Shown here piece by piece: positions 1 to 64,000 of a stretch of 64,000 nt of DNA. The position numbers were made by a program, and so were the translations under genes. The stretch comes from Micromonospora chersina. Its GTDB lineage: Bacteria; Actinomycetota; Actinomycetes; Mycobacteriales; Micromonosporaceae. The DNA lies in assembly GCF_900091475.1 (NCBI RefSeq), contig NZ_FMIB01000002.1, positions 558,001 to 622,000 on the forward strand, in the 5' to 3' direction. A model generated the notes under the pieces. That model was not told the origin of the DNA and did not search any database. It saw nothing but the letters and a program-made list of their open reading frames with translations. How positions within the stretch are numbered: position 1 is the stretch's first letter; the number at the start of each line of letters is the position of its first letter.

Positions 1-573
1 TTCGGCACCGTCCTCGCGCTGATGCGGCTGTCCCGCGTCGCTCCCTACCGCTGGGTGGCCACGGCGTACATCGAGCTGTTCCGGGGTCTGCCCGCGCTGC
101 TGGTCCTCTTCCTCGTCGGGTACGGCATCCCCATCGCCTTCCCAGAGCGCGAGATCCCCGGCGGCGTGTTCGGGTCGATCACCATCGGTCTCGGACTGAC
201 CGCGGCGGCCTACATGGCCGAGACCATCCGGGCCGGCATCCAGGCCGTGCCGAAGGGGCAGATGGAGGCGGCGCGCACCCTCGGCATGTCGCACTTCACC
301 GCGATGCGCACCATCGTCATCCCCCAGGCGTTCCGGATCGTGATCCCGCCCCTGACCAACGAACTGATCCTGCTCACCAAGGACTCGTCGCTCGCCTACG
401 TGCTCGGCGTGACGGCGCAGACCATCGAGGTGACCAAGTTCGGCCGGGACACGCTCAACGACCGGGTGAACGCCACCCCGCTGCTGGTGGCCGGCCTCAC
501 CTACCTGATCATCACCCTGCCCCTGTCCCAGGTGGTACGCCGCCTCGAACTCCGCTACGCCAAGGCTCGGTGA
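1..573 (+). CDS. Amino-acid ABC transporter permease, 5' truncated by window edge
   Basis: Inner-membrane subunit of a polar amino-acid (HisM/GlnP-type) ABC importer. The frame is open from base 1, so the N-terminus lies outside the window; the visible 190 residues hold the C-terminal membrane segments. The ATPase-contacting EAA loop is visible at about 240-330 ([10 protein letters not shown] followed by the [14 protein letters not shown] stretch), and an ELFRGLP motif near base 73 is typical of the family. The stop lies four bases before the start of a matching ATPase, so the two form one operon; the binding protein is presumably upstream. Substrate cannot be told from the permease. Confidence 0.9.
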
Positions 574-577
574 CCCC

Positions 578-1372
578 ATGACGACCAGCCAGTCCCAGCC
601 CGCCGTCGAGATCCGCGACCTGCACAAGTCCTTCGGCCCGCTCGAAGTGCTCAAGGGCATCGACTTCGAGGTCGGCCACGGTGAGGTGGTCTGCGTCATC
701 GGGCCGTCCGGGTCCGGCAAGTCGACGCTGCTGCGGTGCGTCAACCTGCTGGAGGAGCCGACCGCCGGGAAGATCTGGGTGAACGGCACCGAGATGACCG
801 ACCCGGACGTCGAGATCGACGCGGTCCGCCGCGGCATCGGCATGGTCTTCCAGTCGTTCAACCTCTTCCCGCACCTGACCGTGCTGGACAACCTCACCGT
901 CGCCCAGCGCCGCGTGCTGCGGCGCGGACGCGCCGAGGCGGAGCGGGTCGCGCGCGCCAACCTGGACCGCGTGGGCCTGAGCGACAAGGCCGGCGCATTC
1001 CCGGCCCAGCTCTCCGGCGGGCAGCAGCAGCGGGTCGCCATCGCCCGGTCGCTGTCGATGGACCCCAAGCTGATGCTCTTCGACGAGCCGACCTCCGCGC
1101 TCGACCCCGAGCTGGTCGGCGACGTCCTCACCGTCATGCGCAAGCTCGCCGAGGACGGCATGACCATGATGGTCGTGACCCACGAGATGGCGTTCGCCCG
1201 CGACGTCGCCGACCGGGTCGTCTTCATGGACGGCGGGGTCGTGGTCGAGCAGGGGCCACCGCAGGAGGTGCTGGGCGCGCCGCGGCACGAGCGGACCCGC
1301 TCGTTCCTCTCCCGGGTCCTCGACCCGACCCACGTCGCGCAGCTCGGTCAGCCCGGCGAGACCGCCGAGTGA
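578..1372 (+). CDS. Amino-acid ABC transporter ATP-binding protein
   Basis: Cytoplasmic ATPase partner of the preceding permease (GlnQ/HisP type, 264 aa, normal for the family). Walker [10 protein letters not shown] at residues 42-50, Q-loop in [16 protein letters not shown] signature LSGGQQQR at about 145-152, Walker B LMLFDEP followed by the D-loop TSALDPE, and the switch histidine in VVTHEM. The [10 protein letters not shown] stretch is characteristic of polar amino-acid importers rather than sugar or peptide systems. The start is an ATG four bases after the permease stop, indicating coupled translation. Confidence 0.95.
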
Positions 1373-1388
1373 TGTCGTAACCGGTGTC

Positions 1389-1394
1389 TAGTCT
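1389..1394 (+). promoter_or_regulatory. Leaderless-type -10 hexamer TAGTCT
   Basis: TAGTCT fits TAnnnT and ends six bases before the ATG at 1401, so transcription would begin at or next to the start codon. No Shine-Dalgarno sequence precedes that ATG. The same arrangement recurs at other genes in this window. No clear -35 element is visible. Confidence 0.6.
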
Positions 1395-1400
1395 CGGGGC

Positions 1401-1823
1401 ATGGCAGATCCGTTCCGGGTGCGCGTCACCGTCCGCGGCTACGAGCTGGACACGCAGGGCCACCTGAACCAGGCCGTCTACCTCCAGTACGGCGAGCACG
1501 CCCGGTGGGAGTGCCTGCGCGCCGCCGGAATCCCACAGGACCGGCTCCTCGCCGGCGGGGTGGGGCCGGTGGCCCTGGAGGTCACCGTGCGCTACCTGCG
1601 GGAGCTACGCGGCGGCGACGAGGTGGACGTGTCCTGCGAGTTCCGGTGGGGCGAGGGGAAGACCTTCCAGATCGTGCAGGACCTCACCCGCCCCGACGGC
1701 ACCCAGGTCGCCACCATCACCGGGGTGGGCGGCCTGCTGGACCTGGCCTCCCGGCGGCTGGTGCCCGACCCGCGCGTGCGGTTCCGCCAGCTCGCCACCG
1801 ACCCCGCCCCGATGAACCTCTGA
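1401..1823 (+). CDS. Hotdog-fold acyl-CoA thioesterase (4HBT family)
   Basis: Predicted 140-aa thioesterase of the YbgC/4-hydroxybenzoyl-CoA thioesterase type. The family motif D-x-x-G-H-x-N is seen as D17, H21, N23, followed by the Y-x-x-Y-x-E-x-A-R-W helix of hotdog enzymes. These proteins hydrolyse acyl-CoA esters as dimers or tetramers in the cytoplasm; substrate specificity is not predictable here. The start was chosen because a TAnnnT hexamer sits six bases upstream (leaderless mRNA). The stop overlaps the next start as TGATG, coupling it to the DUF1905 gene. Confidence 0.85.
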   Translation: MADPFRVRVTVRGYELDTQGHLNQAVYLQYGEHARWECLRAAGIPQDRLLAGGVGPVALEVTVRYLRELRGGDEVDVSCEFRWGEGKTFQIVQDLTRPDGTQVATITGVGGLLDLASRRLVPDPRVRFRQLATDPAPMNL

Positions 1824-2110
1824 TGGAACTGGAGTTCAGCGGCGAGGTGTGGTTCTGGCGGGGGCCGGCCCCCTGGCACTTCGTCACCGTCCCCGACGAG
1901 CTGTGCGCCGAGCTGGAGGCGGCCTCCGCGTCGGTCACGTACGGCTGGGGGATGATCCCGGTGACCGCGCGGATCGGCGCCACTGGCTGGCAGACGTCGC
2001 TCTGGCCGAAGGACGGGCGGTACGTGGTGCCGCTGAAGACGGCGGTGCGCCGGGCCGAAGGGATCGCCCTCGGTGACCGGGTGGACGTCCACCTGACCGT
2101 CGCGCGGTGA
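1823..2110 (+). CDS. DUF1905 domain protein
   Basis: 95-aa protein made of a single DUF1905 beta-barrel domain: the opening FSGEVWFW, a central YGWGMIPV and the C-terminal VPLKTAVRRAEGI with G-D-x-V-x-V-x-L are the usual landmarks. Function of the domain is unknown; it is often stand-alone or fused to a YdeI-like domain, which is absent here. The ATG overlaps the thioesterase stop by one base, and its own stop overlaps a possible GTG start of the sirtuin gene, so the three genes are probably co-transcribed. Confidence 0.8.
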   Translation: MELEFSGEVWFWRGPAPWHFVTVPDELCAELEAASASVTYGWGMIPVTARIGATGWQTSLWPKDGRYVVPLKTAVRRAEGIALGDRVDVHLTVAR

Positions 2111-2133
2111 CCGGTCGACGGGAGCGGGAGCGG

Positions 2134-2901
2134 ATGGATCTGGCGGATGCGGCGACGCTGCTCGCGCGGGCGCGGCGGCTGGTGGTCTTCACCGGCGCCG
2201 GCATGTCGGCCGAGAGCGGCATCGCCACCTTCCGGGACGCCGGCACCGGGCTCTGGGCGCGGTTCGACCCGCGGACCCTCGCCACCCCGGAGGCGTTCCG
2301 GGCCGACCCCGCGCTGGTCTGGGGCTGGTACGAGTGGCGGCGCGCCGCCGTCCGGCGTGCCGAACCGAACCCGGGGCACCTCGCCGTGGCCGCCATGGCG
2401 GCCCGCGTCCCGGACACGGTGGTGGTCACCCAGAACGTCGACGACCTGCACGAGCGCGCCGGCTCCGCCGCGCCGGTCCACCTGCACGGCAGCCTGTTCG
2501 CGCCCCGCTGTTCGGCCTGCGCCGAGCCGGCGCCCGTGCCCGACGGCGCGGCGGAGCCGGGGGAGGGCCGGCGGCTGGCGCCGCCCCGCTGTGGGCGCTG
2601 CGCCGCCCCGGTGCGACCCGGTGTGGTGTGGTTCGGCGAGGCGCTGCCGGAGCGGGCCCTCGAGGCCGCCGTCGAGGCGGCGTACCGCTGCGACATGCTG
2701 CTCACCGTCGGCACGTCCGGCCTGGTGTATCCCGCCGCCGAGATCCCGCAGGTCGCGGCCCGCCGGGGCGGGACCGTGATCCAGGTCAACCCGGAGGAGA
2801 CACCGCTGGACGCGGTGTGCGAGCTGAACCTGCGCGGACCGGCCGCCGTGGTGCTCCCGGCCCTGGTCCGGGCCGCCTGGGGCGACGCCGCCCGAGTGTG
2901 A
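2134..2901 (+). CDS. Sir2-family NAD-dependent protein deacylase
   Basis: Sirtuin of 255 aa when started at the ATG at 2134, which has a GGAG-type RBS; an overlapping GTG at 2107 would add nine residues. NAD-binding motif GAGMSAESGI at 21-30, TQNVDDLHERAG with the NAD-ribose contacts, catalytic histidine in VHLHGS (H118), and a zinc ribbon of two C-x2-C pairs (CSAC and CGRC). Removes acyl groups from lysines with NAD consumption in the cytoplasm. All key residues are present. It is last in the 1401-2901 group. Confidence 0.92.
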   Translation: MDLADAATLLARARRLVVFTGAGMSAESGIATFRDAGTGLWARFDPRTLATPEAFRADPALVWGWYEWRRAAVRRAEPNPGHLAVAAMAARVPDTVVVTQNVDDLHERAGSAAPVHLHGSLFAPRCSACAEPAPVPDGAAEPGEGRRLAPPRCGRCAAPVRPGVVWFGEALPERALEAAVEAAYRCDMLLTVGTSGLVYPAAEIPQVAARRGGTVIQVNPEETPLDAVCELNLRGPAAVVLPALVRAAWGDAARV

Positions 2902-3002
2902 CCCGGCGCCGGGCCGATCACCGGAATCCACGCACCGTTTCCGCCGGGCCGCCTACCGTCGGCGGAGGCGACCGGTCGGTCGGGTGACGGAGGGGCGGCG
3001 AC

Positions 3003-4229
3003 GTGAGGCGGGACGGGGCAGGGCGGCGTCCGGCGTGGCCGCGGCCGCCCGGTCCGGCGCCGGCCGGGCGGCGGGTGACGCCGTTCGAGATCTTCTTCGA
3101 CCTGGTCTTCGTCTTCGCGCTCACCCGGATCATGGCGCTGATCGGGCCGGAGTCCACCCCGAGCACCATGGGGCAGGGGCTGATCCTGCTCGTGCTGCTC
3201 TGGTTCGCCTGGTCGTCGTACACCTGGTTGGGCAACCACACGCGGGCCGAGGTCGGGGTGGTGCGCGGCGGGTTCCTGGTCGCGATGGCGGCGCTGTTCG
3301 TGGCCGCGCTGGCCATGCCGGAGGCGTGGACGCCGGGCCCGGGACTGGACGGCCCGCTGCTCGTCGCGCTCGCCTACGTGCTGCTCCGCGCCGTCCACCT
3401 GGCGCTCTACCACTGGGCGGCGGCGGGTGTGCCCGGCCTGCGGGCGCGGATCCGGTTCTTCGCGGCGGTCAGCGCCGCCGGCTGGGTGCCGCTGCTGCTC
3501 GGCGCGCTGCTGGCCGGGGCGGCGCACGCGGTGCTGTGGGTGGTGGCGTTCGTCGTCGAGATCGGCGGGCAACGCCTGTCGTACGGGCGGCGCGGCGCCT
3601 GGCCGCTGCGCAGCGCCAGCCACTTCACCGAGCGGCACGGTCTGGTCCTGATCATCGCGCTCGGGGAGTCGGTCGTCGCCGCCGGCGTCGGCGCGGCGTC
3701 GGCGGTCACCGCGCCACCGGTTCTCGGCGTGGCGCTGCTCGGCTTCGCGGTCACCGTCTGCCTCTGGTGGCTGTACTTCGACCGGGTCGCACCCACCGCC
3801 GCCGGAGTTCTCGCCGCCGCCACGGGGGAGCGGCGGGACCGGATCGCGGCGGACGCCTACAGCCAGACCCACCTGCTGCTGATCACCGCGGTGATCTACC
3901 TGGCGCTCGGCATCGAGCAGGTGCTGGCGCATGTGGCCGGGGCGCACGGGGGCGCCGGGCACGCCGTCGACGCCACGCTGAGCTGGTCCGCCTCGGTCGC
4001 CCTGTACGGCGGCGCCGCCCTCTACCTGGGCGGCCGGCTGCTGTTCCTCCGGCTCACCGGGCAGCCGGTCCCGCCGGCCCAGCCGGCCCTGGCCGCCCTC
4101 ACCCTGCTCCTGCTGCCCCTCGGGGTGCTGCTGCCGCCCGCCGCGGCGCTCGCCGTGCTCGCCCTGCTCCTGCTCGTCGCCGTCGCCGTCGAGCGGCGGT
4201 CCGGGCGGCGGCCCACGGATATCGAATGA
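3003..4229 (+). CDS. Low temperature requirement A (LtrA) family membrane protein
   Basis: 408-aa polytopic membrane protein. The N-terminal TPFEIFFDLVFVFALTRI segment, with its acidic residues inside the first membrane helix, is the LtrA family signature, and HGLVLIIALGESVVA in the middle is a second conserved block. About ten or eleven hydrophobic helices follow the basic N-terminus. The family was named from a Listeria cold-growth locus but its biochemical role is unknown. The GTG start is preceded by GGAGGGG, and TACCGT at about 2953 may be the -10 element. It stands alone. Confidence 0.85.
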   Translation: MRRDGAGRRPAWPRPPGPAPAGRRVTPFEIFFDLVFVFALTRIMALIGPESTPSTMGQGLILLVLLWFAWSSYTWLGNHTRAEVGVVRGGFLVAMAALFVAALAMPEAWTPGPGLDGPLLVALAYVLLRAVHLALYHWAAAGVPGLRARIRFFAAVSAAGWVPLLLGALLAGAAHAVLWVVAFVVEIGGQRLSYGRRGAWPLRSASHFTERHGLVLIIALGESVVAAGVGAASAVTAPPVLGVALLGFAVTVCLWWLYFDRVAPTAAGVLAAATGERRDRIAADAYSQTHLLLITAVIYLALGIEQVLAHVAGAHGGAGHAVDATLSWSASVALYGGAALYLGGRLLFLRLTGQPVPPAQPALAALTLLLLPLGVLLPPAAALAVLALLLLVAVAVERRSGRRPTDIE

Positions 4230-4257
4230 TCAACGACTTCCCGCACCGGGTTTGAAA

Positions 4258-4307
4258 CTCCGGCGAACCGGAGAAGTGCAGGTCGCGCGGGCACTGTGGC
4301 CCGCGCG
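4258..4307 (+). promoter_or_regulatory. Two adjacent hairpins in the leader of the sugar ABC operon
   Basis: CTCCGG-CGAA-CCGGAG (4258-4273) is followed by a 9-bp perfect stem, CGCGCGGGC-ACTGTG-GCCCGCGCG (4284-4307), ending just before the GGGAGG ribosome site of the binding-protein gene. They could terminate the ltrA-like transcript or structure the 5' leader of the transporter mRNA. No U-tract follows, and the short distance to the RBS favours a leader role. Confidence 0.5.
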
Positions 4308-4323
4308 TTCACGGGAGGTGGCC

Positions 4324-5676
4324 ATGTCACGGAGACTGCGGGCGACCGCGCTGGCCGGGGTGCTCGCCCTGGCCGTCAGCGGCTGCGGCGGGGTGGGCGG
4401 CGGAGGAGACTCCGGCGGCGGGGGCGCCAAGGGCAGCGGTGCGCTGAGCACCATGGGTTTCGGCCTGTCGGACGAGATCGCCAAGACGCGGGTGGACGCC
4501 TTCAAGAAGGACCACCCGGACGTCCAGCTGAACATCACCGAGGGCGCCTTCGACGAGCAGCAGTTCCTCTCCGCGGTGGCCTCGGGCAACCCGCCGGACC
4601 TCGTCTACATGGACCGCAAGCTGATCGGCACGTACGCCAAGCGCGGCTCGATCCAGCCGCTGACCGACTGCGTCGAGAAGCAGAAGATCGACCTGGGGCA
4701 GTACCGGCAGGCCGCCAAGGACCAGGTGACCCTCGACGGCACCGTCTACGGCATCCCCGAGTTCTCCCAGGTGCGGGTGCTCTACCTCAACGAGGCGCTG
4801 CTCAAGCAGGCCGGTCTCACCGCCGACGACGTGAACCTCGCCGACTGGGCGGGCCTGCCCGCGGTCAACGCGAAGCTGGCCAAGGTGTCCGGCGGCCGGC
4901 TCAGCCGGATCGGCATCGACCCGAAGATCCCCGAGTTCCTGCCCATGTGGGCCAAGGCCAACGGCGCCGAGATGATCTCGGCCGACGGCGCCAAGGCCAA
5001 CCTCACCGACCCGAAGGTGGTCGAGGCGCTGACCACCGGCGTGAAGCTCATCCAGGACCAGGGCGGCTGGGGCAAGTTCAAGTCGTTCCGGGACACCTTC
5101 GACTTCTTCGGCGCCGAGAACCCCCTCGCCAAGAACCAGATCGCCGCGTGGCCGATGGAGGAGTGGTTCCTCAACCAGGCCGCCAAGAACAGCCCCAAGG
5201 CCGAGCTCGTGGTCAAGCCCTTCGTGGACCGGCAGGGCAAGCCGCTGACCATGTCCTCCGGCCAGGCGTGGGTGATCACCAAGGGGGCGAAGAACCCGGA
5301 GGCGGCCTGCGCCTTCGTCAAGCAGATGACCGCCACCGACACCTGGTTCGCCGCCGCCAAGGCGCGGGCCGAGGCCCGCAAGGCCGCCAACCTGCCGTTC
5401 ACCGGCGTCTGGACCGGCAACACGGCCGCCGACAAGAAGATCTTCGACGAGCTGTACCAGCCGACCGGCAACAAGCGCTTCGACGACGCGGTGACCACCA
5501 TCCGCGAGGCCCAGGATGCGGCGTTCGCCATGCCGGCCTCGCCGGCCGGCGCCGAGTTCGACAAGGCGTGGACCGACGCGGTGAACCGGGTGCTCTCCGG
5601 TCAGGCGCAGCCGGCCGAGGCGCTGGCCCGGGCCCAGCAGGAGGCGACCGCCGCGCTGGACAAGGCCGCGGGCTGA
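4324..5676 (+). CDS. Sugar ABC transporter substrate-binding lipoprotein
   Basis: 450-aa extracellular solute-binding protein family 1 (MalE/UgpB type). The ATG at 4324 has a strong GGGAGG site and gives a lipoprotein signal: basic MSRRLR, hydrophobic core, lipobox ending at C21, then a Gly/Ser-rich linker. The mature part carries the family features: AFDEQQFLSAVASGNPPDLV near the N-terminus and ESWF-like MEEWFLNQAA in the hinge region. It binds an undetermined carbohydrate outside the membrane and delivers it to the two permeases downstream. No ATPase gene is adjacent; such importers commonly borrow an MsiK-type ATPase. Confidence 0.92.
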   Translation: MSRRLRATALAGVLALAVSGCGGVGGGGDSGGGGAKGSGALSTMGFGLSDEIAKTRVDAFKKDHPDVQLNITEGAFDEQQFLSAVASGNPPDLVYMDRKLIGTYAKRGSIQPLTDCVEKQKIDLGQYRQAAKDQVTLDGTVYGIPEFSQVRVLYLNEALLKQAGLTADDVNLADWAGLPAVNAKLAKVSGGRLSRIGIDPKIPEFLPMWAKANGAEMISADGAKANLTDPKVVEALTTGVKLIQDQGGWGKFKSFRDTFDFFGAENPLAKNQIAAWPMEEWFLNQAAKNSPKAELVVKPFVDRQGKPLTMSSGQAWVITKGAKNPEAACAFVKQMTATDTWFAAAKARAEARKAANLPFTGVWTGNTAADKKIFDELYQPTGNKRFDDAVTTIREAQDAAFAMPASPAGAEFDKAWTDAVNRVLSGQAQPAEALARAQQEATAALDKAAG

Positions 5677-5684
5677 CCCCGGCC

Positions 5685-6635
5685 ATGGCCACCACCGTCA
5701 CACCACCCGTCCCGGGCCGGCGGCGCCGCACGCCGCTGGCCCGGCGGGAGGCCCGCTGGGCGTACGTCTTCCTGGCGCCCTGGATCGTCGGTTTCCTGGT
5801 GTTCACCGCCGGTCCGATGGTCGCCAGCCTCTGGCTCAGCTTCACCGAGTACGACGTCATCAACGCGCCGCGCTGGACCGGGCTGGACAACTACCGACAG
5901 CTCGTGTCGGACCCGCAGGTGGCGCGCAGCCTCGGCAACACCGTCTACTACGCGGCGCTGCACGTGCCGCTGGTGATGCTGATCTCGCTCGGGCTGGCGC
6001 TGCTGCTCAAACGGGTCGGCCGCTGGCAGGGCTTCTTCCGTACGGTGTTCTACCTGCCGGTGATGACCCCGGCGGTGGCCGTCGGCATCCTCTTCCTGCT
6101 GCTGCTCAACACCCAGGACGGGCTGATCAACCGCGGCCTGGCGGTGTTCGGGATCGACGGTCCGAGCTGGACCACCGACCCCGACTGGGTGATGCCCGGC
6201 ATCGTGCTCATGAGCCTGTGGAGCCTCGGCTCCACGGTCATCATCTACCTGGCCGCGTTGCAGAACGTCCCCCGTGACCTGTACGAGGCCGCCGACCTCG
6301 ACGGTGCCGGCGCGTGGGCGCGGTTCCGGCACGTGACGCTGCCGATGATCTCCGGCTCGCTCTTCTTCACGTTGATCGTCAACACCATCGCGTCGCTGCA
6401 GATGTTCACCGAGGTCTACACCATGTACTTCGGGAACCGGCAGACCCAGGGTTCGTTCAGCAGCGACGCCGCCTCGTTCTACGTGATCCACCTGTTCCGG
6501 GAGGCGTTCCAGTTCCTGCACATGGGCTTCGCCTCGGCGATGGCCTGGCTGCTGTTCCTGATCATCCTGATCATCACGGCCGTGCAGGTGAAGCTGAGCA
6601 ACCGGTTCGTCTACTACGAGGGGGAGGACCGGTGA
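5685..6635 (+). CDS. Carbohydrate ABC transporter permease (MalF/UgpA type)
   Basis: 316-aa inner-membrane permease with six predicted helices; the first begins after the basic N-terminus (RREARWAYVFLAPWIVGF). The ATPase-contacting loop is seen as LYEAADLDGAGAWARFRHVTLP at roughly residues 203-224, matching the EAA motif E-A-A-x-x-D-G-A. Start ATG is eight bases after the binding-protein stop. Its stop overlaps the GTG of the next permease (GTGA). Works as a heterodimer with that protein. Confidence 0.92.
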   Translation: MATTVTPPVPGRRRRTPLARREARWAYVFLAPWIVGFLVFTAGPMVASLWLSFTEYDVINAPRWTGLDNYRQLVSDPQVARSLGNTVYYAALHVPLVMLISLGLALLLKRVGRWQGFFRTVFYLPVMTPAVAVGILFLLLLNTQDGLINRGLAVFGIDGPSWTTDPDWVMPGIVLMSLWSLGSTVIIYLAALQNVPRDLYEAADLDGAGAWARFRHVTLPMISGSLFFTLIVNTIASLQMFTEVYTMYFGNRQTQGSFSSDAASFYVIHLFREAFQFLHMGFASAMAWLLFLIILIITAVQVKLSNRFVYYEGEDR

Positions 6636-7555
6636 CCACGACGAGTCAGCCGGTGGGCACCGGCGTCGCGGGCGCCGTGGCGGCGCCGGCGGCGCCGCCC
6701 CGACCCGCGGCCCCGGAGGACGGCCGGCGACCGCGCTGGCAACGGATCCTGTTCGTCGTCGCCCTGGTGGGCGCGGCGGTGATCTTCATGGTGCCGTTCG
6801 TCTGGCTGGTCAGCGCGTCGCTGCGGCCCCGGGAGTACGTCTTCGCCCCCGGCCTGCTGCCCACGCCGTTCGCCCCGGACAACTACGCGCAGGCGTGGCA
6901 GGCCATGCCGCTGCTCACCTGGCTGTTCAACAGTGTGGTGGTCGGGGTGGCGGCCGCCGCCGCGGCGACCCTGTCCAGCGCCTGGGTGGCGTTCGGGTTC
7001 GCCTACTTCCGGTTCCCCGGCCGGAACCTGCTCTTCGGCCTGGTGCTCGCCACCATGATGCTGCCGTTCGCGGTCACCATGATCCCGACGTACCTGATCT
7101 GGAACCGGCTCGGGCTCATCGACACCCAGGTGCCGCTCTGGGCCGGCAACCTCTTCGGGTCGGCGTTCTACATCTTCCTGCTGCGGCAGTTCTTCCTCTC
7201 CCTGCCCCGGGAGTACTTCGAGGCGGCCCGGGTCGACGGGGCGAGCTACCCGCAGCTGTTCTGGAGGATGGCGTTCCCGCTGGTCCGGCCGGCCCTGCTG
7301 GTGGCGTTCGTCTTCGAGTTCAAGGCGAGCTGGACGGATCTCATCAAGCCGCTGATCTACCTGCGCAACGAGCAGCTCTACACGCTGCCCCGCGGGCTCA
7401 AGGTGATCCTCGACCGGTTCGGGTACGGCGGCGAGCAGCAGTGGGAGATCGTCCTCGCCGGCAGCGTGATCGCCACCGTACCCATGATCATCTTGTTCTT
7501 CCTGGCCCAGCGGCACTTCGTGGAGGGCATCGCCACCACCGGCCGCAAGGGCTGA
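6632..7555 (+). CDS. Carbohydrate ABC transporter permease (MalG/UgpE type)
   Basis: 307-aa second permease. A proline/alanine-rich cytoplasmic N-terminus of about 35 residues precedes the first helix (ILFVVALVGAAVIFMVPFVW); the EAA loop reads YFEAARVDGASYPQLFWRMAFP. The GTG start overlaps the previous stop by four bases, so translation is coupled. The family pair plus lipoprotein forms a complete membrane importer lacking only its ATPase. Convergent with the alpha/beta hydrolase gene, leaving six bases between the two stops. Confidence 0.92.
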   Translation: MTTTSQPVGTGVAGAVAAPAAPPRPAAPEDGRRPRWQRILFVVALVGAAVIFMVPFVWLVSASLRPREYVFAPGLLPTPFAPDNYAQAWQAMPLLTWLFNSVVVGVAAAAAATLSSAWVAFGFAYFRFPGRNLLFGLVLATMMLPFAVTMIPTYLIWNRLGLIDTQVPLWAGNLFGSAFYIFLLRQFFLSLPREYFEAARVDGASYPQLFWRMAFPLVRPALLVAFVFEFKASWTDLIKPLIYLRNEQLYTLPRGLKVILDRFGYGGEQQWEIVLAGSVIATVPMIILFFLAQRHFVEGIATTGRKG

Positions 7556-7561
7556 CGGTGA

Positions 7562-8395
7562 TCAGCCCGCCGGCTCGTCGAGGAAGGCGAGGGTGACCGC
7601 GGCGAACAGCGGCGAGGTGAAGATGTTGTAGTGGGTGAGCCCGGGCAGGATCGCCAGCGCGTGCCCGCCCTTGGGCCGGCCCTCGTTGCCCCAGCCGCCG
7701 TCGCGCAGGCCGCCGTCGAGCAGCCGGAACACCTCCACGTAGTGGCTCGGCGGCGCCATGTCGGCGTCGGCCGCGACGATCAGCGTCGGCACCCGCAGGT
7801 CGCCGACCTCGTCGGTCAGGTCGAAGTCCTCCGCCATGAGCGCGCCGATCTTGTCGAGCAGCCGGGGGAAGTCCTCCGGGCGCGGCGCCACCCGCTGGTA
7901 GAGCTGGTACATCGGGGTGTCCTTCATGAACTCCGCGGCGGCCCCGGACACCTGGCCCTGCTGCGCCCGCATCTCCGGGTAGACGGCGTCCGACCGCACG
8001 TGCGCGGACGCCGCCACGAGCCGGCCGAGCTTCTCCGGGTGGGCCACCGCGGCGCGCAGCGCCACGCCGCCGCCCAGCGAGTAGCCCACCAGGTGCGGCC
8101 GGTCGAGCCCGAGGTGGTCGATGAGCGCGGCGATGTCGTCGGCCATGGTGCGCAGGTCGAGCGGACGGTCGACGTCGGCGGTGCGGCCGTGACCCTGCAG
8201 GTCGACGGCGATGACCTGGTGCCGCGCGGCCAGCGCGGGCAGCACCGGCCCGAACATCTCGCCCGACCCGAGCCCGCCGTGCAGCAGGATCAGCGGGTGC
8301 CCGGTGCCGTGCGTCTCGTAGTAGAGGTTGATGCCGTTGACCTCGGCGTACCGGCCGGTGCCCTCGACGTCCGTGGTCCAGTCAGTGGCGGTCAC
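7562..8395 (-). CDS. Alpha/beta-fold hydrolase
   Basis: 277-aa single-domain hydrolase. Oxyanion HGG at about 39-41, nucleophile elbow GYSLGG with S106, an Asp in the VAADADMAPP region and the catalytic His in LPGLTHY near the C-terminus complete the triad. No signal peptide, so it is cytoplasmic. Closest in layout to esterase/haloperoxidase-like or epoxide-hydrolase-like members; the substrate is unknown. The GTG start has a GGGAGGAGC site. A TAGGGT hexamer about 80 bases upstream could be the -10 element. Confidence 0.88.
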   Translation of the reverse strand: MTATDWTTDVEGTGRYAEVNGINLYYETHGTGHPLILLHGGLGSGEMFGPVLPALAARHQVIAVDLQGHGRTADVDRPLDLRTMADDIAALIDHLGLDRPHLVGYSLGGGVALRAAVAHPEKLGRLVAASAHVRSDAVYPEMRAQQGQVSGAAAEFMKDTPMYQLYQRVAPRPEDFPRLLDKIGALMAEDFDLTDEVGDLRVPTLIVAADADMAPPSHYVEVFRLLDGGLRDGGWGNEGRPKGGHALAILPGLTHYNIFTSPLFAAVTLAFLDEPAG

Positions 8396-8520
8396 GCTGA
8401 CGCTCCTCCCGTGCGCGTTCGGCGGTGCCGACCGTGGCCCCGACGGCGCGGCCGCGAGGTCACGGACTGCGGCCCCACCCTACGCAGACGGTGGCGTCGC
8501 CCGCTGCCCGCCGCGCCGGA

Positions 8521-9285
8521 TCAGGAGAAGTGCGTCCGTGGCCGGGGAAGGCGGCTTCCATCCACGACCAGGTCGACCTTCTCGTTGTAGAAGGCGACCA
8601 GCCCGGCGATCGGCAGCAGCGCGGCGGTGGGGAAGTCGTACGACCAGGCGAGGTCCGGATGGAGCCGGTCGCTGGCGCGCACCGACCAGTAGCCGCTGGT
8701 GCGGCCCTTGTACGGGCAGGCGGTCCGGGTCCCTGACGGCACCAGGTGCCGGAAGCGCACGTCGGTGCGGCTCAGGTAGTAGCGGGTCGGCAGGCCGGTC
8801 TCGAAGACCAGCACCGGCGAGGTCGACTCGGCCAGGACCGTCCCGTCCAGTTCCACCCGGACGTGGCGGGTGGAGCGCAGCGCGTCCACCCGGGAGTACG
8901 GGTTGCGCGGGTGGACGAAGACCTCCTCGTCCTCCTCGAACCAGGCGTCCAGCGCGGCCCAGTCGAACCGGATGGTGTCGGCCAGTCCGCGGGGCGCGTC
9001 GGCGCCGTACCACCGGGCGCAGGCGGCCCGGGCGAACTCGCCGACCCGCAGCCCGTGCAGCCGTGCCGCGCCGAGCGGGGTCTCCTCGGTCCGTCCCTCG
9101 TCGACGAGCAGTTCCTGGCGGACGTCGGCGGCGGGGAGGTAGTACTGCGGGTAGGGCGGCCACTCCCACACGTACCGCGCGCGGCCGGTGTCCAGCACCG
9201 TCTCGCCGGCCAGGAAGGCGCGGATCCGGCGGGGCGCCGGCTCGATCCGGCCGACCTCGGCGGCCGGCTGCGGGTACTCGGGCAC
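8521..9285 (-). CDS. DUF427 domain protein (two DUF427 units)
   Basis: 254-aa cytoplasmic protein. Residues about 20-110 and 150-245 both resemble DUF427: the second unit carries the signature CPYKGRTSGYWSV followed by a W-S-Y-D-F-P segment and the terminal FYNEKVDLVVDG. The family is common in actinomycetes, has a small beta-tent fold and no established function. GTG start with a GAGAGGAGAG ribosome site. Divergent from the MFS exporter gene; nothing else of note in the 80-base gap. Confidence 0.82.
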   Translation of the reverse strand: MPEYPQPAAEVGRIEPAPRRIRAFLAGETVLDTGRARYVWEWPPYPQYYLPAADVRQELLVDEGRTEETPLGAARLHGLRVGEFARAACARWYGADAPRGLADTIRFDWAALDAWFEEDEEVFVHPRNPYSRVDALRSTRHVRVELDGTVLAESTSPVLVFETGLPTRYYLSRTDVRFRHLVPSGTRTACPYKGRTSGYWSVRASDRLHPDLAWSYDFPTAALLPIAGLVAFYNEKVDLVVDGSRLPRPRTHFS

Positions 9286-9365
9286 GTGTCTCTCCTCTCG
9301 GCGCGACCTGCGGCGGACGGTTCAACGATCCGATGTGACCTGGGGCACCTTCGGCGACCGCGGGA

Positions 9366-10676
9366 ATGATGTCGGCGCCCGGTGATTTGCTGCCAGGTGT
9401 GACCACTGCGCAGTCCTCACCCGCCCCGACCGTCGAGACACCCGGTGACCTGATGAGCCGCGGGCAGCAGCTGCGCCTCGTGCTGGTGCTCGGCTCGCTG
9501 ATCGCGATCGGGCCGCTGACCATCGACATGTACCTGCCGGCGCTGCCGGCCATCACCGCCGACCTGGAGACCACCTCGGCGGCCGTGCAGCTCACCCTCA
9601 CCGGCACCCTGGCCGGTCTCGCCCTCGGCCAGCTGCTGATCGGCCCGCTCTCCGACGCGGTGGGCCGGCGCCTGCCGCTGCTCGCCGGGATCGCGCTGCA
9701 CATCCTGGCCTCGCTGCTCTGCGTGGTCGCCCCGACCGTGCAGGTGGTCGGCGTGCTCCGGGTGCTCCAGGGGCTGGGCGTCGCGGCCACCTCGGTGGTC
9801 GCCATGGCCGTCGTCCGCGACCTGTTCAGCGGCGCCGCGTTCGCCCGGCTCTTCTCCCGGCTCATGCTCGTGATGGGCGCCGCGCCGATCCTGGCGCCCA
9901 CCCTCGGCTCCGGGCTGCTGCGCTGGTCGGACTGGCGGGGCGTGTTCGTGGCCCTCGCCGTGTTCGGGCTCCTGCTGGTCGTCGTCGCGGCGGTCGGGCT
10001 CCAGGAGACCCTGCCGGCGGAGCGCCGCCGCCGCGGCGGCGTCGCCGCCATCGGCCGGGACTACCGCGCCCTGCTGCGGGACCGGACGTTCGTCGGGCTC
10101 GTGCTGGTGGCGGGGCTCGCCATGGCGGCGCTCTTCGCGTACGTGGCCGGGTCGTCGTTCGTCTTCCAGGAGCGGTACGGGCTGGACGAGCAGCAGTTCG
10201 GGCTGGCGTTCGGCGCCGGGGCGGTCGGCCTCATCACCGCCACCCAGCTCAACGTGCGGCTGCTGCGCCGGTACACCCCGCAGCGGATCCTGGTCACCGC
10301 GCTCGCCGTCGGCACCGCGGCCGGCCTGGTGCTGCTGAGCTTCGCGGCCACCGGCTTCGGCGGCCTGGCGGCCGTGCTGGCCTCGCTCTGGGTGGTGCTC
10401 GCCGCGGCCGGGCTCGCCATGCCGAACGCGCCGGCCCTGGCGCTGTCCCGGCACGGGGAGGCGGCCGGCACCGCCGCCGCGCTGCTGGGCGCCGTCCAGT
10501 TCGGCGTGGGCGCGCTCGCCGCGCCGCTGGTCGGCGTGCTGGGCACCGGCAGCGTGGCGATGGCCGCCGTGGTCGCCGGCGGCATGGCGGTGGCCCTGGT
10601 CGTGCTGCTCACCGTGGTCCGGCCGGCGCGGCTGGCCGAGGTCGAGCCGGTAGCGGTCGCCGTCGCCGCACACTGA
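9366..10676 (+). CDS. Bcr/CflA-family multidrug efflux MFS transporter
   Basis: 436-aa major facilitator with 12 hydrophobic segments. The first helix is followed by MYLPALPAITADL, typical of Bcr/CflA drug:H+ antiporters, and the loop motif A between helices 2 and 3 reads GPLSDAVGRR. Exports small toxic compounds across the cytoplasmic membrane; the exact substrate is unknown. The start is uncertain: ATG 9366, GTG 9399 and ATG 9453 are all in frame and none has a good RBS. The last would begin just before the first membrane helix. Confidence 0.88.
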   Translation: MMSAPGDLLPGVTTAQSSPAPTVETPGDLMSRGQQLRLVLVLGSLIAIGPLTIDMYLPALPAITADLETTSAAVQLTLTGTLAGLALGQLLIGPLSDAVGRRLPLLAGIALHILASLLCVVAPTVQVVGVLRVLQGLGVAATSVVAMAVVRDLFSGAAFARLFSRLMLVMGAAPILAPTLGSGLLRWSDWRGVFVALAVFGLLLVVVAAVGLQETLPAERRRRGGVAAIGRDYRALLRDRTFVGLVLVAGLAMAALFAYVAGSSFVFQERYGLDEQQFGLAFGAGAVGLITATQLNVRLLRRYTPQRILVTALAVGTAAGLVLLSFAATGFGGLAAVLASLWVVLAAAGLAMPNAPALALSRHGEAAGTAAALLGAVQFGVGALAAPLVGVLGTGSVAMAAVVAGGMAVALVVLLTVVRPARLAEVEPVAVAVAAH

Positions 10677-10724
10677 CCGGCGCCATCGGCCCATTGTTTC
10701 CGGGTTGGGTGGCCGATCGGCGGA

Positions 10725-10730
10725 TAGGGT
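10725..10730 (+). promoter_or_regulatory. Candidate -10 hexamer TAGGGT
   Basis: TAGGGT lies eight bases before the GTG at 10739 with no Shine-Dalgarno sequence between, consistent with a leaderless or nearly leaderless mRNA. Spacing is two bases longer than in the other examples in this window. Confidence 0.4.
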
Positions 10731-10738
10731 CGGGAACC

Positions 10739-11668
10739 GTGCGGACCAAGCAGGAGCTGGGAGCGGCCATCCGGGAGGGGCGGCGGGCGGCGCTCGTCGT
10801 CAACGCCCACTCCCGACGCGGCCGCCGGCTCTACGAGACCGCCCACTCCCGACTGCGCGCGGCCGGCTTCACGCTGCTCGGCGCGTACCCGGTCGACCGG
10901 CCCGGCGAACTGGACCGGGTGCTCGCCGAGGCCGCCGGCCTCGGGCCGGACCTCCTGGTCGCGGGGGGTGGCGACGGCACGATCGGCACGGCCGCCCGGC
11001 TGCTCGCCCACCGGGACATGGCGCTGGGCCTGCTGCCACTGGGCACCACCAACAACTTCGCCCGCACCGTCGGGGTCCCGCTCGACCTCGACGCCGCCGT
11101 CGGGCTGCTCACCGACGGCAAGGTCATCGACGTGGACCTCGGGCTGATCGGCGACACCCTCTTCACCAACCACGTCGGGATCGGGTTGTCGGCGGACATC
11201 ATGCTGACCGCGCCGCCACGGCTGAAGCGGGTGGTCGGCCGGCTCGCGTACCCGCTCACGGCGCTGGGGTTGCTGGCCCGGCACCGGCCGCTGCGGGTCA
11301 CGGTGCGCGCCGAGGGGCGGGAGCACGCCTTCGACACCCACCAGGTGTACGTCGCCAACGGCGGCTTCCACGCCGGCCGCCCGATCACCGCCGACGCCAA
11401 CGCCGACGACCGGCTGCTCGTCGCGTACCCGGTCGGCGGGCCCAGCCGGCGCGGCCTGCTGCGCGAGACGGCGCGCAACGCGGCGGCCGGCCACCGCCGC
11501 ACCCTGGGCGACAAGCCGTTCCTCGCCGTCCGCCAGCTCTGGCTGGAGACCGACCGGCCCGCGCGGATCGAGGTCGACGGCGAACCCTACGGGCAGACGC
11601 CGGTGCGCATCGGCCTGGACCCGAACGCGCTGCGCGTGATGGCCGCGGCGGACAGCCCGGACCGCTGA
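10739..11668 (+). CDS. Diacylglycerol/lipid kinase family protein (YegS/BmrU type)
   Basis: 309-aa lipid kinase with the catalytic domain in the N-terminal half: GGGDGT at 76-81, then PLGTTNNFARTVGVP, the nucleotide-binding signature. The C-terminal half holds the beta-sandwich seen in DgkB/YegS enzymes, with DVDLGLI and a final ARIEVDGE strand. It would phosphorylate a lipid or diacylglycerol with ATP at the membrane surface; the exact lipid is unknown. An upstream ATG at 10694 is in frame but would add 15 residues not expected in the family, so the GTG is preferred. Confidence 0.85.
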   Translation: MRTKQELGAAIREGRRAALVVNAHSRRGRRLYETAHSRLRAAGFTLLGAYPVDRPGELDRVLAEAAGLGPDLLVAGGGDGTIGTAARLLAHRDMALGLLPLGTTNNFARTVGVPLDLDAAVGLLTDGKVIDVDLGLIGDTLFTNHVGIGLSADIMLTAPPRLKRVVGRLAYPLTALGLLARHRPLRVTVRAEGREHAFDTHQVYVANGGFHAGRPITADANADDRLLVAYPVGGPSRRGLLRETARNAAAGHRRTLGDKPFLAVRQLWLETDRPARIEVDGEPYGQTPVRIGLDPNALRVMAAADSPDR

Positions 11669-11672
11669 ACGG

Positions 11673-11942
11673 TCAGTCCCGGCGGTCCTCGTCCGGGGTC
11701 GGGATCTCCTGGTTCTGCTCCACCGCGTCGGCCGGCGTGAGGTCGTCGCGCACCGCGTCGGGCAGGCCGGTGCGGTCGCTGGGCGGGACCAGCACGCCCT
11801 GCTCGGCCAGGTCCGCCTCGGTCGCCTCGGGCACCGCGCCCGAGATCGTGTCCGGCGGGCCGACCACCGTCTCGTCCTGCCGCTGCTCCTGCGCGTCGGC
11901 TTCCGGCGGCCGGCGCAGCGGCTCCTCGTCACCCACGCTCAT
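11673..11942 (-). CDS. Small acidic hypothetical protein
   Basis: 89-aa hydrophilic protein, rich in Asp, Glu, Pro and Gln, with no membrane segment, cysteine or recognised domain. It is probably intrinsically disordered. It starts 13 bases after the DUF2267 gene on the same strand and is likely translated from the same mRNA. Amino-acid composition is that of a genuine protein, not of an arginine-rich antisense frame. No function can be assigned. Confidence 0.55.
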   Translation of the reverse strand: MSVGDEEPLRRPPEADAQEQRQDETVVGPPDTISGAVPEATEADLAEQGVLVPPSDRTGLPDAVRDDLTPADAVEQNQEIPTPDEDRRD

Positions 11943-11955
11943 CGCCCGCCGCCCG

Positions 11956-12354
11956 TCACTGGCTGCGCTGGACGTACGGCGCGGTCTGGTCGGCCACCTC
12001 GCCGTACTCCGCCGGAAGCTGGGCGACCACGTCCGCGTAGCCGGCCGGGTCGACGGCGTCGCGGAGCACGTCGAAGACGGCCGTGACGCCGTCCTTGGCC
12101 CGGTCCACGTCGATGTCGGCGCGCCCGCTGACCCGCTCCACGAAGACGTCGAGCCCGAACCGCTCGCCGGTCTCGCTGCCGCCGAACGCGTACGCCCGCA
12201 GCGCCTCGGGGAGCCGGTCGGCCAGATCCCGGGCCTCCCCGCCGTCGATCCGCTCCGCCAGCGTGGTCAACGTGGCGCGCGTGACGGCGGTGGCCTGCTC
12301 CGACGACATCCCGCAGCGCTTCGCCACCGAGCCGATGAACTCGTCCTGGTCCAC
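11956..12354 (-). CDS. DUF2267 domain protein
   Basis: 132-aa helical protein covering one DUF2267 domain: the N-terminal FIGSVAKRCGMSSEQATAVT, the central ERIDGGEARDLADRLP (typical G-G-E-A-x-D-L-x-x-Q/R-L-P) and a C-terminal VFDVLRDAV repeat of the same pattern. Function unknown; members sometimes accompany stress-response genes. The GTG at 12354 was chosen because GGGAGG lies seven bases upstream. An open frame continues upstream but has shadow-like composition. Confidence 0.75.
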   Translation of the reverse strand: MDQDEFIGSVAKRCGMSSEQATAVTRATLTTLAERIDGGEARDLADRLPEALRAYAFGGSETGERFGLDVFVERVSGRADIDVDRAKDGVTAVFDVLRDAVDPAGYADVVAQLPAEYGEVADQTAPYVQRSQ

Positions 12355-12455
12355 CTCGACGCCTCCCTCTCGGCTGGAGGAAGGCGTGTTCCCGCGCGCC
12401 GCCGCCGCAAACGACCCCCGCCCGCCGGCCTCCGGAGCAGGCCGTGGGGCGGCCG

Positions 12456-13187
12456 TCAGCGGTAGACGTGCACCGGGGTGCCGACGCGGATGGTGGTCCA
12501 GAGCCGGTCCATCGCCCGCACCGGCACCCGGACGCAGCCGTGGCTGGCCGGGTAGGCGGGCACGGCTGTCGCGCCGTGCACCGCGTAGCCGCGGTGGAAG
12601 TAGTTCGGCCGCCACAGCAGGCCCAGGTCGCTCTGCCGCCAGTCGTCGATGCGCCGGCCCACCGTCCAGTCGCCGGTCGGTGTGGGGGTGCTGGACCTGC
12701 CGCTGGAGGCGTCCAGGATGCGGACCACCGCCCCGCGCTTGGCCAGGTAGAGCACCTGCCGGGTGAGGTCGGCCTCGATCGAGTAGCCGGGGTGGGTGTA
12801 CCGCGGCGTCGGGACGACCGGCCGGTCGAGCGCCGCCCGGGTGCGCGGCCCCACGATGCCGTCCCGGGCCAGCCCGTTGACCTTCTGGAAGGCGACGACA
12901 GCGTGGTGCGTCGACGGCCCGAAGATCCCGTCGATCCCGCCCACGTCGTAGCGCAGGGCGGTGAGCCGTGCCTGGAGCGCGCTGACCGCCGCGCCCCGGG
13001 AGCCCTGCCGCAGCGTCGGCTGGCCGGCGGCGGCGAGCGTGACGGCGGCGGCGCCGTTGGCTGCGACGGGGGCGGCCGAGGCGGCGGTGGCCGGCACGGC
13101 CAGCCCGGCGACCAGGAGGGCCGTCCCGAGCGCGGCGTGCGTGGCGGGGCGGCGGTGGCGAATCGTGCGTGGTGAGACGGGACGCAT
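12456..13187 (-). CDS. Secreted L,D-transpeptidase with peptidoglycan-binding domain
   Basis: 243-aa exported cell-wall enzyme. Residues 1-35 form a Sec signal peptide (basic RHRR, hydrophobic core, AxA site around AASAAP). A PG_binding_1 domain spans about 55-120 (RQGSRGAAVSALQARL, GIFGPSTHHAVVAFQ). The YkuD catalytic domain follows, with H-G and the active-site SHGCVRV near residue 220. It would form 3-3 cross-links or attach proteins in peptidoglycan. ATG with GGGAGGG site; a TAGCGT hexamer at 13216-13221 (minus strand) is a plausible -10. Confidence 0.9.
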   Translation of the reverse strand: MRPVSPRTIRHRRPATHAALGTALLVAGLAVPATAASAAPVAANGAAAVTLAAAGQPTLRQGSRGAAVSALQARLTALRYDVGGIDGIFGPSTHHAVVAFQKVNGLARDGIVGPRTRAALDRPVVPTPRYTHPGYSIEADLTRQVLYLAKRGAVVRILDASSGRSSTPTPTGDWTVGRRIDDWRQSDLGLLWRPNYFHRGYAVHGATAVPAYPASHGCVRVPVRAMDRLWTTIRVGTPVHVYR

Positions 13188-13267
13188 CGTCCCTCCCTTC
13201 CGAGGTCCTACCCGGACGCTAGTTCGGAAGGCGGGGAGAGGTGCCCCTTCGTCCGGTTTACACCCGG

Positions 13268-13606
13268 TCAGGCCACCCGGGGCGCGGGCAGGGCCGGCAG
13301 GACCACGCGCCGGGCCGTGCCCGACACGTCGCCGGTGCGCTCCACGGACGGCTCCGGGACCGCGGCCGCGCTCTCGTCGGTGGCCGTCCCGGGACCGGCC
13401 CCGTCGTCCCCGGCCGCGGCGGTGCGGACGGCGGTCAGCAGCGTGAGGAGCCGGTCCACGTCGTCGGCGGGCATCCGGAAGGAGCCGCGGCACAGCGTGC
13501 CGTTCCACAGCGACAGCACCACGGCGCCGCGGTCGGGGTGGTAGCTGACCCGCAGCGTCCGGTCCTCGCCGCGCAGGTCGGTGAACAGGTCCCCGAAACC
13601 GGGCAT
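13268..13606 (-). CDS. Hypothetical protein, 112 aa
   Basis: A small cytoplasmic protein. The first 60 residues are well ordered (MPGFGDLFTDL, LRVSYHPDRGAVVLSLWNG, then LCRGSFRMPADDVDRLLTLL) and resemble small actinomycete proteins of unknown function that hold a short beta-sheet and helix. The rest is Ala/Pro/Glu-rich and probably disordered. The ATG at 13606 has GGAGAGG upstream; another ATG at 13624 would add six residues. It is followed on the same strand by the L,D-transpeptidase after about 80 bases that contain a candidate promoter. Confidence 0.6.
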   Translation of the reverse strand: MPGFGDLFTDLRGEDRTLRVSYHPDRGAVVLSLWNGTLCRGSFRMPADDVDRLLTLLTAVRTAAAGDDGAGPGTATDESAAAVPEPSVERTGDVSGTARRVVLPALPAPRVA

Positions 13607-13691
13607 CGGTCGCACCTCTCCCATCCACCCAGGATGCCCGGTCGGCGGGCCGGCCGGAAGGGCTCGCCGTGCCGGCCTCCCGCGCCGGGGG

Positions 13692-13697
13692 TAGCGT
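13692..13697 (+). promoter_or_regulatory. Candidate -10 hexamer TAGCGT
   Basis: TAGCGT lies 35 bases before the GTG of the dienelactone hydrolase gene, giving a short leader that contains the AGGGAGG ribosome site at 13718-13724. The same hexamer precedes three other genes here. Confidence 0.45.
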
Positions 13698-13732
13698 GCA
13701 CGGCGGACTCGCGGCTCAGGGAGGTTCGGAGA

Positions 13733-14485
13733 GTGCAGACGACGACCGTGGACGTGCCGACCGGTGACGGGGTGGCGGATTCCTTCCTCGTCCGGCCCGA
13801 CGGCGACGGGCCCTTCCCCGCCGTCCTGGTCTTCATGGACGCGTTCGGGTTGCGCCCGCGGCTGGCCGAGATGGCGGAAGCCATCGCCGCCCGCGGCCAC
13901 GTGGTGCTGGTGCCGAACCTGTTCCACCGCTTCGGCCGGGCCCCGCTTGTCGACCTCTCCGGCCTCGGCGACGACAGTCGCCGCGGCGCGCTGTTCGCGA
14001 CGGTGTCCCCGATGATCGGCGCGCTGACGCCCGACGTGGTCGCCCGGGACACCGCCGCCTATCTGGACTTCCTCGCCGCGCAGCCCGGCGTCGCGCCCGG
14101 CCCGGCGGCCGTCGTCGGCTACTGCATGGGCGGCACGAACGCGCTGCGGGCCATCGAGGCGCTCCCGGACCGGATCGCCGCGGCGGCCGCCTTCCACGCC
14201 GGCCGGGTGGTCACCGACGCCCCGGACAGCCCGCACCTGGGCGTCGGCGCGGTCACCGGCGAGCTGTACTTCGGCCACGCCGACCACGACCCGTCGATGA
14301 CGGCCGAGCAGATCGCCACCCTGGAGAAGGCGCTCGACGCGGCCGGCGTCACCTACCGCTCGGAGGTCTACACCGGCGCCCGCCACGGGTACACCCAGGC
14401 GGACACCCCGATGTACGACGAGCGGGCCACCGAGCGGCACTGGGCCGCCCTGTTCGACCTGCTCGACCGCACCTTCCGGCGCTGA
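13733..14485 (+). CDS. Dienelactone hydrolase family protein
   Basis: 250-aa alpha/beta hydrolase with a cysteine nucleophile: VVGYCMGG with C131, an Asp in FGHADHDPSM and His in GARHGYTQ close the triad. Classical members open dienelactone to maleylacetate in chlorocatechol breakdown, but most genomic homologues act on unknown esters or lactones. No signal peptide. The GTG start has AGGGAGG eight bases upstream. The following gene is a mycothiol-type maleylpyruvate isomerase fold, so a link to aromatic-ring catabolism is possible but not shown. Confidence 0.87.
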   Translation: MQTTTVDVPTGDGVADSFLVRPDGDGPFPAVLVFMDAFGLRPRLAEMAEAIAARGHVVLVPNLFHRFGRAPLVDLSGLGDDSRRGALFATVSPMIGALTPDVVARDTAAYLDFLAAQPGVAPGPAAVVGYCMGGTNALRAIEALPDRIAAAAAFHAGRVVTDAPDSPHLGVGAVTGELYFGHADHDPSMTAEQIATLEKALDAAGVTYRSEVYTGARHGYTQADTPMYDERATERHWAALFDLLDRTFRR

Positions 14486-14522
14486 CCCCGTCCCGGCCGC
14501 CGGCGGGGTGGCGGCCGGCGGC

Positions 14523-14528
14523 CAGAAT
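14523..14528 (+). promoter_or_regulatory. Leaderless-type -10 hexamer CAGAAT
   Basis: CAGAAT ends six bases before the GTG at 14535, the same spacing as the TAnnnT examples, with C in place of the first T. There is no Shine-Dalgarno sequence. Confidence 0.45.
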
Positions 14529-14534
14529 GGTGCC

Positions 14535-15170
14535 GTGGAAACCGATCTGCTGCCGATGATCGCCGCCGAGCGGCGCCGGACGGCCGACCTGATCGACTCG
14601 CTCACTCCCGCGCAGCTGGACACCCCGAGCCTCTGCGGCTCGTGGACGGTGCGGGAGGTCGCCGGGCACCTGGTGTCGCCGCTTGTCGGGTCACCGTGGG
14701 CGCTCCTGCCGCTGGTGGTGCGCGCCGGTTTCCGGCTGCACGTGGCCAACGCGCGGCTGGCTCAGCAGGTGGCCCGCCGACCCGCCGCCGAGCTGGCCGC
14801 CGCCCTGCGCGAGCACGCGGAGCACCGGTTCCGTCCACCCGTGGTCGGATACTTCGGCCAGCTCACCGACCTCCAGGTGCACGGGCTCGACATCCGCCGG
14901 CCGCTCGGCCTCCCCGCCGACCTGGACCCCGACCGGGTGCGCACCTCGCTGGACTTCCTGACCGGCGGCCGGGCGGTCGGCTTCGTCGACCGGCGCCGGG
15001 TGGCCGGACTGCGGTTCGAGGCCACCGACCTGGGCTGGGCGTCCGGGGCCGGGCCGGTGGTGCGCGGCACCGGCGAGGCGATGCTGCTGACGCTGACCGG
15101 GCGCCGGGTGGCCCTGCCGGAACTGGAGGGCGACGGCGTCACGGTGCTGGCCGGCCGCTGGCCCCGCTGA
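14535..15170 (+). CDS. Maleylpyruvate isomerase family mycothiol-dependent enzyme (DinB fold)
   Basis: 211-aa four-helix DinB/MDMPI-fold protein. The hallmark GSWTVREVAGHL places a zinc ligand at H45, and a second helix (LTDLQVHGLDIRRPLG) carries further His/Asp ligands. Members use mycothiol, the actinobacterial thiol, as cofactor in isomerisation or conjugation; the reaction of this one is unknown. The GTG start is inferred from the leaderless -10 hexamer. The neighbouring dienelactone hydrolase gene may work with it. Confidence 0.82.
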   Translation: METDLLPMIAAERRRTADLIDSLTPAQLDTPSLCGSWTVREVAGHLVSPLVGSPWALLPLVVRAGFRLHVANARLAQQVARRPAAELAAALREHAEHRFRPPVVGYFGQLTDLQVHGLDIRRPLGLPADLDPDRVRTSLDFLTGGRAVGFVDRRRVAGLRFEATDLGWASGAGPVVRGTGEAMLLTLTGRRVALPELEGDGVTVLAGRWPR

Positions 15171-15249
15171 CGCCGCGCCGAGCCGGCCGGCGGAGCATGG
15201 GCGCCGCAACCCGGACGATTCACCCGCGCCGCGCCGGGTAACCGCCGCC

Positions 15250-16569
15250 ATGGCCGAGGACCGCCCCGACACCGTCCGCTCGCCCCTGGACCGGGTCACC
15301 GAGCCGACCGGGCGGGCACTGGCCCACGCCCGCGCCGAGGGCGGTGCGGCCGGCCGGCTGCGGCTGCGCCAACTGGAGGTCACCGTGGTGATCGCCGTCC
15401 AGTCCGGGCTCGCCGCCGCGCTCGCCGCGCTGCTCGCCCAGCGCCTGCTCGGGCCCGGCGCGCACGTCTTCGCGCCCGCCGCCGCGGTCGGCACCATCGC
15501 CACCGCCATCGGCCAGCGCGCCCGGCGTACCTTCGAACTGCTGGTCGGGGTGGGGCTCGGCATCGTGGTCGGCGACGTGCTGCGCGCCGTGCTCGGCTCC
15601 GGGTCCTGGCAGACCGGCCTCGTGGTCACCCTGGCCATCGCGACCGCGCTGCTGGTCGCCGGGCGCGGCGGCGCCCTGGTCGGCCAGGCCGGCGGTACCG
15701 CCGTGCTGATCGCGACCCTCGCCCCGGTCGAGCCCGGCCTGGAGCTGCCCCGGATCTTCGACGCGCTGGTCGGCGGCCTTGTCGGCCTCCTCGTGGTGGC
15801 GCTGCTGCTGCCGGTCAACCCGCTGCGGGTCCTGGACCGCGCGACCGAGCCGATCGTCACCACACTCACCACCGAACTGGACGCCGTCGCCCGCGCACTC
15901 ACCACCCGGGACGCCGACGCGGCGGTCCGGTCCCTGGAGCGGATGCGCGGGCTCGACGCCGACGTGGGACGGCTCAACGAGGCGCTCAGCGGGGCCGAGG
16001 AGGTGGTCACCCTCGCGCCGGTCCGCTGGCGCCGCCGCGCCCAGTTCCACAGGTACGCCGCCGCCGCGCAACACCTGGAGCGGGTGATCCTGTACGCCCG
16101 CTCGGTGGCCCGCCGCTCCGCCACCGCCCTCCAGTACGGCGAGCCGATCCCGCCGACGCTTGCCGACGCCGTGACCCGCCTCGGCGAGGCCGTCCGGGTG
16201 ATGCGCCGGGAGTGCCGGGACGGCGAGGACCCGGCCGGCACCCGACGGCTGGTCCGGGAGAGTGCCGAGCTGGCGGGGCGGGCCTGGGCGCACGGGGTGC
16301 GTTCGTTCGGTGACGGCGTGATCACCGACCTGCGGACGGCGGACAGCGAGCTGCTGCGCGCCACCGGGTGCGACCCGGACGACGCCAACCGCATGGTGCG
16401 CCGGGCTGCCGGCGCGGGCGAGGCGGAACGGCGCCCGCCGATGCGGGCGCAGCTGCACCGGCCGGTACGGCGCACCGCGCGGTCCCGGCGGCGCACCTGG
16501 CTGGCGCGGCGCGCCCGCGGCCGTCCCGACCCGTTCCGCCCGCCGACGCGCACGCCCCGCCCGGTCTGA
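15250..16569 (+). CDS. FUSC-family (aromatic-acid exporter-like) membrane protein
   Basis: 439-aa protein with five or six hydrophobic helices between about residues 40 and 190, then a long cytoplasmic helical region. The first helix region (VTVVIAVQSGLAAALAALLAQ) and the block FAPAAAVGTIATAIGQRARR followed by FELLVGVGLGIVVGD match the FUSC/YccS core. Related proteins export aromatic acids. The last 40 residues are strongly basic (RRTARSRRRTW), and the final nine codons are the first unit of a 27-bp tandem repeat that continues past the stop. ATG with no strong RBS. Confidence 0.83.
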   Translation: MAEDRPDTVRSPLDRVTEPTGRALAHARAEGGAAGRLRLRQLEVTVVIAVQSGLAAALAALLAQRLLGPGAHVFAPAAAVGTIATAIGQRARRTFELLVGVGLGIVVGDVLRAVLGSGSWQTGLVVTLAIATALLVAGRGGALVGQAGGTAVLIATLAPVEPGLELPRIFDALVGGLVGLLVVALLLPVNPLRVLDRATEPIVTTLTTELDAVARALTTRDADAAVRSLERMRGLDADVGRLNEALSGAEEVVTLAPVRWRRRAQFHRYAAAAQHLERVILYARSVARRSATALQYGEPIPPTLADAVTRLGEAVRVMRRECRDGEDPAGTRRLVRESAELAGRAWAHGVRSFGDGVITDLRTADSELLRATGCDPDDANRMVRRAAGAGEAERRPPMRAQLHRPVRRTARSRRRTWLARRARGRPDPFRPPTRTPRPV

Positions 16570-16662
16570 CCGACGCGCACGCCCCGGCCGGCCTGACTCG
16601 GGGCGTCGGCCCGCCCCGCCTGACTCGGCGCGTCGGCCGGCGCGGCCTGACCCGGCGCGGCC
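16543..16662 (+). repeat. 27-bp tandem repeat with an in-frame stop in each unit
   Basis: Units begin at 16543, 16570, 16597 and 16624, with a partial fifth at 16651. Unit 1 encodes the last eight codons and TGA of the FUSC protein (PTRTPRPV, stop). Later units read PTRTPRPA, LGASARPA and LGASAGAA, each again ending in TGA. Units 1 and 2 are nearly identical, later ones have drifted. Unit length of nine codons keeps the frame. Confidence 0.85.
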
Positions 16663-16727
16663 GGTGCGGGCGACGAACCGGAGCCACGGGACGCGAACTG
16701 GCCCCTCCCACGGTCGGGGCGGCTGGC

Positions 16728-16733
16728 TAGCGT
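16728..16733 (+). promoter_or_regulatory. Leaderless-type -10 hexamer TAGCGT
   Basis: TAGCGT ends six bases before the ATG at 16740, and no ribosome site lies between them, so the mRNA probably begins at the start codon. Confidence 0.6.
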
Positions 16734-16739
16734 CGGGCC

Positions 16740-17453
16740 ATGAGCATCGACCGCGCAGAGTTGACCGGGCGGTTCGCCGCGCTGACCACCGCCCACGTCG
16801 CCGACGCCTGCCTGCGGGCCGCCGTCCCGGTGCGCTGCGCCCCGGAGGGCGTGCGGCCGGTGCTGGCCGGCGGGCGGCTGGCCGGCGGGGTGCTGCCGGC
16901 CCGGCACGTCGGCAGCGTCGACATCTTCCTGGAGGCCGTCGACCGGGCCGCACCCGGCGACGTGCTGGTGGTGGACAACGGCGGGCGCACCGACGAGGCG
17001 TGCGTCGGCGACCTGGTGGTGCTGGAGGCGCAGGCCGCCGGCCTGGCCGGCCTGGTGGTGTGGGGCCTGCACCGGGACACCGCCGACATCCGGTCGGTCG
17101 GGCTGCCGGTGTTCAGTCTGGGCGCCACCCCCACCGGGCCGCAGCGGCTGGACCCGCGGCCGGCCGAGGTGCTGGCCTCGGCGCGGGTGGGCCGGTGGAC
17201 GGTCGACCCCGGCGACGTGGCCCTGGCCGACGAGGACGGGGTGCTCTTCGTGCCGGCCGGCCGGGTCGGCGAGCTGTTCGACCTGGCGGAGTCCATCCGG
17301 GACACCGAGCGGCGGCAGGCCGACCGGATCCGGGCCGGCGAGCCGCTGCGGGCGCAGGTCGGCTTCGGGGCCTACCTTGCGGGTCGGGCCGAGAACCCGG
17401 CGCTGACGTTCCGGGAGCACCTGCGCGCGGTGGGCGGCGCCATCGAGGAGTGA
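16740..17453 (+). CDS. RraA/HMG aldolase family protein
   Basis: 237-aa protein of the RraA/4-hydroxy-4-methyl-2-oxoglutarate aldolase family. Residues about 20-180 hold the fold, with substrate and metal-site residues seen in GGRTDEACVGD (81-91) and the signature GLHRDTADI (109-117, R112 and D113). Family members are either class II pyruvate aldolases with a divalent metal or regulators of RNase E; the intact R-D motif favours a metal-dependent aldolase or decarboxylase. About 50 residues longer than the core family at its C-terminus. Leaderless start. Confidence 0.82.
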   Translation: MSIDRAELTGRFAALTTAHVADACLRAAVPVRCAPEGVRPVLAGGRLAGGVLPARHVGSVDIFLEAVDRAAPGDVLVVDNGGRTDEACVGDLVVLEAQAAGLAGLVVWGLHRDTADIRSVGLPVFSLGATPTGPQRLDPRPAEVLASARVGRWTVDPGDVALADEDGVLFVPAGRVGELFDLAESIRDTERRQADRIRAGEPLRAQVGFGAYLAGRAENPALTFREHLRAVGGAIEE

Positions 17454-17466
17454 GGCCGGCCGGCGC

Positions 17467-18093
17467 TCAGGCGCCGCGCGCCCACAGGGCCAGGCGTACC
17501 CGGTTCGGGCTGCTCGTCTTGGTCATGAGGCTGGTGATGTGGGTCTTCACCGTGGTGACGCCGATGTGCAGCCGGTCGGCGATCTCGGTGTTGGACAGGC
17601 CCTCGGCCACCAGGTCCAGCACGTCCCGCTCGCGTGCGGTGAGGCCGTGCACCGGTCGGGGCGCCCCGGCGCGCGCGTGCACCGCCCGCTGAACCAGCCG
17701 CCGCAGCACCTCCGGGCTGAACGGGCTGTCCCCGGCGGCCGCCCGGCGTACGCCGTCGAGCAGGTCGGCCGGGGGCGCGTCCTTGAGCAGGAACCCGCAG
17801 GCGCCGGCGGTCAGCGCGGGGTAGAGGTGGTCGTCGTCGCCGAACGTGGTGAGCACCAGCACCCGGGTGGCGGGACGGTCGGCGAGGATCCGGCTGGTCG
17901 CGGTGATCCCGTCGACGCCGGGCATCCGCAGGTCCATGACGACCACGTCGGGCATCAGCCGCGCGGCGAGGGTGATCGCCTCCCGGCCGTTGTCGGCCTC
18001 ACCGACCACCTCCAGGTCCGGCTGCGCGTCGCAGAGCATGCGCAGGCCGGCGCGGATGAGGTGCTGGTCGTCGACCAGCAGGACGCGGATCAT
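17467..18093 (-). CDS. NarL/FixJ-type response regulator
   Basis: 208-aa two-component regulator: receiver domain 1-120 with D8/D9, phospho-acceptor D54 (VVVMDLRMPG) and the Thr/Lys switch (VLTTFGDD, FLLKDAPP). A LuxR-type helix-turn-helix occupies about 145-205 (LTARERDVLDLVAEGLSNTEIA, TTVKTHITSL). The ATG overlaps the stop of the sensor kinase gene by four bases, so the two proteins form one signalling pair. Target genes are unknown; the adjacent membrane-protein genes are candidates. Confidence 0.93.
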   Translation of the reverse strand: MIRVLLVDDQHLIRAGLRMLCDAQPDLEVVGEADNGREAITLAARLMPDVVVMDLRMPGVDGITATSRILADRPATRVLVLTTFGDDDHLYPALTAGACGFLLKDAPPADLLDGVRRAAAGDSPFSPEVLRRLVQRAVHARAGAPRPVHGLTARERDVLDLVAEGLSNTEIADRLHIGVTTVKTHITSLMTKTSSPNRVRLALWARGA

Positions 18094-19349
18094 GCCGGCT
18101 CCGGCGCGTGCGGGCCGGCCGGGCGCGGGCGGGGTGTCGCCGGCTCCGGCGGGCGGGCGGGGGAGTCGGTCGGCTCCGCGACGCCCCCGGCCGGCAGGAC
18201 CGTGCGGACCCGCCATCCGGCGCCCGTGGGTCCCGCCTCCAGCCGCCCGCCGAGCACCTCGACCCGCTCCCGCATCCCGGTGAGGCCGTGGCCGCCGCCG
18301 GCCGGCACCGCGGCCGGCACCGACCCCCGGCCGTCGTCCGACACCTCCCAGTGCACGGCGCCGTCGACCACCGCCACGGCCAGCCGGGCCCGGGCCGCGG
18401 TGCCGGCGTGCTTGGCCACGTTCGTCAGTGCCTCCTGGGTCAGCCGCAGGACCGCCTGGCCCCGCACCGCGTCCAGCGACCCGACCGCCGGGTCGACGTC
18501 GGCCTCCACGGTGATGCCGGCCTGACGGGCCCGGTCCACCGCCGCGTCGAGCGCCGCCGGGACCGCCGCCGGCTCGATCGCGGTCAGCGTGGCGTCGCCG
18601 CGGACCCCCTCAGGGTCGCGCAGCACCGCGACCAGGCGGCGCAGGTCGTTCAGGGCGGCCGTGCCGGTGCCGTGCACGTCGTCGAAGACCTCGCTCACCC
18701 GCGGATCGAGGTCCGGCAGCACGTGCCGGGCCACCCCGACCCGCAGCACCATCGACGCGACGTGGTGCGCGACCACGTCGTGCAGCTCGCGGGCGATGGC
18801 GCTGCGCTCGCCGGCGCGGGCGGCGCGGCTCTCCGACTCCCGCCGGCGCTGCTCCGCGGCGGCCCGCTCCTCGGCCTGCCGGGCCAGCTCCCGGGTGGTC
18901 CGGATGACCAGGCCGAGCAGCAGCGGCAGGCCGACCTCCACGGTCAGGCCGAAGACGCCGGAAAGCAGCCGCCGGACGGGGTCGCCGATCGAGTCGGTCA
19001 GGTCGACCGCGGCCAGCAGGCCGGCGGCCAGCCAGATGGTCCGGGGCCGGTCGGCCCACATGGTCAGCTCGAGCAGCGCCCAGCTGGCCCCGACCTGGTT
19101 GATCGTCGTGTCGTCGACAAGCGGGAAGGCGACCGCCAGCAGCGCGGCCTGCGCCGCCAGGTTCACCATCGGCCGGCGGTGACACGCCAGGGCGGTGCCG
19201 AACGCGACAAGGGCCAGCACCCACTGCGTGGCCGTCGGGGCGTGGTGGCCCTGGGCGCCGAAGACCAGGTAGCCGAGGCCGCTGAGGTCGAGCAGCAGCA
19301 TCCGCGCGAGCGTGTCGCGTGCGTCGAACAGGCGTCCCACCCAGCCCAC
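18090..19349 (-). CDS. Sensor histidine kinase (HisKA_3/NarX-like)
   Basis: 419-aa membrane kinase. The N-terminal ~150 residues hold about five hydrophobic segments and no large extracellular domain, so the input is probably membrane-borne. A coiled region (QAEERAAAEQRRRESE) leads to the dimerisation box ERSAIARELHDVVAHHV with phospho-acceptor H190. A HATPase domain follows (N-box VTNVAKHAGTA-like, G-box DDGRGSVPA). The GTG start at 19349 is leaderless with TAGGCT six bases upstream. Confidence 0.92.
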   Translation of the reverse strand: MGWVGRLFDARDTLARMLLLDLSGLGYLVFGAQGHHAPTATQWVLALVAFGTALACHRRPMVNLAAQAALLAVAFPLVDDTTINQVGASWALLELTMWADRPRTIWLAAGLLAAVDLTDSIGDPVRRLLSGVFGLTVEVGLPLLLGLVIRTTRELARQAEERAAAEQRRRESESRAARAGERSAIARELHDVVAHHVASMVLRVGVARHVLPDLDPRVSEVFDDVHGTGTAALNDLRRLVAVLRDPEGVRGDATLTAIEPAAVPAALDAAVDRARQAGITVEADVDPAVGSLDAVRGQAVLRLTQEALTNVAKHAGTAARARLAVAVVDGAVHWEVSDDGRGSVPAAVPAGGGHGLTGMRERVEVLGGRLEAGPTGAGWRVRTVLPAGGVAEPTDSPARPPEPATPRPRPAGPHAPEPA

Positions 19350-19355
19350 GACGCC

Positions 19356-19361
19356 AGCCTA
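19356..19361 (-). promoter_or_regulatory. Leaderless-type -10 hexamer TAGGCT overlapping a stop codon
   Basis: Read on the minus strand, TAGGCT ends six bases before the GTG of the sensor kinase gene. Its TAG is also the stop codon of the upstream ABA4-like gene (19359-19361), so promoter and coding end share bases. This allows the kinase/regulator pair to be expressed separately from the membrane genes ahead of it. Confidence 0.6.
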
Positions 19362-19847
19362 GGCGGTGCGCTCGGGAGCCGGGGAACCCGCCGGCCGGGC
19401 GCTGGTCGTCCCGCCGCCGTCGCCGACGGGGGCCGGCGCCCAGCCGGTCCGCAGGCCGAGGTGGACGGCCAGGCCGAGCGGCCCGAGCAGGATGGTCAGC
19501 AGGAGCACGGGCGCCACGAGCAGCGCCGGCATGCTCCGCTCCCGGCTGTCCCGCCAGATCCAGCGGCCGACGAACAGGTCGAACCCGATCATGTGGGCCC
19601 AGGCCGCCGCCGCGCCGTCCGCGCTGCCCAGCAGGTCGCGGACGCCCGCCAGGGTCGGCGCGGTGACCACCGGCAGCACCCGGCCGAGCGCCGGAAGGAC
19701 CAGGACCGCGTAGATCAGCAGGACCGGGAGCACGATCAGCGGCGAGCCGACGATCCGGGCGGTCCACGACCAGCGGGGCAGCAGGATCATCAGCGCCCAG
19801 AACGGTGCGGCGACCGCGAAGGTCACTGTGAACAGCGTGCCGGTCAT
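19359..19847 (-). CDS. ABA4-like (DUF4281) membrane protein
   Basis: 162-aa protein with four hydrophobic helices. Landmarks are the opening TLFTVTFAVAAPFWALMILLP, an internal AWAHMIGFDLFVGRWIWRDS and a final VLLLTILLGPLGLAVHL helix; the FDLF-x-G-R-W-I motif is the signature of the ABA4-like family. Plant ABA4 acts in neoxanthin formation; bacterial members have no proven role. The last 25 residues are Pro/Ala-rich and cytoplasmic. The ATG overlaps the stop of the preceding membrane-protein gene (ATGA), implying joint function. Confidence 0.78.
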   Translation of the reverse strand: MTGTLFTVTFAVAAPFWALMILLPRWSWTARIVGSPLIVLPVLLIYAVLVLPALGRVLPVVTAPTLAGVRDLLGSADGAAAAWAHMIGFDLFVGRWIWRDSRERSMPALLVAPVLLLTILLGPLGLAVHLGLRTGWAPAPVGDGGGTTSARPAGSPAPERTA

Positions 19848-20776
19848 GCGACCACCACCACGTCCGCGCGGCGCTGCCCCCGGGCCAGCACGGCGTCGGT
19901 CGCGGTCGCCGTCGCCGCCAGCAGGGCGACCCCGACGGCCACGGTGAGCGCGTCCGGCCGCAGCAACGGCTGCCCGCGCAACGCCTGCCAGGTGAGCAGC
20001 AGCGTGGCCGCGCCGTACGCCGCGCCCGCGACGAGCAGCAGCCGGGCGCGGGTCCGCTCGTCCAGCCGGTCGCCGAGGAAGCGGTTGAGCAGCATCGCGA
20101 GCAGCGGCAGCGCCTGGAGGGCGTGCAGCCCGACGAAGTGCCCGATCCGCAGGTCGCCGCCGGTGGTGCTCCAGCCGACCAGGGGCAGCCCCGGCCCGCC
20201 GTCCGCCACGCCGACGCTGTGCGCCCCGCTGATCCCCTCCGCCGCCGAGTCGGGCGTACGGGTGACCATCGGGATGGCGACCAGCATGCCGAGCAGGGAC
20301 AGGCCGAGGCCGAGCCGGACGGCGTGGCCGGCGACCCGGTCGGCCATCGGCCGCAGCAGCGCCACGATCCCGATGACCAGTTGGGCGAGGAACAGCACCA
20401 TGATGGCGGCGCCCATCGCCGAGAACAGCGCGCCGTTCAGCGGGGTGGTGCCGTTGTAGTGGCTCGTGGTGCCGCGCAGCACCTGGGTGACGATGATCGC
20501 CATCTCGACCACCGACATGGCGACGATCACCGTGGCCGCCCACTCGGCGGTCCGGCTGCGCCGCGGCAGCAGGGTGAGCATCCAGGCGAGGGTGGTGCCG
20601 TAGAGCACGAACGAGATGGCGAACTTCAGGGGCTTGAGCCAGATCGGCACGCCGGTGAGCACGCGGGGATCGGCCAGCACGCCGACGGCCGCGACGACGG
20701 TGAGCGCCGCCATCGCCGCGACGAAGAGCATCAGGGGGCGGTGCCAGCGCGCCGCCCGGTTCAGCACGGTAGTCAT
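19844..20776 (-). CDS. Polytopic membrane protein of unknown function
   Basis: 310-aa protein with eight or nine predicted membrane helices. Recognisable stretches are the loop PIWLKPLKFAISFVLYGTTLAWML, with conserved-looking charged residues at the membrane border, and the GAHSVGVADGGPGLPLVGWSTTGGD loop followed by RIGHFVGLHALQALPLL. I do not assign a family. It overlaps the ABA4-like gene by four bases, and such pairs occur in actinomycete genomes, so a joint membrane complex is plausible. Confidence 0.75.
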   Translation of the reverse strand: MTTVLNRAARWHRPLMLFVAAMAALTVVAAVGVLADPRVLTGVPIWLKPLKFAISFVLYGTTLAWMLTLLPRRSRTAEWAATVIVAMSVVEMAIIVTQVLRGTTSHYNGTTPLNGALFSAMGAAIMVLFLAQLVIGIVALLRPMADRVAGHAVRLGLGLSLLGMLVAIPMVTRTPDSAAEGISGAHSVGVADGGPGLPLVGWSTTGGDLRIGHFVGLHALQALPLLAMLLNRFLGDRLDERTRARLLLVAGAAYGAATLLLTWQALRGQPLLRPDALTVAVGVALLAATATATDAVLARGQRRADVVVVA

Positions 20777-20851
20777 GCCTGTAGATGCTGGTGGCGTGGC
20801 CGCCTCGTCGCGCCCGACCGGAGGCCCCTATGCCGGCCGCGGGTCGGAGAC

Positions 20852-20881
20852 GCCGCCTCCTACCCGGGGAGGAGGCGGCGC
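20852..20881 (-). terminator. Hairpin terminator after the VOC/dinB transcript
   Basis: An 11-bp perfect stem (CGCCGCCTCCT pairing with AGGAGGCGGCG) with an 8-base loop that itself contains CCC/GGG pairing. It lies eight bases beyond the stop of the leftward VOC gene. There is no U-tract, as is usual for actinomycete terminators. Confidence 0.65.
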
Positions 20882-20888
20882 CGCGGGC

Positions 20889-21290
20889 TCACGTCCGGTC
20901 GGCCGGCAGCGGCTGGACGAGCTGGATCGGGTTGCCGTCGGGGTCGGCCGTCCAGGCGATGAGCAGCCGGTCCAGCCAGACGTGCGGGGCGGCGAGCGCG
21001 GGCGCCCCCGCGGCGGTCAGCGTCGCGTACGCGGCCGCGGTGTCGTCGGTCCACAGCACGACGGCGGCGCGTTGCCCGCTCGGCACCGGGTCGAGCCCGT
21101 GGTCGTCGCGGGTGGACGCCACCGAGGCGATGCCGACGCGGTAGCCGTCGAGGGTCAGGTCGACGTGGATCGGCGGGCCCTCGGCGGGCACCCGGAAGGT
21201 CTCGGTGAAGCCCAGCCCGGTGTAGAAGGCGGCGGCCCGGGACACGTCCTCGCTGAACAGGATCACCTGTGGGGTGCGGAACATGGACAC
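20889..21290 (-). CDS. VOC (glyoxalase/bleomycin-resistance fold) family protein
   Basis: 133-aa protein with the two beta-alpha-beta-beta-beta repeats of the VOC fold: VILFSEDVSRAAAFYTGLGF opens the first, and ATLTAAGAP with IAWTADPDGNPIQLVQ closes the second. The W-x-x-D-P-x-G-N-x-I/L motif is complete. Likely a metal-binding lyase, dioxygenase or sequestering protein; substrate unknown. The GTG start is preceded by TAGGCT at six bases (leaderless), which lies just past the dinB stop, so it may have its own promoter in addition to dinB read-through. Confidence 0.8.
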   Translation of the reverse strand: MSMFRTPQVILFSEDVSRAAAFYTGLGFTETFRVPAEGPPIHVDLTLDGYRVGIASVASTRDDHGLDPVPSGQRAAVVLWTDDTAAAYATLTAAGAPALAAPHVWLDRLLIAWTADPDGNPIQLVQPLPADRT

Positions 21291-21296
21291 CGCCGG

Positions 21297-21302
21297 AGCC
21301 TA
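21297..21302 (-). promoter_or_regulatory. Leaderless-type -10 hexamer TAGGCT
   Basis: On the minus strand, TAGGCT ends six bases before the GTG at 21290. It falls in the 15-base gap after the dinB stop, and there is no RBS. Confidence 0.55.
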
Positions 21303-21305
21303 CGG

Positions 21306-22499
21306 TCAGTCGGGCAGCATGGGCATCTCGAACCCCGGGTCGCGGCCCAGCAGCACCCCCCGGGTGAGCGCCCGCGACCCGAACCGGTCCCGCACCGCGT
21401 CCACGGCGGCGTCCAGCGCCGGCCCCGGGTCGCGGGTGAACGGCAGGGTGAGCTGCACGTGCCCGTCGTCCAGGTTGCCCACGGCGACCCCGATCAGCGT
21501 GATGCCCCGGGTCTCGATCTCGGGCAGCGCGGTGCGCAGCAGCGACCGCGCGGCGGCCCGCAGCGGCCCGGTCTGCGCGGTCGGCTTGTCCAGCGTGTGC
21601 GCGCGGGTGGCGCGGGTGTAGTCGGCGAACCGCAGCCGCAGGGTCACCGTGCGCCCGGTGCGCCGGGCCGTCCGCATCCGCCCGGTGACCCGGTCGACCA
21701 GCCCGGCAAGCACGGCGTCCAGTTCGGCGGGGGAGTGCGGCTCGCGGCCCAGCGCGTGCTGGGCGCCCATCGAGGAGCGCCGCCGCCCGACCTGCACGGC
21801 GGGCGGGTCGCGGTTGTGGGCGAGGGCGTGCAGGTGGCGGCCGGCGCCCGCGCCGAGCAGCGACACCAGGGTCGGCTCGTCCAGCCGCGCCACCTGCCCG
21901 ACCGTGCGCAGGCCCCGCTCGCGCAGCTTCGCGGCGGTGACCGGGCCGACGCCCCAGAGCCGCTCCACCGGGAGCGGGTGCAGGAAGGCCAGCTCGCCCT
22001 CCGGCGCGACGACCAGCAGCCCGTCCGGCTTGGCCACCCCGCTGGCCACCTTGGCGAGGAACTTCGTCCGGGCCACCCCGACGGTGATCGGCAGGCCGAC
22101 CTGGCGGCGTACCTCCCGGCGCAGCTCCGCCGCGATGTCGGCGGGCGGGCCGACGAGCCGGCGCAGCCCGCCCACGTCGAGGAACGCCTCGTCGATGCTG
22201 AGCCCCTCGACCAGCGGGGTGGTCCGCCGGAAGATCTCGAACACCGCCCGGCTGGCGGCCGTGTAGGCGGCCATCCGGGGCGGCACCACGACGGCGTCCG
22301 GGCAGAGCCGGCGGGCCTGCCGGCCGCCCATGGCGCTGCGCACCCCGCGGGCCTTCGCCTCGTAGCTGGCGGCGAGGACCACGCCGCCGCCGACGATCAC
22401 CGGACGGCCCCGCAGCCGGGGGTCGTCGCGCTGCTCGACGGAGGCGTAGAACGCGTCCAGGTCGGCGTGCAGGATGGTGGCCTCGCTCGACACCAGCAC
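21306..22499 (-). CDS. dinB: DNA polymerase IV (Y-family, DinB)
   Basis: 397-aa translesion polymerase. Catalytic carboxylates are in ADLDAFYASVEQ (D13) and LSIDEAF (D103, E104); the steric region has YEAKARGV, and a helix-hairpin-helix is seen around LWGVGPVTAAKLRERG. The little-finger domain follows (RTVTLRLRFADYTRA). It copies past damaged bases at the cost of fidelity. The GTG start at 22499 lies five bases downstream of a LexA-type palindrome, so SOS control is likely. The C-terminus shows no clear clamp-binding motif, although QLTLPF near residue 365 may serve. Confidence 0.94.
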   Translation of the reverse strand: MLVSSEATILHADLDAFYASVEQRDDPRLRGRPVIVGGGVVLAASYEAKARGVRSAMGGRQARRLCPDAVVVPPRMAAYTAASRAVFEIFRRTTPLVEGLSIDEAFLDVGGLRRLVGPPADIAAELRREVRRQVGLPITVGVARTKFLAKVASGVAKPDGLLVVAPEGELAFLHPLPVERLWGVGPVTAAKLRERGLRTVGQVARLDEPTLVSLLGAGAGRHLHALAHNRDPPAVQVGRRRSSMGAQHALGREPHSPAELDAVLAGLVDRVTGRMRTARRTGRTVTLRLRFADYTRATRAHTLDKPTAQTGPLRAAARSLLRTALPEIETRGITLIGVAVGNLDDGHVQLTLPFTRDPGPALDAAVDAVRDRFGSRALTRGVLLGRDPGFEMPMLPD

Positions 22500-22503
22500 A
22501 TGT

Positions 22504-22519
22504 TCGCACAGATGTTCGA
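22504..22519 (-). promoter_or_regulatory. LexA (SOS) box upstream of dinB
   Basis: Minus strand reads TCGAAC-ATCT-GTGCGA, matching the actinobacterial SOS consensus TCGAAC-N4-GTTCGA at 11 of 12 positions. It is centred about 12 bases before the GTG start, so bound LexA would cover the start region. A direct repeat of ATGTTCG (22500-22506 and 22512-22518) overlaps it. Confidence 0.75.
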
Positions 22520-22531
22520 ACGCCGAGCCGG

Positions 22532-23449
22532 TCAGGGCATGCTGACCGCGAGTTTGCCCAGGGCGCCGGAGAACTCGGTGAGCGCCCGCGGCACCTCGTC
22601 CAGCTCGTAGCGGCGGTCGACCGGCACCCGGACCCGGCCGGCCAGCACGTCGTCGGCGAGCCGGTCGAGCGTCGCCCGGTCCGGCCGCCCGAAGATCGAG
22701 ACGGCCGCCGGGTGCTGGTCGGGGCCGAAGCCGATGGTGGAGGCCAGCCGCCCGCCGGGGGCGAGCAGCCCCGCCAGCGGCGCGCCGTCACCGGCCAGGT
22801 GCACCACGGCCGCGACGCCGTCCGGCGCGAGCGCCCGCACCTGCCCGGTCAGGTCGCCGGTGTAGTCGACCACCTCGGCGGCGCCCAGGTCCCGCACGAA
22901 GTCGGTGGCGGGGCCGGGACGGGCGGTGGCCACGACGCGGGCGCCGGCCAGCCGGGCGTACTGCACGGCCAGCGCGCCGACGCCGCCGGTCGCCCCGGCC
23001 ACCAGCACCGTGTCGTCCGGCCGGACGGCCAGCGCGTCGAGCGCGTCGAGGGCGGTGACGCCGGCCAGCCCCAGCACGCCCGCCGTGGACAGTTCGACGC
23101 CGTCGGGGACGCGGGTGATGCCGTCCCCGCCGCCCACGGTCACGTACTCCGCCCACGTGCCCTCGCCCAGGTAGGGACGCATGAGCACACCGAACACCGC
23201 GTCGCCGACCCGGAACGGGCTGGTGCCGCCGATGGCCTCGACCTCGCCGGCGAAGTCCTTGCCCAGCACGACCGGATACCGGTAGTCCATCGACCCGCGC
23301 ATCATCCCGGCCGCCGCCTTCCGGTCGAAGGCGTTGACCGAGGACGCCCGCACCCGGACCAGCACCTCGTCCGGGCCGGGGCTGGGCCGGGCCAGGTCGT
23401 CCCGGGCGGCCGGCGCCGCCCCGTCCCGGTCGAGAGTGATCGCCCGCAT
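22532..23449 (-). CDS. Zinc-independent MDR oxidoreductase (quinone reductase-like)
   Basis: 305-aa medium-chain NADP-dependent oxidoreductase. N-terminal GroES-like domain (SSVNAFDRKAAAG, YPVVLGKDFAGEV), then a Rossmann domain with VAGATGGVGALAVQYARLAG. The zinc-binding cysteines of alcohol dehydrogenases are absent, which points to the quinone oxidoreductase/enoyl reductase subgroup. ATG start with a GAGAGGGGAC site. It would reduce quinones or enones with NADPH. It sits upstream of dinB on the same strand, but a LexA box separates them. Confidence 0.88.
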   Translation of the reverse strand: MRAITLDRDGAAPAARDDLARPSPGPDEVLVRVRASSVNAFDRKAAAGMMRGSMDYRYPVVLGKDFAGEVEAIGGTSPFRVGDAVFGVLMRPYLGEGTWAEYVTVGGGDGITRVPDGVELSTAGVLGLAGVTALDALDALAVRPDDTVLVAGATGGVGALAVQYARLAGARVVATARPGPATDFVRDLGAAEVVDYTGDLTGQVRALAPDGVAAVVHLAGDGAPLAGLLAPGGRLASTIGFGPDQHPAAVSIFGRPDRATLDRLADDVLAGRVRVPVDRRYELDEVPRALTEFSGALGKLAVSMP

Positions 23450-23467
23450 CCGTCCGTCCCCTCTCGG

Positions 23468-23962
23468 TCAGGCGCCGCGGGCGCGCGCCCGGCGGGACAG
23501 CGAACTCGGAGCGTTCAGGCCCGCGCCGTCGGTCACGCTCATCCCGAGCCGCTCGACCAGTTCGCCGCCGAGCCAGCCGGTGAACCCGGCCAGCACGATG
23601 CCGGCGAAGCTGCAGACCAGCGCGCCGGCGTTCGGATCCCAGTTGTCCGCTCCACGGCGCAGCAGCCAGCTCACCGCGAACAGCACCAGCACGACGACGT
23701 TGCCGAGCCCGTGCACCGCGCCGACCCGCTTGGCGCGGGTGCCGGCCGGGATGGCCGACCAGTCGATCAGGCCGAACACCGCCGCGACCAGGCCGCCGAT
23801 CACGCCGGCGGCGATGGTGTACGCGGCGGAGACCTGAAAACCCGTCCGGTCGGTGATCAGGTACAGGATGTCGAAGATCACCGAGGTGGCGAGCAGTCCG
23901 AGCGGGAACACGATCAGGATGGGGTGGATGGCGTGCCCCATCGACTTCGCGCGACTCTCCAT
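23468..23962 (-). CDS. DUF2231 membrane protein
   Basis: 164-aa protein with four membrane helices and the DUF2231 signature: a first loop HAIHPILIVFPLGLLATSVIFDILY and a second loop IDWSAIPAGTRAKRVGAVHGLGN. The histidines at helix ends suggest haem or metal binding, which has not been established for the family. A final hydrophilic tail follows the GWLGGELVERLG motif. ATG preceded by GAAGGAAGGACC. Upstream of the MDR oxidoreductase on the same strand with an 18-base gap, so it is probably in the same transcript. Confidence 0.85.
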   Translation of the reverse strand: MESRAKSMGHAIHPILIVFPLGLLATSVIFDILYLITDRTGFQVSAAYTIAAGVIGGLVAAVFGLIDWSAIPAGTRAKRVGAVHGLGNVVVLVLFAVSWLLRRGADNWDPNAGALVCSFAGIVLAGFTGWLGGELVERLGMSVTDGAGLNAPSSLSRRARARGA

Positions 23963-24016
23963 GCCGGTCCTTCCTTCTCGGCCCCAGGCGCGGCCGGTTT
24001 CCCCGCCCTGCCCCGA

Positions 24017-26167
24017 CTACACCTCCCGCCCGGCGAGGGTGATCGCCTGCCGCGGCGGGCGGCGGACCACGGCGAGCCGGTCGCCGCGCACCCGCACCGA
24101 GGTACGCCCGCCGCGCCGCCGCCGCACCGTCAGGTCCACCGTCGCGCCGCCCACCCGTACGCCCTCCAGCCGCAGGTCGGGCAGCCACGCGGGCAGGTGC
24201 GGGTCGACGAGGACCGCGCGCAGCGGCGCGGCCGGGCGCAGCCCCAGCAGGGCCTGGACCAGGGCCACCACGGCGCTGGCCGACCAGGCCTGCGGGGAGC
24301 ACGAGTTCGGGTAGACGCCGGGGTGCGGGTGGGCGGCGTCCCGGGGCAGCCCGCTGAGCACCTCGGGCAGCCGGTGCTCGGCGAAGAGCGCCGCGGCGCC
24401 GACCATGCCCTCGGCCAGCCGGTGCAGGTGCGGCCAGCAGCCGTACCGGGCCAGCCCCAGGCCGATGGTGCCCGCCTCCACGGGCCAGACGCTGCCCCGG
24501 TGGTAGCTGAACGGGTTGTAGGCCGGGTGGTCCGCCGACAGGGTCCGCACCCCCCAGCCGCTGAACATGTCCGGGGCGAGCAGCCGGTCGGCCACCTTTT
24601 CGGCGACCCGGGTGGGCACGATGCCGGTGGCGAGGAGGTGGCCGTCGTTGGAGTTGGTCGAGCGGACCGGCCGGTGGTCCGGCCCCAGTGCCATGGCGTA
24701 GCAGCGCCGGTCGGGCAGCCAGTACGCCCGGTGGAAGCGCCGGCGCAGGCCCCGGGCCCGGGCCAGCAGGGCGGCGCCCCGGGCCGGGTGCCCGGTGACG
24801 GTGAACACGACGGCGGCGTGCCGCAGGGCGGCGTACCAGTAGCCCTGCAGTTCGCTGCTGGCGATCGGGTTCGGCACCACCTCGCCCCGCTCGTCGACGA
24901 TCGCCGTGTCCGAGTCCTTCCAGCCCTGGTTCTTCAGCCCGCCCGGGGAGCGGCAGTGGTAGTCGAGGAAGCCGTCGCCGTCCGGGTCGCCGTACCGGTC
25001 GATCCACTCCAGCGCCCGGCTCGCCGTGGGCAGCAGCTCGCGCACCGTGTCCAGGTCGCCGGTCCACGCCAGGTACTGGCCGAGGAACACCAGGAAGTCC
25101 GGGGCGGTGGACCAGTCGCCGTAGTAGGCGTCGTAGGGGTTCAGCCCGAGCAGGGAGACCGGCCCCTGCCGGGCCTCGTGCAGCGGCTTGCCGGGTTCCT
25201 CGTCCCGCCAGTCGTCCAGCCGCCGGCCCAGGTGCCGGGCGTTGAGCCGGAGGCTGTCGGCCAGCATGGTGGGGCCGGCCAGCAGCGCCTGCCAGGAGGC
25301 GGTCATCGTGTCCCGGCCGAAGATCTCCTGGTAGATGGGGAGGCCGGCGATCGGCGCCGCCGGGCCGGCCGGTTCGCCGAGCGGCAGCACGGCCAGGTCC
25401 CGCACGGCGCACCGCCAGGCCGCGGTGACGTCGAAGTTGCTGCTGCTCAGCCGGGCCAGCTCGGCGTCCAGCCGGGCCCTCGCCCGGGCGGCCGGGTCGT
25501 CGGGCTCGGCGAAGGTGGCCGGGGGCGCGGGGAGCCGGGTCCCGTCGAAGACCGGCTCGACAAGCAGCTCCGCACCGGCACGGCCGCCCGGCGGCACCGC
25601 CAGCTCGACGGTGAACCCGCCGTCGGCGTACGCCACCGGGGCGTCGGCGCGCAGCCGGACCGCCACCGCCCGATCGAGCCCCTCGTGCCGGTAGGTGAGC
25701 AGCAACTCCGCGGTGGCCGGATCCCACCGGCCGAGCACCTCGCCGAGCTGGAGCCGGTGGCCCGCCTCGGCCTCGCTGGTGTCGGCGAAGTCCGCCTCGA
25801 CCGCCAGCCGCAGCCGGAACCGCAGCGGCCGCGCGGCGTAGCTGACCACGGTGAACCGGCTGCGCAGCCCGGGACCGACGAACCGCTCGACGGTCAGGTA
25901 CGCGGCCCGCGACGGCAGCGCCTCCCCGTCGCCCAGCTCGGCGTAGGAGAGCTGGGCGTGCCCGCCCACGTTGGCGGTGGCGAACGGCACCGGCTCGCGG
26001 CCGTCGACGGTGATCCGCTCGCGGCTGAGCACGCGCGTGTTGCGGGCGAAGAAGCCCTGCGGGTCGGCACCGGCGATCCGGCCGCGGACGTCGGTGACCA
26101 GGGTGCTCCACCCGCTCGCGACGTAGAGCAGGTCGGGCCGGACGCGCAGGTTGCGGACCCAGGTCAT
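24017..26167 (-). CDS. Glycogen debranching enzyme-like (amylo-alpha-1,6-glucosidase family) protein
   Basis: 716-aa cytoplasmic protein. Residues about 15-205 form the GDE N-terminal bis domain (RGRIAGADPQGFFARNTRVLSR opening). From about 260 comes an (alpha/alpha)6-barrel with IYQEIFGRDTMTASW, GDWSTAPDFLVFLGQYLAW, NQGWKDSDTAIVDE and NPFSYHRGSVWPVEAG, typical of GH15/GH63-like debranching homologues. A short beta domain ends the protein. It probably hydrolyses an alpha-glucan or sucrose-like substrate. ATG without a strong RBS. Confidence 0.85.
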   Translation of the reverse strand: MTWVRNLRVRPDLLYVASGWSTLVTDVRGRIAGADPQGFFARNTRVLSRERITVDGREPVPFATANVGGHAQLSYAELGDGEALPSRAAYLTVERFVGPGLRSRFTVVSYAARPLRFRLRLAVEADFADTSEAEAGHRLQLGEVLGRWDPATAELLLTYRHEGLDRAVAVRLRADAPVAYADGGFTVELAVPPGGRAGAELLVEPVFDGTRLPAPPATFAEPDDPAARARARLDAELARLSSSNFDVTAAWRCAVRDLAVLPLGEPAGPAAPIAGLPIYQEIFGRDTMTASWQALLAGPTMLADSLRLNARHLGRRLDDWRDEEPGKPLHEARQGPVSLLGLNPYDAYYGDWSTAPDFLVFLGQYLAWTGDLDTVRELLPTASRALEWIDRYGDPDGDGFLDYHCRSPGGLKNQGWKDSDTAIVDERGEVVPNPIASSELQGYWYAALRHAAVVFTVTGHPARGAALLARARGLRRRFHRAYWLPDRRCYAMALGPDHRPVRSTNSNDGHLLATGIVPTRVAEKVADRLLAPDMFSGWGVRTLSADHPAYNPFSYHRGSVWPVEAGTIGLGLARYGCWPHLHRLAEGMVGAAALFAEHRLPEVLSGLPRDAAHPHPGVYPNSCSPQAWSASAVVALVQALLGLRPAAPLRAVLVDPHLPAWLPDLRLEGVRVGGATVDLTVRRRRGGRTSVRVRGDRLAVVRRPPRQAITLAGREV

Positions 26168-26207
26168 CGGGCCGCCGTTACCCCTTCGCGCCCCCGCTAC
26201 ACCCGGC

Positions 26208-26957
26208 TCAGGGCGCGGTGCGGGCCCGGTCCCGCACGAGCAGCTCGACGGCCACCGCGATGGCCACCGCCTCCACGGCCAGCAGGGTGAGCAGGATCAG
26301 CAGCTGGGTGGCACCGGCGCGGACCGGCCCGGCGCCGCCGAGCAGCACGCCGACGAACGCGCCGGGCAGGGTGACCAGCCCGACCGTGCGGGTCTGGTCG
26401 AGCGCCGGGACGAGGGCCTGCCCGGCGGCCGGGCGGCAGATCTCCAGCGCGGCGTCGCGGGGGAGCAGCCCCAAGGCCAGCCCGGCCTCGTACTCGCCGT
26501 GCCGGGCACGCAGCTCGTCGAGGGTACGCCGGCCGGCCAGGCTGGTCGCGGTCATCGCCCCGCCGATCAGGATGCCGGCGGTGGGCAGCACCACGAGCGG
26601 GGTCGCGGGCAGGGCCCGGCTGGCCAGGAGCACGGCCAGGCTGGGCGCCACCCCGGCCGCGAGCGCCAGCGGGGCGACCCGGGCCGGCGCGCCGGCCCCG
26701 ATCCGCCGGCGCGCGGTGAGGGCGGCGACGACGTACATGAGCAGCACGAACGCGGCGGTGCTCCACCAGGCGCGGAGGACGGCGACGATGACCAGCGAGA
26801 CGGCGCCGAGCTGGACGGTGGCCCGGGCCGCCGCGGTGAGCACGGTCCGGGCCCGGCCGAGGCCGGTCAGTCGCAGCACGGCGGCGCCGGCCGCTGTGAG
26901 CGCGGTGAGCGCGACGACGAGTGCCGGGCCGATCGGTACCGTTCCGCCGCCGCCCAT
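26208..26957 (-). CDS. FetB/YbbM-family (UPF0014) ABC transporter permease
   Basis: 249-aa inner-membrane protein with about seven hydrophobic helices. The signature segment GILIGGAMTATSLAGRRTLDEL and the later DQTRTVGLVTLPGAFVGVLLGGAGP block identify the UPF0014/FetB family, linked in E. coli to iron export with the FetA ATPase. No ATPase gene lies next to it, so the partner is elsewhere. The ATG at 26957 is six bases downstream of TAAGGT (leaderless). A strong hairpin isolates it from the acylase gene upstream. Confidence 0.85.
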   Translation of the reverse strand: MGGGGTVPIGPALVVALTALTAAGAAVLRLTGLGRARTVLTAAARATVQLGAVSLVIVAVLRAWWSTAAFVLLMYVVAALTARRRIGAGAPARVAPLALAAGVAPSLAVLLASRALPATPLVVLPTAGILIGGAMTATSLAGRRTLDELRARHGEYEAGLALGLLPRDAALEICRPAAGQALVPALDQTRTVGLVTLPGAFVGVLLGGAGPVRAGATQLLILLTLLAVEAVAIAVAVELLVRDRARTAP

Positions 26958-26963
26958 CCGACG

Positions 26964-26969
26964 ACCTTA
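26964..26969 (-). promoter_or_regulatory. Leaderless-type -10 hexamer TAAGGT
   Basis: On the minus strand TAAGGT ends exactly six bases before the ATG at 26957. It lies just past the acylase terminator hairpin, giving the FetB-like gene its own promoter. Confidence 0.6.
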
Positions 26970-26977
26970 TGCCGGGT

Positions 26978-27010
26978 GGCCGGCCGGCGGGTGGGTCCCG
27001 CCGGCCGGCC
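26978..27010 (-). terminator. Strong hairpin terminator after the acylase gene
   Basis: A perfect 14-bp GC stem (left arm 26978-26991, right arm 26997-27010) with loop TGGGT, starting eight bases after the stop of the penicillin acylase gene. No U-tract. Confidence 0.75.
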
Positions 27011-27017
27011 GCCGGTG

Positions 27018-30000
27018 TCACCGCCCGTAGACCTCGAACTCGTAGAGCGAGAAGCCGTACGAGGTGGCCCGCTTGACCCCGTACACCCGCACGTAGCGGG
27101 CGCTGACCGGGGCGAGGGTGACGTTGTCCGTCCCGCCGTTGCCGGCGGTGGTGCTGAACACCGGTTGCCACGTGCCGCCGTCCGCGGAGACCTCGATCCG
27201 GTACGCGCTGCCGTACGCGGCCTCCCAGCGCAGCACCACCCGGCCGACGGTGCGGGCCGTGCCGAGGTCCACCCGGATCCACTGGTTGTCGTTGTAGCTG
27301 CTGGACCAGCGGGTGCCGAGGCTGCCGTCGACCGCCTTGTCCGGGGTGTTGCTGGTGAGGAACTGGGTGCTCGACGCGGTGGCCGGGCGCCCCTGGGCCA
27401 GGTTGGTGACGTCGTCGCCGCGGCGCGCCGGGAACGACACGACCTGCTGGTAGGTGGGGCGGTTCTGCCAGGCGATCAGCGGGTGGGTGATGCCGCCGAG
27501 ACCGGACTGGGCGATGGCGTCGGCGCACCACTGGTCGCCCGCCCCGCAGGACTTGTCGCCGGGGTAGACGGTGGTGGCCGGCGCCGCGGCCGCCTGGGCG
27601 AGGGTGTCGAGCAGGCTCTGCCGGCAGGCGCCGAGGTTTCCGCCGCCGCAGTACGTCCGGCCCAGCCCGCCGGCCACCGGGTCGCCGAGCACGGTGCGGA
27701 TGTCCTTGTTGACGTAGCCCCACCAGCCGTACTGGAACGAGGAGCCCTTGTGCGGCTGGCCGGCGAGGGACCAGACGGCGGTGCCGTCGCGGCCGCCGTT
27801 CTGGCCACCGGACGGCGCCTCGTTCACCTCGATGGCGTCCACGAGTGCGGCGTAGAGGTCGGGGCCGAGGCCGGGCCGGAACTCCGCGGCGGCCAGCAGC
27901 GGCCACCAGGCGTCGAAGATCCGGATGGCGTCGGCGTGCTGGTAGACCTTGGAGCCGGGGGCGGTCTCCACGCGCCGGGCGCCGGCCTGCTGCCAGGCCC
28001 GCAGCTTGGTCACGGCGTCGGCCAGCGCCGGGTCGGTGACCGGGGCGCTGCCGAGGACCCGGAGCAGGTCGCCGAGGACCTGCTGGCCGCGCAGGTCGGT
28101 GACCGCGGCGTCGGCCATGATCCGCACGACGTCGGCCCGGCCGAGCTTGCGCTGGGCGATCGCGGCGCGCACCGGGCCGTCGAGGAGTTGGCCGCGGTGC
28201 ACCGAGCCGAAGCTGAAGTTGCCGTCGGCCGCGCCGAAGTCCTTTGCCTGCTTGTTGTTCCAGCTGACGTAGTAGTCCTGGTTGACCGACTGCGGATGGG
28301 CGGCGGCCGGGGTGTAGGTGGCGGTGTTGGTGTCCGGGTCCCAGCCGACCCACTCGTTGGCCGCCTCGGCGCGGGTGGGCAGGTTGGGGTCGGCGGTGGA
28401 CGGTCGGACCGGGTTCGACCCGGAGTTGAAGTAGGCCGCCTCGGTCGAGTTGACGTAAAACCAGTTGAACGCGTAGCCGACGCTCGCGGCGGACTGCTGG
28501 AAGGCCGCCGCGGAGCCCATGGCGGCCGGGTCGTTGTACGCCTGGAAGCCGATCGCGGAGTCGGCCTCGTGCCGGTACGTCGAGCGCAGCTTGGTGAAGG
28601 CGGTCGGCTGCCCGTTCACCAGCCCCCGGTACGCGACGAGCCCGTACCTGGTGCGCAGCGCGCGCAGCGTGTACGAGCCGGCCGGGGTGGAGTCGGCCAG
28701 GGTCGGCGACCAGGAGTTGGTGTGCTGGAGGACCTCCATGGCCACGCACTGCCCGTGCCACAGGTACCTGTTGGAGGCGAGGGTGGGTGCGCTGCCGTCG
28801 GTGGTGCACAGCGGCACGGCGTAGGTGTCGGTGAGGTCCTGGGAGGCGGAGGTGGCGCTCCACGCGTAGTCCTGGCCGCGGCCGAGCAGCACGTAGAGGT
28901 TCAGCCCGGCGAAGGCGGCGCCGCGGGCGCTGACCCCGGGCCCCTGCAGCTCCTGGAGCATGAGCAGCTGCGGGGCGAAGTAGCCGGTCTGCGGGCCGAA
29001 CACGGCGACCGGGTTGCCGGTGGTGGTGTGCTGTCCGGAGACCACCACGGCGTTGGACATGCCGTGCGACCGCAGCCCGGCCAGGCCGCTGAGCAGCGGC
29101 TGGGTGCTGGTGCTGCCGCTGGTGGTCCGGGCGGTGGTGGCCCCGCCGGTCTGGTCGTAGGCGAGGGGCTCGGCGACGACGCTGCCGGCGTCGGGCAGCA
29201 CCGTCCCCGTCGCGCCGGCCGGGGTGGTTCCGTACGGGAAGCTCTGCCCGTCGTGCAGGGTGAGCACCGTCTCCGGGTCGTTCTGGGACCGGAACGCCTG
29301 CCAGACCCGGTCGCCCTCGGTGGCGCCGTACTTCGCCCGGGCGGCCACCCGGACCAGTGCGGACTGGATCTCGGAGCCGCCACCCCCACCGAACAGCCCA
29401 CCGATGACGCCGGCCGTGGCGATCAGGTCGGTCATGGTGAAGTGCGTCGGTTTGCCGGCGCCGGCCAGCACGTACTCGCCGGGGTAGTTGTCGTCGGCGA
29501 TGGACTTGTCGATGTAGGCGTTGACGCCGGCGATGTAGTCGGTGACGTCGGTGTAGAGCTGCTGCCCGCGGGCGCCCTTCTGGCGCAGCGCGTCGACCTG
29601 CGCCTGGAGGTCCGCCTCGGTGTACGGCGAGTTGGCCCAGATGCTCTGCTCCAGCTCCCGGTTGCCGGGTGCGCCGCCGGCGAACGAGGTGAGCGTGCCG
29701 CGGCCGGCGTGCCGCAGCAGGTCCATCACCCAGAGCCGGTCCTGGGCCCCGGCGTAGCCGGCGCCGAACATGGTTCCCGAGCGGGTGGTGCCGGTGACGT
29801 GCGGCACGCCGGTCGCCCTGTCCCGCACGATGGTGACGTCGGCGCGGGGCCGCACGGTGCTCTCCACCTGCGCGTCGGGCACGCCGAACGAGGCGTCGTT
29901 GTAGAACTGCGCGATCTGCTCGTCGGTGAGCCCGGCGTAGCCGTAGACCAGGTTGGCGTACTCGTCGAGCTGGTCGCTGGAGTGGGCGGGCCGGGTGCCG

Positions 30001-30209
30001 AGCGCCTGGTGGGCGAGGATCGCGGCGAGGGTGGCGTTGCCGTTCTCCCCGGGCGGCAGGATGTCGGCGCACTGGCCGAGGCAGTAGTCGTTGCCGGTGA
30101 AGGTGGTGGCGGCGGCGGCCGGTGACGGTGGGACGACCGTCAGGGCGCCGGCGGTGAGGGTGGCGGCGGTCAGCGCCGCCAGCCGGGCACGGGTGGTGGG
30201 ACGGGGCAT
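27018..30209 (-). CDS. Secreted penicillin acylase-family Ntn-hydrolase with C-terminal F5/8-type discoidin domain
   Basis: 1063-aa exported amidohydrolase (peptidase S45). Residues 1-34 are a signal peptide ending in an AAAA region. The acylase body spans about 60-920. The alpha chain has AGYAGAQDRLWVMDLLR. The autocatalytic cleavage site precedes S385 in SHGMSNAVVVSGQHT, where serine becomes the N-terminal nucleophile of the beta chain, with GPQTGYFAPQLL just after. Residues about 930-1063 form a coagulation factor 5/8 C domain (NLAQGRPATASST, DGSLGTRWSSSYNDNQWIRVDLG), which binds glycans. Such acylases cleave beta-lactam side chains or acyl-homoserine lactones; which applies is unknown. 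ATG with GGAGGAA. Confidence 0.92.
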   Translation of the reverse strand: MPRPTTRARLAALTAATLTAGALTVVPPSPAAAATTFTGNDYCLGQCADILPPGENGNATLAAILAHQALGTRPAHSSDQLDEYANLVYGYAGLTDEQIAQFYNDASFGVPDAQVESTVRPRADVTIVRDRATGVPHVTGTTRSGTMFGAGYAGAQDRLWVMDLLRHAGRGTLTSFAGGAPGNRELEQSIWANSPYTEADLQAQVDALRQKGARGQQLYTDVTDYIAGVNAYIDKSIADDNYPGEYVLAGAGKPTHFTMTDLIATAGVIGGLFGGGGGSEIQSALVRVAARAKYGATEGDRVWQAFRSQNDPETVLTLHDGQSFPYGTTPAGATGTVLPDAGSVVAEPLAYDQTGGATTARTTSGSTSTQPLLSGLAGLRSHGMSNAVVVSGQHTTTGNPVAVFGPQTGYFAPQLLMLQELQGPGVSARGAAFAGLNLYVLLGRGQDYAWSATSASQDLTDTYAVPLCTTDGSAPTLASNRYLWHGQCVAMEVLQHTNSWSPTLADSTPAGSYTLRALRTRYGLVAYRGLVNGQPTAFTKLRSTYRHEADSAIGFQAYNDPAAMGSAAAFQQSAASVGYAFNWFYVNSTEAAYFNSGSNPVRPSTADPNLPTRAEAANEWVGWDPDTNTATYTPAAAHPQSVNQDYYVSWNNKQAKDFGAADGNFSFGSVHRGQLLDGPVRAAIAQRKLGRADVVRIMADAAVTDLRGQQVLGDLLRVLGSAPVTDPALADAVTKLRAWQQAGARRVETAPGSKVYQHADAIRIFDAWWPLLAAAEFRPGLGPDLYAALVDAIEVNEAPSGGQNGGRDGTAVWSLAGQPHKGSSFQYGWWGYVNKDIRTVLGDPVAGGLGRTYCGGGNLGACRQSLLDTLAQAAAAPATTVYPGDKSCGAGDQWCADAIAQSGLGGITHPLIAWQNRPTYQQVVSFPARRGDDVTNLAQGRPATASSTQFLTSNTPDKAVDGSLGTRWSSSYNDNQWIRVDLGTARTVGRVVLRWEAAYGSAYRIEVSADGGTWQPVFSTTAGNGGTDNVTLAPVSARYVRVYGVKRATSYGFSLYEFEVYGR

Positions 30210-30294
30210 GGCGATTCCTCCGGGGTGCGGAGTCGGGCCGGTTGTACGCCCGGCTGTCGCTTGCCGACGTCTCGCCCTCCGTGCCCGGGCGTCA

Positions 30295-30333
30295 TACCCG
30301 GAGGTGAGAGTGACTCATGTCTACCTCCGGGTA
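30295..30333. promoter_or_regulatory. Inverted repeat with nested palindrome upstream of the acylase gene
   Basis: Perfect 11-bp arms TACCCGGAGGT (30295-30305) and ACCTCCGGGTA (30323-30333), with a 17-base spacer that holds the smaller palindrome GAGTGACTC. The position 85-125 bases before the acylase start, beside an AT-rich TAATAATTG, suits a regulator site. It could equally terminate the secreted phosphatase transcript that ends at 30406. Confidence 0.45.
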
Positions 30334-30405
30334 ATAATTGATGGCGTTCCATGCGTGGGGATAGGTGCCGTTCACCACGCGCGAATGCCGACGTTTCGCT
30401 CTCGG

Positions 30406-31491
30406 TCAGGGCAGGGCGAGCACGGCCTGGTGTCCGAGATGGTCCGAGGCCCACCGGCCGCCGGGGGTCTGCCGCTCGGTGCCGAAGACCTCACTGGACA
30501 CCGGCGTCACCGGGCCGCGGACGAGCACCATGTCGATCCGGTGCTCGACGTCGTCGGCCGGCTGGGTCAGGTCGTCGCCCAGGCCGGAGGTGTAGCCCGG
30601 GTCGCCGGGGTGCAGGACCGGCCAGGTGTCCACCATCCCGCCGGCGACCAGGGCCAGGTACGCGAGCCGGTTGTTCGGGTCGGGCAGTTCGGGGCCGCTG
30701 TTCAGGTCGCCGACGAGGACCAGCCGGCCGGGCACGCTCAGCGGGCCGCGCAGCAGTTCCTGGGCCTGGAGCAGGCGTACGCCGGGGTGGAACGCCTCGA
30801 GGTGGGTGTTGACGAACCGGAAGGTGCGGCCGCCCAGCGTGGCGTCCACCGCCGTCCAGCCGCGGGTGCTCGTGGCGGAGCCGCCGGTGGCGGCGAGCGG
30901 GAAGACCAGGTTGTTGACGAAGTTGCCCGACGAGGTGGCGTTCACCTTGATCCGCCCGCCGTGCCGCACCAGGATCACGTCCCGCATGGTGAGCCGGACG
31001 TCCCGCAGGTGGGGCGCCCCGGCCGGGGCCTCCAGGTCCGCCTCGTCCTGCGCCACGACCACGTCGTACGGGTGGCCGGACTCGGCCAGCTCCGCCATGA
31101 GCAGGGCCAGGTAGTCGTACCGGACCTCGGTGGCCGGGGCCGGGTCGCCGAGCGGCCCGGTGCGCCAGAGCGCCACCTCCTGGAGCCCGACCAGGTCGGG
31201 CTTGCGCTCACGGATCTCGTCGGCGATGAGCGCCGCCCGGGCCGGGAAGTCGACAAGGTCCACGTGGCTCAGCAGCGCGGAGTTCGCGGCCAGGAACGCC
31301 GGCAGCGTCGGCGCGGCGATCGACGGCGTGAGGTCCCCGCCCAGGTAGAGGTTGCGGGTCAGCACGGCGACCTTGGGTCCGGCTTCCGCGTGTGCCGGCG
31401 GGGCGACGAGCCCCAGGCCGGCCACCGCGAGGGCGGCCGCGGTGGCCAGCCTGGCCAGGCGTCGAAGGTGTGCGCGAGGGCTGCCGTCCAT
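30406..31491 (-). CDS. Secreted endonuclease/exonuclease/phosphatase family protein
   Basis: 361-aa exported protein; signal peptide 1-33 (basic SPRAHLRRLARL, hydrophobic core, APPAHA cleavage site). The EEP fold begins with VAVLTRNLYLGGDL; the catalytic Glu is in VGLQEVALW, followed by LVLVGDLNSGP (metal and general acid residues), HRIDMVLVRG and the final SDHLGHQAVL His. These match DNase I/sphingomyelinase-type phosphodiesterases. Substrate (nucleic acid, phospholipid or other phosphoester) is unknown. The ATG at 31491 is preceded by GAGAGGA, with TAGCGT at 31530-31535 (minus strand) as likely -10. Confidence 0.86.
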   Translation of the reverse strand: MDGSPRAHLRRLARLATAAALAVAGLGLVAPPAHAEAGPKVAVLTRNLYLGGDLTPSIAAPTLPAFLAANSALLSHVDLVDFPARAALIADEIRERKPDLVGLQEVALWRTGPLGDPAPATEVRYDYLALLMAELAESGHPYDVVVAQDEADLEAPAGAPHLRDVRLTMRDVILVRHGGRIKVNATSSGNFVNNLVFPLAATGGSATSTRGWTAVDATLGGRTFRFVNTHLEAFHPGVRLLQAQELLRGPLSVPGRLVLVGDLNSGPELPDPNNRLAYLALVAGGMVDTWPVLHPGDPGYTSGLGDDLTQPADDVEHRIDMVLVRGPVTPVSSEVFGTERQTPGGRWASDHLGHQAVLALP

Positions 31492-31587
31492 GACTGTCGT
31501 CCTCTCCGGCGGGATCCGTGGATCCGCGTACGCTAACGCCGGTCCCACCAGCGTGGACACCGCCGTTCGGGCCACCCCCGCCGACGG

Positions 31588-32001
31588 TCAGGCCTGGGGC
31601 TGGCCGATGTTGACCATCCAGGACGTGCCGAAACGGTCCACGCACATGCCGAACTCGTCGCCCCACATCTGCTTCTCCAGCGGCATGGTGACGGTGCCGC
31701 CGTCGGCGAGCTGCTCCCACCAGCGGCGCAGGTCGTCGGCGTCGTCGCCGCTGAGGCTGACCGCCATGGTGGTGCCCGGGGTGAACTCCATCTCGGGCGG
31801 GGTGTCGGAGGCCATCAGGGTGAAGCCCTGGTCGGTCTCCAGTTGCGCGTGCATGATCAGGTCGGCCACCTGCGGGTCCGGGTTGCCGAACTCGCCGAAG
31901 GTGTTCATCCGCAGGTCGCCGCCGAACACCCGCTGGTAGTGCTCCATCGCCTGGCGGGCGTTGTCGCGGAAGCTCAGGTACGGATTCAGTCGGGACGTCA
32001 T
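31588..32001 (-). CDS. VOC family protein (PhnB-like)
   Basis: 137-aa cytoplasmic protein of the PhnB/YjdN type: opening LNPYLSFRDNARQAMEHYQRVFGG, a middle IMHAQLETDQGFTLMASD and the closing KQMWGDEFGMCVDRFGTSWMVN, the usual order in this subgroup. No function is established for the family, which was once confused with a demethylase. The ATG at 32001 has GGCGAG four bases away and GAGG further upstream. Confidence 0.85.
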   Translation of the reverse strand: MTSRLNPYLSFRDNARQAMEHYQRVFGGDLRMNTFGEFGNPDPQVADLIMHAQLETDQGFTLMASDTPPEMEFTPGTTMAVSLSGDDADDLRRWWEQLADGGTVTMPLEKQMWGDEFGMCVDRFGTSWMVNIGQPQA

Positions 32002-32087
32002 CTCGCCTCCTCGGTGTCGTGACCTGGGCATCGTCGCAGAGAGACGGGCCGCGGCCTACGAGGCGCGACGGGCGAGTGTGGACGGCA

Positions 32088-32121
32088 ACGGTGGGGGTGG
32101 CGCCGTTGCCACCCCCACCGT
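32088..32121 (-). terminator. Strong hairpin terminator after the amidase gene
   Basis: Perfect 14-bp stem (left arm ACGGTGGGGGTGGC, right arm its complement) with a 6-base loop GCCGTT, placed 20 bases after the amidase stop on the minus strand. It separates the amidase from the VOC gene. Confidence 0.72.
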
Positions 32122-32140
32122 CTTCCCCGCCGGTGCGCCG

Positions 32141-33274
32141 TCAGCTCTCCTGGAACGACTGGCGCACCACACCCCCCACCAGGGCGCACCAGGTGGTGGT
32201 GCTGACCTTGCCGTTGGTGTCCAGACCGTGCAGTTCCTGCAGGTCCTGGAGGGCCTTCTTGGTCGGGTGGTCGTACTCGCCGGTGATCGCCACGTCGGCG
32301 TAGCCCTTGGAGTTGAGCATGAACTGCACCGCCTGCACCGGGATGCCGGTGGCGTCCTTCTCCAGCTCCGGCGCGAGGGTCTCCCAGGTCGGCGCCGTCA
32401 GGGTGGCGTCGATGTCGACCGGGATGCCGTTGCGCGCCTGCCAGTCCTGCACGGCCGCCACGGTGGCGGCGTCGAACACGCCGGTGACCGGGACGGTGTA
32501 GCCGCGGAAGGTGAGCAGGTACTGCGCCACCTTCACCACCGGGCCGCCGACGAAGCGCCAGATGTCGGGCCAGCGGCGGGCCGGCACGTCGCCCAGGTCG
32601 GTGCCGAGCTTCGCGAACACCCGCCGGCGCAGCGCCGGGAACTCGCGGTAGAACATGGCGCCCGGGCACTGGGTGGCCCGGAAGTCCCAGTGGCCGAAGA
32701 TGTCGTGCGCGTGCAGCCCGTACTGCTGGCAGATGGTCGTGCAGAGCTTGACCAGGGAGTCGAGCAGCTCCTGCGGCGGCGTGTCGGTGACGTAGGTGCC
32801 CTCGTTCTCGATGCCGATGGCCCGGCCGTTCTCGCCGGGGCAGTGTGCCGAGATCATCTGCCGGTCGCCGGCCTGCAACCGCTCCAGGCTGCCGTGCCGG
32901 CCCTCCAGGACGTGGCCGCCCCGGCTGACCGTGAAGTGCTGCCCGGTGTCCGACCACCGGTTCACGTCCATGTGCAGGTTCTGGCAGTCGCGGGCGAGCT
33001 GCTTGGCGTGTTCCTCGGAGTAGTCCGTGCTGTTGGGGAACGCCATGTGGTGCACGATGATCTTGTTGGTCGCGATCGCGCTGATCGACAGCGGATCCGC
33101 CGGCGGGCGGGCGCCCCACTCGTCGCAGCTGATGATCCAGTCGAGGTCCGCGTCCGGCGCGGCCTGCGCGGCGGCCGGGAAGGCGAGTTCGGTCCCGACG
33201 ACCGCGACCGCGGCGGCGCCGAGGCCGGCCCGCAGCAGGGTACGGCGGTCGAGCTCGGGGTGGTCGAAGTGCAT
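32141..33274 (-). CDS. Tat-exported N-acetylmuramoyl-L-alanine amidase with two peptidoglycan-binding domains
   Basis: 377-aa cell-wall hydrolase. A twin-arginine signal (DRRTLLRAG, hydrophobic core, AQAAP) directs Tat export. The amidase_2/PGRP domain at about 45-195 has zinc ligands in IIVHHMAF, FGHWDF and TQCPGAMF. Two PG_binding_1-type domains follow (about 225-290, LTFRGYTVPVTGVFD; about 310-370, MLNSKGYADVAITGEYD). It cleaves the muramyl-alanine bond. The ATG has GAGGAG. The repeats place it among actinomycete autolysin or recycling amidases. Confidence 0.9.
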   Translation of the reverse strand: MHFDHPELDRRTLLRAGLGAAAVAVVGTELAFPAAAQAAPDADLDWIISCDEWGARPPADPLSISAIATNKIIVHHMAFPNSTDYSEEHAKQLARDCQNLHMDVNRWSDTGQHFTVSRGGHVLEGRHGSLERLQAGDRQMISAHCPGENGRAIGIENEGTYVTDTPPQELLDSLVKLCTTICQQYGLHAHDIFGHWDFRATQCPGAMFYREFPALRRRVFAKLGTDLGDVPARRWPDIWRFVGGPVVKVAQYLLTFRGYTVPVTGVFDAATVAAVQDWQARNGIPVDIDATLTAPTWETLAPELEKDATGIPVQAVQFMLNSKGYADVAITGEYDHPTKKALQDLQELHGLDTNGKVSTTTWCALVGGVVRQSFQES

Positions 33275-33424
33275 GGCATCTCCTCGGTGGCCCGACGGGT
33301 GTGCGGGCGTGTAAAGGAACTCCAAAAGCTGCGCGCGAAGTGGAGAATATTGCCAGGATCGGTCGGCGCGCCAGAGGACAAATGCGACGACTGTCGATCG
33401 TGGGGCCATCGGTGGGCCTGCCAT

Positions 33425-33474
33425 TCCCACCGTCGGAGTAGGCGATGTCACGTCCGGTGGGTGGGACGGTGGGA
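33425..33474. repeat. Spaced inverted repeat between the amidase and thioredoxin genes
   Basis: TCCCACCGTC (33425-33434) and GACGGTGGGA (33465-33474) are perfect complements 30 bases apart, in the divergent 232-base gap. Related GGTGGG pieces lie beside them. It could be a paired operator or a weak hairpin. I see no further gene in this gap; AATATT at about 33347 is its most AT-rich point. Confidence 0.35.
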
Positions 33475-33506
33475 TTCCCGCCCGGTCGTCGTGGGAGCCT
33501 GGACCC

Positions 33507-33953
33507 GTGCAGCCGCCCCGCCTGACCGGTGTCCTCGTGCTCGTCGCGGTGCTCGCGGCCGCCACCGTCCTTGGCTGGTGGCGGCGCCGTCGCGACGGTC
33601 GGCTGCGTGCCGTGTCCCCGGCCGCCGCCGCGCCGCACCGGGCCGCGCTGGCCGCTCTCGGCGTCCGTCCGGGCGTGGTCACGCTGGTCCAGTTCTCCGC
33701 CCCGGTCTGCGCGCCGTGCCGGGCCGCCCGCCGGGTGCTCGAGGACGTCGCGGGCCGCGTGGACGGGGTCGCCCTCCTGGAGGTCGGGGCCGAGGAGCAT
33801 CTCGACCGGGCCCGCGAACTGGACGTGTGGCGCACCCCGACGGTGCTGCTGGTGGACGGCGACGGCCGGATCGTCCGGCGGGCCGCCGGTGTGCCCGACC
33901 GGGCGGACCTGCTCGCCGCGCTCACGCCGCTGACCGCCGAGGCGCGGGCGTGA
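33507..33953 (+). CDS. Membrane-anchored thioredoxin family protein
   Basis: 148-aa protein with one N-terminal helix (GVLVLVAVLAAATVLGWW), so the thioredoxin domain is held at the membrane, probably on the cytoplasmic side given the following RRRR. The active site is C68-A-P-C71 in FSAPVCAPC, and the cis-proline loop is WRTPTVLLV. It would reduce or transfer disulfides. The GTG is not preceded by a good RBS. Its stop overlaps the next small reading frame by GTGA, and DUF4395 follows, a common partner. Confidence 0.85.
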   Translation: MQPPRLTGVLVLVAVLAAATVLGWWRRRRDGRLRAVSPAAAAPHRAALAALGVRPGVVTLVQFSAPVCAPCRAARRVLEDVAGRVDGVALLEVGAEEHLDRARELDVWRTPTVLLVDGDGRIVRRAAGVPDRADLLAALTPLTAEARA

Positions 33954-34036
33954 CAGGCGTCCGGCTGATCCGGCGGCGGGTGGTCGACCACGGGCGGCTC
34001 GCGGCGAGCCTCTGTGCGCCGGTCGCCGCCGCCTGA
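33950..34036 (+). CDS. Putative cysteine-type leader peptide (28 aa)
   Basis: A 28-codon frame beginning with GTG overlapping the thioredoxin stop. It reads LIRRRVVDHGRLAASLCA, close to the actinomycete leader-peptide pattern L-x-R-R-R-x-V-D-x-x-R-x-x-S-x-L-C that precedes sulfur and thiol genes and ends shortly after a cysteine codon. In mycobacteria, cysteine-containing small ORFs of this sort act as cysteine-responsive attenuators. Here it precedes a DUF4395 protein with two cysteines. Too short for routine annotation; family match is from memory. Confidence 0.6.
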   Translation: MTGVRLIRRRVVDHGRLAASLCAPVAAA

Positions 34037-34066
34037 CCGACCCTTCGCCGCCGAACGGAAGCCCCC

Positions 34067-34507
34067 ATGCTGCTCGACCCTCGCGGGCCGCGGTTCGCCG
34101 CCGCCCTCACCACCGTCGTCCTCGCCGTCGCCCTGGTCACCGGCTCCGGCTGGCTCGTCCTGGCCCAGGCCGTCGTCTTCGCGCTGACCGCCGCCCACCC
34201 GCGACTCGGGCCGTACGGCCTGCTCTTCCGCGCCCTTGTCGCGCCCCGGCTGTCCCCGCCGGCCGAGCTGGAGCCGGTGGCGCCGGTCCGCTTCGCCCAG
34301 CTCGTCGGCCTGGCCTTCGCCACGGTGGGCGCCGCCGGCTGGCTCGGCGGCGTGCCGCTGCTCGGGCTGGTCGCCACCGCGGCGGCGCTCGCCGCCGCCT
34401 TCCTCAACGCCGCCTTCGGGCTCTGCCTCGGCTGCGAGGGCTACCTGGCCTTCCGCCGCCTCACCGGCCGTCCCCTGGCCGCGCGGACACCGGCCCGCCC
34501 GGGCTGA
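34067..34507 (+). CDS. DUF4395 membrane protein
   Basis: 146-aa protein with four hydrophobic helices. The DUF4395 signature is visible as the N-terminal RGPRFAAALTT, the central RFAQLVGLAFATVG, and the C-terminal NAAFGLCLGCEGYLAFRRL with its two cysteines. The family habitually accompanies thioredoxin-like and rhodanese-like genes and may pass electrons through these cysteines in the membrane, though this is unproven. It starts 30 bases after the leader peptide. Confidence 0.85.
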   Translation: MLLDPRGPRFAAALTTVVLAVALVTGSGWLVLAQAVVFALTAAHPRLGPYGLLFRALVAPRLSPPAELEPVAPVRFAQLVGLAFATVGAAGWLGGVPLLGLVATAAALAAAFLNAAFGLCLGCEGYLAFRRLTGRPLAARTPARPG

Positions 34508-34535
34508 TCCCGTCCCCGCCCAGCTCACCGCCGTT

Positions 34536-34547
34536 GGAAACGTTTTC
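34536..34547. promoter_or_regulatory. LacI-type operator 1 (GGAAACGTTTTC)
   Basis: Imperfect palindrome centred on the CpG typical of LacI/PurR-family sites (AAACGTTT core). It lies just upstream of the -35 element of the regulator promoter. Confidence 0.6.
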
Positions 34548-34558
34548 GTAACGAGCCC

Positions 34559-34588
34559 TTGACCTGACCGTCGGGTCGGGCGCAGACT
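34559..34588 (+). promoter_or_regulatory. Promoter of the LacI-regulated catabolic operon
   Basis: TTGACC (34559-34564), 18-base spacer, CAGACT (34583-34588). Transcription would begin near 34595, inside operator 2, so bound repressor would block initiation directly. Confidence 0.6.
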
Positions 34589-34591
34589 CCC

Positions 34592-34603
34592 GGAAACGTT
34601 TAC
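34592..34603. promoter_or_regulatory. LacI-type operator 2 (GGAAACGTTTAC)
   Basis: Palindrome with AAACGTTT core overlapping the predicted transcription start. Centre is 56 bases from operator 1 and 43 bases from operator 3. Confidence 0.68.
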
Positions 34604-34627
34604 AGCAGACAGGCGGAGGTGCGGGGC

Positions 34628-35716
34628 GTGGGTCGTAAACGTTTACAGGAGTCGGCCGACGGCCGGCCCACCGTCCACACCGTCGCCGCCCGCGCCGGTG
34701 TCTCCATCGCCTCCGCCTCCCGCGTGCTCAACGGCGTCGGCGGCAGCCCGGAGACCGTCCGCAAGGTGCGCGAGGCCGCGGCCGAGGTCGGCTACGTGCC
34801 CAACGCCATCGCCCGCTCGCTCCAGTCGCAGCGCACCGGCCTCGTGGCGCTCGCCGTCGAGGACATCGGCAACCCGGTGTACGTCGAGATGATGCGGGCC
34901 ATCGAGTCCGTGGTGGCCGCGTCCGGCCGGCAGCTGCTGGTGCACGCCACCGGCGGGCAGATCGCCAACGAGACCGCCCTGCTGCGCCGGCTGGCCCACC
35001 GCTACGTCGACGGGATGATCGTCTCCCCGATCCGGGTCACCGACGACCACCTCGCCGCGCTCGTCGACAGCCCGGTGCCGGTGGTCGTTGTCGGCCAGCT
35101 CGCCGCCGACGCGCCCGTGGACAACGTCCGCACCGACTCGCGTACCGGCGTGGGGCTGGCCGTCGACCACCTGGTCGCGGCCGGGCGGCGGCGGATCGGC
35201 TTCGTCAACGGCCCGCTGGACACGGTGCCCGGCGCGGCCCGCGACGCCGGCTTCCGGGCCGCCCTCGCCGGGCACGGCATCGCGCTCGACGAGCGCCTCG
35301 TCGAGGTCGGCGACTTCCGGTACGAGCCCGGCCGGGCCGCCACCGAGCGCCTCCTCGCCCGTGCCGAGCCCGACGCGCTGGTCTGCGCCAACGACCTCAT
35401 CGCCGTCGGCGCGCTGCACGCCCTGCTGGCCGCCGGCAGGCGCGTCCCCGAGGACGTGGCGGTCGTCGGCATGGACGACACCGAGCTGGCCCGGATGATG
35501 TTCCCGCAGCTCTCCAGCGTCTCCCTCGGCTCGGCCGAGCGCGGTCGCCGCGCCGCCGAACTGCTGCTCCAGCGCATCGCCGACCCGACCCTGCCGCCAC
35601 GCCGCGAGCAGGTCGCCCCCAGCCTCGCCGTGCGCGCCTCCAGCGCCGCGACACCCTTCGTCCCCGCGCCGGCCGAGCCGGCGCCCGCGCCGCGTACCCC
35701 GGAGGTGACGGCATGA
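34628..35716 (+). CDS. LacI-family transcriptional regulator of the downstream operon
   Basis: 362-aa repressor. An N-terminal helix-turn-helix (TVHTVAARAGVSIASASRVLNG) and hinge (VPNAIARSLQSQRTG) precede a periplasmic-binding-protein-like domain for sugar ligands (LVALAVEDIGNPVYVEMMRAIE to the C-terminal PQLSSVSLG). The GTG at 34628 is favoured because GGAGG is eight bases upstream; a GTG at 34619 is in frame but lacks spacing. Codons 3-7 overlap a perfect operator. The C-terminal 25 residues are Pro/Ala-rich. Its stop overlaps the first permease start (ATGA), so it is the first gene of its own operon. Confidence 0.93.
   Translation: MGRKRLQESADGRPTVHTVAARAGVSIASASRVLNGVGGSPETVRKVREAAAEVGYVPNAIARSLQSQRTGLVALAVEDIGNPVYVEMMRAIESVVAASGRQLLVHATGGQIANETALLRRLAHRYVDGMIVSPIRVTDDHLAALVDSPVPVVVVGQLAADAPVDNVRTDSRTGVGLAVDHLVAAGRRRIGFVNGPLDTVPGAARDAGFRAALAGHGIALDERLVEVGDFRYEPGRAATERLLARAEPDALVCANDLIAVGALHALLAAGRRVPEDVAVVGMDDTELARMMFPQLSSVSLGSAERGRRAAELLLQRIADPTLPPRREQVAPSLAVRASSAATPFVPAPAEPAPAPRTPEVTA
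34635..34646. promoter_or_regulatory. LacI-type operator 3, perfect palindrome inside the regulator's first codons
   Basis: GTAAACGTTTAC, a perfect 12-bp palindrome with the CpG centre, begins seven bases after the first base of the GTG start. It is the best match of the three sites and would act as a downstream roadblock or looping partner. Confidence 0.75.
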
Positions 35717-36645
35717 CCACGGTGGCCGAACGGCCCGACGTCGCCCGCTCCGACGGGCCCCGCAGGGCGCGGTCCCGCTCCGACCGGCTCGGCATCTACC
35801 TGCTGCTGCTCCCGTCGCTGCTGCCCATCGTGGTGCTGTCGGTGTTCCCCCTCGTTCGCGGCATCTACCTCGGCTTCACCGACGCGCGGGCCGGGCGCAA
35901 CGTCGAGATCAGCTTCACCGGGCTGGCCAACTACCGGGAACTGCTCGGCGACGAGCTGTTCTGGAACTCGTTCAAGATCGGTCTGCTCTGGGCGGTCGGG
36001 GTGACAGTGCTCCAGTTCGTGCTCGCCCTCGGCCTGGCCCTGCTGCTCAACCAGCAACTGCGCTTCCGCGGGCTGGCCCGGGTGCTGGCCGTGGTGCCCT
36101 GGGCGATGCCGCCCGTGGTCGTCGGCATCCTCTGGAAGCTGGTCTACCACCCGGACGCCGGCCTGCTGAACGAGTTCTTCCACCGGATCGGCGCCGACGG
36201 GCTGCGCACCAACTGGCTCGGCGACTTCAGCACCGCCCTCGTCGCGGTCATCGTCGTCGGCGTCTGGGCCGGCATGCCGCAGACCACCGTCGTCCTCCTG
36301 GCCGGGTTGCAGGGCGTGCCGCGTGAGCTGCACGAGGCGGCCGCGGTGGACGGTGCCTCCACCTGGCACCGGTTCCGCAACGTCACGCTGCCCGCCATCG
36401 CGCCGGTTGTCGTGGCGATCACCTCGCTCGACTTCATCTGGAACTTCAACTCGTTCGGCCTGGTCTACGTGCTCACCGCGGGCGGGCCGGGCGGCAAGAC
36501 CATGCTGCCGATGCTCTTCGCCTACGAGGAGGCGTTCCGCTACGGCAACTACGGCTACGCCGCGGCCCTCGGCAACGTCATGGTCGTGATCATCGTCGCG
36601 CTGCTCGCGGTCTACCTGCGTCGCCGGTTGAGGGAGGCGAACTGA
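35713..36645 (+). CDS. Carbohydrate ABC transporter permease (MalF type)
   Basis: 310-aa inner-membrane permease with six helices; first helix LGIYLLLLPSLLPIVVLSVFPLV. The EAA loop reads LHEAAAVDGASTWHRFRNVTLP at about 207-228. Start ATG overlaps the regulator stop. It pairs with the next gene to move the operon's substrate. An N-terminal Arg/Ser-rich stretch precedes the first helix. Confidence 0.92.
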   Translation: MTTVAERPDVARSDGPRRARSRSDRLGIYLLLLPSLLPIVVLSVFPLVRGIYLGFTDARAGRNVEISFTGLANYRELLGDELFWNSFKIGLLWAVGVTVLQFVLALGLALLLNQQLRFRGLARVLAVVPWAMPPVVVGILWKLVYHPDAGLLNEFFHRIGADGLRTNWLGDFSTALVAVIVVGVWAGMPQTTVVLLAGLQGVPRELHEAAAVDGASTWHRFRNVTLPAIAPVVVAITSLDFIWNFNSFGLVYVLTAGGPGGKTMLPMLFAYEEAFRYGNYGYAAALGNVMVVIIVALLAVYLRRRLREAN

Positions 36646-36646
36646 C

Positions 36647-37486
36647 ATGTTCGGAAAGCCGAGCCGCACCGGGCGGACGCTCCAGTACGTCGCGCTGACC
36701 GGGTACCTGATCTTCCTCGGGTTCCCGCTGGTCTGGCTGCTCTCCACCGCGTTCAAGCCGCCGCGCGAACTGGTGCAGCTGCACCCCACGCTCATCCCGA
36801 GCAACCCCACCGTGCAGAACTTCGTGCAGGCCTTCACCGAGCAGCAGCTCGGCCGGGCCGCGCTGAACAGCCTCCAGGTGTCCCTCGCCTCGGCGGTGCT
36901 CACCGTGCTGGTCGCGCTGCCCGCCTCGTACGCCCTCGCGCGGTTCCGGACGAAGCTCGGCACCGTCGCGCTGGGCTGGGTGCTGCTGTCGCAGCTCTTC
37001 CCGTTCGTGCTGCTGATCATCCCGATCTTCCTGATCCTGCGGCAGGTCGGGCTGGCCAACACGCACGCCGGGCTGGTGCTGATCTACGTGGTCTGGGCGC
37101 TGCCGTTCGCCCTGTGGATGCTCCAGGGCTTCGTCCGCAACATCCCCCGGGAGCTGGAGGAGGCGGCCAGCGTCGACGGCGCCACCCGCCTCCAGGTGCT
37201 GCGCCGGGTGGTCTTCCCGCTGCTCGCGCCGGGCATCGTGGCCACCGCGCTGTTCTCCTTCATCTCCGCCTGGAACGAGTTCTTCTTCGCCCTCGTGCTG
37301 GTCAAGACGCCCGAGCTGGCGACCCTGCCGGTCGCCCTGGCCCGGTTCGTCGGCATCGAGGGCACCGCCCGCCTGGGCCCGCTGGCGGCCGGTTCGCTGC
37401 TGGCCACCCTGCCCAGCCTGATCTTCTTCGCGGTCATGCAACGCCGCCTCTCGTCCGGGTCGCTCGCCGGCGCGGTCAAGGGCTGA
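36647..37486 (+). CDS. Carbohydrate ABC transporter permease (MalG type)
   Basis: 279-aa second permease with six helices and EAA loop LEEAASVDGATRLQVLRRVVFP. The ATG is one base after the previous stop. Family and order (permease, permease, binding protein) differ from the 4324-7555 importer, where the binding protein comes first. No ATPase gene in the operon; a shared MsiK-type ATPase is expected. Confidence 0.92.
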   Translation: MFGKPSRTGRTLQYVALTGYLIFLGFPLVWLLSTAFKPPRELVQLHPTLIPSNPTVQNFVQAFTEQQLGRAALNSLQVSLASAVLTVLVALPASYALARFRTKLGTVALGWVLLSQLFPFVLLIIPIFLILRQVGLANTHAGLVLIYVVWALPFALWMLQGFVRNIPRELEEAASVDGATRLQVLRRVVFPLLAPGIVATALFSFISAWNEFFFALVLVKTPELATLPVALARFVGIEGTARLGPLAAGSLLATLPSLIFFAVMQRRLSSGSLAGAVKG

Positions 37487-37521
37487 CCACACCCCCAACC
37501 ACCACCAAGGAGGAATCCCCC

Positions 37522-38817
37522 ATGCTCCGTAGCAGATTCCGCCGACTCGCCGCGGCCACCGCGGTCGCGGTCGTCGGGCTCGGCGCCCTCACCGCCTGCG
37601 GTGACGGCGGCGGCGAGGACGAGAACTCGTCCGGCCCGGCCAAGCTGCGCTTCCTCAGCCTCGCCTGGCAGAAGGAGTCGCTCCAGGCCAACAAGGACCT
37701 GGTCGCCAAGTGGAACAGCGAGCACCCGGACATCCAGGTCGAGTACGTCCAGGGTGACTGGAACTCGATCCACGACCAGCTCGTCACCTCGTTCGAGGGC
37801 GGCGACGTGGCCGACATCGTCCACTACGAGGCCTCGGCCATCGGCGAGTTCAGCAAGCAGGGCTACCTGACCGACCTCTCCAAGCTGCTCGGCGACGACT
37901 TCAAGAGCCAGATCGACCCGGGCGTCTGGGACACCGCCACCTTCGACGGCAAGGTCACCGGCGTGCCGTTCCTGCTGGAGTCGCAGGTCGTCATCGCCAA
38001 CAAGAAGCTGCTCGACGCCGCCGGCATCGCCGTACCGCCCGCCGACGGCGGCTGGACCTGGGACGAGTTCCAGGCCAACGCCCAGAAGCTCACCAAGCCC
38101 GGCCAGTACGGCGCGGCCTGGGCGCTCAAGTCGCCCACCAACCGGGTGCTGAACCTGGCGTTGAACTACGACGGCAAGTTCTTCTACACCGAGGGCGGCA
38201 AGACCGAGGTCAAGGTCGGTGACGCGGAGAAGGAGGTGCCGAAGCGGATCCACGACATGCTCTACACCAGCAAGTCGGCCTCCCCGGAGGCGCTGGGCAT
38301 GAGCGGCGCGGACACCCTGCCCGGCTTCTTCGGTGGCAAGTACGCCATGCTCCCCGGCTCGGTCTCGCTGCGCCAGCAGATGGTCGAGCAGGCTCCCGCC
38401 GGCTTCGAGTGGGTGACCCTCCCGCCGATCAAGGGCCTCTCCAGCAAGCAGGCCGCCAACCCGCAGACCCTGTCCATCGCCGAGGACAGCAAGCACAAGA
38501 AGCAGGCCGCGCAGTTCCTGGAGTGGTTCCTCAACCCGAGCAGCATGGCCGCCCTGGCCAAGGGTGACTGGCTGGTGCCCACCGGCAAGCAGGCCAACGA
38601 GGAGCTGGTCAAGCTGACCGGCGGCAAGCAGGGCTGGGACGTGGCCGCGGACAGCGCCGCCGACCTGACCGTCGCCCCGTTCCAGAAGGCCGACGGCTAC
38701 CCGGAGTGGAAGACCAAGTACGCCACCCCGGCCCTCCAGCAGTACTTCGCCAACAAGATCACCCTGGACCAGCTCGGCACGCAGCTGGTCGACGGTGGCA
38801 AGCAGGTTCTGAGGTAA
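37522..38817 (+). CDS. Sugar ABC transporter substrate-binding lipoprotein
   Basis: 431-aa lipoprotein, solute-binding family 1. Signal MLRSRFRRLAAATAVAVVGL with lipobox ending LTAC, then a Gly/Asp/Glu-rich linker. The mature part begins LRFLSLAWQKES; FEGGDVADIVHYEASAIGEF is the usual ligand-contact region. The ATG has an AAGGAGG site in a 35-base gap, the only long gap within the operon, which fits the need for high expression of the binding protein. Substrate probably a glycoside or nucleoside-like sugar, judging from the enzymes encoded downstream. Confidence 0.92.
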   Translation: MLRSRFRRLAAATAVAVVGLGALTACGDGGGEDENSSGPAKLRFLSLAWQKESLQANKDLVAKWNSEHPDIQVEYVQGDWNSIHDQLVTSFEGGDVADIVHYEASAIGEFSKQGYLTDLSKLLGDDFKSQIDPGVWDTATFDGKVTGVPFLLESQVVIANKKLLDAAGIAVPPADGGWTWDEFQANAQKLTKPGQYGAAWALKSPTNRVLNLALNYDGKFFYTEGGKTEVKVGDAEKEVPKRIHDMLYTSKSASPEALGMSGADTLPGFFGGKYAMLPGSVSLRQQMVEQAPAGFEWVTLPPIKGLSSKQAANPQTLSIAEDSKHKKQAAQFLEWFLNPSSMAALAKGDWLVPTGKQANEELVKLTGGKQGWDVAADSAADLTVAPFQKADGYPEWKTKYATPALQQYFANKITLDQLGTQLVDGGKQVLR

Positions 38818-38819
38818 CC

Positions 38820-39953
38820 ATGTCACTCTTGCTCGACACGTCGGTCGGATGCCTGGTCGGCGCCGCGGTGGGCGACGCCCTCGGCGGGGCCACCGAGACG
38901 GCCCTTCCGGAGCAGATCCGCGCCCGCTTCGGCGGCTGGGTCGAGGGGATCGTCCCCCCGTACCACGCCGACTGGGCCACCGCGCGGCCACTCGCGCCGT
39001 ACCACAAGGGCGACGGGCACATCACCGACGACACGTTGATGACCCACGCCCTGGTCCGGGCGTACGCGGCCAAGCGGGACCACCTCGACGCGTACGACGT
39101 GGTGGAACTGCTCGTCCCCGACCTGATCGAGCGGGTGGTGTACATCCCGGACCTGGAGCGGGAGGGGGTGACCTTCCACCGCCTGGCCGCGGCCGAGCGG
39201 TGGCTGGTCACCCGCCTGCACCACGCCCACGCCGACCCGCGTGAGGCGGGCGTGGGCAACATCGTGAACTGCGGCGCCGCCATGTACATGGCCCCGGTCG
39301 GCATCGTCAACGCCGGCGACCCGGCCGGGGCGTACGCCGAGGCCGTGGAGATCGCCGGGGCGCACCAGCACAGCTACGGCCGGGAGGCCGCGGCGGTCTT
39401 CGCCGCCGCGGTCGCCGCCGCCGCGACCCCCGGCGCGAGCGTCGACGACGTCGTGGCCGCCACCCTCGACCTGGCCCGCGACGGCACCCGCGCCGCCATC
39501 GACGCGGTGGTCAAGGAGGCCCGCGGGCACGACGACTGGAAGGCCGCCATTCCGGCGCTGCGCGCCGCCGTGGCCCCCTACGACACGGTGGGGGAGGAGT
39601 ACCGCAGCCCCGGCCTGGGCGCCCGCCGCCCGAGCCGGCTGCACGCCATCGAGGAACTGCCGGTGGCGCTCGGCATGCTCGTGGTGGCCGGCGGCGACTA
39701 CCGGGCGGCCGTGCTCGGCTCGGTCAACTACGGCCGGGACGCCGACTCCACGGCCACCATGGCCGGCGCGATCGCCGGTGCGCTCGGCGGCGCGGCGGCG
39801 GTGCCGGCCGAGTGGTCGGAGGTGGTCGCGCAGGCGTCCCGCACCGACCTGGTCGAGCCCGCCCGCGTCCTCGCCGGGGTGGCCACCGAGGTGTTCGACC
39901 GCGACCGGGAGCGCTTCGCCCGGCGCGCCGAGCGGTTCGGCAGGCTGGCATGA
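38820..39953 (+). CDS. ADP-ribosylglycohydrolase family protein (canonical metal site)
   Basis: 377-aa all-helical ARH-fold enzyme. GAAVGDALGG at 14-23, first metal motif ITDDTLM (T69, D70, D71, T72), second metal motif GRDADSTATMAGAI with D307, D309, S310. All magnesium ligands of the family are present. Known relatives release ADP-ribose from proteins or dinitrogenase reductase, but many act on other N- or O-ribosyl bonds. Only two bases separate it from the binding-protein stop. Placement inside a sugar catabolic operon argues for a small-molecule ribosyl or glycosyl substrate. Confidence 0.9.
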   Translation: MSLLLDTSVGCLVGAAVGDALGGATETALPEQIRARFGGWVEGIVPPYHADWATARPLAPYHKGDGHITDDTLMTHALVRAYAAKRDHLDAYDVVELLVPDLIERVVYIPDLEREGVTFHRLAAAERWLVTRLHHAHADPREAGVGNIVNCGAAMYMAPVGIVNAGDPAGAYAEAVEIAGAHQHSYGREAAAVFAAAVAAAATPGASVDDVVAATLDLARDGTRAAIDAVVKEARGHDDWKAAIPALRAAVAPYDTVGEEYRSPGLGARRPSRLHAIEELPVALGMLVVAGGDYRAAVLGSVNYGRDADSTATMAGAIAGALGGAAAVPAEWSEVVAQASRTDLVEPARVLAGVATEVFDRDRERFARRAERFGRLA

Positions 39954-41329
39954 GCGCTGCCGGGACACCGGCCCGCGGGCTCCGGCTGACCTGGGTGCAG
40001 CCGGAGGACCTGCTGCCGCACGAACTGGCCGCGAGCCGCGACGAGGGCCGCGACGTCACCGCACTGGCCGACCGCTGGACGGCGGCCGGCGGCGACGTCA
40101 CGGCCCCGGTCAGCGGGGCCTCGCCGGTGCCGGCCCCGCCGGAACTGCGGGCCCTCGCCGTCGACCTGCTCGACGCCGCCGACGCGCTGCCCGGCCCCGA
40201 CGGCGCGGACGAGCCCGACGACCTCGACGCGGTCCGCAAGACCTGGCCGGGCGCCTGGGACCTGCCGACCACTGTCGAGCGGGACCGGCTGCACGGGGCC
40301 TGGCTCGGCCGGGCGGCCGGCTGCCTGCTCGGCAAGCCGGTGGAGAAGATCCCCCGCCACGGGATCCGGGAGATCCTCTCCGCCACCGGCCGGTGGCCGC
40401 TGCGCGACTGGTTCACGGCGCGAGGGCTGCCGGCCGACGTGGCCGCCCGCTGGCCGTGGAACCGGCGCAGCGCGCCGACCAGCCTCGCCGAGAACATCGC
40501 CGGCATGCCCGAGGACGACGACCTCAACTTCGCGCTGCTGGCGCTGCGGATCCTGGAGACCCACGGGCCCGGCTTCACCAGCGCCGACGTGGCGCAGGCG
40601 TGGCTGGACTGGCTGCCCGCGGGGCGGGTCTTCACGGCCGAGCGGGTCGCCTACCGCAACCTGCTGCTCGGCCTCACCCCGCCGGAGACCGCCCGCCGGC
40701 ACAACCCGTTCCGGGAGTGGATCGGCGCGCAGATCCGCACCGACGTGTACGGCTGGACCAACCCGGGCCGCCCCGACCGGGCCGCCGAGGCCGCCTGGCG
40801 CGACGCCGCCGTGAGCCACGTCCGGGCCGGGGCGTACGGGGCGATCTGGGTGGCCGCCCTGGCCGCGGCCGCGCCGGTGGCCGGCGACGTCGACGCCGTG
40901 CTGGACGCCGGTGAGTCGGTGCTGCCCCCGGGCAGCCGGTTCACCGCGGCGGTCCGGGAGGCGCGCGCCCTCGGCGCCGGGGGCGAGGACTGGGAGAGCA
41001 TCGTGGACACCCTCTACGCGCGGCACGGCCACCTGCACTGGGTGCACGTCCGCAACAACGCGGCCCTCGTCGCGGCGGCCCTCGCGTACGGGCGGGGCGA
41101 CCTGGAGCGGTCCATCTGCGCGGTGGTCGCCGGCGGCTGGGACACCGACTCCAACGGCGCCACCGTCGGCGCGGTCACCGGGGCGCTCACCGGCGCCGGT
41201 CGGCTGCCGGGGCGCTGGGTCACGCCGCTGCGCAACCGGCTGGCCAGCAGCATCGCCGGCTTCGACGGCATCGGCTTCGACGAGCTGGCCGACCGTACCC
41301 TCGCCCTCGCCCACGGGAACCGGGCATGA
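39950..41329 (+). CDS. Second ADP-ribosylglycohydrolase family protein (variant metal motif)
   Basis: 459-aa paralogue with an extra ~110-residue N-terminal part (LRLTWVQPEDLLPHELAASRDEGRD). The ARH domain begins at GAWLGRAAGCLLGKPVEKIPR. The first metal motif is changed from TDDT to E188-D-D-D191-L-N-F, while the second keeps GGWDTDSNGA (D398, D400, S401). This form is a separate subfamily from the preceding gene and is probably not redundant with it. ATG overlaps the previous stop by four bases. C-terminus ends in DELADRTLALA. Confidence 0.88.
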   Translation: MSAAGTPARGLRLTWVQPEDLLPHELAASRDEGRDVTALADRWTAAGGDVTAPVSGASPVPAPPELRALAVDLLDAADALPGPDGADEPDDLDAVRKTWPGAWDLPTTVERDRLHGAWLGRAAGCLLGKPVEKIPRHGIREILSATGRWPLRDWFTARGLPADVAARWPWNRRSAPTSLAENIAGMPEDDDLNFALLALRILETHGPGFTSADVAQAWLDWLPAGRVFTAERVAYRNLLLGLTPPETARRHNPFREWIGAQIRTDVYGWTNPGRPDRAAEAAWRDAAVSHVRAGAYGAIWVAALAAAAPVAGDVDAVLDAGESVLPPGSRFTAAVREARALGAGGEDWESIVDTLYARHGHLHWVHVRNNAALVAAALAYGRGDLERSICAVVAGGWDTDSNGATVGAVTGALTGAGRLPGRWVTPLRNRLASSIAGFDGIGFDELADRTLALAHGNRA

Positions 41330-42258
41330 GCGCCCGGGTGGTCGTGGTCGGCAGCGCCAACCTGGACCTGGTGGTCACCGCGCCGCAGCTGCCCCGGCCC
41401 GGCGAGACGGTGCTCGGCGACGACTTCCGGATGGTGCCCGGCGGCAAGGGCGCCAACCAGGCGGTCGCCGCGGCCCGGGCTGGCGCGGACTGCGCGTTCG
41501 TGGGCGCGGTCGGCGGCGACGGGTTCGGCGGGCTGCTGCGGGACAACCTGGCCGGCGCCGGTGTCGACCTGCGCGGCCTGCGCACCGTCGACGGGCCGTC
41601 CGGGGTCGCGCTGATCGCCGTCGACCACGCCGCGGAGAACTGCATCGTGGTCGCCCCGGGCGCGAACGCCGCGCTGACGCTGCACGACGCCGACCGCGCG
41701 GCGGTGGCCGAGGCCGACGTGCTGCTGCTGCAACTGGAGGTGCCCCTCGCGGAGGTCACCCGGGCCGCCGGCTGGGCCCGCACCGGCGGCGCCGCCGTGG
41801 TGCTCAACGCCGCCCCGGCCCGGCCGCTGCCGGCCGAACTGCTCGACCTCGTCGACGTGCTGGTGGTCAACGAGCACGAGGCCGCCACCGTGGCCGGCGT
41901 GTTCACCGACGATCCGGCGGCGCTGCTCGACACCCTGGTCGGCCTCGTGCCCCGGGTGGTGCTCACCCTCGGCGCGCGCGGCGCAGCCTACGCCGACCGC
42001 GACGGCGCCCGGATCGAGGTGCCCGCCCCGAAGATCGACGCGGTGGACACCACGGCCGCCGGCGACGCGTTCACCGGCGCGCTCGCCGTCGCCCTGGCCG
42101 AGCGTGGCGGCCTCACCGGGGACACCGCCACGGCCGTGCTGCGCTGGGCGTGCGCCGCCGGCGCGGCCTGCGCCCAGCGCCCCGGCGCCTCCACCGCCCT
42201 GCCCGAGCGGGCCGCCATCGACGCGCTGTCCGCCGCCACCTACGGAGAGGTCGAGTGA
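41326..42258 (+). CDS. Ribokinase-like PfkB-family carbohydrate kinase
   Basis: 310-aa sugar kinase. N-terminal GSANLDLVV and GGKGANQAVAAARAG are ribokinase-like; NEHEAATVAG marks the nucleotide side, and DTTAAGDAFTGAL holds the catalytic base D247 and the anion hole. It would phosphorylate ribose or a related pentose using ATP. Next to two ARH-fold hydrolases it fits a route in which ribose released from a riboside is trapped as a phosphate. Start ATG overlaps the previous stop (ATGA). Confidence 0.9.
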   Translation: MSARVVVVGSANLDLVVTAPQLPRPGETVLGDDFRMVPGGKGANQAVAAARAGADCAFVGAVGGDGFGGLLRDNLAGAGVDLRGLRTVDGPSGVALIAVDHAAENCIVVAPGANAALTLHDADRAAVAEADVLLLQLEVPLAEVTRAAGWARTGGAAVVLNAAPARPLPAELLDLVDVLVVNEHEAATVAGVFTDDPAALLDTLVGLVPRVVLTLGARGAAYADRDGARIEVPAPKIDAVDTTAAGDAFTGALAVALAERGGLTGDTATAVLRWACAAGAACAQRPGASTALPERAAIDALSAATYGEVE

Positions 42259-44201
42259 GCTTCAACCCGTACGTGCCCCGGCCGATCGACCGGCCCACCG
42301 AGGTGCCGCTCGGCGCGCACGCCGACCTGACCACCCTGGACGAGGCGAAGATCTTCGCCGCCCCCGACAACCCCGCCGACTGGCCGGCCTGGCGGGAGCA
42401 GCTCACCCGGTGGCGGGCCGACGCCCGCGCCCGGCTCGGCTACACCGGCGCGCACTACGACGAGATCGCCGGGGACTGCTTCACCGTCTGCCTGGCCTGG
42501 TTGTGGGACGAGACGCTCTACGACCACGACCGCGGCGAGTTCACCGTCGCGGCGTTCCTCGACGCGGCGCGGCGCGACTTCGGCGGCTTCGACGGGGTGG
42601 TGCTCTGGCACGCGTACCCGGTGATCGGCCTGGACGACCGCAACCAGTTCGACTGGTACCGCGACGTGCCCGAACTGCCCCAGGTGGTCCGCGCGTTCCA
42701 GGACGCCGGGGTCCGGGTGTTCGTCGACTACAACCCGTGGGACACCGGCACGCGGCGCGAGCCCGGCGCCGACGCGGAGGAGGTCGCGGCGCTGGCCGAC
42801 CGGCTCGGTGTCGACGGCGTCTTCCTGGACACCCTCAAGGAGGGCGCCGGCGAGCTGCGCAAGGCCCTCGACGCGGTCCGCCCGGGCCTGGTCCTGGAGG
42901 GGGAGAGCCGGGTGCCGCTGGCCCGGATCTCCGACCACGCCATGTCGTGGGCGCAGTGGTTCGCCGACTCGGACACCCCCGGTGTGCTGCGAGCCAAGTG
43001 GTTCGAGCGCCGGCACGTCCTGCACCACACCCGGCGCTGGCACCGCGACCACCTCGACGAGCTGCACTCGGCCTGGCTCAACGGCTGCGGCGTGCTGGTC
43101 TGGGAGAGCGTCTTCGGCGTCTGGGTCGGCTGGAACGAGCGGGACCGGGCTGTGCTGCGGGCCATGCGCCGGGTGCAGGCCAGCCACGCCGCGTGGTTGC
43201 GCGCCGAGGACTGGGTCCCGCTCGCCGACCACCCCGGCGCCGGCCAGGTGTACGCGTCCCGCTGGACCCACGACGGCCAGCCGCTGTGGACGGTCGTCAA
43301 CCGCGGCGCCGACCACGACGGCCCCTGGCTGCTCACCGACGCCCGGCCCGGGCGCTTCGTCGACCTGGTCACCGGCGCCGAGCTGACCGTCACCGAACTC
43401 GAGGACGGTCGGGTCGCGGTCGGCGGGCCCCTGCCCGCCGGGGCGATCGCCGCCGTGGTCGCCACCGACACCCCGGTGCCCCGGCACGAGCCGCCGACCG
43501 GCGACCCGTCCTTCCCGGCCCGCGCCGCCGTGCGCGCCCGCACCCCGTGGTCGCCCCTGGCCGCCCTGCCCGACGGCATGGTCACCGTCGACGGTGGCAG
43601 GCACGACCTGACCGTCCACCACCGGGTCCGGGAGACCGGCCTCTACGGCGAGGCCCCGTACGTCGACGAGTGGAAGCCGCTGCCGCCCCGCCTGCACCAC
43701 ACCGGCACGCTGCGCCGCCCGGTCCGGCTCGGCCGGTTCGCCATCGACACCCACGAGGTCACCCACGGGCAGTACGCGCGCTTCCTCGCCGCCACCGGCT
43801 ACCGCCCGGTCCGGCCCGAACGGTTCACCGCCGGGCAGGGCCCCGCCGACGCCCCGGTCACCGGGGTGGACCTCGCCGACGCCCGCGCGTACGCCGACTG
43901 GGCCGGGCTGCGGCTGCCCACCGAGGACGAGTGGCAGGTGGCCGCCGAGGCGGGCCTGCTGGTCCGGCGGGAGCCCCTGGTGTGGAACCTGACGGAGAGC
44001 GAGCACTCCGACGGGCGGACCCGCTTCGTCATCCTGAAGGGCGGCTGCGCGTACCGGGCCGAGGGCTCCGACTGGTACCTCGACGGCGGCCCGCAGCCGC
44101 CGGACGTGTCGGTGAAGCTGCTGCTCACCGGCGCCGGCCTCGGCCGCTCCACCTCGATCGGCTTCCGCTGCGCCGCCGACCTGCCCGAGGTGGCGCGATG
44201 A
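42255..44201 (+). CDS. TIM-barrel glycoside-hydrolase-like protein fused to a SUMF1/FGE-type domain
   Basis: 648-aa cytoplasmic protein of unusual build. Residues ~60-310 look like a TIM barrel (FDGVVLWHAYPVIGLD, VRVFVDYNPWDTG, VDGVFLDTLKEG, LVLEGESRVP), and ~320-420 like a small beta-domain. Residues ~455-645 match the formylglycine-generating-enzyme/sulfatase-modifying fold (IDTHEVTHGQYARFLAATGY, LRLPTEDEWQVAAEAG, FVILKGGCAY, IGFRCA). The paired active-site cysteines of true FGE are not apparent; C598 sits at the GGS/GGC position. Enzyme activity is not assigned. GTG overlaps the kinase stop. Confidence 0.75.
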   Translation: MSFNPYVPRPIDRPTEVPLGAHADLTTLDEAKIFAAPDNPADWPAWREQLTRWRADARARLGYTGAHYDEIAGDCFTVCLAWLWDETLYDHDRGEFTVAAFLDAARRDFGGFDGVVLWHAYPVIGLDDRNQFDWYRDVPELPQVVRAFQDAGVRVFVDYNPWDTGTRREPGADAEEVAALADRLGVDGVFLDTLKEGAGELRKALDAVRPGLVLEGESRVPLARISDHAMSWAQWFADSDTPGVLRAKWFERRHVLHHTRRWHRDHLDELHSAWLNGCGVLVWESVFGVWVGWNERDRAVLRAMRRVQASHAAWLRAEDWVPLADHPGAGQVYASRWTHDGQPLWTVVNRGADHDGPWLLTDARPGRFVDLVTGAELTVTELEDGRVAVGGPLPAGAIAAVVATDTPVPRHEPPTGDPSFPARAAVRARTPWSPLAALPDGMVTVDGGRHDLTVHHRVRETGLYGEAPYVDEWKPLPPRLHHTGTLRRPVRLGRFAIDTHEVTHGQYARFLAATGYRPVRPERFTAGQGPADAPVTGVDLADARAYADWAGLRLPTEDEWQVAAEAGLLVRREPLVWNLTESEHSDGRTRFVILKGGCAYRAEGSDWYLDGGPQPPDVSVKLLLTGAGLGRSTSIGFRCAADLPEVAR

Positions 44202-45385
44202 CCGCTCCGCTGCACGGCATCAAGGTCGTCGACCTGGCCACCCTGTTCGCCGGCCCGCTGGCCGCCGCGTTCCTCGGCGACTTCGGCGCCGACGTGGTCA
44301 AGGTGGAGCACCCCGCCAAGCCCGACCCGTCCCGGGGCCACGGCCCCGCGAAGGACGGCGTCGGCCTGTGGTGGAAGGTGCTCGGCCGCAACAAGCGGAC
44401 CGTCACGCTCAACCTGTCCCACCCCGAGGGCGCCGACCTGCTGCGCCGGCTGCTCGCCGACGCCGACGTGCTGGTGGAGAACTTCCGCCCCGGCACGCTC
44501 GAACGCTGGGGTCTCGGCCCCGACGAGCTGCACGCCGTCAACCCGCGGCTGGTGATCGCCCGGATCAGCGGCTTCGGGCAGATCGGCCCGTACGCGCCCC
44601 GGCCCGGGTTCGGCACCCTCGCCGAGGCGATGAGCGGCTTCGCGGCGGCCACCGGGGAACCCGACGGGCCGCCGACCCTGCCGCCGTTCGGGCTGGCCGA
44701 CTCGGTCACCGCGCTCGCCGCCGCGTACGCGGTCATGCTGGCCCTGCGCGGCCGCGACCTGACCGGCCGCGGCCAGGTCGTCGACCTCGCCATCATCGAG
44801 CCGATCATGGCGATGCTCGGCCCGCAGATCACCTGGTACGACCAGCTCGGCTACGTCCAGCCCCGGCTGGGCAACCGGTCCAACAACAACGCGCCCCGCA
44901 ACACCTACCGGTGCGCCGACGGGCGGTGGGTGGCCGTGTCCACCAGCGCGCAGAGCATCGCCGAGCGGGTGGTCCGCCTCGTCGGCCGCTCCGACCTGGT
45001 CGACGAGCCGTGGTTCGCCACCGGCAGCGGCCGGGCCGCGCACGCCGACGAACTCGACGCGGCGGTCGGCGGCTGGGTGGCGAAGCGGGACCGCGACGAG
45101 GTGGTGGCGGCGTTCGAGGCGGCCCAGGCCGCCGTTGCCCCCGTCTACGACGTGCGGGACATCCTCGCCGACCCGCAGTACGCGGCGCTCGGCACCGTGG
45201 TCACCGTCCCCGACGAGGAACTGGGGGAGGTACGCATGCAGAACGTGCCGTTCCGCATGTCGGACAGCCCGGGGGAGATCCGGCACGCGGGCCGCCGCCA
45301 CGGCCAGGACACCGACGCCGTGTTCGGCGCGCTCGGGCTGACCGGCGACGAGCTGGCCGCGCTGCGGGAGCGCGGGGTGATCTGA
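44198..45385 (+). CDS. Family III CoA-transferase (CaiB/BaiF)
   Basis: 395-aa enzyme that moves CoA between carboxylic acids without a covalent phospho step. N-terminal GIKVVDLATLFAGPLAAAFLGDFGADVVKVEHP and KRTVTLNLSHPEG are diagnostic; the catalytic aspartate is D168 in GLADSVTALAAAYAV, and NAPRNTYRCADGRWVAVS begins the second domain. Partners such as formyl-, succinyl- or citramalyl-CoA transfer are known in the family. The next gene is a CoA-ester lyase, so it probably activates a hydroxy- or branched dicarboxylic acid for cleavage. ATG overlaps the preceding stop. Confidence 0.92.
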   Translation: MTAPLHGIKVVDLATLFAGPLAAAFLGDFGADVVKVEHPAKPDPSRGHGPAKDGVGLWWKVLGRNKRTVTLNLSHPEGADLLRRLLADADVLVENFRPGTLERWGLGPDELHAVNPRLVIARISGFGQIGPYAPRPGFGTLAEAMSGFAAATGEPDGPPTLPPFGLADSVTALAAAYAVMLALRGRDLTGRGQVVDLAIIEPIMAMLGPQITWYDQLGYVQPRLGNRSNNNAPRNTYRCADGRWVAVSTSAQSIAERVVRLVGRSDLVDEPWFATGSGRAAHADELDAAVGGWVAKRDRDEVVAAFEAAQAAVAPVYDVRDILADPQYAALGTVVTVPDEELGEVRMQNVPFRMSDSPGEIRHAGRRHGQDTDAVFGALGLTGDELAALRERGVI

Positions 45386-46206
45386 TGCTGCTCACCCTGC
45401 TCTACGTGCCCGGCGACCGCCCCGACCGGTTCGCCAAGGCGGTCGCCGCCGGCGCCGACGCGGTCATCCTCGACCTGGAGGACGCCGTCGTGGCCGGCCG
45501 CAAGGCGTACGCCCGGGAGGCGGTCGCCGAGTTCCTGGCCGACCCGCAGCCGCTGCCCGTGCAGGTCCGGGTCAACGAGCTGACCGGCCCCGACGTCGCC
45601 GCCGACCTGGCCGCCGTCGCCGGCCGGCCGGGGCTTTCCGGGCTGCGCCTGCCCAAGGTGGAGTCCCCGGCGACCGTCGCCGCCGTGGCCGCCCGGGTCG
45701 ACACCCCGCTGCACCCGCTTGTCGAGTCGGCCGTCGGGCTGGAGTCCGCGTACCCGATCGCGGCCGCCCACCCGTCGGTGGCCTCGCTGGGGCTCGGCGA
45801 GGCCGACCTCCGCTCCGACCTGGGTGTCGCCGACGACGACGGCCTGCTCTGGGCCCGCGGCCGGATCGTGGTCGCGGCCCGCGCGGCCGGCCTGCCGCCG
45901 CCGGTCATGTCGGTGTACGCCGACGTCACCGACCTCGACGGCCTGGCCGCCTCCTGCGCGGCCGGCCGGCGGCTCGGCTTCCTCGGCCGGGCCGCCATCC
46001 ACCCGCGCCAGCTGCCGGTGATCGCGGCCGCGTTCCGCCCCGCCGACCGGGAGGTGGACCGGGCCCGGGAACTGCTCGCCGCGCTCGCCGACGCGCAGAC
46101 CCGCGGCTCCGGCACCGTGGTGCTGCCCGACGGCCGGTTCGCCGACCGCGCCATGGTGGCCGCCGCCCGCCGCGTCGTCGACCTCGCCGCCCGCTACGCC
46201 GCCTGA
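45385..46206 (+). CDS. CitE-like CoA ester lyase (HpcH/HpaI aldolase family)
   Basis: 273-aa TIM-barrel lyase: LYVPGDRPDRFAKAVAAGADAVILDLEDAV is the CitE opening, with metal and substrate ligands in RVNELTGP, LPKVESP, LVESAVGLE and LGLGEADLRSDLG. Stand-alone CitE homologues cleave malyl-, beta-methylmalyl- or citramalyl-CoA to acetyl-CoA or propionyl-CoA and a 2-oxoacid. It is last in the LacI-controlled operon and overlaps the CoA-transferase stop as TGATG. Together they make a plausible activation and cleavage step for the non-sugar part of the imported compound. Confidence 0.9.
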   Translation: MLLTLLYVPGDRPDRFAKAVAAGADAVILDLEDAVVAGRKAYAREAVAEFLADPQPLPVQVRVNELTGPDVAADLAAVAGRPGLSGLRLPKVESPATVAAVAARVDTPLHPLVESAVGLESAYPIAAAHPSVASLGLGEADLRSDLGVADDDGLLWARGRIVVAARAAGLPPPVMSVYADVTDLDGLAASCAAGRRLGFLGRAAIHPRQLPVIAAAFRPADREVDRARELLAALADAQTRGSGTVVLPDGRFADRAMVAAARRVVDLAARYAA

Positions 46207-46257
46207 GACAGCGGCGGCCCATGACAAACTCGGTGTCACGGCACTCGCTGATCGGTC

Positions 46258-46434
46258 ATGCTGGACGGCGTGGCCGACATCATCCGGGCATGGCGCAGCA
46301 CGGCACTGGCCCGGAACAGCGGCGCGATCGAGACGGAACTCGACGTGGCCTGGGCGTGCCTGCTCAGCGAGTGGGACGTGGCTGTCGGCTCCCGGTCAGA
46401 ACTTCAGTTGGTGGGCCGCCGAGCTGCGGAGTGA
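46258..46434 (+). CDS. Possible small ORF, 58 aa
   Basis: ATG at 46258 opens a frame reading LDGVADIIRAWRSTALARN and ending VGRRAAE. Third positions are G/C-rich for the first 45 codons and the composition is protein-like (Trp, Asp, Glu, Ile balanced), unlike antisense shadows. There is no clear RBS and no recognised family, and the last third has poorer codon use. It may be a small gene or the N-terminal remnant of a larger one, as this zone holds other gene scraps. Confidence 0.3.
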   Translation: MLDGVADIIRAWRSTALARNSGAIETELDVAWACLLSEWDVAVGSRSELQLVGRRAAE

Positions 46435-47034
46435 AATGTCGCCGCCCCCCCGTGTCACTGGAGAGCGTTCCGCCAGACACTTCCGTGCGCACATCGTGCT
46501 GCCACGCTCGTGACTCTGCCCTTGGGCAGCCGGCCGTCGCAGCCTCCCTGAGCGGACGGTGCGCGCCGGCTGGCGAAGTCCATGTCGGCCAGGCCAGTCC
46601 GTCACCTCGGCAACCGGCCGCCACGACCACGGGTCGATGACGGGGTGCCGCAGCAATCGTCCATGGACCGGCAGCGGCTCGCCGGGCGCCCCCCGGCCGG
46701 GCTGGATGACTCACGGCCCGTAGCGTGCGGCGGACCGCATGCTGCGCGCGCCATCGCAGGAAGCACGTGCGCGAAAGCCGTGGTCAGCGGCTTGGCGCTG
46801 GGTTCGACCTTTCGGTCGGGGCCGTCGTAGTACGGGCGTACCGTGTGTCAGAACACGTAAAATCCTTGCGAGCTACTGTTACAGGGGTATAACCGCACGT
46901 CAGAGCGGCCGGGACGATATCGCACAACAAGACGTTCGCCAAGTTGGATCTGGGGTTCCCTACTGCCAAACGGCATGGTTATGGCATAGTGCGGGTGCTG
47001 TCGACGTGTCGCAGCCAAGTTGGAAAACGAAGAA
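46435..47034. other. Gene-poor segment, partly lower GC
   Basis: About 600 bases with no frame of convincing composition. Bases 46850-47035 are clearly less GC-rich than the rest of the window. A minus-strand frame from ATG 46976 to a stop ending at 46848 (42 aa, MPFGSREPQIQLGERL start) has a TATGCC hexamer six bases upstream, but its third positions are only about half G/C, so it is either foreign or non-coding. A plus-strand promoter-like sequence lies in the same stretch. Confidence 0.6.
46866..46893 (+). promoter_or_regulatory. Promoter-like sequence in the gene-poor segment
   Basis: TTGCGA (46866-46871), 16-base spacer, TATAAC (46888-46893). No good reading frame follows; the next features are the hairpins at 47035-47072 and 47085-47114, so a small RNA of about 150-180 bases is possible. 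Confidence 0.3.
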
Positions 47035-47072
47035 CGCTCCACCCTCGGCCGGCCAAGCTTCGGAGTGGAGCG
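47035..47072. terminator. Hairpin 1 of a double hairpin
   Basis: CGCTCCA (47035-47041) pairs with TGGAGCG (47066-47072), and CTC/GAG pair inside. It lies 12 bases from a stronger hairpin and could end a plus-strand transcript. Confidence 0.4.
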
Positions 47073-47084
47073 CCCTTCACCGTC

Positions 47085-47114
47085 ATGTAGCCGCGCCCTC
47101 AGGCGCGGCTACAT
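47085..47114 (-). terminator. Strong 13-bp hairpin at the end of the 56-aa gene
   Basis: ATGTAGCCGCGCC (47085-47097), loop CTCA, GGCGCGGCTACAT (47102-47114): a perfect 13-bp stem. On the minus strand it overlaps the last codon and stop of the small gene and would end its transcript. An alternative is the subterminal hairpin of a vanished IS200/IS605-type element. Confidence 0.65.
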
Positions 47115-47279
47115 CCCTTTCCAGGTCCGGTAGAGCCTCACCGCGTGGCCCGCGAGGTTCAGAACCAGCGTGGCCGAGTTGATGATGCTCTTCCACCTCA
47201 CCCGCGGACGGGTGGAGCGGTCGGGCCTGGGGGCGCTCCGGCGTTGCTGCCGGCGAGCCCGGGTTGAGCGGCTGAACAT
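47109..47279 (-). CDS. Small basic protein, 56 aa, unrecognised
   Basis: Too short for routine calling but well supported: ATG at 47279 has GGAGG seven bases upstream and the stop lies in a strong hairpin. The first 30 residues are extremely basic (MFSRSTRARRQQRRS, then RPRVRWK), followed by SIINSATLVLNLAGHAVRLY, an amphipathic or membrane-associating helix, and RTWKGM. The build suggests a nucleic-acid- or membrane-binding micro-protein. It is flanked by gene scraps, so it could be cargo of a lost mobile element. No function is assigned. Confidence 0.6.
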   Translation of the reverse strand: MFSRSTRARRQQRRSAPRPDRSTRPRVRWKSIINSATLVLNLAGHAVRLYRTWKGM

Positions 47280-47584
47280 GACGTACCTCCATCTCCCGGG
47301 GTCTCGAGTCGTACCCGGGCGCCCTAAGCAAGTGGGTGCGACCCGGAGTTCGTCCCGAGGTTGGGAGGGAACGTCACGTCGGAGGGATACTCTACTGCCC
47401 CGCCGCCGCGGCGTACGCAGACCTAGGCGGACGCGTAATCGGCCTCAGCCCTCTGTGGACGTTTTCGCAGCTAGAGCCCGGTGGGTGAGTGACCCCAGTG
47501 ACTCAGCTGACTTCGGCAGAAGTCGGCCCGGGTCGACGAAATGCACCCACGCGCCGCGTCCACGCGAGTGCCGTGACACGTCCG
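47280..47584. other. Intergenic segment without a supported gene
   Basis: About 300 bases upstream of the 56-aa gene and before the dcd fragment. Contains the leader of the small gene and TAGAGT on the minus strand near 47390. Reading frames here are short and have shadow-like composition. Confidence 0.5.
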
Positions 47585-47656
47585 CGCGTCTCCGAGATCA
47601 AGGCGGGCACGCTCGCGCTGGCGCCCTTCGAGCCCGAGCTGGTGCAGCCGTCCAGC
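47585..47656 (+). pseudogene. dcd: dCTP deaminase (dcd) N-terminal fragment
   Basis: Translation gives VSEIKAGTLALAPFEPELV followed by QPSS, which matches residues about 8-32 of actinomycete dCTP deaminase (pattern D-R-D-x-x-x-E-I-x-x-G-x-L-x-L-x-P-F-x-P-x-L-V-Q-P-S-S). The M-L-L-S start is missing and the homology stops abruptly at 47656, before the I-D-V-R-L-D motif. So it is a broken remnant. Intact dcd is expected elsewhere in the chromosome. Confidence 0.65.
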
Positions 47657-47846
47657 ATGGTGACCCGGTCAGCGACGGCGTCGTTCTTCACCACCACGGC
47701 GGCCGCCCCGTACGCCCGGACGATCAGCCGACAGTGCGGCGATCCGGGCCACCTCGCGGCCGGCGAGACACAACCGGCGGAGCACCCCTACTGTTCGCAG
47801 GGACCCGGGGGCGAGCCCGTAAGCCGCCTTTCGGCAGGTGAGCTAG

Positions 47847-47972
47847 CGGGCAGCCCGGAGCAGCAGGAAAACACGGGGCCTGCCGCCCCGGTTCCCCGGG
47901 AAGCTGACACCGGAGGAGTGCGAGCGGGTCGCCACCTTCAGCGACGTCGAGGAACTCGCACGGACCCGCTGA
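47847..47972 (+). pseudogene. C-terminal remnant of an unidentified gene
   Basis: The frame open after a TAG at 47844 ends with GKLTPEECERVATFSDVEEL and then ARTR, stop. Composition and codon use are those of a real protein C-terminus, but there is no start codon, so the gene is truncated at its 5' side. The LTPEE-x-E-R-V-A-x-F-x-D-x-E-E-L pattern resembles the ends of some nuclease/transposase-like actinomycete proteins; not assigned. Confidence 0.4.
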
Positions 47973-48137
47973 CAGCGCCATCGGAGCGTGCTCCCCAGTA
48001 ATCCGACTCTCCGACCCGGCAGCCGTGCGTCGGCGCGCCTGACCTGGTGGTCCCCGCCGACCGCACGATCGCCGGATCCCCGGGCGGTGCCGCCGCCCGT
48101 ACGCTGGCCCGGGCCGGCTGGGGAGCGGGGGAGCGGC

Positions 48138-49916
48138 ATGGGGGATCGGGCACGGCTGGACCGGCGCAGCCTGCTCGTGGCCGCCGGTGGCCTCGCGGTC
48201 GCCGGGATCGGCGTACCCGTGGGCCTGGCCGCCACCGGCGACCCGCCGCCGGTCGCCCGCGGACGCCGGCCGATCAGCATGGCCATGCACCTGCACGCGT
48301 CGTTCAGCGAGGGCGTCGCCAGCTACGCCGCCCACCTCGACCAGGCCCGGCGCAACGCCGTCGACGTGATCTGGTGGACCGACCACGACTTCCGGGTGGC
48401 CGCCCACGACCACCGCCGCGTCGTCCACTTCGACGGGCCCGAGGAGGCCGAGGGCGGGCTCGCGTGGACCTGGACGGAGTCCACCGAGGGCGCGCTCACC
48501 GCCTCGGCCGCCGACTTCGTGCCCGCCGCCGCCGACGACCCGGGCCGCGCGTTGCGGCTCACCGCCGCCGGCGCCGGCATCCTCTGGTACGCCGGCAAGG
48601 CGTGGAACTGGACGCACACCGGGAACATCTCCGACACCACGCTGTACCTCGACGTGCTGCCCGAGACCGCCGGCCCCGACGCCACCCTGATCGTGGAGAT
48701 CGCGCTGTCCCACCACCCGGCCGGCGCGGGCCGCCCCGCCGGCCAGCTCGTGCTGCGCTACCGCCTGGGCGCGGCGACCGACACCCGGCACCACGCCGAC
48801 GGTCGGCACGGCACCGTCGACCTGCCCGCCCCGGCCGGCGCCTGGCGGCGGCACACCCTCGACCTGCTGTCCGACGTGCGGCGGCTCTGGCCGGACCTGG
48901 TGGCGGGCGACAACTCGCTGCGTGGGCTGCGGCTCGGGGTGCAGGTCGCCGGCGGCTCGCGGGGCGCGTACGTGGTCGACCGGCTCGTCTTCGACCGGGC
49001 CCGGCGCGCCGGGCAGGCCGGCGAGGAACTGCGCGCCGAGGTGCTGCGCGGCTACGCCGGGGCGTACCCGGGAGTGACCCGCCACCGCGCCTACGAGGTG
49101 TCGATGGTCCGGCACCTCAACTGGTTCGGCGGCGACCAGACGCTGCCGCGCTTCCCGTCGCCGCCGTACCGGGACAACGACGTCGGGGCCACCGAACGGA
49201 TGGTCGAGTTCCTCCACGACCACGGCGGGGTGGTCTGCTGGAACCACCCGCTCGACGTGGAACGCCGCGAGTCCCTCGCGCGGCTGCTGGTGGAGCGGCA
49301 CGCGCTCGGCGTCGACCTGATCGAGATCGGCCGCGAACCGGTCGACGACCACCTCTGGGCGTACGACGTGGCGGCCCGCAACGCCGTCCCGGTGACCGCC
49401 GTCGGGGTGACCGACGACCACGACGGCACCGACTGGCGGGCCGGGCGGGACCGGCACGTCACGTACGTGTGGGCGGCCTCCACGGGTCGCGACGACCTGG
49501 TGGCGGCGCTGCGGGCCGGCCAGGCCTGGTTCACCGACCTGGCCCGCTACCGGGGCGCCCTCGACCTGGAGATCGGCGGTCGCAGCGCGATGGGCGCCGT
49601 GCTGACCACCGACGCCGGTGAGCTGACCGTGCGACTGCGTGCCACCGACCTGCCGGCCGGCGCGACCCTGGAGGTGGTGACCGGGGCGGTCGACCTGGCG
49701 GGCGTCGCCGATCCCACCCCGGCGATCGAGATCGGACAGGTGCCCTGGCGTCAGCTCCGGCAGGGCTGGCACGACCTGCCGGTCTCGCCCGGCGCGGGCA
49801 GGTACCTGCGGACCCAGGTCCGGGGGCGGGACGGCGTGATCATCGGGGCCGGCAACCCGGTCTGGCTGCTGCGCCAGCCCCCACCCCGCGGCATCCCCCC
49901 GGCCCGCCGCTTCTGA
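48138..49916 (+). CDS. Tat-exported PHP-domain (CehA/McbA-like) metallohydrolase
   Basis: 592-aa exported protein. Twin-arginine signal LDRRSLLVAAGGLAVAGIG. The PHP metal site is split along the chain: MAMHLHASFSEG and VIWWTDHD near the N-terminus, VCWNHPLDV and VTAVGVTDDHDG in the C-terminal half. Between them (~110-300) lies a beta-sandwich insert resembling a carbohydrate-binding or concanavalin-like domain. It probably hydrolyses phosphoesters or related bonds outside the membrane. ATG with a GGGGGAG site; a TACGCT hexamer about 40 bases upstream could be the -10. Confidence 0.82.
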   Translation: MGDRARLDRRSLLVAAGGLAVAGIGVPVGLAATGDPPPVARGRRPISMAMHLHASFSEGVASYAAHLDQARRNAVDVIWWTDHDFRVAAHDHRRVVHFDGPEEAEGGLAWTWTESTEGALTASAADFVPAAADDPGRALRLTAAGAGILWYAGKAWNWTHTGNISDTTLYLDVLPETAGPDATLIVEIALSHHPAGAGRPAGQLVLRYRLGAATDTRHHADGRHGTVDLPAPAGAWRRHTLDLLSDVRRLWPDLVAGDNSLRGLRLGVQVAGGSRGAYVVDRLVFDRARRAGQAGEELRAEVLRGYAGAYPGVTRHRAYEVSMVRHLNWFGGDQTLPRFPSPPYRDNDVGATERMVEFLHDHGGVVCWNHPLDVERRESLARLLVERHALGVDLIEIGREPVDDHLWAYDVAARNAVPVTAVGVTDDHDGTDWRAGRDRHVTYVWAASTGRDDLVAALRAGQAWFTDLARYRGALDLEIGGRSAMGAVLTTDAGELTVRLRATDLPAGATLEVVTGAVDLAGVADPTPAIEIGQVPWRQLRQGWHDLPVSPGAGRYLRTQVRGRDGVIIGAGNPVWLLRQPPPRGIPPARRF

Positions 49917-49952
49917 GCATGCCGGCCGCCCACACGAAAGGGGAAGTGGCTC

Positions 49953-50378
49953 GTGAGCCTGCACTACGAGGTCGTCTTCAGCTGTTTCCTGGACGACGAG
50001 ACGCCACCTGACGTCCTCGACGTTCTCCGGTGGCATCTCGGGATGCGTGACGAGCGGCCCGCCACGCTGGACGCGGAGGATCACCCGTACCGGCTGCTGG
50101 CGCCGGACCCGGACAGCTACCTGCCCGGCGGTGACGTGGCGTCGCTGCGCCGGCAGCGGGTCGGCTTCACGGCGACCGGCGAACGGTTCCAGTGGGGCCT
50201 GCACAGCCGCAACTACTGGCTGGACGACGACCTGGGCGAGCTGGTCAGCATCCTCGACCTCATCGCGCCGCACGTCGTCGAGGACGGGTACGGCGGCCAC
50301 CTCCGCGAGGAGTACGACACCGACCTCGTCGTCTTCGAGTTCCGCGACGGGTCCTACGTCGGGAACCGCGCCCACTGA
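49953..50378 (+). CDS. Hypothetical protein, 141 aa
   Basis: Cytoplasmic acidic protein, not recognised. The first strand SLHYEVVFSCFLDDETPPDV, the middle LRRQRVGFTATGERFQWGLHSRN-type block and the end DLVVFEFRDGSYVGN suggest a mixed alpha/beta fold seen in small actinomycete hypotheticals. GTG start with AAAGGGGAAG upstream. It follows the PHP gene after 36 bases and may share its transcript; an inverted repeat follows its stop. Confidence 0.68.
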   Translation: MSLHYEVVFSCFLDDETPPDVLDVLRWHLGMRDERPATLDAEDHPYRLLAPDPDSYLPGGDVASLRRQRVGFTATGERFQWGLHSRNYWLDDDLGELVSILDLIAPHVVEDGYGGHLREEYDTDLVVFEFRDGSYVGNRAH

Positions 50379-50401
50379 CCCGCCGACAGCCGTGCCCCCG
50401 G

Positions 50402-50447
50402 ATCTTGGGACAGTTTCCGTTCGGTGCTGGCGGAAAGTGTCCAAGAT
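50402..50447 (+). terminator. Long inverted repeat after the hypothetical gene
   Basis: ATCTTGGGACAGTTTCCG (50402-50419) pairs with CGGAAAGTGTCCAAGAT (50431-50447) except for one bulge and one mismatch; loop 11 bases. It may end the 48138-50378 transcript. Arms of this sort (GATCTTGGACA-like) look like a dispersed intergenic repeat rather than a one-off hairpin. Confidence 0.6.
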
Positions 50448-50541
50448 TGCGTGGCTGGGCCCACGAGACACCAGGCGTGAAGTGCGGGGGAGTGGGTACG
50501 CGCGCGGCCGGGAGGCGGGCGCCTCCGGGATCGAGGGGACC

Positions 50542-51444
50542 ATGGCAGCCGCCGCCGTCATCGCGCTGGTCATCGTCGTCGCGCTCGTGGTGCTCGTGGC
50601 CTCGCTGAGCGTCCGGCTGGTGCAGCAGTACCAGCGTGGCGTGGTGTTCCGCTTCGGCCGGGTGCTGGAGCGCATCCGCCAGCCCGGCTTCCAGCTCATC
50701 GTCCCGGTCGCCGACCGGATGGTGCGGGTGAGCATGCAGACCACCGTGATCGGGGTGCCCGCGCAGGGGGTGATCACCCGCGACAACGTCACGCTCACCG
50801 TCGACGCGGTCGTCTACTACCGGGTGGTCGACCCGGTGAAGGTGCTGGTCAACGTCCGCGACTACCCGTCGGCGGTGCTCCAGGTCGCGCAGACCGCGCT
50901 GCGGTCGGTGATCGGCAAGGCCGACCTGGACACCCTGCTGCGCGACCGGGACCGCATCAACGCGGAGCTCAAGTCGGTCATCGACGCGCCCACCGAGAAG
51001 CCGTGGGGCCTGCTCATCGAGCGGGTGGAGGTCAAGGACGTGTCGCTGCCCGAGGGGATGAAGCGGTCGATGTCCCGGCAGGCCGAGGCGGAACGGGAAC
51101 GGCGGGCCCGGGTGATCGCCGCGGACGGCGAGTACCAGGCGTCCCGCCGGCTCGCCGACGCGTCCCGGGCCATGGCGAACACGCCGGGGGCGTACCAGCT
51201 GCGGCTGCTCCAGACGGTGGTGGACGTGGCGGCGGAGAAGAACAGCACCCTGGTCATGCCGTTCCCGGTCGAGCTGCTGCGCTTCTTCGACCGGCTCGCC
51301 GGCGGGGAGGGCGACCGGGCCCGTCCGGCGGGGCAGGCGGGGCAGGCCGGCGGGGGCCCGACGGAGCAGGCCCCGTCGCTCGGACCGGTCACCGGGAACG
51401 TCGCCGCGGCCGCGGACGGGGACGGACGCCGACCCGCGCCGTGA
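50542..51444 (+). CDS. SPFH/band 7 (slipin/stomatin-like) membrane protein
   Basis: 300-aa protein with one N-terminal membrane helix (AAVIALVIVVALVVLVASL), then the SPFH domain: VQQYQRGVVFRFGRVLERIRQPG, VVYYRVVDPVKVLVNV, VIGKADLDTLLRDRDRIN and a long coiled helix with RQAEAERERRARVIAADGE. The C-terminal 45 residues are Gly/Ala/Pro-rich and disordered. Such proteins form ring-like membrane scaffolds; an NfeD partner is often adjacent but is not seen here. The ATG has only a weak GAGGGG site upstream. Confidence 0.88.
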   Translation: MAAAAVIALVIVVALVVLVASLSVRLVQQYQRGVVFRFGRVLERIRQPGFQLIVPVADRMVRVSMQTTVIGVPAQGVITRDNVTLTVDAVVYYRVVDPVKVLVNVRDYPSAVLQVAQTALRSVIGKADLDTLLRDRDRINAELKSVIDAPTEKPWGLLIERVEVKDVSLPEGMKRSMSRQAEAERERRARVIAADGEYQASRRLADASRAMANTPGAYQLRLLQTVVDVAAEKNSTLVMPFPVELLRFFDRLAGGEGDRARPAGQAGQAGGGPTEQAPSLGPVTGNVAAAADGDGRRPAP

Positions 51445-51494
51445 CGGGCCGGCGTACACACCGGCAGCCGGCCGCCGGCCGGAAATGTGAGTGC

Positions 51495-53105
51495 TCAGCC
51501 CGCTGCCACCGGCGCCGGCTCGCCCGCCTGCTCCGGCACGCTCACCGTGGGCGCCGGCCTCGGCAGGGTGAAGACGAACCGGGCGCCGTCGGCGTACCCG
51601 TCGTCCAGGCGCAGCGCGCCGCCGTGGAACTCGACGATCTTCTTGCAGATGGCCAGCCCGATCCCGGTGCCGTCGTAGGCGCCCCGCGGGTGCAGCCGCT
51701 GGAAGATCAGGAAGATCTTGTCGGCGTACCGGGGGTCGATGCCGATGCCGTTGTCCGCCACGGCGAACTCCCAGCCGTCCGTGTCCTCGGTGACCGCCAC
51801 CCGGATCCGGGGCGGCCGGTCGGGGCTGCGGAACTTCACGGCGTTGCCGAGCAGGTTCTGCCACAGCATGGTGAGCAGTGTCGGGTCGCCGTGCACCACC
51901 GGCAGCGGGTCCGCCTCGATCTCGGCGCCCGCCTCGGCGATCGCCTCGGAGAGGTTCGACTCGGCCTGGGCGAACGTCGCGGCCAGGTCCACCTCCCGGT
52001 CGTCGCGGTAGATCCGGCCGATCCGGGAGAACGCCAGCAGGTCGTTGATCAGGTTCTGCATCCGGGTGGCCCCGTCGACCGCGTAGTCGATGTACTGCCG
52101 GGCCCGGTCGTCGAGCTGGTCGCCGTAGCGGCGTTGCAGCATCTGGCAGAACGACGCCACCTTGCGCAGCGGCTCCTGGAGGTCGTGCGAGGCCACGTAG
52201 GCGAACTGCTCCAGGTCCTCGTTGGACCGGCGCAGCTCGGCGGCCTGCTGTTCGAGCGCGTCCCGGTGCCGGCGGCTGGTGTTCAGCGCGTCGACCACCC
52301 GCTGCCGCATGGTCTCCACGTCGACGGTGAGCCGGGCGATGTCGGCCGGCCCCTCCGGGGCGAGGCGGTGCTCGAAGTCGCCGCCGGCGACCCGCCGCAC
52401 CGAGGCGCCGAGCCGGTCCAGCGGGCGCAGCACCGTGGTCCGGACCAGCACCGAGATGACGATGCTGGACAGCAGCAGGGTGGCCAGGATCGCCACGAAG
52501 AGGAGGTCCCGCAGCGCGCGGGCCCGGTCGAGGTCGGCCCGGCCGGCCGCCTGCACCCGGTCGAGCCGGGCCTCCAGGCTGGTCAGCGCGGCCTGCGCGG
52601 CGTCGAACGCGAGCCGGCCCTGCCGTACCACGGGCGCGAGTTCCGCCGCGCTGGTGCCGGTCCGGCGGGCGGCGATCAGCCGGGTCGGGTACTCGGCCCG
52701 CCAGCGCTCCGCGAGGGTCAGCGCGGCGTCCAGCTCACGCCGGGCCGCCGGCTCGTCGGCGAGCAGGTCGCGGGCGCGCCGCGCGGTCGCGCGCTCGGCG
52801 GCCACCCCCTCCTCGTACGGGCGCAGCAGCTCCGGATCGCCGGTGATGACGTACCCGCGGACCGCCGCCACCTGCTCCAGCAGTCCGCTCTCCAGCCGGC
52901 TCACCGCGGTGCGGGCGGGGGAGATCCGGTCGGCCAGCCGGTTGGAGACCGCGGCCGTGTGGGACAGGGCCGCCGCACCGACCCCGCCGCCGACGAGCAC
53001 CAGCACCGTCATCCCGAGCATCATGACGCTCAGCCGGCGGCTCGTGGTCATCCGCGCCCGGCGGCCCGCGGTGCCGGTCGCGGGCGCCCCTGCTGTGCTG
53101 CTCAC
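51495..53105 (-). CDS. Sensor histidine kinase with CHASE3-like and HAMP domains
   Basis: 536-aa kinase, two membrane helices (about 26-50 and 200-222) bounding a CHASE3-like helical sensor (SRLESGLLEQVAAVRGYVITGD). A HAMP domain follows (about 222-275), then the phospho-acceptor in FAYVASHDLQEPLRKV (H307), the phytochrome-like HisKA form, and a HATPase domain (NLLGNAVKFRSP, VADNGIGIDP, GTGIGLAICKKIVE). There is no response regulator next to it. The GTG at 53105 was chosen for the TACTGT six bases upstream; an ATG at 53051 is the alternative and has no RBS. Confidence 0.9.
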   Translation of the reverse strand: MSSTAGAPATGTAGRRARMTTSRRLSVMMLGMTVLVLVGGGVGAAALSHTAAVSNRLADRISPARTAVSRLESGLLEQVAAVRGYVITGDPELLRPYEEGVAAERATARRARDLLADEPAARRELDAALTLAERWRAEYPTRLIAARRTGTSAAELAPVVRQGRLAFDAAQAALTSLEARLDRVQAAGRADLDRARALRDLLFVAILATLLLSSIVISVLVRTTVLRPLDRLGASVRRVAGGDFEHRLAPEGPADIARLTVDVETMRQRVVDALNTSRRHRDALEQQAAELRRSNEDLEQFAYVASHDLQEPLRKVASFCQMLQRRYGDQLDDRARQYIDYAVDGATRMQNLINDLLAFSRIGRIYRDDREVDLAATFAQAESNLSEAIAEAGAEIEADPLPVVHGDPTLLTMLWQNLLGNAVKFRSPDRPPRIRVAVTEDTDGWEFAVADNGIGIDPRYADKIFLIFQRLHPRGAYDGTGIGLAICKKIVEFHGGALRLDDGYADGARFVFTLPRPAPTVSVPEQAGEPAPVAAG

Positions 53106-53111
53106 GGCAGC

Positions 53112-53117
53112 ACAGTA
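53112..53117 (-). promoter_or_regulatory. Leaderless-type -10 hexamer TACTGT with adjacent palindrome
   Basis: On the minus strand TACTGT ends six bases before GTG 53105. Directly upstream is the palindrome CGGACAGGTCCG (53119-53130), where a regulator of this kinase could bind between -10 and -35. Confidence 0.55.
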
Positions 53118-53146
53118 ACGGACCTGTCCGGTTCGTCGCGCGGCGC

Positions 53147-53983
53147 TCAGTCGAGCAGCCCGCCCCCGGTGGGCAGCGGCAGCCCGGGCAGCGGCAGCCC
53201 GGGAACGGAGACCGACACGGACACCGACGGCAGTGGCAGGCCGGGCAGCGGCAGCAGCGGGCTGTCGGCCGGAGCCGGCGAACCGCTCGTCCCGGGCCTC
53301 GGCGAGCCGCCCGAGGTGGCGGGGCCCGGCCGGGGCGTGCGGGTGACGGTGGGGCTCGGGACGGCGGTGGGCGCGGGGCTGGCCGGGGCGGAGGCCGGAG
53401 CGGCGCTCGGCGGCGCGGTGACCCCCCGGGCCGCCGCCAGGTCGCGGGCCACAACGTCGAGCGCGGCGCCCAGCCGGGTGACGGCCGCCGGGTCCTCCAC
53501 CCGGGCCAGGTCCCGGCGGGCCTGCGCGATCAGCGCCTCGGCGTCGTCGAGCCGGCCGGCGTTGAGGGCCGCGCGGGCCCGGTCGATGGTGTCCTCGATG
53601 CCGCGCACCTCGGCCTGCTGCGGGTGCAGGAGCTTGGTCAGCGACCAGAGCGGGCTGCCCGGGCCGGCGTCGCGGCTGCTGATGCCGAGCCCGGAGACCA
53701 GGGCCAGCAGCGCCACGGCGGCCGCCGCCAGCCGCAGCGCCCAGGGGCGGGGCCGCCGGACCGCCCGCCGCACGGGCGCGTCCCCGACAGGGTCCGGCGC
53801 GGCGGGGCGTACCCCGGTGGGTTCCTCGGCGAGGTCGGACCGCCAGGCGGCGAGCAGCCCGGCGAGGGCGTCGCCGTCGGGCGCGGGCTCGCCGCGGCCG
53901 AGGGCGTCGAGCAGCGCGTCGTCGCGGGCGATGGTCCCCAGGTCCATCGCCTCGTCGCCGTCGCCCGGCGTCCGCCCGGTCAT
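53147..53983 (-). CDS. RsdA-like anti-sigma factor
   Basis: 278-aa membrane protein. The N-terminal 55 residues (MDLGTIARDDALLDALGRG, then LAGLLAAWRSDLAEEP) match the sigma-binding region of the actinobacterial anti-sigma-D factor RsdA. A single membrane helix lies at 81-100, followed by an extracellular helical part with DTIDRARAALNAGRLDDAEALI and a long Pro/Ser/Thr tail. That tail has PLPGLPLP blocks on both sides of a V-S-V-S-V-S-V run. It would hold the sigma factor encoded just upstream (four-base overlap) until proteolysis. Confidence 0.82.
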   Translation of the reverse strand: MTGRTPGDGDEAMDLGTIARDDALLDALGRGEPAPDGDALAGLLAAWRSDLAEEPTGVRPAAPDPVGDAPVRRAVRRPRPWALRLAAAAVALLALVSGLGISSRDAGPGSPLWSLTKLLHPQQAEVRGIEDTIDRARAALNAGRLDDAEALIAQARRDLARVEDPAAVTRLGAALDVVARDLAAARGVTAPPSAAPASAPASPAPTAVPSPTVTRTPRPGPATSGGSPRPGTSGSPAPADSPLLPLPGLPLPSVSVSVSVPGLPLPGLPLPTGGGLLD

Positions 53984-54558
53984 GCCGCCACCTCGTCCAG
54001 TGAGCCCCCGGCCAGGGTACGGAGCCGGGCCAGGGCGCGGGACTGGGCCATCCGGACCGCGGCCGCCGACATGCCGACCACGTCCCCGACCTCCTCGGCG
54101 GACAGCCCCACCGCGACCCGCAGCAGGACGATCTCCCGCTGGACGTCGGGAAGCCGGTCGAGCAGGGCCGACAGCCGCCGGGCCAGGTCGCTCGCCACGG
54201 CCTGCTGCTCGGGCCCCGGCGCGGCGTCGGGCCGCTCCACCGGGGTGTCGGTGGGGGTGACCGCGGCGTCTCGCACGGCGGAGCGCTGGGCGTCGGCCAC
54301 CTTGTGCGCGGCGATGCCGTAGACGAACGCGGCGAACGGGACGCCCTGCTCACGGTAGCGGGGGAGGGCGCGCAGCACGGCCACGCACACCTCCTGCGCG
54401 ACGTCGTCAGCCGTGGTGTACGCCCCGCCCACCCGGCCCAGCCGGGCCCGGCAGTAGCGGACCAGTCCCGGACGCACGCCGACCAGCAACGCCTCCACCG
54501 CCGCCGGGTCGCCCGCGGCGGCCCGGCGGACGAGTTCGGACTCGATCACTGTCGTCAT
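53980..54558 (-). CDS. ECF-type RNA polymerase sigma factor (SigD/ShbA-like)
   Basis: 192-aa sigma-70 family regulator with region 2 (LVRYCRARLG, TADDVAQEVCVAVLRALPRY) and region 4 (LSALLDRLPDVQREIVLLRVAVGLSAEEVGDVVG, AAVRMAQSRALARLR). Order and partner protein fit SigD of mycobacteria and ShbA of Streptomyces. ShbA drives the principal sigma gene in Streptomyces; the target here is unknown. The start ATG lies about 165 bases from the mce ATPase start on the opposite strand, so the intervening segment must hold both promoters. Confidence 0.88.
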   Translation of the reverse strand: MTTVIESELVRRAAAGDPAAVEALLVGVRPGLVRYCRARLGRVGGAYTTADDVAQEVCVAVLRALPRYREQGVPFAAFVYGIAAHKVADAQRSAVRDAAVTPTDTPVERPDAAPGPEQQAVASDLARRLSALLDRLPDVQREIVLLRVAVGLSAEEVGDVVGMSAAAVRMAQSRALARLRTLAGGSLDEVAA

Positions 54559-54723
54559 GGCGTTCGCGGAACATCCTCATCACCGGCCGGTTTCCGGCAC
54601 GTTATCCACACCTCCGGGGTTTTGCATAGCTCGCCGGCCGTCCCCGGCCGGTGACTCAAAGTAGTTGTTGCGCCCCGTCGTCCCCGCCCGATGTTCCAGG
54701 TGAGACACGAAGGGAGGGGAACG

Positions 54724-55689
54724 ATGGGCGTCGAGGTCGCGGTACGTGGACTGACCAAGTCCTTCGGCGGGCACCCGGTCTGGTCGGACCTCACCCTGAC
54801 CCTGCCCGCCGGGGAGATCTCCGTCCTGCTGGGACCCTCCGGCACCGGCAAGTCGGTGTTCCTCAAGACGCTGGTCGGGTTGCTCCGGCCCGACCGGGGC
54901 TCCGTCGTCATCGAGGGACGGGACCTGCCGAAGCTCTCCGAACGCGAGCTGTACGAGGTGCGCAAGCTGTTCGGCGTGCTGTTCCAGGACGGCGCGCTGT
55001 TCGGCTCGATGACCATCTACGACAACGTGGCGTTCCCGCTGCGCGAGCACACCCGCCGCTCCGAGTCGGAGATCCGGGCCGTGGTCACCGAGAAGCTGGA
55101 GATGGTCGGCCTCGTCGGGGCCGAGCACAAGCTGCCCGGTGAGATCTCCGGCGGGATGCGCAAGCGGGCCGGGCTGGCCCGCGCCCTCGTCCTCGACCCG
55201 CAGATCATCCTCTTCGACGAGCCGGACTCCGGGCTGGACCCGGTGCGCACCGCCTACCTCAACCAGCTCATCGTCGACCTCAACCAGCGGACCGGGGCGA
55301 CCTTCCTGATCGTCACCCACGACATCAACACGGCCCGGACCGTGCCGGACAACATCGGCCTGATCTACCACGGGCACCTGGCCATGTTCGGGCCGCGGGA
55401 GATGCTGCTGTCCAGCACCGAGCCGGTGGTCCGGCAGTTCCTCAACGCGCAGCGGATCGGTCCGATCGGGATGGCCGAGGAGAAGGACGCCGAGGAGTTG
55501 GCGGCCGAGGCGCAGGCCGGGGTGGAACTCCCGCCGCTGCCGCCGATCCCGCTGCAACTGCCCCCGTCGGACGGGCGGCCGCGCGCCGCCGAACGCCCGC
55601 CCGGCCAGTGGTGCCGCGAGCACGGCGTCACCCCGCCGCCCGGGTCGTTCGAGGGCCGCTGGGCCGATTCGAGCGAGGTGGCGGTATGA
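54724..55689 (+). CDS. Mce-associated ABC transporter ATPase (MceG/Mkl/MlaF-like)
   Basis: 321-aa ATPase of the lipid-importing Mce family. Walker A GPSGTGKSV at about 39-47, signature EISGGMRKRAGLARAL (the SGGM form typical of Mkl/MlaF), Walker B IILFDEPDSGLDP, switch His in IVTHDI. The C-terminal ~80 residues extend beyond the core, ending FEGRWADSSEVAV; MceG-type proteins have such an extension for docking. ATG has GGGAGGGG. Immediately upstream of two YrbE permeases with a four-base overlap; in mycobacteria this ATPase is encoded away from mce loci. Confidence 0.92.
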   Translation: MGVEVAVRGLTKSFGGHPVWSDLTLTLPAGEISVLLGPSGTGKSVFLKTLVGLLRPDRGSVVIEGRDLPKLSERELYEVRKLFGVLFQDGALFGSMTIYDNVAFPLREHTRRSESEIRAVVTEKLEMVGLVGAEHKLPGEISGGMRKRAGLARALVLDPQIILFDEPDSGLDPVRTAYLNQLIVDLNQRTGATFLIVTHDINTARTVPDNIGLIYHGHLAMFGPREMLLSSTEPVVRQFLNAQRIGPIGMAEEKDAEELAAEAQAGVELPPLPPIPLQLPPSDGRPRAAERPPGQWCREHGVTPPPGSFEGRWADSSEVAV

Positions 55690-56456
55690 GCGCTCCCGTC
55701 GCCGCCGTGCGGCACACCGGCGAGTTCTTCGCGTTCTGCCTGGACACCCTGCGCGGGCTGGGCCGCCGGCCGGTGCAGGTCCGCGAGTTCGTCCAGCAGG
55801 CCTGGTTCATCAGCTCGGTGTCCATCCTGCCCGCCGCGCTGGTCTCCATCCCGTTCGGCGCGGTCATCGCGCTCCAGCTCGGCACGCTGGTCCGCCAGCT
55901 CGGCGCGCAGTCGTTCACCGGCGCCGCGTCCGTGCTCGCCGTGGTCCGCGAGGCCGGCCCGATCGTCACCGCGCTGATCATCGCGGGCGCCGGCGGCTCG
56001 GCCATCTGCGCCGACCTCGGCGCGCGGAAGATCCGCGAGGAGCTGGACGCCATGCAGGTGCTCGGCATCGACCCGATCCACCGCCTCGTGGTGCCCCGGG
56101 TGCTCGCCTCGATGCTTGTCGCGGTGCTGCTCAACGGGCTGGTCAGCGTGGTCGGCGTGACCGGCGGCTACGCGTTCAACGTGGTGCTCCAGGGCGGCAC
56201 GCCCGGGGCGTACCTGGCGAGCTTCCAGGCCCTCGGCCAGCTGCCCGACCTGCTCGTCGGCGAGGTGAAGGCGCTGCTGTTCGGGGCCGCCGCCGCGCTT
56301 GTCGCCAGCCACCAGGGGATGACCGCCAAGGGCGGGCCGAAGGGCGTCGGTGACGCGGTCAACCGCAGCGTGGTGATCACCTTCATGCTGCTGTTCGCGC
56401 TGAACTTCGTGGTCACGGCCGTGTACTTCCAGGTCGTCCCGCAGAAGGGGAGCTGA
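55686..56456 (+). CDS. YrbE/MlaE-family permease A
   Basis: 256-aa membrane protein with about five helices. MlaE-family landmarks are SVSILPAALVSIPFGAVIALQ, the loop VREAGPIVTALIIAGAGGSAI and IREELDAMQVLGIDPI, which contacts the ATPase in the same way as an EAA loop. Forms the membrane channel of the Mce transporter with the next gene. ATG overlaps the ATPase stop (ATGA). Confidence 0.92.
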   Translation: MSAPVAAVRHTGEFFAFCLDTLRGLGRRPVQVREFVQQAWFISSVSILPAALVSIPFGAVIALQLGTLVRQLGAQSFTGAASVLAVVREAGPIVTALIIAGAGGSAICADLGARKIREELDAMQVLGIDPIHRLVVPRVLASMLVAVLLNGLVSVVGVTGGYAFNVVLQGGTPGAYLASFQALGQLPDLLVGEVKALLFGAAAALVASHQGMTAKGGPKGVGDAVNRSVVITFMLLFALNFVVTAVYFQVVPQKGS

Positions 56457-56457
56457 C

Positions 56458-57261
56458 ATGGCGGTCCTGCGGCATCTCGACGACCTGGGCGGCCAGCTCG
56501 CCTTCCACCTGCGCGCCCTGGCCTGGGCGCCGCGCACCCTGCGCCGCTACCGGCGCGAGGTGATCCGGCTGCTGGCCGAGGTGAGCTTCGGCACCGGCGC
56601 GCTCGCCGTGTTCGGCGGCACCGTCGGGGTGATCTGCTTCCTCACCTTCTTCACCGGCACCGAGGTGGGGCTCCAGGGCTACCAGGCCCTCGACCAGCTC
56701 GGCAGCAGCGCGTTCACCGGCTTCGTCTCGGCGTACTTCAACACCCGGGAGATCTCGCCGCTGGTCGCCGCGCTGGCGCTGTCGGCCACCGTGGGCTGCG
56801 GGTTCACCGCCCAACTCGGCGCCATGCGGATCTCCGAGGAGGTTGACGCGCTGGAGGTGATGGGGGTGCCCTCGCTGCCGTTCCTGGTCACCACCCGGAT
56901 GATCGCCGGCTTCATCGCGGTCATCCCGCTGTACGTGCTCGGGCTGCTCGCCAGCTACCTGGCCACCCGCACCATCGCGGTCGGCTACTACGGGCAGTCC
57001 GCCGGCACCTACGACTACTACTTCCACCTGTTCCTGCCGCCCGCGGACGTGCTCTGGTCCTTCGGCAAGGTGCTGGTGTTCAGCGTGATCGTGGTGCTCG
57101 TGCACTGCTGGTACGGCTACCACGCCCAGGGCGGGCCGGCCGCCGTCGGCGTCGCCGTCGGGCGGGCCGTGCGGACCGCGATCGTCGCGGTCAACGTCGT
57201 GGACTTCTTCCTGTCCCTGGCCATCTGGGGCGCCACCACCACCGTCCGGATCGCGGGGTGA
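56458..57261 (+). CDS. YrbE/MlaE-family permease B
   Basis: 267-aa partner permease; the core includes GVICFLTFFTGTEVGLQGYQAL, an AALALSATVGCGFTAQLGAMRI segment, and the coupling loop ISEEVDALEVMGVPSL. The start ATG is one base after the previous stop, and its own stop overlaps the first Mce protein start. Two YrbE proteins per locus is the actinobacterial rule. Confidence 0.92.
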   Translation: MAVLRHLDDLGGQLAFHLRALAWAPRTLRRYRREVIRLLAEVSFGTGALAVFGGTVGVICFLTFFTGTEVGLQGYQALDQLGSSAFTGFVSAYFNTREISPLVAALALSATVGCGFTAQLGAMRISEEVDALEVMGVPSLPFLVTTRMIAGFIAVIPLYVLGLLASYLATRTIAVGYYGQSAGTYDYYFHLFLPPADVLWSFGKVLVFSVIVVLVHCWYGYHAQGGPAAVGVAVGRAVRTAIVAVNVVDFFLSLAIWGATTTVRIAG

Positions 57262-58556
57262 CGACCATGCGACACCGTGTCCTCGGCCTCGTCTTCGTCG
57301 CCCTGCTCACCGCGGCGCTGACCGCCGCCGTGCTCCAGTACCGCGGGGCATTCACCCCGGTCGACCGGGTCACCCTCCGCGCCGACCGCGCCGGCCTGCA
57401 CCTGCTCGAAGGCGCCGACGTGAAGGTACGCGGGGTGGTGGTCGGCGACGTCCGATCGGTGCGCAGCGACGGCCGCGGCGCGGTGATCGGGCTGGCCCTC
57501 GACCCCGCCGCCACCGCCCGGATCCCCGCCGACGTGACCGCCCGGCTGCTGCCCAAGACCCTGTTCGGCGAGCGGTACGTCGAACTCGTCCCGCCCCCGG
57601 GCAGCGCCGCCGGGCCGATCCGCGACGGCGCCGAGATCACCCAGGACCGCAGCCGCACCGCCGTCGAGCTGGAACGGGTGCTCGACGAGGCGCTGCCGCT
57701 GCTCCAGTCCCTCCACCCCGACCAGCTCGCCACCACCCTCGGCGCCATCGCCACCGCCCTGGAGGGGCGCGGCGAGCGGCTCGGCGCGAACCTCGCGCGG
57801 CTCGGCGCGTACCTGCGGCAGCTCAACCCGCAGCTGCCCACGATCGCCGAGGATTTCCGCCAGCTGGCCGCCGTGCTGGACAGCTACGACGCGGCGCTGC
57901 CCGACCTGCTGGCGCTGCTGCGCGACGTGACCGTCACCGCCGGCACCATCGGCGACCAGCGCGACCAGCTCGCCGCGTTCCTCGCCGACACCACCGACAC
58001 GGCCGACACGGCGCGCGGCTTCCTGGACCGGCACGGCGACCAGCTCATCCGGCTCGGGCAGGTGAGCCGCCCCGTGCTGGAGCTGCTGGCCGCCTACGCG
58101 CCCGAATACCCGTGCCTGGTGCACGGGCTGGTCGCCCTGCAACCGCGGGTCGAGGAGGTCTTCGCCGGTGGCCGGATGCACATCACCCTGGAGGTGACCC
58201 GCGACGGCGGCCCGTACGAGCGGGGCCGCGACGAGCCGGTCTACGGTGCCCACGACGGCCCGGACTGCCGGGGCATGCCGCACCCGAAGGTGCCCGCACC
58301 GGAGGTGCCGGTCGCCGACGGCTACGACTACCGCGGCGCGCGTACCCCGAAGCCCCTGCCCGTCGGCGTGCCGGCCGGCGGCGCCCCCGCGGCGCCGGCG
58401 CCCCCGGCGATGGGCCGGGCCGGCACCGCCGAGGAGCGGGCCCTGGTGGCGCCGCTCGTCGGCGGGCTCACCGGGACGCCGCCCGCCGAGGTGCCCGACT
58501 TCGCGGTGCTGCTGTGGGGCCCGCTGCTGCGCGGAGCGGTGGTGACCGCCCGATGA
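57258..58556 (+). CDS. MCE family protein (MceA position)
   Basis: 432-aa protein with one N-terminal membrane helix (VLGLVFVALLTAALTAAVL) and an MlaD/MCE beta-barrel domain at about 35-115 (LHLLEGADVKVRGVVVGDVRSV). A long helical region follows (LLQSLHPDQLATTLGAIATAL), which forms the needle-like tunnel in known Mce complexes, then a Pro/Ala-rich tail. It carries lipid substrates across the cell envelope. Start: GTG overlapping the YrbE stop, or ATG 57267 three codons later. Confidence 0.9.
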   Translation: MTTMRHRVLGLVFVALLTAALTAAVLQYRGAFTPVDRVTLRADRAGLHLLEGADVKVRGVVVGDVRSVRSDGRGAVIGLALDPAATARIPADVTARLLPKTLFGERYVELVPPPGSAAGPIRDGAEITQDRSRTAVELERVLDEALPLLQSLHPDQLATTLGAIATALEGRGERLGANLARLGAYLRQLNPQLPTIAEDFRQLAAVLDSYDAALPDLLALLRDVTVTAGTIGDQRDQLAAFLADTTDTADTARGFLDRHGDQLIRLGQVSRPVLELLAAYAPEYPCLVHGLVALQPRVEEVFAGGRMHITLEVTRDGGPYERGRDEPVYGAHDGPDCRGMPHPKVPAPEVPVADGYDYRGARTPKPLPVGVPAGGAPAAPAPPAMGRAGTAEERALVAPLVGGLTGTPPAEVPDFAVLLWGPLLRGAVVTAR

Positions 58557-59587
58557 CCGGGAAGACGACCCCCGCGCTGGTGAAGCTCGTGGTGTTCGCG
58601 GCCGTCACGCTGCTGGCCACCGCGCTGCTCGCGCAGACCCTCGGCGCGTTCCCGCCCGACGGCGCCACCTACCGGGCCCGGTTCACCGACGTGACCGGCC
58701 TTCTGGCCGGCGACGACGTGCGCATCGCCGGGGTGCGGGTGGGCAAGGTGGCCGACATCCGGGTGGTCGACGACACCACCGCCGAGGTCGCCTTCACCGT
58801 CGACCGGAACGTGCCGCTGGCCGTCGGCGTGCGCGCCGCCGTCCGCTACCGCAACCTCGTCGGCCAGCGCTACCTGGCGCTGACCGAGGGCCCCGGCGAC
58901 CCCCGCCCGCTGCGGCCCGACGGCCTCATCCCGCTCACCCAGACCAGGCCGGCGCTGGACCTGACCGTGCTGTTCAACGGCTTCCGGCCGCTGTTCACCG
59001 CCCTCGACCCCGCCGAGGTCAACAAGCTGGCGTACGAGATCGTCCAGGTGCTCCAGGGCGAGGGTGGCACGGTGGCCAGCCTGCTGCGGCGCACCGCCTC
59101 GCTCACCAGCACCCTGGCCGACCGGGACGCGGTGATCGGCCGGGTGGTGACCAACCTCAACCAGGTGCTGGGCACCCTGGCGGCGCACGACAACGAACTC
59201 GACCAGAGCATCAGCCAGCTCCAGCAGTTCGTCTCCGGGCTCTCCGCCGACCGCACCGCCATCGGCGAGGCGCTGGTCAGCCTCGGCGAGCTGACCGACA
59301 CCACCGCCGGGCTGCTGCGCCAGACCCGGCCGCCGCTCGCCGCCGACGTCCGCGCCCTCGACGAGCTGGCCGGCACGCTGAACCGCAACTCCGCCGTCAT
59401 CGACGCCACCCTGGGCCGGCTGCCGCAGCGCTACGAGTCGCTGACCCGGGTCGCCTCCTCCGGCTCCTGGTTCAACTTCTACCTCTGCGACTTCGACGGC
59501 CGGCTCGCCGTCGACGGCCACGCGCCGCTCACCGTGCCCGGGGTGGACGCCACCGCCGCCCGCTGCGCCACGGGAGGTGCCCGGTGA
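58553..59587 (+). CDS. MCE family protein (MceB position)
   Basis: 344-aa, N-terminal helix ([20 protein letters not shown]) and an MCE domain at about 38-115 ([34 protein letters not shown]). The helical part is followed by [17 protein letters not shown], a segment seen in the C-terminus of MceB-type proteins. ATG overlaps the preceding stop by four bases. Confidence 0.9.
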
Positions 59588-60570
59588 GGCCGTTCCGCGA
59601 ACGCAACCCGGTGATCGTCGGCGCGGTCGGGCTGACCGTGCTGGTCGCCGTCCTGCTCGGCGCGTTCCAGCTCGACCGGATCGCCGCGCTCACCGGCCGC
59701 GCGTACGCCGCCGCGTTCCACGACGCCAGCGGCCTGGCCACCGGCAACGAGGTCCGGGTGGCCGGCGTGCGGGTCGGGGTGGTCACCGCCGTGGAACTCG
59801 CCCGGGCACCCCAGCCGTACGTGCGGGTCCGGTTCCGCGTCGACGACGACGGCGTACGCCTCGGCCGGGACACCGGCGCGACCATCCGGATCAAGACCGT
59901 CCTCGGGCAGAAGTACCTGGCCCTCGCCCCGGCCGGCGTGGGGAAGCTGCCCGAGCGCGGGCAGATCCCGCTGGACCGCACCGCCGCTCCGTTCGACGTG
60001 GTGCAGGCCGTCACCGGCCTCGCCGACACCCTCGACAAGGTCGACACCGACCAGCTCGCCCGCGCGTTCACGACCCTGTCGGAGACGTTCGCCGACACCC
60101 CGCCCAGCGTGAGCACCTCGCTGACCGGGCTGTCCCGGCTCTCCCGCACGGTCTCCTCCCGCGACGCGGAGCTGCGCACCCTGCTGTCCCGCGCCCGGGG
60201 CGTCACCGGCGTGCTGGCCGAGCGGGACGAGGAGTTCAGCAAGCTGGTCACCGACGGGGAGAAGCTGCTCACCGAGGTCACCCGGCGGCGGGACGCCATC
60301 CACCAGCTCCTGGTCGGCACCGACCAGCTCGTCACCCAGCTCTCCGGGCTGGTCGCCGACAACCGCTCCCAGCTGCAACCCGCGCTGCGCAAGCTGCGCG
60401 ACGTGGTGGCCGTCCTGCAACGCAACCGCGACGACCTGGAGCAGACCATCCGCCGGATGGGCCCGTTCGTCACCGCGTTCGCCAACGTGGTCGGCAACGG
60501 CCGCTGGTTCGACTCGTACGTGGACGGTCTGCTCCAGCCCTACCTGCCCGCCGCCACCGGAGGTCGCTGA
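59584..60570 (+). CDS. MCE family protein (MceC position)
   Basis: 328-aa. Basic start RPFRERNPV, one membrane helix, MCE domain with [20 protein letters not shown] and [16 protein letters not shown]. The C-terminal helical bundle ends in [18 protein letters not shown], typical of MceC. GTG overlaps the previous stop. Confidence 0.9.
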
Positions 60571-61814
60571 TGCCCGGTCGGATCCAGCGCTGGCGGCGCC
60601 CGCTCGCCGCGGCCACCGTGCTCGTCATCGCCGTCGCCGCCGGGGCGGCCGTGTGGCGCCACGAACCCCCGCAGCGGCGCGTCGTCGCGTACTTCACCCG
60701 CGCGGTCGGCGTCTACGCCGGCTCCGACGTGCGGGTCCTCGGCGTCCGCGTCGGCGAGGTCGAGAAGGTCGTCCCGCAGGGGCGGGTCGTCCGGGTGGAG
60801 ATGCGCTACGACCCGGAGCTGCGGCTGCCGGCCGGCGCGCAGGCGCTGATCGTCCCGCCCAGCGTGGTCAGCGACAGGTACGTGCAGCTCACCCCGGCGT
60901 ACACCGGCGGCGCCGCGCTCGACGACGGTGCCCGGATCCCGGTCGACCGGACCGCCGCGCCCATGGAGATCGACGACATCTACGCCGCGCTCGACGAGTT
61001 CAACCGGACCCTCGGCCCGACCGGCGCCAACGCCGACGGCGCCCTGTCCGACCTGGTCGCCACGGGCCGGGCCAACCTGGACGGCAACGGCGGGAACCTG
61101 CACGACACCCTCGACGGGGCCTCCCGCGCGCTGGCCACCCTGTCGAACGGGCGCGGCGACCTCTTCGGCACGGTGGTCAACCTGCAACGCTTCACCACCA
61201 CGCTGGCCCGCAGCGACCAGGAGGTACGCCGCTTCCAGCAGCAGCTCGCCGACGTGGCCGAGCAGCTCGCGGGGGAGAAGGAGGAGCTGGCCCGGGCGCT
61301 GCGCAACCTGGCCGCCGCGCTCGGCGACGTGACCACCTTCGTCCGGCAGAACCGCACGGCGCTGACCTCGAACGTCACCGCGCTGGCCGACATCACCACG
61401 GTCCTGGTCCGCCAGCAGCAGGCGGTCATCCAGATCCTCGACGTGGCCCCCCTGGCCATCGGCAACCTCAACCTCGCCTACAACCCCCGCTCGGGCACCC
61501 TGGACACCCGGGACAACCCGCTCGGCCCGTACGACCCGGCGACCTTCGCCTGTTCCCTCATGGTCGCCCAGCTTCCGGCCGCGGAGGTGCCGGCGATCTG
61601 CACCAAGCTCGCGCAGACCCTGCGCCAGCGCGGGCTGCCCCTCACCGACCAGCTGCGCAAGCTGCTCAAGCTGCCGCCCGGCGCCCCGGCGGGAAGCGGG
61701 TCCTCACCGGGATCCATCAGCTCCCCCGGTGCGCCGACCGCCGACCAGGCGCCGGGCGGCTCTACCATTCCGAGCGACCCCACGCTCGGCGGCATCCTGC
61801 GGGGCCCGGCGTGA
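60570..61814 (+). CDS. MCE family protein (MceD position)
   Basis: 414-aa. Membrane helix ([18 protein letters not shown]), MCE domain ([40 protein letters not shown]), long helical region and a Pro/Gly/Ser-rich C-terminus ending ILRGPA. The ATG shares one base with the preceding stop (TGATG). Part of the hexameric Mce assembly. Confidence 0.9.
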
Positions 61815-63259
61815 CCGCCCGGCGGTCCGGCGCGCCCGCCGGCACCGGCGCCCGGCGGCTCCGGCTGCTGGCCGGCGCGCTGGCCGTGGCCCTGCTGCCC
61901 ACCGGCTGCGGCCTGCCCGAGGTCGCCGACCTGCCGCTGCCCGGCGGCCGGCCGGCCGGGCCCGGCTACACGGTCACCGCGGAGTTCACCGACGTGCTGG
62001 ACCTGGTGCCCCGGGCCGCCGTGAAGGTCGACGACGTCACCGTGGGCAGCGTCGAGAAGATCTCGCTGGACGGCTGGCACGCCCGCGTTCGGCTGCGCAT
62101 CGACCGGGCGGTCCGGCTGCCGGCGAACGCCACCGCCGCCGTCCGCCAGAGCAGCCTGCTCGGCGAGAAGTACGTGGCGGTGGCCCCGCCCCCGGCCGAG
62201 CCGGCCCGCGGCGACCTCGCCGACGGCGATCTCATCCCGCTGTCCCGCACCAGCCGCGGCGCCGAGGTGGAGGAGGTCCTGGCCGCCCTGGGCCTGCTGC
62301 TCAACGGCGGTGGCCTGGCCCAGCTGCGCACCATCAACGCCGAGCTGAACCGGGCCCTGGCCGGCCGCGAGCCGGCGCTGCGGGACACCCTCACCCAGCT
62401 CGACACCTTCCTCGGCGGGCTCGACCGGCAGAAGGCCGACATCGTCCGCGCCATCGACGCGCTCGACCGGCTCAGCGGCCGGCTGGCCCGGCAGCGGCAG
62501 GTCGTCGGCGACGCGCTGGACTCCCTGGCCCCGGGCCTCACCGTCCTGGCCCGGCAGCGGGCACAGCTCACCACGGCGCTCACCGCGCTCGGCCGGCTCG
62601 GCACCGTGGGCACCCGGGTGGTGGAGCGCAGCCGGGCGGACACGGTGGCCGCGGTGACGTCCCTGCAACCGATCCTGGAGCAGCTCGCCCGGGCCGGCGA
62701 CGACCTGCCGAAGTCGCTGGACTTCATGCTGTCGTACCCGTTCCCGCCGAACGTCACGGGCGCGATCGTCGGCGACTTCGTGAACCTGTCCATCACGGCC
62801 GACCTGGACGCCGCCAGCATCCTGGCCAACCTCGTGGCCGCGGCGCCCGCCCCGGCACCGCGGGCGTCCCGGCCGGCGGCCCCGGCGGGGCCCCGGGCGC
62901 CCGCCACCGGCGGCCCGGCGCGGCCCGGCGCCAAGCCCGGCGGCGTCCTGCCCGGACTGCCCGACCTGCCGCTGCTGAAGTGCCTGCCGGACCTGAAGGA
63001 CTTTCCGGCCATCTTCACCCCGCCGAAGGAGTGCGGCCTGCCGGAGGGCTGCAAGCTGCTCAAACCCGGCTCCACAGTGCCGCTGGGCGGGCTGCTGCTG
63101 CCCACGGGCCTGGTCCCGCAGGGCACGGCGCTCCCCGCCGGCACCGAACTGCCCGACGGCACCGTGCTCACCGCCGAGTGCGTGCTCCCGGTGACCGGCG
63201 CCGTCACCGGCCAGATCGGCGGCCTGACCGACGTGCTCGGGGGAGGGCTGATCCCGTGA
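61811..63259 (+). CDS. MCE family lipoprotein (MceE/LprK position)
   Basis: 482-aa. Unlike its neighbours it has a lipoprotein signal with lipobox LLPTGC, as expected for the fifth gene of mce loci (LprK/MceE). The MCE domain reads [19 protein letters not shown] and [14 protein letters not shown] helical part follows, and from about residue 365 a Pro/Ala/Gly-rich linker with several CLPDL/CGLPEGC cysteines, which may form disulfides outside the cell. GTG start overlaps the MceD stop. Confidence 0.9.
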
Positions 63260-64000
63260 TCGGACGCACCGTGAAGCTCCAGGTGCTCGCCTTCGTGCTG
63301 GTGAGCATCCTCGGCGTCGGCTACGTCGGCATCCGCTACGTCGGACTCGGCGACCGGCTGTTCCACACCGGCTACGTCGTCCACGTCGACCTGGCCCGCG
63401 CCGGCGGGCTGTTCGCCAACGCCCCGGTGACCTACCGCGGCGTGCCCGTCGGCCGGGTCACCGCCGTCGGCCTGCGCGGCGACGGGGTCCGCGCCGACCT
63501 GCGCATCGACCGGGGCGTCCGGGTACCCGACGCGCTGCGCGCCGTTGTCGCCCAGCGCTCCGCCGTCGGCGAGCAGTACCTCGACCTGCGTCCCGACCGC
63601 GACGGCGGGCCGTACCTGGCCGACGGGTCGGTCATCCCGGCCGCCCGGACCGGCCTCCCGCTGGCCCCCGAGACCCTGCTCACCAACCTGGACGCGCTGG
63701 TCCGCTCGGTCGACCCCGACGACCTGACCGTGCTCATCAGCGAGCTGGGCACCGCGTTCGAGGGCAACGAGCAGGCCCTGGCCCGCCTCCTCGACGCCGG
63801 CGACGCCCTGCTGGCCGAGGCGGACCAGCGGCTGCCCGAGACCCTCGCGCTGATCCGCGACGCGCGGACCGTGCTGACCACGCAGGCCGAGTCCGCCGAG
63901 GCGCTGCGCCGCTGGTCGGCCGGGCTGGCGCAGCTCGCCGCCACGCTCCGCGCCGCCGACCCGGAGCTGCGCCGGCTGCTCGCCGGCGGACCGCCGGCCG
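63256..64000 (+). CDS. MCE family protein (MceF position), 3' truncated by window edge
   Basis: 248 codons are visible. N-terminal helix (LQVLAFVLVSILGVGYVGI), MCE domain (AGGLFANAPVTYRGVPVGRV, VVAQRSAVGEQYLDLRP) and the beginning of the helical part. GTG start overlaps the MceE stop. Its sixth place completes the standard MceA-F set; the rest, and any accessory mas genes, lie beyond the window. Confidence 0.88.
   Translation, partial: MIGRTVKLQVLAFVLVSILGVGYVGIRYVGLGDRLFHTGYVVHVDLARAGGLFANAPVTYRGVPVGRVTAVGLRGDGVRADLRIDRGVRVPDALRAVVAQRSAVGEQYLDLRPDRDGGPYLADGSVIPAARTGLPLAPETLLTNLDALVRSVDPDDLTVLISELGTAFEGNEQALARLLDAGDALLAEADQRLPETLALIRDARTVLTTQAESAEALRRWSAGLAQLAATLRAADPELRRLLAGGPPA

What the first reader, a model, noticed from the sequence alone, without database searches (positions are those of the whole stretch)
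34628..46206. Ten-gene LacI-controlled operon pairing two ARH hydrolases, a ribokinase, a TIM-barrel/SUMF1 fusion and a CoA-transferase/lyase pair
Sequence shows eight of the nine junctions overlap or are separated by at most two bases (the exception is the RBS-bearing gap before the binding protein), so this is one unit. Known families: ARH enzymes cut ribosyl or glycosyl bonds, PfkB kinases trap the freed pentose, CaiB-type transferases make CoA esters and CitE-type lyases cleave hydroxyacyl-CoA. Inference: uptake and dismantling of a conjugate of a pentose and a carboxylic acid, a pathway I do not recognise as described.
Basis: partly seen in the sequence, partly recalled or inferred. Interest (0 to 1): 0.85.

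Follow-up and report, generated by a model that had tools for sequence, protein, structure and literature searches.

The report
Undescribed glycoside–hydroxyacid breakdown operon
A ten-gene bacterial operon, found almost gene for gene in distant bacteria, looks like a pathway not yet described for importing an unknown sugar–acid compound, cutting it apart and feeding both halves into metabolism; its key cutting enzymes belong to a family known for a different job.

Summary
Ten + strand genes (34628-46206) form one unit: LacI, two permeases, binding protein, two ARH-fold hydrolases, PfkB kinase, a TIM-barrel/FGE-like fusion (g8), a CaiB CoA-transferase and a CitE lyase. Hosts span Actinobacteria, Deinococcota and Alphaproteobacteria. 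The kinase is not hit in 10 loci, so it is not core. Three LacI-type operators lie at the operon's start and nowhere else in the genome at one mismatch or fewer.

Sphingomonadales carry a second, TonB/SSF-type version. Its CaiB falls in a separate clade (AU p = 6.6e-6), and a GH127-family glycosidase stands in place of the ARHs in 7 of 11 genomes. That argues that these ARHs are catabolic glycosidases, not ADP-ribosylation erasers.

Most likely mechanism: import of a glycoside of a 3-hydroxy-dicarboxylic acid (citramalate- or HMG-like), cytoplasmic hydrolysis, sugar phosphorylation, acid activation and retro-Claisen cleavage. Every reaction and the substrate are inferred. My searches of an open-licence library found no description.

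The parts
34536..34547 (+). LacI-type operator O1 (GGAAACGTTTTC, 1 mismatch to GKAAACGTTTMC)
   Evidence: a looser core of the motif lies near LacI in 59 of 67 relatives
34592..34603 (+). LacI-type operator O2 (GGAAACGTTTAC)
   Evidence: no further site in the 6.68-Mb genome at <=1 mismatch
34635..34646 (+). LacI-type operator O3 (GTAAACGTTTAC), overlapping the first codons of gene 1
34628..35716 (+). g1 LacI/RbsR-type repressor
   Evidence: PF00356/PF13377; best NCBIfam hit is an RbsR model, under its cut-off
35713..36645 (+). g2 ABC permease (MalF/UgpA type)
   Evidence: PF00528
36647..37486 (+). g3 ABC permease (MalG type)
   Evidence: PF00528
37522..38817 (+). g4 solute-binding protein of CUT1 type, lipoprotein-like N-terminus (by eye)
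   Evidence: PF01547; distant PDB hits only
38820..39953 (+). g5 ARH1, ARH-fold hydrolase with metal-site motifs kept (E26, T69 D70 D71, D307 D309 S310)
   Evidence: PF03747; DraG/MJ1187 alignment; conservation 76-77 of 77 rows
39950..41329 (+). g6 ARH2, ARH-fold hydrolase with ~115-residue N-terminal extension; E132, D189-191, D398, D400 kept; GDA motif changed to GRA
   Evidence: PF03747 (residues 116-421); conservation 76 of 76 rows
41326..42258 (+). g7 PfkB, ribokinase-like sugar kinase (accessory)
   Evidence: PF00294; TIGR02152 272.8 bits vs cut-off 299.65; not hit in 10 of 80 loci
42255..44201 (+). g8: glycosidase-like (beta/alpha)8 barrel + beta-sandwich (about 16-406) fused to FGE-like domain (437-644); invariant D192 (after strand 4) and E217 (end of strand 5)
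   Evidence: model; conservation 81 of 81 rows, and 11 of 11 distant paralogs
44198..45385 (+). g9 family III (CaiB) CoA-transferase, conserved Asp168
   Evidence: PF02515; D168 79 of 79 rows
45385..46206 (+). g10 CitE/RipC-like beta-hydroxyacyl-CoA lyase, metal ligands E114 and D141 kept
   Evidence: PF03328; 79 of 79 rows; ligands identified through Rv2498c (PMC6689899, passages)

Best explanation
This is a LacI-repressed catabolic operon. It imports, by a CUT1-type ABC transporter that would borrow a shared ATPase, a glycoside whose aglycone (or a released part) is a 3-hydroxy-dicarboxylic acid. In the cytoplasm ARH1, ARH2 and the glycosidase-like g8 hydrolyse its glycosidic bonds. The ARHs work as glycosidases for a furanoside-type bond, the slot that GH127 fills in sphingomonads. 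The freed sugar, probably a pentose, is phosphorylated by PfkB or a housekeeping kinase. The freed acid, whose 3-hydroxyl would be the position blocked by the sugar, is activated by CaiB, probably from succinyl-CoA, and cleaved by CitE to acetyl-CoA plus a keto acid: pyruvate if citramalate, acetoacetate if HMG, glyoxylate if malate. Shown by sequence: gene content, operator-like sites, kept active-site residues, conservation in three phyla, the ARH/GH127 swap and separate CaiB lineages. Inferred: every reaction, and the identity of sugar and acid.
Against: No enzyme or substrate was tested. NCBIfam cut-offs are missed by a wide margin for CaiB and CitE, so their substrates cannot be read from the family. 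PfkB is not hit in 10 of 80 loci, and g8 is missing from L096 and L097 (one genus), so neither is indispensable. GH127 is not only an arabinofuranosidase family; members also cleave 3,6-anhydrogalactosides (PMC5698469, passages), so the swap does not prove a pentofuranoside. If the acid were plain malate, the CaiB/CitE route would be wasteful. A multi-ARH/PfkB/ABC locus without CaiB/CitE exists (L098). In L043 a FAS1-like dehydratase-region gene lies about 8 kb beyond g8; I read it as part of a neighbouring acyl-CoA dehydrogenase/thiolase cluster (L102), but it could instead feed CitE there. The CaiB tree used only eight or nine non-cluster rows and warns of long branches.
Confidence: 0.52

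Rival explanations
1. CaiB and CitE act not on an aglycone but on an acid made from the sugar itself, for example a branched sugar acid such as aceric acid, so the operon degrades one unusual acidic sugar.
For: GH127 occupies the ARH slot in sphingomonads; some GH127 members are recalled as aceric-acid hydrolases (one search lists four papers holding both terms; I did not check the claim in them). L116 has an SDR, a 2-hydroxyacid dehydrogenase and a PEP-mutase-family protein beside the cluster.
Against: The core has no dehydrogenase, isomerase or dehydratase; a sugar kinase is usually present; I saw such oxidoreductases directly beside only one of the sphingomonad clusters listed (L116).
Confidence: 0.2
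2. The ARHs are true ADP-ribosylhydrolases (protein or nucleotide de-ADP-ribosylation or ADP-ribose salvage) that sit in a sugar operon.
For: PF03747 with DraG-like metal motifs kept in ARH1; a ribokinase-like kinase could use ribose. ARH, permease and ribokinase genes also lie together in a staphylococcal SCC-like element (PMC3637587, passages), which fits either reading.
Against: Import by a carbohydrate-type transporter; no Nudix or nucleotidase family among the ten genes; GH127 in place of ARHs in similar clusters; CaiB and CitE would have no role; ARH2 has GRA instead of GDA.
Confidence: 0.12
3. Two functions in one operon: a generic ribofuranoside utilisation system (ABC-ARH-PfkB, as in L098) to which an independent citramalate/malate assimilation pair (CaiB-CitE) has been attached.
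For: A multi-ARH/PfkB/ABC locus without CaiB/CitE exists (L098).
Against: CaiB and CitE accompany g8 in nearly all loci of two cluster types with different transporters, and the two CaiB groups are not one clade; no carboxylate transporter among the ten genes.
Confidence: 0.13

Closest known systems
Bacterial itaconate degradation (CoA-transferase, itaconyl-CoA hydratase, (S)-citramalyl-CoA lyase RipC/CCL)
   Same: A CoA-transferase paired with a CitE-family lyase; best NCBIfam hit of g10 is the RipC model and its best PDB matches are acyl-CoA lyase/citrate lyase entries recalled as RipC/CCL. Pathway outline from PMC6689899 (passages).
   Different: No hydratase in the window operon; family III CaiB; embedded with glycosidases, sugar ABC transporter and LacI; RipC equivalog score 156.6 vs cut-off 375.
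ADP-ribosylhydrolases (DraG/ARH1/ARH3)
   Same: PF03747 fold and metal-site residues.
   Different: Two, in some relatives four, divergent copies in one carbohydrate operon; ARH2 has a 115-residue extension and GRA in place of GDA; slot taken by GH127 elsewhere.
CUT1 sugar-utilisation operons of actinomycetes (LacI-permease-permease-binding protein-glycosidase; layout recalled)
   Same: Layout, LacI with operators at its own gene, no ATPase gene of its own.
   Different: Glycosidase role apparently played by ARHs and a barrel/FGE fusion; carries a CoA-transferase/lyase pair.
GH127 and GH129-like enzymes of carrageenan utilisation in Zobellia (PMC5698469, passages)
   Same: GH127 beside another glycosidase; precedent for non-homologous enzymes sharing one glycosidase activity in one locus; ZgGH129 is among the structural matches of g8.
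   Different: The passages seen name no ARH, CaiB, CitE or FGE fusion; marine red-algal substrate.
Rv2498c of M. tuberculosis (PMC6689899, passages)
   Same: CitE-family lyase with Glu112/Asp138 magnesium ligands; cleaves (S)-citramalyl-CoA and (R)-HMG-CoA.
   Different: 97 bits to g10 (6aq4); leucine/itaconate context, not a sugar operon.

Membership tests
ADP-ribosylhydrolase (ARH/DraG) | PF03747 domain above gathering score | tested here: met
   165.9 and 163.9 bits vs 26.2
ADP-ribosylhydrolase (ARH/DraG) | metal-site motifs (TDDT and DxD[ST]) and acidic catalytic residue | tested here: met
   ARH1 76-77 of 77 rows; ARH2 E132, D189-191, D398, D400 in 76 of 76 rows; which residues matter is partly recalled, partly from the DraG alignment. 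ARH2 has EDDD in place of TDDT
ADP-ribosylhydrolase (ARH/DraG) | equivalog models TIGR02662 / NF041672 | tested here: not met
   53.6 of 337.05 and 45.2 of 490 bits for ARH1; 27.2 of 337.05 for ARH2
ADP-ribosylhydrolase (ARH/DraG) | hydrolyses an ADP-ribosyl bond | not testable with these tools
   needs an assay
Citramalyl-CoA lyase RipC/CCL | PF03328 and Mg ligands Glu112/Asp138 of Rv2498c | tested here: met
   alignment; E114/D141 in 79 of 79 rows and 9 of 9 sphingomonad rows
Citramalyl-CoA lyase RipC/CCL | NCBIfam equivalog NF038242 cut-off | tested here: not met
   156.6 vs 375 bits
Family III CoA-transferase | PF02515 and catalytic Asp | tested here: met
   410.8 bits; D168 79 of 79 rows, aligned to the conserved Asp of YfdW (its catalytic role recalled)
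Family III CoA-transferase of known specificity | any NCBIfam equivalog cut-off | tested here: not met
   best 246 vs 750 bits, succinate-glutarate CoA-transferase; seven models listed, none reached
Ribokinase | TIGR02152 cut-off | tested here: not met
   272.8 vs 299.65 bits
Ribokinase | PfkB domain and catalytic Asp (recalled role) | tested here: met
   201.2 bits PF00294; D247 69 of 69 rows
GH13/GH129-like glycosidase (g8 barrel) | barrel with acidic pair on strands 4 and 5 | tested here: inconclusive
Formylglycine-generating enzyme (g8 C-terminal domain) | PF03781 and fold | tested here: met
Formylglycine-generating enzyme (g8 C-terminal domain) | two conserved active-site cysteines (recalled) | tested here: not met
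   no invariant Cys in the 32-row alignment; only C639 is nearly invariant

The most novel reading that the evidence does not exclude
The ARH fold has been recruited, in paralogous sets of two to four, as a class of dedicated catabolic furanosidases (possibly for 1,2-cis pentofuranosides, the geometry that I recall ARHs and beta-L-arabinofuranosidases to share). They are interchangeable with GH127 and serve a widespread undescribed pathway that splits a glycosylated 3-hydroxy-dicarboxylic acid and burns the acid by CoA transfer and retro-Claisen cleavage. It implies an abundant natural glyco-acid not yet recognised as a nutrient.
Probability: 0.33. Interest if true: 0.82.

Novelty: new variant of a known kind. 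Interest (0 to 1): 0.63.

Why it matters
A set of five functions recurs over three phyla with two transport systems and CoA-transferases of separate lineages, yet my searches of an open-licence library found no description. It offers a genetic handle on a substrate that soil and water bacteria evidently use, predicts non-ADP-ribosyl activity for a divergent branch of the ARH superfamily, and makes that testable with single-enzyme assays.

Tried and rejected
Considered and set aside: a coincidental operon of this strain only; a LacI regulon outside the operon (no further site at up to 1 mismatch; at exactly 2 mismatches 39 forward matches, against 19 matches at up to 2 for the reversed control pattern, an excess not followed up); the esterase elsewhere in this genome (only a 30.8-bit hit); genuine FGE chemistry of g8 (no conserved Cys pair). 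The absence of a named GH family for g8 in the fold lists is not evidence against one.

Led nowhere: the phylum-wide search (1 of 296 genomes, the own one; at most four first-look candidates per genome were scored in the rows shown, so misses are possible); the search of the order of the Devosia genome (1 of 297, the query genome itself); L102 (an acyl-CoA dehydrogenase/thiolase cluster beyond L043); L101 (wrong contig) and L100 (an idle fetch). Literature: searches without a description of such a cluster are (open-licence PMC only). One search matched 2,613 papers of which 25 were listed; searches matched none; searches matched 2, 3, 1 and 1.

Limits: neighbour genes come from home-made ORF callers; genus labels were typed from the titles. 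In one search some operon runs are cut short by the caller's gap rule, so presence and order counts rest on tblastn. Conservation rows are those passing length and score filters (76 ARH1, 75 ARH2, 80 g8, 78 CaiB, 78 CitE, 68 PfkB of 80 loci, plus the window). The species scan returned 80 of 235 places. The second structure prediction, two protein searches, a CitE tree and the remaining fold jobs were not used.
Full report
WHAT IS THERE. The window lies in a 6.68-Mb genome; the closest g8 hits are Micromonospora proteins at 97% identity. Ten + strand genes run from 34628 to 46206. Junctions are -4, +1, +35, +2, -4, -4, -4, -4 and -1 bases. Pfam gives LacI, two BPD_transp_1, SBP_bac_1, two ADP_ribosyl_GH, PfkB, FGE-sulfatase, CoA_transf_3 and HpcH_HpaI. 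No NCBIfam cut-off is reached by genes 5-10; the nearest miss is ribokinase (272.8 of 299.65 bits), while CaiB (246 of 750) and CitE (156.6 of 375) are far below.

REGULATION. Three copies of a palindrome, GKAAACGTTTMC, lie at 34536, 34592 and 34635 (mean 0.03 expected in shuffles at up to one mismatch). In the whole genome the exact motif occurs only at the last two, and with the flanking bases added only these three sites exist at one mismatch or fewer. At exactly two mismatches there are 39 more, against 19 for the reversed control; I did not follow them. A looser core (AA[AC]CG[TG]TT) lies between 400 bases upstream and 60 bases inside the LacI gene in 59 of 67 relatives in which that gene was called; the 8 without it include the three Kribbella loci and Nocardioides. 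This fits a dedicated, local, self-controlling repressor; binding was not tested.

CONSERVATION. A profile scan of the species collection found 235 places encoding a g8 relative and returned the best 80. By tblastn with the window proteins, hits were found for LacI in 70, permeases in 70 and 73, binding protein in 71, ARH1 in 77, ARH2 in 78, PfkB in 70, g8 in 80, CaiB in 79 and CitE in 78 of 80. All ten are hit in 64 loci, in the same order and strand in 64 of 64. All five of ARH1, ARH2, g8, CaiB and CitE are hit in 76; 70 of these have the order ARH1-ARH2-g8-CaiB-CitE and 6 have ARH1-ARH2-CaiB-CitE-g8. The four exceptions are L031, L033 and L050 (each cut by a contig end at that side; L050's CitE appears in the ORF list) and L043 (Sphingomonas, see below). 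Hosts include Micromonosporaceae, Jiangellaceae, Pseudonocardiaceae, Kribbella, Nocardioides, Georgenia, Cellulosimicrobium, Trueperaceae (Deinococcota), and Devosia, Pelagibacterium and Paracoccaceae (Alphaproteobacteria). Three of the four ABC-type alphaproteobacterial loci have a gene that looks like an ABC ATPase (by eye) between ARH2 and CaiB. PfkB is not hit in 10 loci: L039, L045, L048, L049, L050, L056, L058, L061, L067, L075; L050 is too short to tell.

In a sample of 200 Micromonosporaceae genomes, 54 have g8 at E <= 1e-100 and 59 have ARH2 at E <= 1e-60. By the printed positions all 54 g8 genomes have ARH2 on the same contig within about 3.3 kb. Five have ARH2 only. Of these I read G759 and G779 (L096, L097; one genus), which keep LacI, transporter, ARH1, ARH2, PfkB, CaiB and CitE without g8, with at least one further ARH-family hit, and G757 (L098), a different multi-ARH/PfkB/ABC locus without CaiB/CitE; for G721 only its weaker second hit (L099) was read, and G795 was not fetched. 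The cassette is patchy: in the phylum of the Trueperaceae genome 7 of 111 genomes have a g8 relative. One of those, L091, shows permeases, binding protein, ARH1, ARH2, CitE, g8, CaiB and a further ARH; another, L092, has two 30%-identical g8 relatives with an ARH and a PfkB only.

PARTNERS MISSING HERE. A PF00756 esterase with an apparent signal sequence (about 716 residues in L011, beta-propeller repeats) lies between g8 and CaiB in many Micromonosporaceae loci and near the cassette in Georgenia, Trueperaceae and Pelagibacterium: 27 genes under 11 labels (Pfam for L011 only). This genome lacks it. Most Jiangellaceae loci, Pseudonocardia and two Trueperaceae loci carry two more ARH-family genes between binding protein or LacI and ARH1, one with degenerate motifs as read by eye (Pfam for L054 and L058).

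ACTIVE SITES. Over the aligned orthologs the expected catalytic residues are kept: ARH1 E26 in 76 of 77 rows (one gap), T69, D70, D71, D307, D309 and S310 in 77 of 77; ARH2 E132, D189-191, D398 and D400 in 76 of 76, with GDA changed to GRA; CaiB D168 79 of 79; CitE E114 and D141 79 of 79, matching Glu112 and Asp138 of Rv2498c (PMC6689899, passages; alignment); PfkB D247 69 of 69; g8 D192 and E217 81 of 81. The roles of the ARH, CaiB and PfkB residues are recalled from the families.

A SECOND CLUSTER TYPE. In the order of Sphingomonas ERG5, 11 of 396 genomes have g8 or a 33-37% identical relative (ERG5 has both). For ERG5 (L043 with L103) and ten fetched loci (L116-L125) I listed neighbours. 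A CaiB gene is present in 11 of 11 and CitE in 10 of 11 (L116 is cut by its contig). A PfkB lies nearby in 11 of 11, but in the four GH127-less loci it is only 34-38% identical to the window kinase and not always on the same strand. A TonB receptor is present in 11 of 11; an SSF symporter is seen in 9, the other two (L116, L119) being cut. A GH127-family gene adjoins the g8 relative in 7 of 11 (ERG5's verified by Pfam; six by tblastn at 62-71% identity to it). Of the four without GH127, two have an ARH2 (44-45% identity) plus another ARH next to CitE (L127, L128), one has only the other ARH (L126), and L122 ends before that point. No ARH hit occurred in the six GH127 loci searched or in L043; L103 was read as an ORF list with six Pfam scans split between it and L102. 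A PF00135 carboxylesterase sits inside one such cluster (L118), and similar-looking genes in L119, L129 and L130 (by eye).

SEPARATE CaiB LINEAGES. In CaiB trees the ABC-type clusters from three phyla form one group (support 97/96 with 48 rows; 91/96 with 27 rows, not starred), and the sphingomonad cluster CaiBs fall elsewhere. Holding both together is rejected (AU p = 6.6e-6). Caveats: eight or nine non-cluster CaiBs only, long branches, and the programme's warning that long branches meet. If right, the same activity was added twice to a similar glycosidase/kinase/lyase set, which is hard to explain without a common pathway. Catalytic residues are again kept: g8 relatives D192/E217 11 of 11, CitE 9 of 9, CaiB 11 of 11, ARH2 2 of 2; other g8 residues differ there (E215 to Q, H257 to N or Q, D238 variable).

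MECHANISM. The parts specify: (optional) exported esterase trims the substrate; ABC or TonB/SSF import; cytoplasmic cleavage by g8 and ARHs or GH127; sugar phosphorylation; CoA transfer to an acid; C-C cleavage. CitE-family lyases act on beta-hydroxyacyl-CoAs such as citramalyl-, malyl- and HMG-CoA (PMC6689899, passages). No hydratase is in the window operon, so the acid should arrive hydroxylated, and a glycosidic bond on that hydroxyl would explain why glycosidases and lyase travel together. That link is inference. In L043 a FAS1-like dehydratase-region gene lies about 8 kb beyond g8, next to an acyl-CoA dehydrogenase/thiolase cluster to which I assign it. GH127 includes beta-L-arabinofuranosidases (start of the abstract of PMC10850190 in the listing) but also 3,6-anhydrogalactosidases, where GH127 and GH129-like enzymes share one activity (PMC5698469, passages), so the sugar remains open. 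An ARH-permease-ribokinase trio in a staphylococcal element (PMC3637587, passages) is a further hint that ARHs can belong to uptake systems.

VERDICT. The pathway is probably real, and my searches of the library found no description; its substrate is unknown.

Noticed in passing
window 44198-44201 (junction of g8 and g9); L011:11941-14091: In M. fulviviridis (L011, g8 97% identical) a 716-residue esterase gene sits between g8 and CaiB; in the window g8 and CaiB overlap by 4 bases and the gene is absent, so it seems to come or go as a unit.
   Followed up: partly
L098:5765-9357: Three ARH-family genes in a row beside LacI, ABC transporter genes and a PfkB, without CaiB/CitE: a sister class of multi-ARH operon.
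   Followed up: partly
L092:1-8530: Two g8 relatives (30% identity to the window's) flank a gene that looks like a solute-binding protein, with an ARH and a PfkB nearby; their printed N-termini are identical.
   Followed up: no
L043:6635-9067: SSF symporter with an N-terminal extension of about 300 residues before the SSF domain; relatives of the whole protein lie in eight other sphingomonad clusters.
   Followed up: no
window 54724-64000: Run of + strand genes that look like an mce-type transporter operon (ATPase, two permeases, several Mce-like proteins; assignment recalled from the translations).
   Followed up: no
window 48138-49916; L024:14455-16254: A TAT-signal-like protein that looks like a PHP-type metal hydrolase follows the cassette here and in L024 (by eye).
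   Followed up: no
G727, G740, G741, G745, G787, G813, G821: Some Micromonosporaceae g8 matches contain an in-frame stop or are split in two pieces, suggesting decay or assembly errors in a few genomes.
   Followed up: no
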